A stretch of 31,410 bases of DNA from a virus, in the IMG/VR virus record IMGVR_UViG_3300031521_000251, positions 1 to 31,410 of that record; one strand, given 5' to 3'. Shown in pieces: positions 1 through 31,410 of this stretch (position 1 is the first letter of the stretch; each line of letters opens with the position of its first letter). Under the pieces are notes generated by a model. The model saw nothing but the letters and a program-made list of their open reading frames with translations. It was not told the DNA's origin and ran no database searches. A program made the position numbers and the translations under genes.

Positions 1-23
1 TTATGGTGTCAGAGGGATAATTG

Positions 24-98
24 ATTGTGTGCAATTGAATTGTGTGAATGTTTATTGTGTGTAATAGTATTTCGTGCGATATGATTGTGTGATAGAAA
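24..98. repeat. Five tandem 15-bp iteron-like repeats
   Basis: Units begin at 24, 39, 54, 69 and 84, exactly 15 bp apart. Four carry ATTGTGTG; the fourth (69) is degenerate, ATTTCGTG. The last 5-7 bases of each unit vary. They lie at the left edge of a 1.7-kb stretch without genes, about 1.6 kb before a replication-initiator-like gene. Regular spacing of a short core is typical of iterons in replication origins or of arrays of repressor sites. A 15-bp period would place sites alternately on opposite helix faces. Repeat structure is seen directly; the origin or operator role is inference. Confidence 0.6.
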
Positions 99-448
99 AA
101 TTTCATGAGTGAAGAAACATTACGTAATCCGAACTGGTTGCGTATGCAACTATTAACACTGTTAATTATTAATTATCACCAAAATATCCCAGATTCAAGG
201 AAACCCGTGAAAAGTATCGTAAACCAGAGTATCACACCACTCCTGCCAGAGTCACAGTTGGTATGGAGAAAATCAGTAATATCATACCAACTCCAAAATA
301 GCCAGTAAATACAAGGGTTTCAGGGTATAAACATACCACCCCGGTGGGTTTACATCTTAGAGCAAGCCAGGTTTTGCAGAAAGCCTCCTATCTGTTCTAC
401 TCACACATTCCCCTCCATTTTCAACTCCGAAATCACAAAAATCACTAT

Positions 449-569
449 ACAAATTGCACAAAGAAATCCCAAAACACTTCGGCACTCACTTCGGGAATTT
501 TGAATAAGACAACCAGAAAACCCAGTAACCACAAACAAAATCATACCTGTACAATATGCACAAAGAAAT
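449..569. repeat. Pair of 13-bp exact direct repeats
   Basis: TGCACAAAGAAAT occurs at 455-467 and again at 557-569, 102 bp apart. Both are preceded by a near-identical TACAA stretch, giving about 20 matching bases with one gap. In AT-rich DNA a 13-mer pair is only moderately unusual. It is recorded because it sits in the gene-free control region. Confidence 0.4.
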
Positions 570-954
570 TAATATTACCCCAAATTACCCATTTTACCAC
601 TTAAAATCCTAGCAAACCCTTATAAACACTACGTTTCCCCGAACTCCACCTAAAAACTCAATTTTTGACTCAATCTACACCATAAATAACCCGTAAATCA
701 ACCACTAAAATCACCGGAAATCCTTATAGAATAAGCATTCTTGTCTCTCTCACCGAAGTAGTCTCTCGAAGTCCTATAAAAATATAACAAAATATTTGTA
801 ATGTTTTGCCTGAATGTCATGCCACACAAGTGATTTCCAATAGACTCCATGGAAAGTAACTAAATATTCACTCGCTAATAATAACGGAAAATCCAGTATA
901 AATAATAATCTTTTATCTTATTATAGGCTTATTACAGATTCAACCAGTAAATCC

Positions 955-1080
955 AATCAGATGATCACGAATCTGAATCACATCTAAGCAGCTCTAAGTA
1001 GCAATTGATCTGGATCAGATATCATCATACAAAAATAAATGATAGCCACATAATAATTTACCTGATCTGAATCTGCCATC
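955..1080. promoter_or_regulatory. Cluster of ATCTG/CAGAT sites
   Basis: Half-sites lie at 958-962 (CAGAT), 971-975 (ATCTG), 1008-1012 (ATCTG), 1016-1020 (CAGAT), 1065-1069 and 1071-1075 (both ATCTG). The pair at 1008-1020 forms a perfect palindrome, ATCTG-GAT-CAGAT. ATCTGAATC occurs twice (971-979, 1065-1073). Six such pentamers in about 120 bp is far more than base composition predicts, so this is probably a multi-site binding region for a DNA-binding protein (repressor, initiator or partition-type). The protein is unknown; the ParB-like and Rep-like products encoded downstream are candidates. Confidence 0.4.
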
Positions 1081-1293
1081 ATATTTATTACAGGCAAATC
1101 CAAATTTCAGGTTCTATACATTCTCACATCATGTTACACAGGATCATTTGCTTAAATTAATGATAATCACATCTAAAACAGTCTACCTTCTATTCAATGG
1201 AGAAATATTCACATATCGCGTAAAATAGAAAAACATACCCAAAAACTCAAAAATAAGCATTATAAAAAATATGAAATAATTTTAAAATAAGTA

Positions 1294-1322
1294 TTGACTT
1301 AACCAAATAGCAATGATATACT
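1294..1322 (+). promoter_or_regulatory. Sigma70-type early promoter
   Basis: TTGACT at 1294-1299 and TATACT at 1317-1322 are separated by exactly 17 bp, with an AT-rich stretch upstream. This is the best promoter-like match I see in the window. Transcription would begin near 1329 and run through a leader of about 365 nt into the first early gene at 1697. A 15-bp direct repeat overlaps it, so it is probably repressible. Confidence 0.75.
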
Positions 1323-1346
1323 TTAGAAGTGTTAACCAAGTAGCAA
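1299..1346. repeat. Direct-repeat operator overlapping the promoter
   Basis: TTAACCAARTAGCAA occurs at 1299-1313 (in the -35/-10 spacer) and 1332-1346 (at or just after the expected start site). The copies match at 14 of 15 bases with 33 bp between starts, about three helical turns, so a protein could contact both on the same face. Position strongly suggests repressor binding. No obvious CI-like repressor gene lies in this window. Confidence 0.6.
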
Positions 1347-1509
1347 CAGTATCAAACACAATCGTAGCAGCGATGTGAAATATCTTCAATGTAGATAGAC
1401 ATGTTAAATCACCAAAACTGATTTATATTTACCTGCACCATGAAAACAGCATATTGGATAACAGATGTCAATGGAGATAACCTGTAAACGTTAGTGTGAA
1501 AGAGAGTCT

Positions 1510-1547
1510 AGTATTTAATATTGAACGTTAGTGAAATATTAAATACT
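1510..1547 (+). promoter_or_regulatory. 13-bp perfect inverted repeat in leader
   Basis: Bases 1510-1522 (AGTATTTAATATT) pair perfectly with 1535-1547, around a 12-nt loop. The motif ACGTTAGTG occurs in the loop (1525-1533) and upstream near 1488. A T-rich run follows (to about 1563). It could be an AT-only operator, an RNA hairpin or an attenuator in the leader transcribed from the 1294 promoter. Confidence 0.45.
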
Positions 1548-1585
1548 TAATGTTTTGTTTTATTAATAGTGTTATATCTTATTTC

Positions 1586-1667
1586 AGTTCAGTAAGTCAT
1601 GCATTTGCACCCTCTGCTGAACGCGGTATGCGATTCACGGGGATACATTTGCATAGTTTACTGAACT
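1586..1667 (+). promoter_or_regulatory. Structured 5' leader element
   Basis: A 10-bp perfect stem (AGTTCAGTAA 1586-1595 with 1658-1667) closes an 82-nt element. Inside, ATGCA (1599-1603) can pair with TGCAT (1650-1654), and CTGC (about 1614-1617) with GCGG (1623-1626). It ends 14 nt before the Shine-Dalgarno at 1682, a typical place for a cis-acting RNA that controls translation or transcription elongation. It matches no riboswitch class or tRNA that I know. Confidence 0.45.
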
Positions 1668-1696
1668 CTCGCAAAAGCAAAAAGGAGGGAATCTAA

Positions 1697-2491
1697 ATTA
1701 AGAGAGATTATTTTACGAGAATACCAAATCAGTATATTAGGGGAGACATTCGTAAGCTGTACGGTGTGAGCAGGAAGTTCTACATCACTTACATATTGAT
1801 TGACCGCTATCGTTCACTAGAAGACTTTAGCTGGATTACAATCAAAAAGATTCTTAATTATTATGGGCTTAAAAATACAAGAAATAAGCCCAAGGCGTTC
1901 AAAGAGATTTTAGACGTATTGGAGTATATGGTAAACAGTAAAATGATATCCATTGCTCAAGACATTGACTCCATTACATATGATACTGGGATTGAGGTAA
2001 AAATTATTTCAGATAACTTTGACTTCCCAAAAAATTTCTGTAAATTTGATTTTTGTGTGTTTGATAAAATCATGGATTCTGATTCTGCTATAAATAACGA
2101 GACTCTGCTATTGTCGTATATTTATATACTCTCTTATATTGGTGAAAAAAGTGATCAAAGAGAGGGAGAAAGCGATACTGAATATTTGGAAAGGTTGAAG
2201 GAATATCCAAGAGCATTTTTCAGAGATATAGGGAATATGGCAAAAGAATTATCAATGTCAAAGGATACGATAACAAAGTGTATTAATTATTTTTTATCTG
2301 AGCAAATGCTTGTAAAGAAAACGGTTGGTAGTGTAAAGAAAGATGGCAAGCCGCCACAAAATGTCCCCAACATTTATGTATTAAATAATGACGAGTGCCA
2401 ACAAGAAATTGAGTGGGCGTTAGAAAAAATGAAAGAGATTTACAAAGTAGATTATTTTGATGAGATTAAAGGAGGAAACAAAAATCAGTAG
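1697..2491 (+). CDS. Replication-initiator-like winged-helix protein, AUU start
   Basis: A 264-aa protein of two helix-rich halves. The N-terminal half has a conserved-looking basic segment (IPNQYIRGDIRKLYGVSRKF, residues about 9-28) and a first helix-turn-helix region. The C-terminal half holds a second winged helix (about 178-212, MAKELSMSKDTITKCINYF). Two winged helices are the usual design of plasmid/phage replication initiators, so DNA binding at an origin, perhaps the repeats upstream, is likely but not proven. Start: a strong AAGGAGGG at 1682-1689 is followed 7 nt later by ATT (1697), immediately after an in-frame TAA (1694-1696). The first canonical start, GTG at 1766, has no ribosome binding site and would remove the basic segment. 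First gene behind the 1294 promoter. It is a distant paralogue of the C-terminal part of the next protein, which it overlaps by 8 nt. Confidence 0.7.
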   Translation: MKRDYFTRIPNQYIRGDIRKLYGVSRKFYITYILIDRYRSLEDFSWITIKKILNYYGLKNTRNKPKAFKEILDVLEYMVNSKMISIAQDIDSITYDTGIEVKIISDNFDFPKNFCKFDFCVFDKIMDSDSAINNETLLLSYIYILSYIGEKSDQREGESDTEYLERLKEYPRAFFRDIGNMAKELSMSKDTITKCINYFLSEQMLVKKTVGSVKKDGKPPQNVPNIYVLNNDECQQEIEWALEKMKEIYKVDYFDEIKGGNKNQ

Positions 2492-3698
2492 GGGTGTTTA
2501 TAAAATAGAGAATTTACAGAATAAAATGGTTTATATAGGAAGTAGCGGAAATATCGAAAAACGATGGGAAAAGCATAAAACAGACTTATTGCAAAATAAG
2601 CATCATTCATACAAGCTCCAAGAAGCATTTAATGAGTACATGGACTTAAATAATTTTAAATTTGAGGTCGTTGAATTAGTAGATAATACAAAACTTCATT
2701 TACTAAAACGAGAACAGTTTTATATTGATAAATACAATGCGTTTACCGATGGATACAATTGCTGCGAATATTCAATTAATCCAAAATACGTGAAATTCAA
2801 CGTAAAAAAATTGAGAAATAAAAAAACTACGTGTAAATACATAAAAGTGCCACGGGAATTAATATATGCTAATACTATAGGAGATAAACGAATAAGCTGC
2901 TTCTCATATTTTGTTTTTCACACCTGTTTAAACATGCGATCATTTTACAACTGTAATTATCTTATAGAGTGGTGCGGGTTTAAGCCTAAACGAAATAAAG
3001 GAGCTATGAATGATAAGTTTAAACAGGTATTTACTTGGTTCTACGATAATGGGCTAATACATAATTATGATGATTCTAATTATTCAGAAAAAGATTTCAC
3101 TGAAAAGAATACTGTTATTGTGGATCTAAATAGGGATTGGATATTCCCCGAAAAACAGTTTGGAATGGTATTTGATTTCGAAATTGATTTAATAAAGGAA
3201 TATTCAGAAAAGAATCGTCTTCAACTAGATAAGAGGATAACCCACGCCACCGTTCTGCTTGTATTGGCATACATAAGATGTAATATTCGTTATAGAGCAA
3301 TGGAGTGTTATGAATTGGTGTATGAAATTAAAAAAGCCCCGGAGATATTTTACAAGAAATATAATGAGATAGCCATAGATCTTGGCGTACCGGAGAGAAT
3401 TTGTTCAAAATGCGTAGATATTCTATGTGATTTACAGATATTAGAAATGGCAGCAATGCCAAGGTTTAAAGACGACGATGGAAACTGGCATACCGATTCT
3501 ACAATATTCGCAAATAAGTATAAGTATGTCCAAGATAACAAGACCAAAGAACCAGTATTATACGAGGGGTACGATGTTAAGCGAGAAATAAAATATGGTA
3601 AAAAAATAGTTGCATCAAAATCATTTACTAAAGTAAGTAAGAAAAATTATGAAAACATGGAGGAAACAAAAATAAATGAATCAAACGGTAAAATTTAA
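2484..3698 (+). CDS. GIY-YIG nuclease fused to Rep-like protein, AUC start
   Basis: A 404-aa two-part protein. Residues 1-100 form a GIY-YIG nuclease: GVYKIENL then MVYIGSS, an arginine in KRWEKHK, and a conserved glutamate in KREQFYIDKYN. Residues about 115-400 resemble the preceding 264-aa protein: an N-terminal winged-helix block ending in DNGLI, and a second block around EIAIDLGVPERICSKCVDIL. GIY-YIG domains nick or cut DNA in homing or repair; the rest probably binds DNA. Start: GGAGG at 2471-2475 lies 8 nt before ATC (2484). An in-frame ATG at 2457 exists but has no ribosome binding site and lies inside the upstream gene, so AUC is preferred. Homing mobility or a replication nickase are both possible. 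Confidence 0.7.
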   Translation: MSRGVYKIENLQNKMVYIGSSGNIEKRWEKHKTDLLQNKHHSYKLQEAFNEYMDLNNFKFEVVELVDNTKLHLLKREQFYIDKYNAFTDGYNCCEYSINPKYVKFNVKKLRNKKTTCKYIKVPRELIYANTIGDKRISCFSYFVFHTCLNMRSFYNCNYLIEWCGFKPKRNKGAMNDKFKQVFTWFYDNGLIHNYDDSNYSEKDFTEKNTVIVDLNRDWIFPEKQFGMVFDFEIDLIKEYSEKNRLQLDKRITHATVLLVLAYIRCNIRYRAMECYELVYEIKKAPEIFYKKYNEIAIDLGVPERICSKCVDILCDLQILEMAAMPRFKDDDGNWHTDSTIFANKYKYVQDNKTKEPVLYEGYDVKREIKYGKKIVASKSFTKVSKKNYENMEETKINESNGKI

Positions 3699-3900
3699 CA
3701 CGGACTACTCTCTCGCTCGGCTAGAGAGACATAAAGATTTCGCGGGAGAAATCAGCATTGAGAATTTTTGTACATATGAAAACAAGAACAGTGAACCGTA
3801 TTACACAGCAGTCGAGAGATCAAAGTTTAAGAAAAAGTCAAAGAACTCACCAAATAGCAATACTGACAATTTAAATAATGGAGGAATAGAAAATGTTTGA
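3676..3900 (+). CDS. Hypothetical 74-aa polar protein
   Basis: A short, highly polar protein with a basic serine/lysine/asparagine-rich C-terminal third (KFKKKSKNSPNSN) and no membrane segment. It overlaps the end of the GIY-YIG fusion gene by 23 nt and the next gene by 8 nt. ATG at 3676 lies 12 nt after GGAGG (3659-3663), a slightly long spacer. Family not recognised. Tight overlaps suggest translational coupling within the early operon. Confidence 0.55.
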   Translation: MNQTVKFNTDYSLARLERHKDFAGEISIENFCTYENKNSEPYYTAVERSKFKKKSKNSPNSNTDNLNNGGIENV

Positions 3901-4171
3901 AAATGTAAAGAAGGCATTGGGGATCAGATATTATAAGCCAGGAAAAGAATATTGGGTTGATATCGAGAAAATACATATTACACCAGAATTTGCATCTAAG
4001 AAGGTTGGCTGGAAGAAGATGCAGCGTAAGCGAGATTATTTTAGAAATACGGGTAAGTTTGAGAGCAAGGTAGTATTGAATAAAGATTTCGTGCTAGTCG
4101 ATGGGTACTCTACTTATTGTTTGGTCAAAGAGTTTGGACTTGGTAAGCTGGTTGTTTGGTTTGAAGATTAA
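3893..4171 (+). CDS. ParB/sulfiredoxin-like small protein
   Basis: A 92-aa protein. Its middle and end (IHITPEFASKKVGWKK, then tGkFESKVVLNKDFVLVDGY, then GLGKLVVWFED) match the layout of the ParB N-terminal/sulfiredoxin fold: a strand naming positions, 'V..n..LVDGY.Ty.....G', and a final strand. In ParB-like proteins the DGy/DG-R segment contributes to nucleotide binding. It is too short for a ParB with its own helix-turn-helix. ATG has a good GGAGG 8 nt upstream. Role unknown: regulation or partition accessory is plausible. Fold assignment is by pattern only. Confidence 0.5.
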   Translation: MFENVKKALGIRYYKPGKEYWVDIEKIHITPEFASKKVGWKKMQRKRDYFRNTGKFESKVVLNKDFVLVDGYSTYCLVKEFGLGKLVVWFED

Positions 4172-4202
4172 ATAATATTTTAAATATAAAGGAGAAAAGA
4201 TT

Positions 4203-4673
4203 ATGAACATAAAAGAATGGTTAGATAATTTAGATGTTGGATTTGTGACATACGATACCTATTATTCGCAAATTAAATGCTATGCAGGTTTGCCAAAGAT
4301 ACCGAGTGCTTATTTTCTACCATTAGCTGGAGTTGATATTGTAAGTGAAGAATTATGTAAGATGGTTTTGGATTGTTTAAAAGTTGAAAATAAAAAAATA
4401 GATGAGAAGTACACGAAAGAGGAACAAGAAGTTGTTTTTAATCAAGAATTAGACACCGATTGTTTTTTCATACAGTTAAATGCTGGTCAGGTTTTTGACT
4501 TCTGGTTTGGTAAAAAGAAGTATATTGAAAATAACATACTACAGTCTCGTATTGATTGCTTTATTTTTGATTTTTGGAAATATCTAAGAGAGGAAATCAC
4601 TTATAACGAATTAAAATCTTCTGCAAAAGAGTTGAACAATACTTATGAAAAAATATCTTTGGAGGTGAATTAA
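4203..4673 (+). CDS. Hypothetical 156-aa protein
   Basis: A soluble acidic protein with many aromatic residues (FDFWFGKKKY, FIFDFWKYL) and a helical C-terminus. No family recognised. ATG at 4203 follows AAAGGAG at a normal distance. Its last codons contain the Shine-Dalgarno (GGAGG 4661-4665) of the RNA polymerase gene, whose AUA start follows its stop by one base, so translation of the two is probably coupled. Confidence 0.6.
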   Translation: MNIKEWLDNLDVGFVTYDTYYSQIKCYAGLPKIPSAYFLPLAGVDIVSEELCKMVLDCLKVENKKIDEKYTKEEQEVVFNQELDTDCFFIQLNAGQVFDFWFGKKKYIENNILQSRIDCFIFDFWKYLREEITYNELKSSAKELNNTYEKISLEVN

Positions 4674-4674
4674 A

Positions 4675-7443
4675 ATAGCAAAACAGCAGTCATGTCATAA
4701 ATTTATATATAAATTACACAGCAAAAGATTAAAACGCTCAAGGTGGAAGTTAGATCTTCCACTCCGAGTTGCAATGAAAAATGAAAAAGATATAGTGGCT
4801 TTAAATGATAGTCAAATTTTAAGGTGGCTTTGTGAGTTGAATGGAATTGAGAATTTAGATGAAAAAGTTGCTGAAATAAAGGCAAAATTAAGGCACATTA
4901 GGAAAGAACCAAAGAGTAATCAAAATAAAATAAAAATTGAAAAACTTTACGAAGAACTTTATTCTCTTCAGTATCAAAAGGATTATATGTGTTTAATAAT
5001 GGATAGTGATGGAGACTATGACAGGGCTAATTCAGGATTTAAAATTAATGGATATTCTTATCAGAGACTTCTCGGCACTAATGGTGGAATTAAAAAATCA
5101 ACCATAACTTACATAGGAGAGAATATTATTAAAGAAATACGTAAACGCATGGACAATGGTAGAGATAAAACTAAAGAAATTGTTCCCGCAAAATTGGAAG
5201 CGTATCAAGCATTAATTTGTAGTGGTTCAATTCCCGTAACAAAACCGAGAATATTAATTGTAAATGATTGTAATGTGACATTTAAAGAAAACGTTATAAA
5301 AATAAACGATGAGCACGACGGAGAACCCATATTATCATATGAAAAAGATTATGATATAGAGTATTGTGACTCTGATGGATACGGATTAATGTCTCCGGAA
5401 TATTCAAAAATTGTAAATAAAGATTTATATGGAGAAGATTATGAAGATCAGACTATTTCGGGAATTAATACTCGTTATGCTTGGACTAAAGGAATGTTAT
5501 TTACTTTTGATTTTGTTGAATTTGCAAAAGTGATTAACGATGAAACATATATGACACAAGATGCGTGGAGAGAATGGAGAGACGTTAGAGATTATGATGT
5601 TATACTCACCACGTCAATGGTCAAATTATGGGATTCTTATAAGAGTTTGGAACATTTTATTGAATGCTGCGATGAAAATCATTACCAATTTTCTGTATCA
5701 AAAGCCACTCCTCATACTCTCGAAAATGTAAGAAATTCAAATTACCAGTTTTTACAGACATATAATTTTACCGACAGTGATTTGAACGCCATCTGCAAAC
5801 CTACAATTGATGAAATTACAGATGTTCTATGTGGAGATTGGAGGAAAACAATAGTCTTTTTAAATGGGATGTATTTAAGTGATGAAACTATCGACTTTGT
5901 GGATAATGATTTTGTTAAAGCCATTATGATAGATAAGCGCTTACTTAGTGATCCATTTGTAGTTAGTAAAATTCACGGAATGATCAAGAAGCGGATTCAG
6001 ATGGCATCAAAAGGATCTATTCAGCTTTCCGGTAATTATGCGATAGTTTCTGGAGATCCATACTCTCTTGCTCAATCAATATTTGGATTGCCAATTACTG
6101 GGTTATTAAAGGCCGGTGAAGTATATCATAAATATTGGATAGACAGGGGGGTTAGAGAAATAGCTTGTTTCCGTGCGCCAATGACCTGCCATAATAACAT
6201 TCGTAAGAGAAATGTTGTACACAACGAAGATATGGATTTATGGTATCAATACATAACAACTGGAATTATCCTAAATTCATGGGACACAACTTGTGACGCT
6301 TTAAATGGAGCAGATAAAGACAGCGATGCCTTTTTTACTACAGACAATGAAATTATTATTAAAAATACCTTAAATTCGTCTACTATTGAATGTATGCAGA
6401 GAAAAGCTAAAAAAATTGTCCCAGAAGAGTCTGATATGGTGCGTGCTAACAAGTTAGCCTTTGGTGATGAAATTGGTTCAACAACTAATAAGATTACTTC
6501 AATGATTGAATTACAGTCGCAGTTTAATGAAGAAAGTACCGAATATAAGACGCTAGAGTATAGAATCATGTGTGGTCAACATTATCAGCAGAATTCAATT
6601 GATAAGGCAAAAGGTATCATAGCAAAACCAATGCCAAAATATTGGTATGATAGAGTCTCTTGTAATAAACTTCCGGATTCAACGCAAGAAGAAAAAAACT
6701 TTAAAGAACTCTGTCTTAAAATTGTTTCTGATAAAAAACCATACTTCATGAGGTATATTTATCCGGAATTAATGGCTGAATATAATAAATATATAAGAGA
6801 CACCAATAACAAATGTATCAGAGAATTTAAAATTTCACTATCTGATCTAATGTCAAAACCTGAGAAGTCGGATGAAGAAGATATTTTTATTCAGTACTAT
6901 CGTAAGTTTATGCCGGTTGGAAATAATCAATGTACAATAAACCGAATTTGCTATTTGTTTGAAGATAAGTTTAAGGAGTATATTGGTGATTTAAAAACGT
7001 CATCAGAGTTTGACTATTTCATTTTAAAGTCTGGAGTTGAGTATAGTAGACACGATTATAAAAAAATCGAAAAAATTAAATTGGAATACGATGATTGCGT
7101 TAGGAATTATCAAAAACTTGCAAACAGACAACGATTGGATAAAGACGAGCTTGGTTTAACCAGAGAAATTATGTTATTAAACTTCAAATCTACTTGCGAA
7201 ACAATCTGCTCTAATCAAAAAGAACTATGTGATATTGTATTGGATTTATGCTATTCAAATTCAAAATCGAAGCAATTTGCATGGGATATGTGTGGAGATG
7301 TAATAATAGAAAATCTTCTTAAAAAGAATAATTTCACTATTAATTATCCATTAAAGGTTGATAAAGACGAAGAATTTAAGTTTATGGGAGAAAAATTTGT
7401 AATGCGCAAGAAAAAATATAAGGGAGGCGATGAATTATTATAA
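4675..7443 (+). CDS. QDE-1/YonO-like single-subunit RNA polymerase, AUA start
   Basis: A 922-aa protein that matches, block by block, the double-psi-beta-barrel polymerases that include eukaryotic RNA-dependent RNA polymerases (QDE-1, RDR) and the phage DNA-dependent polymerase YonO. In order: SDGYGLMSPE near residue 234 (family DG.G.mS), a WTKGMLFTFD block near 268 (family KGv), CFRAPMTCHNNIR near 499 (family R.P..hp.diR), and NGADKDSDAFF with aspartates D547, D549 and D551, the metal-binding DxDxD triad. Usual motif is DxDGD; here glycine is serine. It probably transcribes phage genes; template type (DNA or RNA) cannot be told from sequence. Start: GGAGG at 4661-4665, ATA at 4675 after a 9-nt spacer, TGA in frame at 4666. 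The first ATG (4774) has no ribosome binding site. Confidence 0.82.
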   Translation: MAKQQSCHKFIYKLHSKRLKRSRWKLDLPLRVAMKNEKDIVALNDSQILRWLCELNGIENLDEKVAEIKAKLRHIRKEPKSNQNKIKIEKLYEELYSLQYQKDYMCLIMDSDGDYDRANSGFKINGYSYQRLLGTNGGIKKSTITYIGENIIKEIRKRMDNGRDKTKEIVPAKLEAYQALICSGSIPVTKPRILIVNDCNVTFKENVIKINDEHDGEPILSYEKDYDIEYCDSDGYGLMSPEYSKIVNKDLYGEDYEDQTISGINTRYAWTKGMLFTFDFVEFAKVINDETYMTQDAWREWRDVRDYDVILTTSMVKLWDSYKSLEHFIECCDENHYQFSVSKATPHTLENVRNSNYQFLQTYNFTDSDLNAICKPTIDEITDVLCGDWRKTIVFLNGMYLSDETIDFVDNDFVKAIMIDKRLLSDPFVVSKIHGMIKKRIQMASKGSIQLSGNYAIVSGDPYSLAQSIFGLPITGLLKAGEVYHKYWIDRGVREIACFRAPMTCHNNIRKRNVVHNEDMDLWYQYITTGIILNSWDTTCDALNGADKDSDAFFTTDNEIIIKNTLNSSTIECMQRKAKKIVPEESDMVRANKLAFGDEIGSTTNKITSMIELQSQFNEESTEYKTLEYRIMCGQHYQQNSIDKAKGIIAKPMPKYWYDRVSCNKLPDSTQEEKNFKELCLKIVSDKKPYFMRYIYPELMAEYNKYIRDTNNKCIREFKISLSDLMSKPEKSDEEDIFIQYYRKFMPVGNNQCTINRICYLFEDKFKEYIGDLKTSSEFDYFILKSGVEYSRHDYKKIEKIKLEYDDCVRNYQKLANRQRLDKDELGLTREIMLLNFKSTCETICSNQKELCDIVLDLCYSNSKSKQFAWDMCGDVIIENLLKKNNFTINYPLKVDKDEEFKFMGEKFVMRKKKYKGGDELL

Positions 7444-8201
7444 TTTTAAATGAAAAAGAGTATATCGAAAACGCATTATCTACAGGAGATATTGAAATTA
7501 ATAGAATCAATATGATTTTAAGCATGTTATCCAGATATTATTATCACGAGTTTGGATATGGAAAACAAAAAATTGTCAACGAATTGAATTTATTTATGAA
7601 CCAAAATTATCCAAGATATAACCCTATTAACTGGACGGAATATATAGAGAAATGTGCTAATCACGCAAAAAAATATCCACTATGCGAGTGTGAGGGGGTA
7701 TGGATTACATCAAATGAATTAAAAACAATTGAAGGTATGCATAATAAAGTGATGGAGAGGCTTGCTTTTACTCTCCTATGTCTAGCCAAGTTTAAAAATT
7801 TTAGAAATCCAGAAAATAATGGATGGGTAAATAATGAGGATAGCGAGATCTATAAACTCGCTTGCATTACAACTACTGCATTTGATAAAGGAATACGATT
7901 CTGCCAGCTAAAAGAACTCGGATTAATAAAATATGCAAAGAAAATAAATAATTTAAATGTGCAAGTTTTATTTGTGGACGAAGAAGGAGAAAAGAAACTT
8001 TTTATTAATGACTTTCGTAAGCTTGGATATGAATGGAGATTATATAAAGGAGAAAATTATATTAGGTGTACAGATTGCGGAATATTAACTAAAAAAACTA
8101 GTAATAGTAAAAAATACTGTTCATATTGTTCAAAGTTAAATACTTCAAGTAATAAATATTTGTGGGATATTAATAATAGAACTGGAATTTCCGAAAAATA
8201 G
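7434..8201 (+). CDS. Zinc-ribbon protein following the polymerase, AUU start
   Basis: A 255-aa protein with a long helical body and a C-terminal zinc ribbon (CTDC near residue 213, then CSYC near 226). Family not recognised. It overlaps the polymerase gene by 10 nt, so the two are probably made in a fixed ratio and may work together, for example as a transcription partner; that is inference. Start: GGAGG at 7423-7427, then ATT at 7434 (6-nt spacer) or ATT at 7437 (9 nt), directly after an in-frame TGA. No ATG, GTG, TTG or CTG occurs in frame before ATG 7512, which lacks a ribosome binding site and would remove 26 residues. Confidence 0.65.
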   Translation: MIIILNEKEYIENALSTGDIEINRINMILSMLSRYYYHEFGYGKQKIVNELNLFMNQNYPRYNPINWTEYIEKCANHAKKYPLCECEGVWITSNELKTIEGMHNKVMERLAFTLLCLAKFKNFRNPENNGWVNNEDSEIYKLACITTTAFDKGIRFCQLKELGLIKYAKKINNLNVQVLFVDEEGEKKLFINDFRKLGYEWRLYKGENYIRCTDCGILTKKTSNSKKYCSYCSKLNTSSNKYLWDINNRTGISEK

Positions 8202-8220
8202 AATCTTCTAAAAAAGCTCC

Positions 8221-8246
8221 AAACCCCTTGATTTTACTAGGGTTTT
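8221..8246 (+). terminator. Weak terminator-like hairpin
   Basis: AAACCC (8221-8226) pairs with GGGTTT (8240-8245) across a 13-nt loop, 20 nt after the end of the zinc-ribbon gene. Only a short T run follows, so termination would be partial. Confidence 0.4.
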
Positions 8247-8395
8247 AGACCATTGTTTTAAAACTGTAATTTTCTTAATATGGATATACATATAACACAA
8301 ACGATTAACGTTGTTTTCATATTCATTTCACTTTTCTCTCAGTGGCTTTACTTGCGTAATGCAGGTATGGTCACTGAATTTTTCTCAAACCATAT
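8247..8395 (+). other. Gene-free stretch upstream of tRNA
   Basis: No ORF is supported. It holds the palindrome GTTTTAAAAC (about 8255-8264) and a nested hairpin: CAGTG (about 8340-8344) with CACTG (8372-8376), enclosing ACTTGC/GCAGGT around a 5-nt loop. This is possibly a processing or promoter-proximal structure for the tRNA transcript. No clear promoter seen. Confidence 0.35.
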
Positions 8396-8466
8396 TGCCT
8401 CTTAGTGTAATGGTATCACATTAGAATTTGACTCTAATAATGTCAGTCCGACTCTGGCAGAGGTAG
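8396..8466 (+). tRNA. tRNA-Gln (anticodon TTG)
   Basis: A complete 71-nt cloverleaf without an encoded CCA end. Acceptor stem TGCCTCT (8396-8402) pairs with AGAGGTA (8459-8465) with one G-T pair; the discriminator is G (8466). The D arm is a 3-bp GTG/CAC stem (8405-8407, 8417-8419) with a GG-containing loop. Anticodon stem TTAGA/TCTAA (8421-8425, 8433-8437) encloses ATTTGAC, giving anticodon TTG at 8428-8430. The T arm is GTCAG/CTGGC (8442-8446, 8454-8458) with loop TCCGACT. The weak U1-A72 pair and G73 are known glutamine identity features. The T loop has C at position 55 instead of the usual U. It reads CAA, a favoured codon in this AT-rich genome; it is not a stop suppressor. Confidence 0.88.
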
Positions 8467-8467
8467 C

Positions 8468-8485
8468 TACTCTCCTACTAAGGAG
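8468..8485 (+). promoter_or_regulatory. Hairpin directly after tRNA
   Basis: TCTCCT (8471-8476) pairs perfectly with AGGAGA (8481-8486) around the 4-nt loop ACTA, two bases past the tRNA. It contains TACTCTCCTA (8468-8477), a 10-mer that recurs at 13031 and 16321. It could stabilise the tRNA 3' side or mask the AAGGAG for a downstream frame. Confidence 0.4.
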
Positions 8486-8515
8486 AAAATTTCATCAAGG
8501 AAGAAGGTCATTACT

Positions 8516-8704
8516 ATTTTACAGATTTCTCAAAAGGAAGCAAGATATCTCGAATCAAAAGGATTAAAGTTTGGAACAAATTCATATGGAGCAATTCATC
8601 GATCATATTCAGGTCATCACAAATACTGGTGCACAGAATCTGAAGAGGCAAAAAAGTTACTATTTGAGTACCGCAAGTCCTGTATTGTTAAAACAGTCAA
8701 ATAA
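8516..8704 (+). CDS. Small 62-aa protein with AUU start
   Basis: The frame has no ATG, GTG, TTG or CTG anywhere. Starting from ATT at 8516, 8 nt after a purine-rich AAGGAAGAAGG (8497-8507), it gives a well-composed 62-aa protein: QKEARYLESKGLKFG, then HRSYSGHHKYWCTESEEAKK, then a basic end. This looks like a small phage protein with a beta hairpin followed by a helix. A gene finder needing a usual start would miss it. It sits between the tRNA and the PIN-PhoH gene and ends 26 nt before that gene's start. Function unknown. An overlapping second frame starting ATC is less protein-like. Confidence 0.55.
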   Translation: MLQISQKEARYLESKGLKFGTNSYGAIHRSYSGHHKYWCTESEEAKKLLFEYRKSCIVKTVK

Positions 8705-8730
8705 TCTTAAAGAGAAAGAGGGTCTTCATT

Positions 8731-9960
8731 ATTAAATTCTATGATACAAATGCTATTTTAGAATTACAAGACAAAATTACAGAAGATAGATTTGCGTTGT
8801 CTTCCACTACTCTGTTTGAACTAGAACATATTAAAGTTTCAAAAAATAAGGACGAAGAAATTAAATATCGTGCAAGAAAAGCAATTCATATTTTAGATGA
8901 AAATTCTGATAAATATAAAGTCGTAATATTTAATGACGACATATCGGCTGTGTTGAATGATTATACGCTTGAAAACACTCCTGATAATCAGATATGCGCC
9001 TGTGCTAAATATCTAAGTGAAAAAGAAAATATTGTTTTCGTAACGAATGATATCTGCTGTAGGACTATCGCTAAAAATGTATTTGATTTAAAATGTGAAT
9101 CAGTGAAGAAGAATGAAGAAATAGAATATAAAGGATTTTTAGAAAAGTCATTGCCTGAAAAGGAAATGGCTTATTTTTATGAAAATATTACAGAAAATAT
9201 TTATAATTTATTTACAAATCAATATCTTGTAATAAAAGATTTAGATGGAAACGTTGTTGATAAATTTAGATGGAACGGAGAAGAATATCAAGCTATTGAG
9301 TTTCCAACAGTTAAATCAGTCTATTTTGGGGCTGTTAAACCACTTAACGGAGATATTTATCAACAAATGGTTTTGAATAGTTTATATGCAAACCAGATCA
9401 CGATGATTAAAGGTGCTGCTGGCACCGGCAAATCGTATTTAGCTATTGGATACTTTATGTATTTACTTGAAAAGAAAAAAATAGATAAGATTGTAGTATT
9501 TTGCAACACCGTCGCTACGGTTAATTCAGCGAAACTCGGATATTATCCTGGATCAAAAGATGAAAAATTATTAGATTCTTCTATAGGTAATATGCTATCC
9601 GCTAAACTAGGCGATGCCTTTGGTTTGTTTGATATGGTAAAACAGGGCAAAATTCAGTTGCTTCCCTTGTCTGATATTCGTGGATTTGATACGAATGGCA
9701 TGAATTGCGGTGTTTATATAACCGAAGCCCAGAATATGGATATATCTCTTATGAAACTTGCATTACAGAGAATCGGAGAAGATTCAGTGTGTGTGATTGA
9801 TGGTGATTACCATGCGCAGGTCGACATGTCTCAGTATGCTGGTGCAAACAACGGCATAAGAAGAATGTCTGAAGTATTTAGAGGACAAGGCTTTTATGGC
9901 GAAGTTGAATTACAAAACATTTACAGATCTCGGATTGCAGCAATTGCTGAGTTAATGTAG
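8731..9960 (+). CDS. PIN-PhoH2-type nuclease/ATPase, AUU start
   Basis: A 409-aa protein. The N-terminal PIN ribonuclease domain opens KFYDTNAILEL, with the metal-binding aspartate at residue 5. The C-terminal PhoH P-loop ATPase domain has Walker A GAAGTGKS (228-235) and a Walker B-like VYITEAQN (328-335), where PhoH proteins usually have DEAQN; aspartate is replaced by threonine but glutamate is kept. PIN-PhoH2 proteins act as RNA helicase-nucleases. Start: AGAGGG at 8717-8722, then ATT at 8731 (8-nt spacer; ATT 8728 is also possible). The first canonical start, TTG 8797, would delete the PIN active-site aspartate, and no canonical start exists upstream in frame. This is the strongest evidence for AUU initiation. 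Confidence 0.85.
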   Translation: MKFYDTNAILELQDKITEDRFALSSTTLFELEHIKVSKNKDEEIKYRARKAIHILDENSDKYKVVIFNDDISAVLNDYTLENTPDNQICACAKYLSEKENIVFVTNDICCRTIAKNVFDLKCESVKKNEEIEYKGFLEKSLPEKEMAYFYENITENIYNLFTNQYLVIKDLDGNVVDKFRWNGEEYQAIEFPTVKSVYFGAVKPLNGDIYQQMVLNSLYANQITMIKGAAGTGKSYLAIGYFMYLLEKKKIDKIVVFCNTVATVNSAKLGYYPGSKDEKLLDSSIGNMLSAKLGDAFGLFDMVKQGKIQLLPLSDIRGFDTNGMNCGVYITEAQNMDISLMKLALQRIGEDSVCVIDGDYHAQVDMSQYAGANNGIRRMSEVFRGQGFYGEVELQNIYRSRIAAIAELM

Positions 9961-9969
9961 AGGTAAAAT

Positions 9970-10140
9970 ATGAATACGAAATTAATTTTCAAGACTTATT
10001 TAGCTAGAAAATTATTGCAAATGGGCAATCAAATGGTAGACATTAAGCCAGATAAGAACAATACAATTAAAACAATATTTATTTTTGAAGAAACCGAAAA
10101 ATTAAATAATGATTTAACTACTCTTCTATCTGTTGAGTAG
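9970..10140 (+). CDS. DUF5659-like small protein
   Basis: A 56-aa protein, MNTKLIFKTYLARKLL..., then GNQMVDIKPDKNN..., then IFIFEETEKLNNDL. It has the layout of DUF5659, a small fold frequent in Firmicute phages and mobile elements (a 'coming-back' strand, 'G.....i.p...n....vF.F......'). Function of the family is unknown. ATG has TAGAGGT a few bases upstream, right after the stop of PIN-PhoH. Its final codons form the left arm of a terminator. Confidence 0.65.
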   Translation: MNTKLIFKTYLARKLLQMGNQMVDIKPDKNNTIKTIFIFEETEKLNNDLTTLLSVE

Positions 10141-10147
10141 TTTTTTA
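10116..10147 (+). terminator. Intrinsic terminator
   Basis: AACTACTC (10116-10123) pairs with GAGTAGTT (10135-10142), followed by a T tract (10141-10146). The left arm is coding sequence of the 56-aa gene. It would separate the polymerase/PhoH group from the homing endonuclease gene. Confidence 0.7.
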
Positions 10148-10183
10148 TTGTAAAAACTGAAAAGAATAAAAGAAAGGTACAAA

Positions 10184-11200
10184 GTGAGCAATTTAAATTA
10201 CTGTGTTTATATACATACTAACAAATTAAATAGTAAAAAATATATTGGAATATCATCCGATGTCAAACAAAGATGGAAAGGTAATGGAAGTTCGTATTAT
10301 GATCAAGTTATTGGATTGGCAATAAAAAAATACGGATGGAATAATTTTGATCACGATATAATATATAGTGGATTGTCTAAGGAAGAAGCTTGCGATAAAG
10401 AGAAAGAATTAATATTAAAATATAACACTAGAAATAAAGAATTTGGTTATAATCGTTCCGATGGTGGAGATTGCGGATCTAAAGGGTCGTATGAATCTCA
10501 GCTAAAAAGAATACGCAAAGTATATCAATACGATATAGAAGGGAATTATATTAAATGTTTTAACAGTATCCCGTCGGCAGTTCGTGAACTCGCGCCACAT
10601 TTGAAAAATTCCGGAAATATTCCGTCATGTTGCAAGGGTACACGTCCAGTGGCTTTTGGGTATAGGTGGTTTTATGATTATATGGGTGAGAAAATAGATT
10701 CATTAAAATCTAAGCATGAACGCATTTCTGAAAATAAATCTATTAAAATATACCAATACACCCTATCTGGAAGTTTTGTAAGAGAATATAAAAGTATATC
10801 GGAGGCACAAAGAAAATTTGGAACAACATCTATACGACAATGTAGCAGCGGTATTTGCAAAACATCGCATGGATATCAATGGTTAAAAGAATATATGGGA
10901 GAAAAAATACCCGCTATATTAAGTACCGCCCAAAAATCTTCCATTCGAAATTCAAAGCCACTATATATTTATGACATCGATTTTAAATTGGTGTATAAGT
11001 TCAATAAATGTAAAGATGCTTCAAAATTTTTAAAAACTTATAACTCAAAAATTAAAAAATATTGTGATAACAATTTATTATTTGATGGAAAATATTATGT
11101 TTCGTACGAAATAAAGGAACATTTGAGAAAAGCAATATCAAAAAACGATAATACATATAAGGTAATCTGCTCTGAAAAAGATATGATTATCAATTTATGA
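10184..11200 (+). CDS. Free-standing GIY-YIG homing endonuclease with NUMOD1 repeats
   Basis: A 338-aa protein. Residues about 5-95 form the GIY-YIG nuclease (CVYIHTNKLNSKKYIGISSD, QRWKGNG, EACDKEKELILKYNT, GYNRSDGG). Three DNA-recognition repeats of NUMOD1 type follow: VYQYDIEGNYIKCFNS near 112, IYQYTLSGSFVREYKS near 188, and a degenerate LYIYDIDFKLVYKF near 265, the first two ending in GY.W. This is the classic design of free-standing phage homing endonucleases, which cut an uninfected relative and copy themselves in. GTG start with GAAAGG 6 nt upstream. It has its own terminator just before it, as expected for an inserted gene. Confidence 0.88.
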   Translation: MSNLNYCVYIHTNKLNSKKYIGISSDVKQRWKGNGSSYYDQVIGLAIKKYGWNNFDHDIIYSGLSKEEACDKEKELILKYNTRNKEFGYNRSDGGDCGSKGSYESQLKRIRKVYQYDIEGNYIKCFNSIPSAVRELAPHLKNSGNIPSCCKGTRPVAFGYRWFYDYMGEKIDSLKSKHERISENKSIKIYQYTLSGSFVREYKSISEAQRKFGTTSIRQCSSGICKTSHGYQWLKEYMGEKIPAILSTAQKSSIRNSKPLYIYDIDFKLVYKFNKCKDASKFLKTYNSKIKKYCDNNLLFDGKYYVSYEIKEHLRKAISKNDNTYKVICSEKDMIINL

Positions 11201-11219
11201 TGAAAGAAGGTAATTGCTT

Positions 11220-11453
11220 ATGATGTATTTACTATTTGGTATAGTTATAGGAATTATAGTATCTCCCTTCGTAGACGGATTATCTGATACTGTTATTTTA
11301 TGGATCGAAGTTCTTAAAATGAAGCCATCTCGCATCATCTCTGATTGGAATAAAGAAATGGGTAAAGATGAACCAGCTATTGATACTTATGCAATCGGAT
11401 TTCAAGCACCAAATGGTGAAGAATGTGACGATGACGATTTCGACGAAGATTAA
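11220..11453 (+). CDS. Small membrane protein with acidic tail
   Basis: A 77-aa protein with one N-terminal membrane segment (LFGIVIGIIVSPFVDGL), a short amphipathic stretch, and a very acidic end (ECDDDDFDED). ATG at 11220 lies about 9 nt after AAGAAGG. Function unknown; it may anchor a complex to the membrane. Confidence 0.6.
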   Translation: MMYLLFGIVIGIIVSPFVDGLSDTVILWIEVLKMKPSRIISDWNKEMGKDEPAIDTYAIGFQAPNGEECDDDDFDED

Positions 11454-11584
11454 TTTTTTTATTTATTTTTTTACTTGTTTTTATCGCATACTTCTACGTT
11501 TATCATTATATCTCACTAAATACTATTCGCACAATAGTAAAAGTTTACAATAATAAATCAAATAATTTGGAGGTTTTTAACAAT

Positions 11585-11779
11585 ATGGTTACTCATAAAG
11601 ATACAGAGTCCAAGGTTACTTCTGGTAAAAGAAATATTTTGATTAAAGGCGTGTCCATTAAAGATGGGTTATTGGTTGACGAAAACGGGTCTATCGTACC
11701 AGATCTTGAAAAGAATCTTCCGGATTGGGTTACGGAATTTGATATGAAAATTAGTATTGAGCTTCCAGACGAAGAATAA
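11585..11779 (+). CDS. Hypothetical 64-aa phage protein
   Basis: A small polar protein with a strand-rich middle (NILIKGVSIKDGLLVDENGS) and an acidic end (ISIELPDEE). I do not recognise the family. ATG at 11585 lies 11 nt after TTGGAGG. The frame stays open upstream to 11456 through a hydrophobic stretch, so a membrane-anchored longer form is conceivable, but no ribosome binding site supports it. It lies immediately before the phosphoesterase gene. Confidence 0.6.
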   Translation: MVTHKDTESKVTSGKRNILIKGVSIKDGLLVDENGSIVPDLEKNLPDWVTEFDMKISIELPDEE

Positions 11780-11796
11780 GAAGGGTGGGGACAAAT

Positions 11797-13011
11797 ATAA
11801 ATAATCAAGCGTTGATACAGCCAAATGAAACCCCAAAGTCATACAGAATACGTTTATATAAAAATAGGGAACTGTATGGATTATCAAATACCGAAATCGG
11901 CAAGTTATGTAATGAAGCATTTGGTGTTGATTGGGATGAATCGGCTCATCGTAAGAAAACAAAAAATTATCTTGACGGGTATGGTGATGCAAAGGCTGAA
12001 AATGCCACGCCCGATAAGCAATTACAAAGTATGATCGAGGAAAATAAAACTTTAAAGCGTGAAGCACAACGTGAACTTATGAAGGTTCAAACGGAAAAAC
12101 TTGAATATGCTCGTTGGCAGCGTGAACTTGCAAGAGATGAATTATTTGAAGAAAAGGTCATTCAGGCAATCAGAAATAATACGGAAGTGATTGTTCCTAA
12201 AGACATTCCGATTGTACATAATAAACGCGCTGGTCAGTTAAACTTTGCAGACTCTCACTTTGGAAAAGAGTTTAAAATATTTGGGCTATTTGATGAAGTG
12301 ATAAATGAGTATAGTCCTGAAATTTACTATTCCAGAATGGAAGAAGTATACAATCAGACAATTGAGATAATTGAAAAAGAGGAGCTATCTGAAATCCACA
12401 TTAATAATTTAGGTGATCACATTGAAGGATTCATCAGGCATTCTCAATTATGGAGTTTAAGATATGGCGCTGTTGACAGTGCTATTATTTTTGGCAATTA
12501 TCTTGGCAATTGGCTCAATAAACTATCTGCTAACGCAAATATCATTTACCATCAAACGGACGGAAATCACGACGAATTTAGGCTTTTAGACGGCAAAAAG
12601 AATGAGCATTTGTGTGATACGGCAGGTAAAATAGTCAAAAATTGCATTGTCACAAAGAACGAAGGTAATCCAAATTTTAAGTATGTAGAAAATAAAACTG
12701 GATTTATCTTTGATACCATTGCTGGGTATAATGTGCTTGGAATTCACGGAGAAGTGCCAAATCTCGCTCAAGCGTTAAAAGATTTTTCAGAAATTTATGA
12801 TGTACGGATTGATTATATAATTGGTGGACACAAGCATCGCAATGATTTTATTAACTGCGGAGCTAGAAAAGGTGCCATGACAGTTGGATCAATTGTTGGA
12901 AGTGATGATTTTTCTATGAGGATTAGAAAATCGGCTGATGCTTCGGCTTCATTTGTAATTTATGAAGAAGGAAAAGGTAAGGTGTGTGAACACATAATTA
13001 TATTAAATTAG
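11797..13011 (+). CDS. Calcineurin-like metallophosphoesterase, probable AUA start
   Basis: A 404-aa protein. The N-terminal 130 residues form a helical/coiled-coil region. The C-terminal metallophosphoesterase domain shows all metal-binding blocks in order: FADSHFGKE, NLGDHIEGF, TDGNHDEF, GIHGEV and GGHKHRN. Such phage enzymes hydrolyse phosphoester bonds in DNA, nucleotides or proteins; substrate unknown. Start: ATA 11797 follows GGTGGGG (11784-11790) by 6 nt. The in-frame GTG at 11785 lies inside that ribosome binding site with no room for another, and TTG 11812 is too far. AUA is preferred but less certain than at other genes. Confidence 0.8.
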   Translation: MNNQALIQPNETPKSYRIRLYKNRELYGLSNTEIGKLCNEAFGVDWDESAHRKKTKNYLDGYGDAKAENATPDKQLQSMIEENKTLKREAQRELMKVQTEKLEYARWQRELARDELFEEKVIQAIRNNTEVIVPKDIPIVHNKRAGQLNFADSHFGKEFKIFGLFDEVINEYSPEIYYSRMEEVYNQTIEIIEKEELSEIHINNLGDHIEGFIRHSQLWSLRYGAVDSAIIFGNYLGNWLNKLSANANIIYHQTDGNHDEFRLLDGKKNEHLCDTAGKIVKNCIVTKNEGNPNFKYVENKTGFIFDTIAGYNVLGIHGEVPNLAQALKDFSEIYDVRIDYIIGGHKHRNDFINCGARKGAMTVGSIVGSDDFSMRIRKSADASASFVIYEEGKGKVCEHIIILN

Positions 13012-13017
13012 TTATTA

Positions 13018-13048
13018 ATGGAGATCAAAGTACTCTCCTATTTTATTA
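13018..13048 (+). terminator. Weak terminator/hairpin after phosphoesterase gene
   Basis: GGAGA (13020-13024) pairs with TCTCC (13034-13038) and a T-rich TATTTTATT follows. It contains TACTCTCCTA (13031-13040), a 10-mer shared with 8468 and 16321. The CTCCT can instead pair with the AAGGAG ahead of the HU gene, so it might influence HU translation. Confidence 0.4.
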
Positions 13049-13078
13049 CAAAAATCAAAATTAAAGGAGTTATTATAC

Positions 13079-13360
13079 ATGAATAAAACAGAGTTGGTGA
13101 CAGAACTGGCAAATAGAATCGGATCTACAAAAATTGAAGCAGAAAATATATTAAAAGCGTTTGCTGATATCACAACTGAAGAATTAGTTGCGCATAATAA
13201 AGTTACTCTTCCTGGACTCGGCACCCTTGAAACTGTTGAAGTTGCCGAAAGAAGCGGAATTATCCAGATGGGTGATAAAAAGGGTGAGACATATACTACT
13301 CCTGCCCATGTAAAACCTAAGTTTAAACCAACAAGCGCATTAAAAGATGCAGTTAAATAG
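13079..13360 (+). CDS. HU-family DNA-binding protein
   Basis: A 93-aa protein with the full HU layout: MNKTELVTELANRIG helix, LKAFADITTEEL helix, VTLPGLGTLETVEVAERSG strand (usual 'G.F' is G.L here), then the arm and a C-terminal helix (KPKFKPTSALKDAVK). HU proteins bend and compact DNA and assist replication and recombination; here it may serve the nearby integrase. ATG after AAAGGAG. Confidence 0.92.
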   Translation: MNKTELVTELANRIGSTKIEAENILKAFADITTEELVAHNKVTLPGLGTLETVEVAERSGIIQMGDKKGETYTTPAHVKPKFKPTSALKDAVK

Positions 13361-13376
13361 ATAGGTGGTGTTTTAA

Positions 13377-13520
13377 GTGTACGATGAAGAAATTTTAATC
13401 GTGGGATTGTCCTCGGATGAGGTAGAAATATTAAAGGAATTATTACGTAATCGCCTTGAATCGTGTTTTTCATTGGGAGAACAGATTACTATTGAGGAAT
13501 TGATTGAGAAATTAAATTAA
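13377..13520 (+). CDS. Small 47-aa acidic protein
   Basis: GTG at 13377 follows TAGGTGGTG, 16 nt after HU. The protein (YDEEILIVGLSSDEVEILKE...) is acidic and mostly helical, ending IEELIEKLN, with regular helix-loop-helix composition. Function unknown. A strong terminator follows its stop directly, which supports it as the last gene of the HU unit. Confidence 0.6.
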   Translation: MYDEEILIVGLSSDEVEILKELLRNRLESCFSLGEQITIEELIEKLN

Positions 13521-13525
13521 CATAG

Positions 13526-13558
13526 GGCTTCACGCTGTAACAGGCGTGAAGTCTTTTT
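13526..13558 (+). terminator. Strong intrinsic terminator
   Basis: CTTCACGC (13528-13535) pairs perfectly with GCGTGAAG (13544-13551), extended by two further pairs, and is followed by TCTTTTT. A textbook rho-independent terminator. Confidence 0.9.
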
Positions 13559-13585
13559 ATTAACAAAAGAGGGGAAGTGGTGAGT

Positions 13586-13696
13586 ATGGATAGCAAAATT
13601 GCAAATCGCAGTGATGATATAACCGACGAGATGTGGTTGAAAGTGAATGAATTTAATAGAGATATGGTTAAAGAATACCTCGAAAAGTTAGATTGA
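13586..13696 (+). CDS. Small 36-aa protein
   Basis: ATG at 13586 (or GTG at 13580) after AGAGGGGAAG. The product (DSKIANRSDDITDEMWLKVN...) is a polar, charged, probably helical peptide ending in EYLEKLD. It lies between the terminator and a hairpin at 13709. Function unknown; size makes it tentative, but the ribosome binding site is good. Confidence 0.5.
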   Translation: MDSKIANRSDDITDEMWLKVNEFNRDMVKEYLEKLD

Positions 13697-13933
13697 TTAT
13701 ATATAATTCGGCACGGTTAAATGTGGGTGCCTATTTTATATAGAATTGTTGAGCTTTGGTGATTTTGTTATATTTTGAAGAATTATGTAGTGTCTAGTGC
13801 TGTGCGTCATTGCTGGTATTTGGATTTTGGATAGAAGACATTTTGGAGTTATGACCCAAATGAGTTGGTGACCTCATTCGCCACTCTTCTATCTTTGTTG
13901 TTATTGAATGAGGCGAAATGAGGAAACAAAGCT
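13697..13933 (+). other. Structured leader before the HNH gene
   Basis: 237 bases without a convincing gene. GGCAC (13713-13717) pairs with GTGCC (about 13730-13734), followed by TATTTTATAT, a weak terminator. Further on, CCTCATTC (13872-13879) pairs perfectly with GAATGAGG (13906-13913); its CCTCAT can also pair with ATGAGG (13918-13923), the ribosome binding site of the HNH gene. ACTCTTCTATCT (13883-13894) in the loop is shared with the terminator at 10121. Confidence 0.4.
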
Positions 13934-14965
13934 ATGGGATTAATATTGCCACAAAAAATTGAAATAAGGTGGGTGGGTAATACAAGAAAGCATTATGAGT
14001 CTAAGGGATACTCATATACCAACAATTTAGATGAATTTTTAGTTGATGTAACTGATTTGACAAAAGGTTCAGCAGTAAATGTAAAAGTTAAATGTGATTT
14101 TTGCAATAAAAAAAAGTTTATGCCTTATAAAGATTATTTAAAGTTACGCTCAGATAATTATTGTTGCGAAAGTTGTTTAAAACATAAAAAGAAAACCAAG
14201 GACAAGGAAGGAAAATTAATATTTGTCGATATTCCATATAGAAATAAAGAATGGTTAGAAAATGAATATATAATTAAGGACAGAGAGGCAAAAGACATAT
14301 CTGACGAGTGTGGAATAAATTTACGCACATTAAGGGAATGGCTTTTAACATTCGAATTAAATAAGTATGGTAAATTAAAAGAAGTATTAGATAAACAAAT
14401 ACTACATGATTTATATTTTATAAAACATTTAACATCAGAAGAGATTGGTGTTAAATACAATGTCACTGGTAATACTATTTTATCACTATTAAGGGAATAT
14501 GGATTTAAAATTCCAAGCCGTTCTGAATTACTTTCTATATATTATGAAGAGAAAGATGGATACGAAAAAGTTCGTCTATCACAATCTACATTAGATAATC
14601 GCATAAAATCATCATGCAGACAGCGTGGAATAGTAATTGAAGATTTTAAAGGATTTTCAACCGATGATCAACATATGGCTCGTAATAATACATATTATAA
14701 AGAGTGGTTAAGAAATGTATTTAAAAGAGATAATTATACATGTCAATGCTGTGGTAAGCATGGCGGAAATCTTAATGCTCATCATTTATACAATTTCTCG
14801 GAATATAAGAATTTGAGATATGACGTTAAAAATGGAATTACTTTTTGTGAAGAGTGTCATTTAATAAATTATCCCAAAAGTTTTCATGCTACATATGGAG
14901 AGAGGAATAATACACCTGAGCAGGTATATGAATTTATAGAGAATTATAAAAAGAGAGCAGATTAG
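13934..14965 (+). CDS. HNH homing endonuclease
   Basis: A 343-aa protein. The N-terminal part has a zinc-ribbon (CDFC near 55, CCESC near 76), followed by helix-turn-helix segments (AKDISDECGINLRTLREWL near 116; TSEEIGVKYNVTGNTILSLL near 165) that probably read DNA. The C-terminal HNH nuclease runs from about 255: WLRNVFKRDNYTCQCCGKHG, NAHHLYNF, FCEECH and a final FHATYG. This matches free-standing HNH homing endonucleases of phages. ATG with GAGG 11 nt upstream. It is bounded by its own leader and terminator, as an inserted selfish gene would be. Confidence 0.88.
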   Translation: MGLILPQKIEIRWVGNTRKHYESKGYSYTNNLDEFLVDVTDLTKGSAVNVKVKCDFCNKKKFMPYKDYLKLRSDNYCCESCLKHKKKTKDKEGKLIFVDIPYRNKEWLENEYIIKDREAKDISDECGINLRTLREWLLTFELNKYGKLKEVLDKQILHDLYFIKHLTSEEIGVKYNVTGNTILSLLREYGFKIPSRSELLSIYYEEKDGYEKVRLSQSTLDNRIKSSCRQRGIVIEDFKGFSTDDQHMARNNTYYKEWLRNVFKRDNYTCQCCGKHGGNLNAHHLYNFSEYKNLRYDVKNGITFCEECHLINYPKSFHATYGERNNTPEQVYEFIENYKKRAD

Positions 14966-14990
14966 TGTTAACACTACTGCTCTTTTTATT
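14954..14990 (+). terminator. Intrinsic terminator of HNH gene
   Basis: AGAGCAG (14954-14960) pairs with CTGCTCT (14977-14983), with a nested AGTGT/ACACT, followed by TTTTT. It overlaps the end of the HNH gene. Confidence 0.8.
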
Positions 14991-15008
14991 ATGAAAGGGA
15001 GTGAATAG

Positions 15009-15962
15009 ATGGCAGAACGAAGTAAAAGAATTTGTCTTTATGACGCTGAAAAGGCAAAACAAATAAAAGAAGAAACTCTTAAAATGTTTCAAAAGTATCA
15101 GATAGATATGTCTATTAGGGGTTTGAGCGAAAATAGTGTGAAACAATACAAATCAGATCTTATGCAGTGGTTTATTTACATGTACAACAATCAATATAAC
15201 TTATCTGTTTTAGAAGCCACGGACGACGAGATCGAGGAATATTATTTTTATCGTAAACAGCAAGGAAATAATGTAAATAGACAGAAACGTGTTATGTCGT
15301 CTATATCAGCCTTCTACAAATTTTTACGTAAGAAAAAATTGATTAAAGAGTCTCCGGTTGAATTTATTGATAGACCAAAAGCGGGATTACCAATAACCAC
15401 ACAAACATATTTGACAAAAGAAGAAGTTCAATTGATGCGCGAAAAACTCGAAGAACTTGGAGATATTCAATTACAAGTTTATGCATTCTTATCTCTCACT
15501 ACTATGGGCAGAGTAAACGCTATTGCACATTTAAGATGGGATCAGATGGACTTAGAAAATCGAATATTTGAAAACGTTCTTGAAAAAGAGGGTAAAATCG
15601 TAGAATTTTCATTTAGTGAGGAAACCAAGGGTTACATTGAAAGATTAATTGAATATAGGAAAGAAAATAATGTTAATGATTTTGGTTGGGTGTTTGTAAC
15701 TCCATACACTACTGAATCCGAATGTGTGAATAATGGTACATTAAATGATTGGTGTAAGAAAATAGGTGGTATGATTGGACAACCAACGCTCCACTGCCAT
15801 GATTTCAGACATAGTTTTGCAAATCTCATGAAAGCTGAAGGCGTCAGCCTCGAAGACGTTTCTACTATGTTAAACCACAGCGGAACGGATGTTACGAAAA
15901 AATTTTATCTAAAAACTGATAATTCAAAGGTGAGAAAAATAAAAGATAGTATAAATATTTAA
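15009..15962 (+). CDS. int: Tyrosine recombinase (integrase)
   Basis: A 317-aa integrase of usual length. The N-terminal SAM-like core-binding domain (about 25-115: MSIRGLSENSVKQYKSDLMQ..., QKRVMSSISAFYKFL) is followed by the catalytic domain. Active-site residues are all seen: R168 (TMGRVNAIAHLRW), K196 (EKEGKIVEF), H264-x-x-R267 (HDFRHSFA), H290 (LNHSG) and nucleophile Y300 (KKFYLK). The sequence around R168 (GRVNAI) differs from the common GxRxSE. It would insert or excise the phage at an attachment site; attP could lie in the adjoining structured stretch. ATG after AAAGGGAGTG. Its presence makes the phage temperate. Confidence 0.92.
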   Translation: MAERSKRICLYDAEKAKQIKEETLKMFQKYQIDMSIRGLSENSVKQYKSDLMQWFIYMYNNQYNLSVLEATDDEIEEYYFYRKQQGNNVNRQKRVMSSISAFYKFLRKKKLIKESPVEFIDRPKAGLPITTQTYLTKEEVQLMREKLEELGDIQLQVYAFLSLTTMGRVNAIAHLRWDQMDLENRIFENVLEKEGKIVEFSFSEETKGYIERLIEYRKENNVNDFGWVFVTPYTTESECVNNGTLNDWCKKIGGMIGQPTLHCHDFRHSFANLMKAEGVSLEDVSTMLNHSGTDVTKKFYLKTDNSKVRKIKDSINI

Positions 15963-16354
15963 TATTGTCAGTTAGAATCCAACTTTCATTGGTAAAAAAG
16001 AACCGTTAAGTCGGCAATTCAAAACAAGTCGGTAAGAAGACTCTAAACTCTTGCCATGGGAAAGGAAAATCCTAAACCAGAGAGTTCCTGCTTTAGTGGA
16101 AAGCTTTAAAATCTGGTGTTTCACAGCCATTAAATGAGAAACATTAAATCTTAATAGGGGACTTGCGTAAAGTGGATAATGACGATTATCTGCATATGGG
16201 ACGCATAGTAAAGCGGTGATGAGGGCGACTCCGCATAAATTTAAAACTGAAGGCGAAACGCCGTACTTCCTACGCGGAAGCGTGTCATTTGACACTATAT
16301 AACAATTCAGAAGAGCAAACTACTCTCCTATCAGACCGAAAGGAGCAAAATAAA
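15963..16354 (+). ncRNA. Candidate structured RNA between integrase and amidase
   Basis: Nearly 390 bases with no protein-like frame but a dense series of hairpins: CCAA/TTGG near 15979-15992; ACCG/CGGT spanning about 16002-16033; AACTCT/AGAGTT spanning about 16046-16086; CCAGA (about 16077) with TCTGG (about 16112) enclosing GCTTT/AAAGC; TGCGT (about 16164) with ACGCA (about 16201) enclosing GATAAT/ATTATC; GCGG/CCGC (about 16213-16233); GGCG/CGCC (about 16252-16262); CTTCC/GGAAG (about 16266-16280); GTGTC/GACAC (16282-16295). Much GC-richer than neighbouring spacers. It recalls ornate phage RNAs but matches no class I can name. It may also hold attP. Confidence 0.5.
16321..16345 (+). promoter_or_regulatory. 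Shine-Dalgarno-masking hairpin before amidase
   Basis: CTCCT (16325-16329) can pair with AGGAG (16341-16345), the core of the amidase ribosome binding site, around an 11-nt loop. It begins with TACTCTCCTA (16321-16330), also found at 8468 and 13031. It might limit lysin translation until late; this is inference. Confidence 0.35.
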
Positions 16355-17236
16355 TTGAATATTAATCAGAATACAAACTTTGGCACGCATAACACTTCTG
16401 TGCGCCCAGGTAAAATAGAATACATAGTAATCCATTACGTCGGTGCTACCGGCGACGCCAAGGCAAATATAAACTACTACAATCAGAGAACAACAACAAA
16501 CGCTTCTGCTGATTTTTACGTTGGATTTGCGGGCGATGTCTGGCAGTATAATCCAGATCCAGTCTCTCGCTACTGCTGGGCAGTTGGTGGGAAGAAACTA
16601 TCTACTGGCGGAGGCTCATTATACGGAATTGCAAAAAATGTAAACTGTGTCAGTATTGAAATGTGCGTCCGCAACAAAGGATCTCAGGGTGCCGATTCTA
16701 AGGATTGGTATTTCGAAGATGACACAGTGCAATCCGCAATGGAACTCACAAAAGAGTTAATGAAAAGATATAATGTTCCGGTTGATCACGTAATTAGGCA
16801 TTACGATGTCACGGGAAAGATTTGTCCAAATCCATATGTATATAATCACACAAAACATACGTGGAGTACATTTAAGGCGGCTCTCATTGAAAATAAGTCA
16901 CAAGAAAGGAAATCTGGCTGGAAACAGGAAGACGGCGGGTGGAGATTCTACAATGGGGATACGGGTGAATGTATTAAAAATGACTGGTATCACGACACAG
17001 AAAAAGATTTATGGTACTGGTTTGACGGTGCGGGAATCATGATTACTAACACTTGGTATCAATATAATGGCGGTTGGTATTATTTAAGTGCCGATGGCTC
17101 CATGTGTAAATCTCAGCTTGTAGAGAACTCAGGGAAAATTTACGCGGTTGATGCTGACGGCAAGATGGTAACTGGAGAAGTAATGCTTTCCACTTTGGCT
17201 GACGGATCATTGCAGTATAAAGGATTAGCAAAATAA
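16355..17236 (+). CDS. Endolysin: N-acetylmuramoyl-L-alanine amidase
   Basis: A 293-aa lysin. The N-terminal Amidase_2 (T7-lysozyme-like) domain cuts the bond between muramic acid and the stem peptide. Zinc ligands are visible: H27 (IVIHYVGA), H149 (HVIRHYDVTG) and C157 (KICPNPY). From about residue 188 come W/Y/G-rich cell-wall-binding repeats (GWKQEDGGWRFYNGDTG, DLWYWFDGAGIM, GGWYYLSADGSM), as in lysins and autolysins of Clostridia and streptococci. Start: TTG at 16355, 9 nt after AAAGGAG; frames further upstream lie in the structured stretch. It is directly followed by a holin, forming a lysis pair. Confidence 0.9.
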   Translation: MNINQNTNFGTHNTSVRPGKIEYIVIHYVGATGDAKANINYYNQRTTTNASADFYVGFAGDVWQYNPDPVSRYCWAVGGKKLSTGGGSLYGIAKNVNCVSIEMCVRNKGSQGADSKDWYFEDDTVQSAMELTKELMKRYNVPVDHVIRHYDVTGKICPNPYVYNHTKHTWSTFKAALIENKSQERKSGWKQEDGGWRFYNGDTGECIKNDWYHDTEKDLWYWFDGAGIMITNTWYQYNGGWYYLSADGSMCKSQLVENSGKIYAVDADGKMVTGEVMLSTLADGSLQYKGLAK

Positions 17237-17245
17237 GGAGAAGTC

Positions 17246-17542
17246 ATGGATATAGCATTGAAATACGTAAAGCCTGAATTGCTCATAGTGTCAGCTGTCT
17301 TATATTTTATTGGAATTGGAATTAAGAAAAGCAAACTAATAAAAGATGAATATATACCGCTTATAAATGGAGCCGTAGGAATCGTTTTATGCGCACTTTA
17401 TGTGTTAGCGACAGTTAGTTCATATACGTTCAGAGAATGCCTCCTAGCCCTATTTACGGCGCTCACGCAAGGTATTCTTGTGGCTGCTTTAAGCACGTAT
17501 GTCAATCAGATTAAAAAACAAATTTCTAAGATTGACGAGTAA
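17246..17542 (+). CDS. Phage holin
   Basis: A 98-aa membrane protein with three hydrophobic segments: about 10-27 (LLIVSAVLYFIGIGIKK), 38-58 (INGAVGIVLCALYVLAT) and 65-88 (LLALFTALTQGILVAAL), and a charged C-terminus. Length and layout match the phage_holin_5_2-type family of Firmicute phages. Holins make the membrane hole that lets the amidase reach the wall. ATG after AAGGAG, 9 nt behind the amidase stop. Confidence 0.85.
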   Translation: MDIALKYVKPELLIVSAVLYFIGIGIKKSKLIKDEYIPLINGAVGIVLCALYVLATVSSYTFRECLLALFTALTQGILVAALSTYVNQIKKQISKIDE

Positions 17543-17648
17543 AGAAATGAGTATTTTATAGCAATAAAATATTTGCAGTAGATCGGGGATATCTCACATG
17601 AGATATCTCTTTTTGTGTTGCAAAATACCAAAAAAAGGAGGTGGGCTT

Positions 17649-18662
17649 TTGGCTCAGATTAAATCAAAAGAAGAAGTTATTCGTGAGTCAATGAACTCAT
17701 CAAAAAGGATAGACACAAGTATTTCATTTAATATACCTAGAAGTACACAATTGTTTGACGCAACTAAACATCAATATAAATGCACCTGTTGTGGGAAAGG
17801 CTTCTCAACTCAAAAAAATAATTTTCAAAAATCAAATAGCCCATTATTCCAGTCAAGCGATGGTTATTTACCTTGGTGCAAAGAGTGTTCTGATAAGTAT
17901 TATCTTCTGTTATGTGCTATGTACACAGGAAATCAAGAACATGCAATAGAGCATTTTTGCCAGCAAGCCGATTGGGTGTATGAGGAAAATCCGCTGATAG
18001 CCGCAAAAGAATATGAATCTGGACATCAAGACAGAACAAGGCTTTCACATTATGCTGCAAAAAAGAACTTAAACTGCGAAGGAAGAAAAACATATATAGA
18101 CACATTAAAATGTAATTACGAAAGAAAACAAGGGGAAGTTGTCCAAACCAAGGAAGATGTTAAAACTAAGGATCTTTCAGTTACCGCGTCTGCTGTTGAT
18201 AGGTGGGGTGTTGGGTTTACAGAGTTAGATTATAAAAATCTTGATGATCACTACAGAATGCTTAAAAAGAACAATCCAAACGCAGATAATAATCAGGAAA
18301 TATTTATTAAGTCATTATGCAACCTTAATATGCTTATGGTTAGATCTTTACAGGGGGGAGATTCTAAAGAATACACGACTCTTGTTGAGCAATATAGTAA
18401 GACATTCAAACAAGCTGGATTAAGAACCGTAGAGGAAAAAGATGCAAGCAATGATGAAACATTTTGTATGACATTAGGATTTATTTCTGAATATACTCCA
18501 GAAGAATTTTATCTTGATAAGCAGTTATATAACGATAATGATAAAATTGGTGAGTACGTTGAAAGACATATTACTAGACCGATGATTAATTTGGAAACTG
18601 GTAGTGATGTTAGAGATAAAGAATTTTTCGTTCCAGATGGTGATGACTATGACGAAGAATGA
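17649..18662 (+). CDS. Probable terminase small subunit
   Basis: A 337-aa protein directly before TerL, overlapping it by 14 nt. It has a zinc-ribbon (YKCTCCGKGF near 47, LPWCKECSDKY near 84), a central helical region and an acidic end. The position is that of a terminase small subunit, which recognises the packaging site, and zinc-ribbon TerS-like proteins occur in Clostridia phages. I infer the role mainly from context. Start: TTG at 17649, behind AAAGGAGGTG; earlier in-frame starts would put the ribosome binding site inside the gene. Confidence 0.6.
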   Translation: MAQIKSKEEVIRESMNSSKRIDTSISFNIPRSTQLFDATKHQYKCTCCGKGFSTQKNNFQKSNSPLFQSSDGYLPWCKECSDKYYLLLCAMYTGNQEHAIEHFCQQADWVYEENPLIAAKEYESGHQDRTRLSHYAAKKNLNCEGRKTYIDTLKCNYERKQGEVVQTKEDVKTKDLSVTASAVDRWGVGFTELDYKNLDDHYRMLKKNNPNADNNQEIFIKSLCNLNMLMVRSLQGGDSKEYTTLVEQYSKTFKQAGLRTVEEKDASNDETFCMTLGFISEYTPEEFYLDKQLYNDNDKIGEYVERHITRPMINLETGSDVRDKEFFVPDGDDYDEE

Positions 18663-20463
18663 TTTAGAACAATATGCCGACAATAACCAACTTGAATTAT
18701 ATAAAAACTTTCCTTCTACTCACTATCTTAGCAACAAAAACAATGTGTTACATGTTTTGGCGTGGGGGTCATTTTTCCGTCGGAACATGCATCGATTTGT
18801 AATCGACTACTTGAAAATTTCGCTTTACGAGTACCAGGCTATTGCTATTTATATGATGGGAGTATCAAATCTAATATGTATTATTGCAAGCAGAAACGAC
18901 GCAAAATCTTTTATTGTTGCAGTATATGCAGTTGCGAGGTGTTTACTTTACAAGGGAACAAAGTTTAGGATAGGTGCCGCGACCGAGAAACAAGCAAAAC
19001 TAATTGTATCTGAGAAGATTATAGATGAGCTATGTGATTGGTCGCCAATACTCAAAAAAGAGATCGAATCATATGGGATTAGAAGCAATGACATTTTTGT
19101 AAAATTCCGCAACGGTTCAAAGATAACAGTATTTGTCGCAAATGAAAACGCAAGAGGTTTACGATCAAACGCAATCGCAAGAGAAGAATGCCGACAGATT
19201 AAGAAAAAGGTTGAAGACTCTGTAATTTCTCCATTCCAAACGCCTAGAAAACCAAAATATATGCTCAAAGACTATTATAAAAACATTCCGGTTTTAAAAG
19301 AGGAACCAGTTGATGTCTATATTAGTTCTAGTTGGTATGATGACGGGAACTGGATGTGGGACATTTCGGAGCAAGCTTTAGATGCAATGAAAAAGCATAA
19401 AGGCGGTGTAATGCTTGCGTTTGACGAAAGTATTACATTAAAACACGATTTAAAGACAATTGATCAGTTAATAAAGGAAAAGAAAAAGCAAGATCCTGCC
19501 ACATGGAAAATAGAGTTTCTTAATCTAAGGGTTAGGGAATCTACTTCTGCTTATTTTACATACGCGATGCTTATGAAAAGACAGGTATTAAAACATGTGT
19601 TTTATCCAAGAAAAACTGAAGATGTTAGACTTGGAAAGAAGAATAAATTCTCAATACAAAAATTAGATAATGAAGTAAGAGTTATTTCGTGTGATATCGC
19701 ATTTGTAGCTGGTGCAAAAAATGACAATTCTGTATATAGTTTTATTCGAGGTATTCCAGAAACAATGACTTATGTTAATGCCGACGATACTATTGAAGTG
19801 TCTAAAGGATACAGGAGGCAATACCCATACATAGAATCTAATCAGATCGGCGACACAACACTTCAAGCAATAAGAATACGTCAATTATTTGAAGATACTA
19901 ATTCTGATTATATTGTATTGGATTGTCGCAATGGAGGGCTTCAGATTTTGTATACTCTTCAAAAGGTTTTATATGATGAAGAACGAGGTATAGAATACAA
20001 GCCGATATGCTGTATGAACAATGATGAATATTCAAAAACTTGTTCAGATCCAAACGCAAAGAAATGTATATATGCAATTAATGCAACACAGAGTTTAAAT
20101 AGCGATATTGCTATGGCATTTAGAAAGAATCTTAACGAGGATAAAATTGATTTTCTTGTTAATTATAATGTCGCAAAAGAAGATATCCTCTCATCAAATA
20201 AAGAGTATATGGAAACAATTAATTTAGACGAGCAAATCGAATTCGAAAAACCATTTTTAGAAACACAGGCGATGATAAGTGAATGTGCAGAACTCCTTTA
20301 TGAAAAAATGCCACAAACCGGAGCAATTAAAATATATGAACAAGGGAGTAAAAGAAAAGATAGATATACCAGTTGCTCATACGGTTCGTATTTTTTAGAT
20401 CAATTAGAACTAGATATCCAAAATATGAATGCCGACTATGAATTTCTACCACTATACAATTAA
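18649..20463 (+). CDS. terL: Terminase large subunit
   Basis: A 604-aa packaging motor. The N-terminal ATPase has a deviant Walker A (IASRNDAKSF, K86) in which the usual glycine is alanine, followed by a Walker B-like segment (RGLRSNAIAREE, E179/E180). The C-terminal RNase H-like nuclease has VISCDIAFVAG (D349) and a second acidic block, YIVLDCRNGG. It translocates DNA into the prohead and cuts it. ATG at 18649 follows GGTGATG within the end of the upstream gene. Length and gene order are as expected. Confidence 0.88.
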   Translation: MTKNDLEQYADNNQLELYKNFPSTHYLSNKNNVLHVLAWGSFFRRNMHRFVIDYLKISLYEYQAIAIYMMGVSNLICIIASRNDAKSFIVAVYAVARCLLYKGTKFRIGAATEKQAKLIVSEKIIDELCDWSPILKKEIESYGIRSNDIFVKFRNGSKITVFVANENARGLRSNAIAREECRQIKKKVEDSVISPFQTPRKPKYMLKDYYKNIPVLKEEPVDVYISSSWYDDGNWMWDISEQALDAMKKHKGGVMLAFDESITLKHDLKTIDQLIKEKKKQDPATWKIEFLNLRVRESTSAYFTYAMLMKRQVLKHVFYPRKTEDVRLGKKNKFSIQKLDNEVRVISCDIAFVAGAKNDNSVYSFIRGIPETMTYVNADDTIEVSKGYRRQYPYIESNQIGDTTLQAIRIRQLFEDTNSDYIVLDCRNGGLQILYTLQKVLYDEERGIEYKPICCMNNDEYSKTCSDPNAKKCIYAINATQSLNSDIAMAFRKNLNEDKIDFLVNYNVAKEDILSSNKEYMETINLDEQIEFEKPFLETQAMISECAELLYEKMPQTGAIKIYEQGSKRKDRYTSCSYGSYFLDQLELDIQNMNADYEFLPLYN

Positions 20464-20480
20464 GGAGGTGATATCGCAAA

Positions 20481-22169
20481 ATGTCAGAACCAAATAATGA
20501 ACCAAAAAAAAGAGGAAGACCTGCTGGTTCTAAAAATAAAAATACCATACAAAAAATCGAAACCGTAGCCGAAGTAAATCAATTAGTAGTAGAAGAAAAG
20601 TCGTTTTCTTATGAGTACAACTCTTCTATTCCAGTGTCAATTTCTATGGGCGATACAGTAATAGATTGTCCAGTTGATCTTGGAATGATATCCGAATACA
20701 AAGAAAGCCCAATGATATATCATCGTGAATTAAGAAAACTTTCATGGTGGGCTTATCGCACAAATGGTGCAATATCAAGTGGTCTTGATTATATGAGGTC
20801 AATGCACACTTTAGACAAGGTAGTTTACTGCTCTACCAATAATACTTCTGAAAGTTTTAAAAAAAGGAAGAATGTTAATAAAAAGAAATTTGAATCGACT
20901 CTTTCAACAATAAAATATAAAAAATTCATTCGTGATGCATTGTTAAAAGACTTTAACGATGGCATCATTTTTTATTATTTTGAAACGACTACTGCCCCTA
21001 TTAACAATCAAAAGTATCTTTCTGACATAGACGTTCTAAATATTTTTGAAATCAATGAACTTGGGATTAATGCTTCAATAGTTGCATTACCAACGGAATA
21101 TTGTAGGATAATCGGAAAGGTTAATGGATCTTATAAAATTGCTTTTGATATGAGGTATTTTTCGCAGTTCGCAGGTGAAAACCGCGAGAGAAAATTAAAA
21201 GCTTTTCCAAAAGAAATTCGTGATGGATGGGATAAGTATGATAAAGGGAAGCAAATTCAGCCGTGGATTGCATTAAATAACGATAATACCATTTGCCACA
21301 AAATAAAATCAGCGGATAGTGAGCCATGGGGAGTCCCCCTCCCGCTTTCAGCTCTCGATGATATTTTGTACGCAAACCACTTTATAAACACAAAAAGGAA
21401 CGTACTCGATGATTTAAATAATCAGGTATTTTATGAGACGTACCCAGAGGGCGAGAAAAAAGGATCATCTTCATTATCTCAAACGCAGCAAAAAGATCAG
21501 CACGACATGATTAAGGGGGCTTTATTTAATAATAGCAATCGTTATGGAAAAGCATTTTTCTCTTTGGCTACCGGTACAAAACTAGATCAAATTAAAGTTG
21601 ATACTTCTATATTTGATGACAAAAATGAAACAAATGTTAAGAACAATGTATCGCAGGATATTGGAATTGAAGCCTCTATTGTGGGAGGAGAATCATCTGC
21701 CAATTTTGCCACCGCGACATTAAATATAGAATGTATTGCTTCGTCAATTTATGCACATATCTCTGATATTGTAGATGAACTTAATAAAGTTATAAATGCA
21801 ACCATTATAAAAGATTCTGCGTGCTTAACCAAAATGGCAATCTTACCAACCACATTTGTTAATAGAGACAAGATGGTTAAATACATGAGTGATTTATATG
21901 CAAGAGGAAAAGGCTCATTGCAAGCATGGATATCTTCTACTGGAATAGAGCCAGATTGTTATATTGCACTAATGGAAGAAGAATTAGAAAACGACTGGGA
22001 GAATAAATTCCCCGTACACAAAACGAGTTTTACCATGTCTGGCAAGGATTCAGAAGATAGTGACGTTGACCAAAGTGGTGGCAGACCAACAACTACTTCC
22101 AATAACAATGAAAACACGGTTCAGAGCAAAACGATTGATTCAAACAACATGCCAAAACCAGGTGTATAG
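20481..22169 (+). CDS. Portal protein
   Basis: A 562-aa protein between terminase and prohead protease. It starts with a basic, disordered segment (EPKKRGRPAGSKNKN, like an AT-hook, which portal genes rarely carry) and continues with a mixed fold: KLSWWAYRTNGAISSGLDYM, a middle part with long helices, and an acidic/Asn-rich C-terminus. It forms the ring through which DNA enters and to which the tail attaches. Call rests on position, length and style. Strong AAGGAGGTGAT before ATG. Confidence 0.8.
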   Translation: MSEPNNEPKKRGRPAGSKNKNTIQKIETVAEVNQLVVEEKSFSYEYNSSIPVSISMGDTVIDCPVDLGMISEYKESPMIYHRELRKLSWWAYRTNGAISSGLDYMRSMHTLDKVVYCSTNNTSESFKKRKNVNKKKFESTLSTIKYKKFIRDALLKDFNDGIIFYYFETTTAPINNQKYLSDIDVLNIFEINELGINASIVALPTEYCRIIGKVNGSYKIAFDMRYFSQFAGENRERKLKAFPKEIRDGWDKYDKGKQIQPWIALNNDNTICHKIKSADSEPWGVPLPLSALDDILYANHFINTKRNVLDDLNNQVFYETYPEGEKKGSSSLSQTQQKDQHDMIKGALFNNSNRYGKAFFSLATGTKLDQIKVDTSIFDDKNETNVKNNVSQDIGIEASIVGGESSANFATATLNIECIASSIYAHISDIVDELNKVINATIIKDSACLTKMAILPTTFVNRDKMVKYMSDLYARGKGSLQAWISSTGIEPDCYIALMEEELENDWENKFPVHKTSFTMSGKDSEDSDVDQSGGRPTTTSNNNENTVQSKTIDSNNMPKPGV

Positions 22170-22179
22170 GAGGTAGAAA

Positions 22180-23346
22180 ATGATTAAATTTGAGCTGTCA
22201 AGCAAAAAGCCGGTCAATGGCAAAAAATACTTCAAGGCTATATTACATGAGATATATCCAGATGATTCAGTAGTTAACGAGACTGGCACTCTATATAACG
22301 ACAATGGAATTACATATCTCGAAAAATACACAAGGATGCAATTGGATTCAATTCAAAACATGTCAATAACTGTAGAGTTTACTAATGATCAAAGAACAGA
22401 AATATACGGACATGGACTTACTGATATTGAAGACGGAATGCCAGTTTTTAGAAACGCTACAATGATTGGTAATTTTACCAATGGTTATATAGATACTGTC
22501 AATATTGATGGAGAAGATAAGCGAGTATGTATCGGAGAAGGATATCTTGATTATCAGAGATATAAGGATTTTATAGATATACTTGAAGAACGCTTATCTG
22601 AAGGAGAGCAACCAAAAGGAAGTGTAGAGTTTTCTCATAAAGAAGGAAAAGAATCAATTGGATATCTTTATGGTTGGAAAGAAAAGGGAAGAATTCCCGT
22701 CGACTATGACTATACTGGCTATGCAATTCTCGAAATTAGACCATCAGATGAAGTTGCCACAATTGTAGAAATAAATGAAAATAAAAAAAATAAGGAGGAT
22801 TATTCAATGGATGAGAAACAGATGGAACAGCTCATCGCTAATGTGAAGAGTGCTGTAGCTGAAACTAATTCTAAGAATTCCGAATATGAGGCACAGATTA
22901 ATGAGTTAAACTCTACCCTTGAAACAAAGGAGGCGGAAATTGCAGAACTTAATGCAAAGAATGTCGACGTAGAGGAGAATGTCGGTGCTAAAGATAAGGA
23001 AATCGCAGAATTAAACGCTATGGTAGAAAAAATTACGAGCGAGTTAAACGAGTGTAAGAAAGAGAATGCTGTAAATGAGTTAAACTCAGCTCTCGTTAAT
23101 TTTACAGACGATGAAAAGAAAGTCGCAGAAGTAGAAATTAATTCATTTAAAGAGGATTTTAATAGCACCTCTGTTGATGTTATTGTTACTAAAATCAACG
23201 CTGCTATTGGAGCAAAAACAAAAGAATCTCAGATTGCTGAAATTAATTCAGCAAAAGAACAAATTAAAACCGAAGATATTTTCGGTTTCGTAGACGAAGC
23301 AGATACAAATGCTGAAATAGTTGATCTTAACGGTATGTTTGAATAA
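22180..23346 (+). CDS. Prohead protease fused to scaffold
   Basis: A 388-aa fusion. Residues 1-200 form the protease part, with candidate catalytic H in EIYGHGLTDI and S in GSVEFSHKEG. Residues about 205-330 form a long coiled coil (EQLIANVKSAVAETNSKNSE, repeated EIAELNA segments), typical of internal scaffolding proteins, rich in E, K and N. In HK97-like phages the protease removes the scaffold and then itself during maturation. ATG after AGGAGG; the stop is shortly before the next ribosome binding site. Confidence 0.78.
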   Translation: MIKFELSSKKPVNGKKYFKAILHEIYPDDSVVNETGTLYNDNGITYLEKYTRMQLDSIQNMSITVEFTNDQRTEIYGHGLTDIEDGMPVFRNATMIGNFTNGYIDTVNIDGEDKRVCIGEGYLDYQRYKDFIDILEERLSEGEQPKGSVEFSHKEGKESIGYLYGWKEKGRIPVDYDYTGYAILEIRPSDEVATIVEINENKKNKEDYSMDEKQMEQLIANVKSAVAETNSKNSEYEAQINELNSTLETKEAEIAELNAKNVDVEENVGAKDKEIAELNAMVEKITSELNECKKENAVNELNSALVNFTDDEKKVAEVEINSFKEDFNSTSVDVIVTKINAAIGAKTKESQIAEINSAKEQIKTEDIFGFVDEADTNAEIVDLNGMFE

Positions 23347-23365
23347 TAAAAGGAGGATTTATATT

Positions 23366-23824
23366 ATGTTAAAATTTAGAGAAATCGGAGCATACAAAAC
23401 GGCTCAGAATATTGGATATTGCAAATGTGCAGCCGCTTTAAAAAATGGTTACGGAGTAACTGTCGATGAGAGTTCTAAAACCGCGGCTTTACCTACTTCT
23501 ACCACTACAAAGGGTGATGTATTCATTGTAATGAACAGAATTGACAAACCAGAAACTCATGAGCCAAATGATTACGTTATTGAGATTGGTGAAAATTCTA
23601 GATTGTTTAGAGTAAAATCCCTCGATGGAAGAATCATTGATATGGATACAGACGCTGTAACCACTGCTTATGCGAATTTAGCAAAGGGAGATAAGTTAAC
23701 TTTTGGAACAGATGGAAAGTTAGTTGAAACTGCCGACGTAACTGGTTATGCTACATATTTTGAAATCATCGAGAAGACCACTTTTGGCGGTAGCGGATTA
23801 GCTGTAAAAGTAATTGTTGCTTAA
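23366..23824 (+). CDS. Probable capsid decoration protein
   Basis: A 152-aa strand-rich protein (LKFREIGAYKTAQNIGY..., GDVFIVMNRID, FEIIEKTTFGGSG). It lies between the protease-scaffold and the major capsid genes, the usual place of head decoration proteins. ATG at 23366 follows AAAGGAGG at a 9-nt spacer. Function from position and composition only. Confidence 0.55.
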   Translation: MLKFREIGAYKTAQNIGYCKCAAALKNGYGVTVDESSKTAALPTSTTTKGDVFIVMNRIDKPETHEPNDYVIEIGENSRLFRVKSLDGRIIDMDTDAVTTAYANLAKGDKLTFGTDGKLVETADVTGYATYFEIIEKTTFGGSGLAVKVIVA

Positions 23825-23841
23825 TTAAAAATAATTTATTC

Positions 23842-23868
23842 AAGACACTCAAACGGGTGTCTTTTTTA
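23842..23868 (+). terminator. Intrinsic terminator before major capsid gene
   Basis: AAGACAC (23842-23848) pairs with GTGTCTT (23857-23863), followed by a T run to 23867. It sits within the structural operon, so it probably reduces rather than ends transcription, or the capsid gene has its own promoter. Confidence 0.75.
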
Positions 23869-23896
23869 TATGCAAAAAATAAGGAGGAATATTTTA

Positions 23897-24991
23897 ATGA
23901 ATACATCTTTTGAACTTAATAATGCGAGGAAAGACGACATTCAGGTTAAAGACCAGAAGAAATTAAATAGAGTTGTGGAAATTTGTTCTGCTCTTTTCCA
24001 TGGAGAAGATACTACTAAATACGGGAAGGAAGTTGATGCCGTAGTTTCGAGACTCAAAAATCTTGGCGAAAGAGCCGATATGGGGGATTTTAGAGCAAGA
24101 GCTGAAATTAACTCATACGTTAAATTTATGATTCAGCCAAAACTGCTTGAATCCATGAAAGTATTCTCTTTCTTGGGAAATTATAAAGAAATCGGATATG
24201 ATCAGCAGGCGATTGTGAAGACGTACAATTATGAAGGACTTGATGCTAGAGTACAGGCATCTGGATCTGACGTAAGTTTTGCTGGCAAGAATTGGATTGA
24301 ATATCCGATTACCACAAAAACTATCTCTAGTGGTATGGCTATTGATTATAGAGAGCTTGCAAGCGGAAACTTCGGTGGAAATATTGCAGAAGAAACATCT
24401 CAGGTTCAGATTGATATGAACAATAAGGCGGTAGCTTATGTATTAGGTATTCTTAATGATGCTGTCAAGAATAACACTAAATACGTAAAATTCTATTCAG
24501 AATATGACACCGTTCCGACTCAGGCATTAGTAGACGCAATGCTTACAAAAATGAGAAAGATGGGTAAAGTTGGCGTCGCAGGTGACTTCTCTGTACTTTC
24601 TACAATTTGTGATTGGAATGGATATAAGACAGTAGGCAGCGCAACAATTCCATTCTATACACCAGAGCAGGTTAATGAAATCGCAAAGGCGGGGTTAAAC
24701 GGTTTCTACAAGGGCGCTTCTCTTGTTGAATTGGAGAATCCATATAACTTTACAAAACCTTTAGCTGATAAAACTGCGTTCGAAACATATTACGATTCTG
24801 ATAAGTTATATTTTACTGCACAGGGAAATACATCTCCTCTGAATATCTTTAGACGTGGTGGAATTATGACTATGACTGGAAATGATGTTGAAACCGGTGT
24901 TATTAAAACGCGCTTCGATATTGAGGTTGGTGGCGATGTCGTTAAAGGTAGAGAATTCGAAATCGGAATGATGGCTAAAAAGGTTGTTTAA
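23897..24991 (+). CDS. Major capsid protein (HK97-like)
   Basis: A 364-aa protein with the layout of HK97-fold capsids: helical N-arm, then an E-loop-like stretch (YNYEGLDARVQASGSDVSFA), spine helix region (SQVQIDMNNKAVAYVLGIL), and a P/A-domain end (FRRGGIMTMTGNDVETGV... EIGMMAKKVV). It assembles the shell. Start: ATG at 23897, 8 nt after AAGGAGGA; the frame is open earlier but without a ribosome binding site. It is flanked by terminator hairpins on both sides. Confidence 0.85.
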   Translation: MNTSFELNNARKDDIQVKDQKKLNRVVEICSALFHGEDTTKYGKEVDAVVSRLKNLGERADMGDFRARAEINSYVKFMIQPKLLESMKVFSFLGNYKEIGYDQQAIVKTYNYEGLDARVQASGSDVSFAGKNWIEYPITTKTISSGMAIDYRELASGNFGGNIAEETSQVQIDMNNKAVAYVLGILNDAVKNNTKYVKFYSEYDTVPTQALVDAMLTKMRKMGKVGVAGDFSVLSTICDWNGYKTVGSATIPFYTPEQVNEIAKAGLNGFYKGASLVELENPYNFTKPLADKTAFETYYDSDKLYFTAQGNTSPLNIFRRGGIMTMTGNDVETGVIKTRFDIEVGGDVVKGREFEIGMMAKKVV

Positions 24992-25001
24992 TTAAGTAAA
25001 C

Positions 25002-25029
25002 AAGGAGGGGCATTACGCCTCTCCTTTTC
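25002..25029 (+). terminator. Terminator hairpin after major capsid gene
   Basis: AAGGAG (25002-25007) with CTCCTT (25021-25026) plus GGGC/GCCT pairs encloses ATTAC, followed by TTTTCT. A stable stem with a short T tract; partial termination likely. Confidence 0.65.
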
Positions 25030-25063
25030 TAAAATATTTATATTTAAAAGGAGAGGATTTTTA

Positions 25064-25546
25064 ATGGCTCAAGTAAAATTAACAGATAGAGTAAGTATTG
25101 ATAATTTAAGAAGTTGGGATTTAGGATTTAGGGCAACCGAAACCGAAAAAGATATAACAATTCCGGCAAATGTAAAGGGGTATAAGCAGTTAACCGTTGC
25201 AGAAATTGATGGGCAAGTTAAAATGGGAAACTTATTTTTCGTTGGAAAAGATGGATTTGGTAATAATGCAGACATTAAAATAAACGATGGAAATATTATT
25301 AAATTTGTATTTGGAGATGGCGACGAAGAAGAAAAGCCATCTACTACCTTGCTTACATTAGACGCGTTAAAAGAAGCTTTAGCGGTTACTCCAAAAACTA
25401 AATTTGAAGAAGCAGTCTCTAAACTTGTAGCGACTGAAGCTGAAAAGAAAACAGTAATTGAATTAGCTAAAGAGGCTGGTATCGAAAATGTAGAAGGTTA
25501 TAAAAAGACATATATCGAAAAAATTTCTGGTTATAAGTTTGAATAA
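25064..25546 (+). CDS. Hypothetical head protein after capsid
   Basis: A 160-aa protein of two parts: a strand-rich N-terminal half (DRVSIDNLRSWDLGFRATE...) and an acidic, helical C-terminal half (GDGDEEEKPS linker, then LTLDALKEALAV and EAGIENVEGYKKTYIEK) resembling a small SAP/Rho-N-like helix-extended-loop-helix. Position just after the major capsid suggests a head fibre or connector. Function not known. Confidence 0.55.
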   Translation: MAQVKLTDRVSIDNLRSWDLGFRATETEKDITIPANVKGYKQLTVAEIDGQVKMGNLFFVGKDGFGNNADIKINDGNIIKFVFGDGDEEEKPSTTLLTLDALKEALAVTPKTKFEEAVSKLVATEAEKKTVIELAKEAGIENVEGYKKTYIEKISGYKFE

Positions 25547-25564
25547 TAGAAAGGGGTGATTGTA

Positions 25565-25957
25565 ATGGTAAACACGACCTATGCAGAAATATTGTCTTCT
25601 TTTCATTCATTACCCCAATCAAAATATGCCCTACCTGATGGATTAGAGAAGCAATGGTTTTTTGACGCATTAGGTGAATATGAATTAGAACTGGATGAAC
25701 TTGCATATGATGAAATTTCAGATCAATTTTTGATAAAACTCAAACAATATCAAGTAAAAACCATTGCTTTAATTATGTATACCTATTATCTGACCAGAGA
25801 ATTAAGCAGGGCTGAGAAATTATCTGGAATTAATGGTAAAGATATATCCATTACGGGCGGAGATGAATCTAAAAGGATTACTAAAGCGGATTTAGAGTTG
25901 CAAATGTCAAAAGCAAAACACCTTATAGATAAGCAAATGAAACGTTGCTATGGTTAG
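25565..25957 (+). CDS. Probable head-tail connector (adaptor)
   Basis: A 130-aa, mostly helical protein (TTYAEILSSFHSLP, FFDALGEYELELDEL, ALIMYTYYLTRELSRAEK). Size, helix content and position two genes after the capsid match connector proteins that bind under the portal. ATG at 25565 behind AAAGGGGTGAT. Confidence 0.55.
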   Translation: MVNTTYAEILSSFHSLPQSKYALPDGLEKQWFFDALGEYELELDELAYDEISDQFLIKLKQYQVKTIALIMYTYYLTRELSRAEKLSGINGKDISITGGDESKRITKADLELQMSKAKHLIDKQMKRCYG

Positions 25958-25967
25958 GGGGTGCAAT

Positions 25968-26990
25968 ATGCAAGAATGGATGTTAATGGGTGTAAAGCCT
26001 GTGTATAACAGCGGATTTGAAAAGGATGAATTTACATCATATGCTCAAGACTCTTTTCAGGAAATATTAGACACTTCTCCTATTGTAGATACCATAATGC
26101 TTTACAGTTCAGATTTAACAAATGAAAAAGAAATACAATGTGTTATTCAGGATAAATTAACTGATTCGCAAACTAAATCAGATCAGAGATCGGTTTTGTC
26201 TTCGATTGGCACATACTTGTCTAATTCGTATATTAAATACAATGATTTGTTTTGGCTGATGATTAGTGTCCCAGATAACAACAAAATATATGAAAAGGTA
26301 ATTGTTCAGTCGTGTGACTGGAAGTTAAAGTGGCAAAACGCTTCCGGTGATGTCATAGAGCGTTGGTGCATTACAAGTAGGCAAACAAGTGTTGGAATAG
26401 ATGAAAATAAAGTTATCCAGATCGGAGCAAAACAGCTAAAAATATGGATTCCTTATGATTCAGAAACAATTAAAATACGAGAAGGAAAAAGATTCTTCAT
26501 AGACAACGATATTGAAGAACCAACTGCATATGTTGTGACGCTAGAAAATACAACTGAATATGTAAAAAATGGTCGCGGTTATTTAGAATTTATTGTCAAA
26601 GAGACTCAAACAAATTCAGAAAAGGATCGCCCAGATCTCATGTTATGTGACTACATCACTCCCACTCCTACGCCAGATCCTACGCCCACAACAAAGCCAT
26701 ATGTAGCCACTATCTCGTATTCAAAAGCTTCCGTTCCGGTTGGGTCATACAGCAAATTTAAACCTGTATTTAAAGACACTAACGGAAACATTATAACTAC
26801 TCTTACGCCGAAGTGGACTATTACTTCAGATTTTAACAACAAGCTTACTACAACCGAGGCTGTGGATTATATCAAAATCGAGGTAAACGACAAATCTCTA
26901 ATTAAGAGCACATTCCTGTTGAAACTGGAAGCAACTGATGGATCTGCTGAACCTAATGAAATATCAATTTTAATTACGTCACTATTCTAG
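25968..26990 (+). CDS. Head-closure-like protein with Ig-like C-terminal domain
   Basis: A 340-aa protein. The N-terminal 220 residues hold an unidentified, strand-rich domain (WMLMGVKPVYNSGFE, IMLYSSDLTNEKEIQ). At about 231-243 a proline/threonine linker (PTPTPDPTPTTKP) leads into a roughly 95-residue Ig-like domain (ATISYSKASVPVGSYSKFKP..., WTITSDF). Its place between a connector and tail-completion gene suggests a head-tail joining role with an exposed, perhaps wall-binding, decoration. ATG at 25968, right after AGGGGGTG. Confidence 0.6.
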   Translation: MQEWMLMGVKPVYNSGFEKDEFTSYAQDSFQEILDTSPIVDTIMLYSSDLTNEKEIQCVIQDKLTDSQTKSDQRSVLSSIGTYLSNSYIKYNDLFWLMISVPDNNKIYEKVIVQSCDWKLKWQNASGDVIERWCITSRQTSVGIDENKVIQIGAKQLKIWIPYDSETIKIREGKRFFIDNDIEEPTAYVVTLENTTEYVKNGRGYLEFIVKETQTNSEKDRPDLMLCDYITPTPTPDPTPTTKPYVATISYSKASVPVGSYSKFKPVFKDTNGNIITTLTPKWTITSDFNNKLTTTEAVDYIKIEVNDKSLIKSTFLLKLEATDGSAEPNEISILITSLF

Positions 26991-27001
26991 GAGGGAGATA
27001 A

Positions 27002-27595
27002 ATGTCAGCATTATATTATGCTCCAAAGTATAAAAACAACATAATCAATCTCCTTTTAGAGAATGAAATGTTTAGAGAATTACTAAACCCATCTGCACCA
27101 GTGTATGAAGATCTAACTGTTTTTGATGTATTAATTGGAGGTTCATGGATTATTGATGGAGTAAAATACGAAGAACAGGGTTATGTGTTTGATTACATAT
27201 TCGTAGACGATACTACAACAGACGAAAAGACTTTTGTATTGGTCGAAGCGTTTAATGGTAAAGTTGTGAATAATATGTTCATTGATTTTGACCTTTATAT
27301 TTATATCTGTTCAAATAAAAAGCTCGTAAGACTATCTTCTATTACAACACCATCAGTTGAAGAATTAACTCAGTCCGGGTATTATGCCACTACTATAGCT
27401 AATAGAGTGGATACTTTATGCGACTGCGTTGACAGAATCATAAATGGTAACTCTAATATATGTGGAATCGGGAATGTTGAACCGTATCCGAGTAACTTTG
27501 TTGTACCATATGTACCAAATAATAAATTTTATGGTAAATGTTTGAGGTATCACATAACCAATTACAACGACGGTGGTGATGCATGTGAAAATTGA
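27002..27595 (+). CDS. Probable tail-completion protein
   Basis: A 197-aa protein with mixed strands (MSALYYAPKYKNNIINLLLE, EDLTVFDVLIGGSWIIDG, DFDLYIYICSNKKLV). Its place between a head-closure protein and the tail tube gene matches tail-completion/terminator proteins of siphoviruses. No certain family motif. ATG after AGGAGGGAG. Confidence 0.5.
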   Translation: MSALYYAPKYKNNIINLLLENEMFRELLNPSAPVYEDLTVFDVLIGGSWIIDGVKYEEQGYVFDYIFVDDTTTDEKTFVLVEAFNGKVVNNMFIDFDLYIYICSNKKLVRLSSITTPSVEELTQSGYYATTIANRVDTLCDCVDRIINGNSNICGIGNVEPYPSNFVVPYVPNNKFYGKCLRYHITNYNDGGDACEN

Positions 27596-28358
27596 TAAAC
27601 GGCTGATATATGCCAATTTAATTTTTAACAAAGAGATAAAATACAACGAGAATATTGTTTTACACCCTATAAAGATGTCAAAGATTATGGATTTTCAGCA
27701 GTTTCAAGTTTCAATTACTCTTTACAAAGACTCTTTGTTTCAAGAAAAAGACGTGTTAAAAATGACGTATCTTGATTTTTTGAAATTTACGTTTAGGAAT
27801 AAAGAGTTTGCTGAAAAATATGGTATGCCCATATTGCAAGTTTATTTTGATTTTGCAATGGGACTTTTGAGAATGGCTTGTGGAGAAGACGCTAAAATCG
27901 AATTCAAACCAAAATCTCTTGATTTTACAATTAATGGAGAAGAAATAACTCCTGAAATATTTGATGACATAAGGAGAATTATTATTCTTCAAAATGATAT
28001 TGATTTTGATATTGATGAGTTTATTAATAAAGATACTCTCGAAGCATTAGAAAAAGCCAAAGAATTTGAGGCAAAAAAGAGAAAAGAAAAAGCCGAAATT
28101 GAAGACTATATCGACTCTTTGATTGTTGGCTTAAAGGTTACAGAGGAATATATTGAAAACATGACCATACGAAAGTTCTGGAGATATATAAAAAGAATAA
28201 ACGTATACGATAGTTATAAAATTCTTAAAACTGCCGAATACGGAGGAATGGTCACGCTAAAAGAACCAGTCAAGGATTGGATGACATCGATTGATGTAGC
28301 TGATAAGTATCAAAACTTAAAAGCTGATGAAGGAGAATTAAGGAGCAAAATCGGTTAA
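27585..28358 (+). CDS. Hypothetical tail-region protein
   Basis: A 257-aa helical protein. The first half has FLKFTFRNKEFAEKYG and YFDFAMGLLRMACGEDAKIE; a strand pair (KPKSLDFTINGEEITPEIF) precedes IRRIIILQNDIDFDIDEFI. A long charged helix (LEKAKEFEAKKRKEKAEIED) follows. Similar patterns occur in tail-assembly-chaperone-like proteins, but here it lies before the tail tube gene. GTG at 27585 after GGTGGTGAT, overlapping the preceding gene by 11 nt. Confidence 0.5.
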   Translation: MKIDKRLIYANLIFNKEIKYNENIVLHPIKMSKIMDFQQFQVSITLYKDSLFQEKDVLKMTYLDFLKFTFRNKEFAEKYGMPILQVYFDFAMGLLRMACGEDAKIEFKPKSLDFTINGEEITPEIFDDIRRIIILQNDIDFDIDEFINKDTLEALEKAKEFEAKKRKEKAEIEDYIDSLIVGLKVTEEYIENMTIRKFWRYIKRINVYDSYKILKTAEYGGMVTLKEPVKDWMTSIDVADKYQNLKADEGELRSKIG

Positions 28359-28415
28359 TGATTATGCTTCTTTTTTTATTACAAAAAAATAAGACTATGA
28401 AAGTGAGGAAATAAA

Positions 28416-29402
28416 ATGGCTAAAGATTTTTTAGTATCAACAGCTGACGTTGCCTTTAAACATAATGGCATTCTGGCGTTCACAGGAACCACTTCTATTA
28501 ACACCAGTCTCTCTGTTTCCATGGAAGACCAGGAAGTTACGGGAGGTAAAGGTGGAAAAACATTATACAAATTCAAATACGGAAGAAAACTTTCTGCTTC
28601 AATTGAAATGGCTGAATGGAATCTGGCTTATATTGCTGCAAATGTAGGTTCTACAATCACAGAAAGCCTTAAAGACGTATACAAAGTTGCTGAATGCGTA
28701 ACGCTTACAAATGGCGTAGGTACTCTTGCAAAAACTCCAATTGGAAATGTATTTGTTGAGAAGAGTGATGGAACTATTGCAGAAGTAACTCCTACTGGTT
28801 CTACAGTCACAGTTGGATCGGCTACCGCCAAGGTAAAAGCTACATACAAATTTAACACAACCGTAAAACGAGTTACCATTGATGCGGACTCCACTCCTTT
28901 AATAGGAGAACTTATTTTAAGCGCAGACAAACATAACAACTCATCTGGTAAGGTTGCTGAAGTTCAGATTGTTGTCCCGTCATTTCGGCTTAATGGTACC
29001 TTTGACATTTCCATGGAAGCGAGTGGCGTTTCTACTACTAAGATGGACGGTGACGCACTTGCTGTTGATGGCGATACCTGCGCCGACGGATCTGTATATG
29101 CCTACATTTCAGAGATTCCATCTACTGAGTCAAATGTAGCTGTTGCTGATATTGCCGCAACTCCCGCAGTAGTTTCTTTGGTTGTTGGTGGAACTCAGGC
29201 AATTACAATTATTGGAATTAAAGGTGGAATGTATAGCAATGTGAGTATTGATCCTGCTGATTGCACAATTACTTCTGATACGCCAGCTACAGCCACTGTA
29301 TCAGGTGGTGTAATTACCGCTGTTGCAGCCGGCACTACATATGTGAATATTACATACGGAACTATTAAAGATGTAATTAAGGTTACAGTAACCACTTCCT
29401 AA
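28416..29402 (+). CDS. Major tail (tube) protein with BIG2 domain
   Basis: A 328-aa protein. The N-terminal 245 residues show the strand-rich pattern of siphovirus tube proteins (KHNGILAFTGTTSINTSLSV, LYKFKYGRKLSASIEMAEWN). From about 248 an Ig-like group 2 (BIG2) domain follows (ATPAVVSLVVGGTQAITI, ISVD-type DPADCTITSDTPATATVSGG, and VITAVAAGTTYVNITYG). Such domains decorate the tail surface and may bind host sugars. ATG after GTGAGG. Confidence 0.8.
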   Translation: MAKDFLVSTADVAFKHNGILAFTGTTSINTSLSVSMEDQEVTGGKGGKTLYKFKYGRKLSASIEMAEWNLAYIAANVGSTITESLKDVYKVAECVTLTNGVGTLAKTPIGNVFVEKSDGTIAEVTPTGSTVTVGSATAKVKATYKFNTTVKRVTIDADSTPLIGELILSADKHNNSSGKVAEVQIVVPSFRLNGTFDISMEASGVSTTKMDGDALAVDGDTCADGSVYAYISEIPSTESNVAVADIAATPAVVSLVVGGTQAITIIGIKGGMYSNVSIDPADCTITSDTPATATVSGGVITAVAAGTTYVNITYGTIKDVIKVTVTTS

Positions 29403-29413
29403 ATTAAATTAAT

Positions 29414-29435
29414 GGAGAGGATTATTTTCCTCTCC
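29414..29435 (+). other. 8-bp hairpin after tail gene
   Basis: GGAGAGGA (29414-29421) pairs perfectly with TCCTCTCC (29428-29435) around a 6-nt loop. No T tract follows, so a stabilising or processing hairpin is as likely as a terminator. Confidence 0.5.
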
Positions 29436-29459
29436 AAAATATCCAATTAAGGAGGGATT

Positions 29460-29657
29460 ATGGCTATAAATAAAGAAGTTTTTAAAACAGAAAAGTGCAA
29501 GGTTTTACTTTATGACAGAAATCTAAAAACATTAGATATCGACTTTAACAGATTCGGAATAAGAATAGATAACGTCGATGACTGTGGTCTTGATTATGTG
29601 TCAGTTAAATATAAGGGTGAAATTGGATCTCCTTATTTTACATACAAATTGACATAG
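29460..29657 (+). CDS. Hypothetical 65-aa protein
   Basis: A small strand-rich protein (KTEKCKVLLYDRNLKTLDID, DYVSVKYKGEIGSPYF). Strong AAGGAGG directly before ATG. It follows the tail tube gene. Family not recognised; an unknown tail-assembly accessory is possible. Confidence 0.6.
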   Translation: MAINKEVFKTEKCKVLLYDRNLKTLDIDFNRFGIRIDNVDDCGLDYVSVKYKGEIGSPYFTYKLT

Positions 29658-29670
29658 AAAGTGTGTTTAA

Positions 29671-29850
29671 ATGTGTAAAAACGGATATCAGCAAATGTCT
29701 GTAAATTCTAAAAAGGTGATGATATTTTGTCATTTGAAAGACACGGAAAGTAATGAACTTTTAAAATTGTGTAGTTGCCAAAGGTATTGTAATAATGAAG
29801 ACAAATACATACCATATAAGCAAGTTGAAAATTGTAAATATTATGAGTGA
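29671..29850 (+). CDS. Small cysteine-rich protein
   Basis: A 59-aa protein with six cysteines (MCKNGYQQ, VMIFCH, KLCSCQRYCNN, ENCKYYE), the kind of small zinc-binding protein often found in Firmicute phage genomes. ATG at 29671 has only a weak ribosome binding site; a shorter form from GTG/ATG near 29716-29719 is possible. It is followed by a long terminator. Confidence 0.5.
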   Translation: MCKNGYQQMSVNSKKVMIFCHLKDTESNELLKLCSCQRYCNNEDKYIPYKQVENCKYYE

Positions 29851-29872
29851 AAATAGATTAGTGTATTAATAC

Positions 29873-29932
29873 TAGGCAGGTTATATATGCTAATCTATTT
29901 TAGATTATTATATATAGCTTGCCTATTTTTTT
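29873..29932 (+). terminator. Long strong terminator
   Basis: TAGGCA (29873-29878) pairs with TGCCTA (29920-29925). TATATAT-type inner pairs and AATCT/AGATT complete a long stem, followed by seven T (29926-29932). Clear rho-independent terminator ending the head/tail-tube block. Confidence 0.85.
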
Positions 29933-29941
29933 ACACTTGTG

Positions 29942-29951
29942 AGGTGATAAC
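29942..29951 (+). promoter_or_regulatory. Orphaned ribosome binding site at IS junction
   Basis: GAGGTGAT (29941-29948) looks like a ribosome binding site of the next rightward late gene. The insertion sequence begins at 29952, so the site has been cut off from that gene. The final eight bases (GTGATAAC, 29944-29951) are the expected target duplication; the first two bases past the other end of the element (31409-31410) are GT, consistent with this. Confidence 0.5.
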
Positions 29952-30051
29952 GTAAGCGATGAATAACCTGCCGTATTATACAACGATCCCTTTGCATCCA
30001 AGATCCTAAATCGGCAGTGGTTCATGCTTTTCTGCTGTTATATTTTCAACA

Positions 30052-30207
30052 TCAATTAGACCTGTGCAATGTTCCATCATAAAATCGCTCCATGCGGGCA
30101 TCCTTTTCCGCCATGTGGGCATTCTGTGCCTGGATATAAGCCTGTTGCTGTTCCACAACTGTCTGCAACAGTTTCATCTGCTGTTCAAACGTACTTTTTT
30201 CATCCAT
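30052..30207 (-). pseudogene. tnpC remnant (N-terminal 51 codons)
   Basis: Leftward ORF of 51 aa, MDEKSTFEQQMKLLQTVV..., with a leucine-zipper/coiled-coil helix (QQQAYIQAQNAHMAEKDARM) like the start of IS66 TnpC transposases. It stops shortly after (GTLHRSN) and no zinc-finger, catalytic DDE or C-terminal parts follow before the left end. The rest has been lost by an internal deletion. Confidence 0.7.
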
Positions 30208-30499
30208 GATGCACCATGCCTCCCCGGTTTTTATTCTTCTTACATTATAAACAATTATGAGGATATGGGCAAATGTGCAGTCAGATACGCACCGTCATTT
30301 TGACGAAAAGAAGAATGGTGGGAAACCTTGAAAAAAGGCTGTTCTACAGCATTTTTAAGAGACTTATGCACATTCATTTCTGGTATATCGGTGTCATGCA
30401 CGGATAACTTTAAATGCAGATCGGAGTGTGTGGATAACCGGAGAAAAACGGGAGTTTAACCGGATATCATTTTTTTCATTTTCTCCATTATGCACAAAA
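30208..30499. other. IS-internal spacer between tnpB and tnpC remnant
   Basis: 292 bases without a supported gene. The leftward strand contains GTGCATAAGTCTC-type and GTGTGTGGATAACC segments, but I see no convincing promoter, hairpin or frame. In intact IS66 elements tnpC generally starts closer to tnpB. Confidence 0.4.
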
Positions 30500-30856
30500 T
30501 CAGAAGTCTTTTTTCTGGGTAATGGGCCTGATTGCTCTCGGCTGTTCAATTGACAGTCCTTCCATCAGCCACCGGAATTCCTGTCTTGTAAGTGGGTGCA
30601 CTTCAGAAGCATCTTTTGGCCATTGAAACCGGCCATTATCAAGTCTTTTCAGATATAAGACAAACCCATCCTTATCAAAATGTAAGGCTTTCATTGTATT
30701 TTTCTTTCGCCCGCAGAAAAGAAAAAGTGCATTTGCATAAGGATCCATTTCATAGGTATCCCGGATAATTGCCATAAGGCCATCAATGCTGCGTCTCATA
30801 TCAGTACGTCCGGTAATAATAAAAATCTTGGCAACTCCGGATAATTCGCCTAGCAT
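30500..30856 (-). CDS. tnpB: IS66 accessory protein TnpB
   Basis: A 118-aa protein of usual length with family landmarks: VAKIFIITGRTDMRRSIDGL, DPYANALFLFCGRKKNTMK, and the FVLYLKRLDNGRFQWP block. TnpB is required with TnpA and TnpC for IS66 transposition; its mode of action is unclear. It overlaps the end of tnpA by 7 nt, so translation is coupled. Confidence 0.92.
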   Translation of the reverse strand: MLGELSGVAKIFIITGRTDMRRSIDGLMAIIRDTYEMDPYANALFLFCGRKKNTMKALHFDKDGFVLYLKRLDNGRFQWPKDASEVHPLTRQEFRWLMEGLSIEQPRAIRPITQKKDF

Positions 30857-31236
30857 AGCTGTTGCAGCACAGAAAGAGTATTTAATATCGTATCTCTGGT
30901 GGCGTGGTTGGAAATTTCAATGCTGTAATCATTGATTTTTAAGATCACAGCTGGAGAAGTCCTGACATCAGCATCCCCATTCCAACAGGGTTTTGGTAAT
31001 TCATCTATAATTGGAAGAGGAACTACCTGCTGGCTTTCCCTGACAATACGATGCTTGGCTGCTGGTATCTCACAGGCCTTTTGGCGGAGCCTTGTTATCT
31101 TCGTATAAAATGTGCTGATTGGAATACCATGCTGTTCACACCAGTCTTTGTCCCCAAGACCACTTGTGCGGCATTCCTGTATCAGATTTATCCATTCCTG
31201 ATCCGTTCGTCTGGCATTTCTTTGGTTATCATTCAT
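30850..31236 (-). CDS. tnpA: IS66 accessory protein TnpA
   Basis: A 128-aa protein with an N-terminal helix-turn-helix (EWINLIQECRTSGLGDKDWC then HGIPISTFYTKITRLRQK), the hallmark of IS66 TnpA, and a strand-rich C-terminus (AVILKINDYSIEISNHA). It probably binds the element's ends. AAGGAAGG lies upstream of ATG 31236. It appears intact. Confidence 0.9.
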   Translation of the reverse strand: MNDNQRNARRTDQEWINLIQECRTSGLGDKDWCEQHGIPISTFYTKITRLRQKACEIPAAKHRIVRESQQVVPLPIIDELPKPCWNGDADVRTSPAVILKINDYSIEISNHATRDTILNTLSVLQQLC

Positions 31237-31331
31237 TGGCGATGATTTCCTTCCTTTAATGGAGATGTCAAGTACTTGATTCGAAGAATTGTAGTGAACG
31301 AATACAAAGTAGTCAATCGAGAACCGATTTG

Positions 31332-31359
31332 AATAGAGACCCTCCTGGTTGTCTCTATT
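31332..31359. other. 9-bp hairpin near IS right end
   Basis: AATAGAGAC (31332-31340) pairs perfectly with GTCTCTATT (31351-31359) around a 10-nt loop, lying between the right end and tnpA. Such a hairpin can hide the tnpA ribosome binding site in transcripts entering from outside, a known way of limiting transposition in several IS families; here inferred. Confidence 0.45.
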
Positions 31360-31410
31360 ATTTCATAGCTGGAGGAATTTGTGGAACGGCAGGTTATTCA
31401 TCGCTTACGT

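What the first reader, a model, noticed from the sequence alone, without database searches (positions are those of the whole stretch)
1697..11799. Repeated use of AUU, AUA and AUC start codons in the early/middle genes
Six genes, probably seven, have a strong Shine-Dalgarno site 6-9 nt before an AUH codon and no usable canonical start: ATT 1697 (AAGGAGGG 1682; TAA just before it), ATC 2484 (GGAGG 2471), ATA 4675 (GGAGG 4661; TGA just upstream), ATT 7434 or 7437 (GGAGG 7423; TGA just upstream), ATT 8516 (AAGGAAGAAGG), ATT 8731 (AGAGGG), and less surely ATA 11797 (GGTGGGG). Late structural genes start ATG, GTG or TTG. AUU starts are known as rare, IF3-sensitive exceptions (infC). A whole set in one phage suggests a translational control layer: these genes would be favoured when IF3 discrimination is low, or deliberately kept weak. 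Alternatively phage factors relax start selection. The pattern is seen; the mechanism is inference.
Basis: partly seen in the sequence, partly recalled or inferred. Interest (0 to 1): 0.88.

Follow-up and report, generated by a model that had tools for sequence, protein, structure and literature searches.

The report
Phage genes starting at AUU/AUA/AUC
A family of gut phages starts several of its key genes, including its own RNA polymerase, at AUU, AUA or AUC codons that bacteria almost never use as starts, probably to keep those genes under a tight translational brake, and ordinary gene finders miss these starts.

Summary
In this Lachnospiraceae-type phage, six of the seven proposed AUH starts (1697, 4675, 7437, 8516, 8731, 11797) are supported by relatives. 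The seventh (AUC 2484, a homing endonuclease) is ambiguous. ORF 4675-7443 encodes a YonO/QDE-1-type single-chain phage RNA polymerase. Among 88 RNAP relatives the start sits at the same residue, with codon ATG 34, TTG 25, GTG 3 and AUH 25. One 17-member clade has 16 AUH, with T, A and C interchanging over at least 7 changes. The next gene has 15 AUH of 89, all at exactly the aligned residue. Host chromosomes, SPbeta, T4 and an Enterocloster phage show no AUH excess. All 11 readable host infC (IF3) genes start AUH with the same kind of strong Shine-Dalgarno (SD) site. Coupling to an upstream gene does not explain the set (43% for AUH, 42% for ATG). The best reading: true, weak, SD-driven starts, probably IF3-sensitive like infC, acting as a translational brake on the phage RNAP and DNA-metabolism genes. 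Initiation there is strongly supported by comparison; IF3 control is inference and needs reporter and ribosome-profiling tests. Single AUH starts are known, but a conserved phage set centred on the phage RNAP was not found in the papers searched.

The parts
1697..2491 (+). p1697, 264 aa, unknown function (possible replication/regulatory protein); start ATT 1697, SD AAGGAGGG 1682-1689, in-frame TAA 1694-1696
   Evidence: ATT kept in G001 and G011 at 97 and 94% identity; 10 synonymous against 1 nonsynonymous codon changes between ATT and the next in-frame GTG 1766
2484..3698 (+). p2484, GIY-YIG homing endonuclease; possible ATC start 2484, SD GGAGG 2471-2475; ambiguous (ATG 2460 in frame, no SD)
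   Evidence: Pfam GIY-YIG from residue 4. Relatives lack it and read GGAGGAAACAAAAATAA-ATG there; the window holds a duplicated ggaggaaacaaaaat at 2471-2485 and 3659-3673
4675..7443 (+). p4675, YonO/QDE-1-type single-chain phage RNA polymerase; start ATA 4675, SD GGAGGTGA 4661-4668, upstream stop TAA 4671-4673
   Evidence: 88 relatives start at the same residue: ATG 34, TTG 25, GTG 3, AUH 25; blastp to SPbeta YonO; AF2 pLDDT 89 with fold match to QDE-1, RDR2 and P23-45 gp64
7437..8201 (+). p7437, 254 aa, gene next to the RNAP in the whole group; start ATT 7437, SD GGAGG 7423-7427, TGA 7431-7433
   Evidence: aligned codon ATG in G004, G008, G009; AUH at exactly this residue in 15 of 89 relatives; phrog_30716
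8516..8704 (+). p8516, 62 aa, unknown; start ATT 8516, SD AAGGAAGAAGG 8497-8507; no in-frame ATG/GTG/TTG anywhere
   Evidence: ATT 8516 kept in G001 and G011, with 11 and 26 synonymous changes
8731..9960 (+). p8731, PIN-PhoH protein; start ATT 8731 (or 8728), SD AGAGGG 8717-8722
   Evidence: PIN motif xKFYDTN begins at the start; ATT in G001, TTG in G002, ATG in G003
11797..13011 (+). p11797, phage exonuclease/DNA-repair nuclease (phrog_284); start ATA 11797, SD GGTGGGG 11784-11790
   Evidence: ATA in G001 and G011, ATT in G013 (41% identity), GTG in G014
8396..8467 (+). tRNA-Gln (TTG); not an initiator tRNA
   Evidence: ARAGORN, Rfam
13079..13360 (+). HU-like DNA-binding protein, ATG start (contrast gene; HU follows the RNAP in SPbeta too)
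   Evidence: Pfam; SPbeta yonO-yonN order
18649..29657 (+). terminase, portal, capsid and tail gene region; starts are ATG or GTG (contrast genes)

Best explanation
These phages (SPbeta-like in carrying a YonO-type RNA polymerase; relatives occur in Lachnospiraceae and other Clostridia) truly start a particular set of genes, above all the RNA polymerase and its neighbour, at AUH codons. Shown by comparison: the start position, its conservation and the strong SD. Inferred: the strong SD recruits the 30S subunit, the imperfect P-site pairing of initiator tRNA (CAU anticodon against AUH) makes initiation slow and open to rejection by IF3, and the result is a low, IF3-responsive output, as at the host's own infC. 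For the RNAP, whose homologue YonO transcribes the late genes of SPbeta (PMC5467207), this would act as a translational brake on late transcription and lytic commitment. The DNA nuclease, PIN-PhoH and p1697 genes would share it.
For: The start position is fixed while the codon varies: RNAP ATG 34, TTG 25, GTG 3, AUH 25 of 88; p7437 AUH 15 of 89, all at exactly the aligned residue. Phylogenetic persistence: 16 of 17 AUH in one RNAP clade with at least 7 codon changes; 7 AUH/other changes on the tree against a shuffled mean of 19, minimum 14. RNAP is depleted in ATG: non-ATG 48 of 77 against 199 of 722 in other genes, Fisher p 2.8e-9. AUH sites carry stronger SDs (partly a selection effect). Controls show no AUH excess: host chromosomes 7 against 6.3 expected, T4 0, SPbeta 1 against 0.9. 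Host infC starts AUH with a strong SD in 11 of 11 readable hosts. SPbeta yonO itself starts TTG. Isolate genomes carry the feature: C. citroniae RNAP ATA, C. aerotolerans and Clostridium sp. 12(A) p7437 ATA. AUA/AUU starts with extended SD give about 10-30% of AUG output in S. aureus (PMC13009471); IF3 represses the GTC start of the regulator sigR (PMC5472188).
Against: No protein-level, ribosome-profiling or reporter data. The AUH clade is also compatible with a start codon whose third base is simply unconstrained: 1 G in 17 against roughly 3 expected is not significant. Many close relatives use plain ATG, so strong attenuation is not essential in every phage. In S. aureus one AUU site was not growth-medium dependent, so AUH need not mean regulation. 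IF3 sensitivity in these hosts is inferred from infC alone.
Confidence: 0.62

Rival explanations
1. The starts are real but carry no regulation: with a very strong SD, these ribosomes accept any AUN, so the third base drifts in genes whose level hardly matters.
For: T, A and C interchange freely in the RNAP clade with one G; strong SDs throughout; relatives use ATG, TTG or AUH alike.
Against: AUH is concentrated in a few families (RNAP, its neighbour, nuclease, p1697) and was not called in terminase, capsid or integrase families. ATG depletion in RNAP also runs through UUG and GUG, and SPbeta yonO is UUG. Hosts do not tolerate AUH generally.
Confidence: 0.25
2. Translational coupling: ribosomes ending the upstream gene reinitiate at once at a neighbouring AUH, where start selection is lax.
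For: 2484, 4675 and 7437 lie within 8 nt of an upstream stop.
Against: Over 77 AUH and 551 ATG starts the upstream stop is near equally often, 43 and 42%; 1697 and 8516 have no adjacent upstream gene end.
Confidence: 0.05
3. The true starts are downstream or upstream NTG codons and the AUH-SD pairs are chance or decayed remnants.
For: In-frame NTG codons exist 5-33 codons downstream for most; ATG 2460 upstream for p2484.
Against: Relatives start with ATG/TTG/GTG at the AUH residue itself. For p1697 the N-terminal codons changed 10 synonymously and 1 nonsynonymously. p8516 has no NTG at all. In RNAP residues 8-34 form well-predicted core structure.
Confidence: 0.04
4. A phage-encoded factor (IF3 antagonist or altered initiator tRNA) relaxes start selection in infected cells.
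For: The set lies in phage, not host, genes; small unknown phage genes are many.
Against: No initiator tRNA among tRNAs of the viral contigs scanned; most genes of the same phages keep NTG; infC shows hosts can use AUH unaided. A factor was not searched for systematically.
Confidence: 0.07

Closest known systems
infC (IF3) AUU/AUA/AUC start and IF3 autoregulation
   Same: AUH codon behind a strong SD. 11 readable hosts of related prophages carry it themselves, e.g. GGAGGTG-7nt-ATT-AGC against phage GGAGGTG-7nt-ATA-GCA.
   Different: A single host gene; here several phage genes in one operon region and across a phage group; IF3 repression untested here.
Streptomyces sigR GTC start repressed by IF3 (PMC5472188)
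   Same: A non-canonical start keeps a transcription regulator low, a design parallel to a weak start on the phage RNAP.
   Different: GTC, host sigma factor, experimentally shown.
S. aureus ccpN, cvfC1, citZ AUA/AUU starts with extended SD (PMC13009471)
   Same: Conserved AUH starts helped by a strong, start-proximal SD in a Firmicute; about 10-30% of AUG output.
   Different: Isolated host genes mapped by Ribo-Ret; no phage set.
Single AUU starts reported in phages (S. thermophilus TP-J34 orf28, PMC3952083; ten AUU starts listed for Salmonella phage f18SE without further analysis, PMC4599075)
   Same: AUU start in a phage gene.
   Different: No homology test, no conserved set, no RNAP link.
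YonO of SPbeta (PMC5467207)
   Same: RNAP family, HU-like gene downstream, non-AUG (UUG) start.
   Different: UUG instead of AUH; phage of Bacillus.

Membership tests
Genuine AUH-initiated gene set | Homologues start at the same residue with a canonical codon | tested here: met
   for 4675, 7437, 8731 and 11797; 1697 only AUH in close relatives; 8516 only AUH; 2484 not met
Genuine AUH-initiated gene set | AUH kept in relatives despite divergence | tested here: met
Genuine AUH-initiated gene set | More frequent than other codon classes behind strong SDs, and than in control genomes | tested here: met
Genuine AUH-initiated gene set | Initiation observed at the codon (ribosome profiling or N-terminal MS) | not testable with these tools
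   no data held
IF3-controlled (infC-type) genes | AUH or other non-NTG start with strong SD | tested here: met
IF3-controlled (infC-type) genes | Expression rises when IF3 falls or its discrimination is impaired, and AUG swap abolishes this | not testable with these tools
   needs bench work
YonO/QDE-1-type single-chain RNA polymerase (p4675) | Sequence homology to YonO | tested here: met
   24% over 527 aa, E 4e-17 in pairwise comparison; tblastn
YonO/QDE-1-type single-chain RNA polymerase (p4675) | DxDxD catalytic aspartates | tested here: met
   D547, D549, D551 invariant in 51 relatives
YonO/QDE-1-type single-chain RNA polymerase (p4675) | Two-barrel polymerase fold | tested here: met
   Foldseek to RDR2 1e-16, QDE-1 2.5e-14, P23-45 gp64 1e-4
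YonO/QDE-1-type single-chain RNA polymerase (p4675) | Transcribes phage late genes | not testable with these tools
   shown for SPbeta YonO only (PMC5467207)

The most novel reading that the evidence does not exclude
A phage-wide 'AUH regulon': the phage RNAP, its neighbour and DNA-metabolism genes are tied through IF3 to the host's own infC homeostat, so that the ratio of IF3 to ribosomes (growth state, ribosome damage, induction) gates late transcription and prophage commitment in Lachnospiraceae and other Clostridia.
Probability: 0.3. Interest if true: 0.88.

Novelty: new variant of a known kind. Interest (0 to 1): 0.75.

Why it matters
It would be, as far as the searched papers show, the first conserved multi-gene set of AUH starts, and it falls on a phage's own RNA polymerase. 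It makes IF3 control of phage development directly testable, shows that start calling restricted to ATG/GTG/TTG must mis-start these genes and can lose p8516 altogether, and supplies ready isolates (Lacrimispora and relatives) for study.

Tried and rejected
Megablast of the window against phage records: no match. A first scan with exact SD words and loose canonical starts under-counted AUH and was replaced by duplex energies and homology. The window's genome is a 31.4 kb virus record, so no own host is available. Sequencing error rejected: same codons in independent contigs and isolate genomes. Alternative initiator tRNA: the tRNA-Met(CAT) genes of G001 and G013 have a paired first acceptor base, so are elongator or Ile2 type. 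Coupling rejected as a general cause. RNA structure around the start does not differ from ATG genes. First AF2 model from 6 sequences was poor (pLDDT 53); the 51-sequence model is good. Profile search of PDB sequences: none. In the first infC read-out minus-strand loci were not turned; corrected.
Full report
What was checked. ORF 1697 opens directly after an in-frame TAA, ORFs 4675 and 7437 shortly after an in-frame TGA, and the canonical alternatives nearby have no SD worth the name.

Relatives. The window is an IMG/VR record. Viral scans gave close relatives G001 (55 kb) and G011 (123 kb) and more distant ones. Their DNA shows that the start position is fixed while the codon changes. RNAP gene 4675: ATA in the window, G004/G005 and G006, ATT in G014, TTG in G008, G011 and G012, GTG in G009, ATG in G007. 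Gene 7437: ATT in the window and G012, ATG at the same residue in G004, G008 and G009. Gene 8731: ATT, TTG, ATG. Gene 11797: ATA in three close phages, ATT at 41% identity, GTG elsewhere. Gene 1697: ATT in three. Gene 8516: ATT in three, with no in-frame NTG at all in the window's ORF.

Synonymous change runs up to the AUH codon. For 1697, 10 of 11 changed codons in the first 23 are synonymous against G001 and likewise against G011; for 8516, 26 of 35 against G011.

The RNA polymerase. Protein 4675 is homologous to SPbeta YonO (24% over 527 aa). It keeps three invariant aspartates D547/D549/D551 in 51 relatives, and an AF2 model (pLDDT 89) matches QDE-1, plant RDR2 and phage P23-45 gp64 polymerases. 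YonO transcribes SPbeta late genes (PMC5467207).

A scan of genomes found 80 loci, mostly Lachnospiraceae, other Clostridia and Paenibacillus. Start codons at the aligned first residue over 88 relatives: ATG 34, TTG 25, GTG 3, AUH 25, 1 unclear (first tally). A 17-member clade has 16 AUH (8 ATT, 6 ATA, 2 ATC) and one ATG, with at least 7 codon changes inside it. On the whole tree AUH/other changes 7 times against a shuffled mean of 19, minimum 14. Gene 7437 has AUH in 15 of 89 relatives, every one at the exact residue although 17 positions were searched. Isolates, not only metagenomes, carry this.

Chance and controls. In genes with homologues, AUH behind a strong SD near the homology start is the commonest codon class, 2.1 times its background rate; a few rare classes reach 1.6-1.9 on small counts. 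With SD <= -12: window 4 against 0.35 expected, window+G001+G011 13 against 2.2, 20-kb RNAP loci 27 against 6.2; host chromosomes 2 against 1.4, T4 none, SPbeta 0 against 0.6, PMBT24 1 against 0.09. RNAP has fewer ATG than other genes (Fisher p 2.8e-9). AUH sites have stronger SDs than ATG sites, with the caveat that AUH calls required SD <= -9. AUH is not linked to an adjacent upstream stop (43 against 42%) nor to weaker local structure.

Mechanism. Shown by comparison: real starts, conserved position, strong SD, concentration in a few families. Known elsewhere: AUA/AUU starts with extended SD yield about 10-30% of AUG in S. aureus (PMC13009471); IF3 represses non-canonical starts of infC and of Streptomyces sigR (PMC5472188). 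Found here: 11 of 11 readable host infC genes start AUH with a strong SD, so the hosts carry the cis signal of IF3 autoregulation. Inferred: the phage genes use the same signal and are held low and IF3-responsive, which for the RNAP would brake late transcription. The main rival, that the third base simply drifts where SD is strong, is not excluded: one G in 17 is not significant.

The odd one out. AUC 2484 belongs to a GIY-YIG homing endonuclease. G001 and G011 lack it and read GGAGGAAACAAAAATAA-ATG (or nearly so) at that place. The window has that SD stretch duplicated on both sides of the insert (2471-2485, 3659-3673). Its AUC may be a by-product of insertion, or the start may be ATG 2460.

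Novelty. AUH starts are a known rarity; single phage cases are on record (PMC3952083), and one announcement lists ten AUU starts without analysis (PMC4599075). A conserved set centred on the phage RNAP was not found in the literature searched, which excludes most subscription journals. Recalled, not checked: an internal AUU start in T4 gene 26.

Noticed in passing
window 2471-2485 and 3659-3673: Direct repeat ggaggaaacaaaaat flanking the GIY-YIG gene; relatives without the gene have it once, so the homing endonuclease went in behind a resident gene's SD.
   Followed up: partly
window 7769, 8468, 13031, 16321 (+): TACTCTCCTA occurs 4 times (0.03 expected); three copies lie a short way upstream of an SD and could pair with it; also repeated in relatives L063, L091 and L147.
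   Followed up: partly
window 29950-31410: Element with perfect 25-nt terminal inverted repeats and reverse-strand ORFs that look IS66-like; the contig ends exactly at its outer repeat.
   Followed up: partly
window 15963-16320: Long GC-richer non-coding stretch before the amidase gene that looks structured; no Rfam match.
   Followed up: no
window 1-1690: 1.6 kb without evident genes, with repeated GATCTGAATC-like words; possible control or origin region.
   Followed up: no
L202:1184-2011: A host ORF with ATT behind a very strong SD (-16.1) and no canonical start; a possible further host AUH gene.
   Followed up: no
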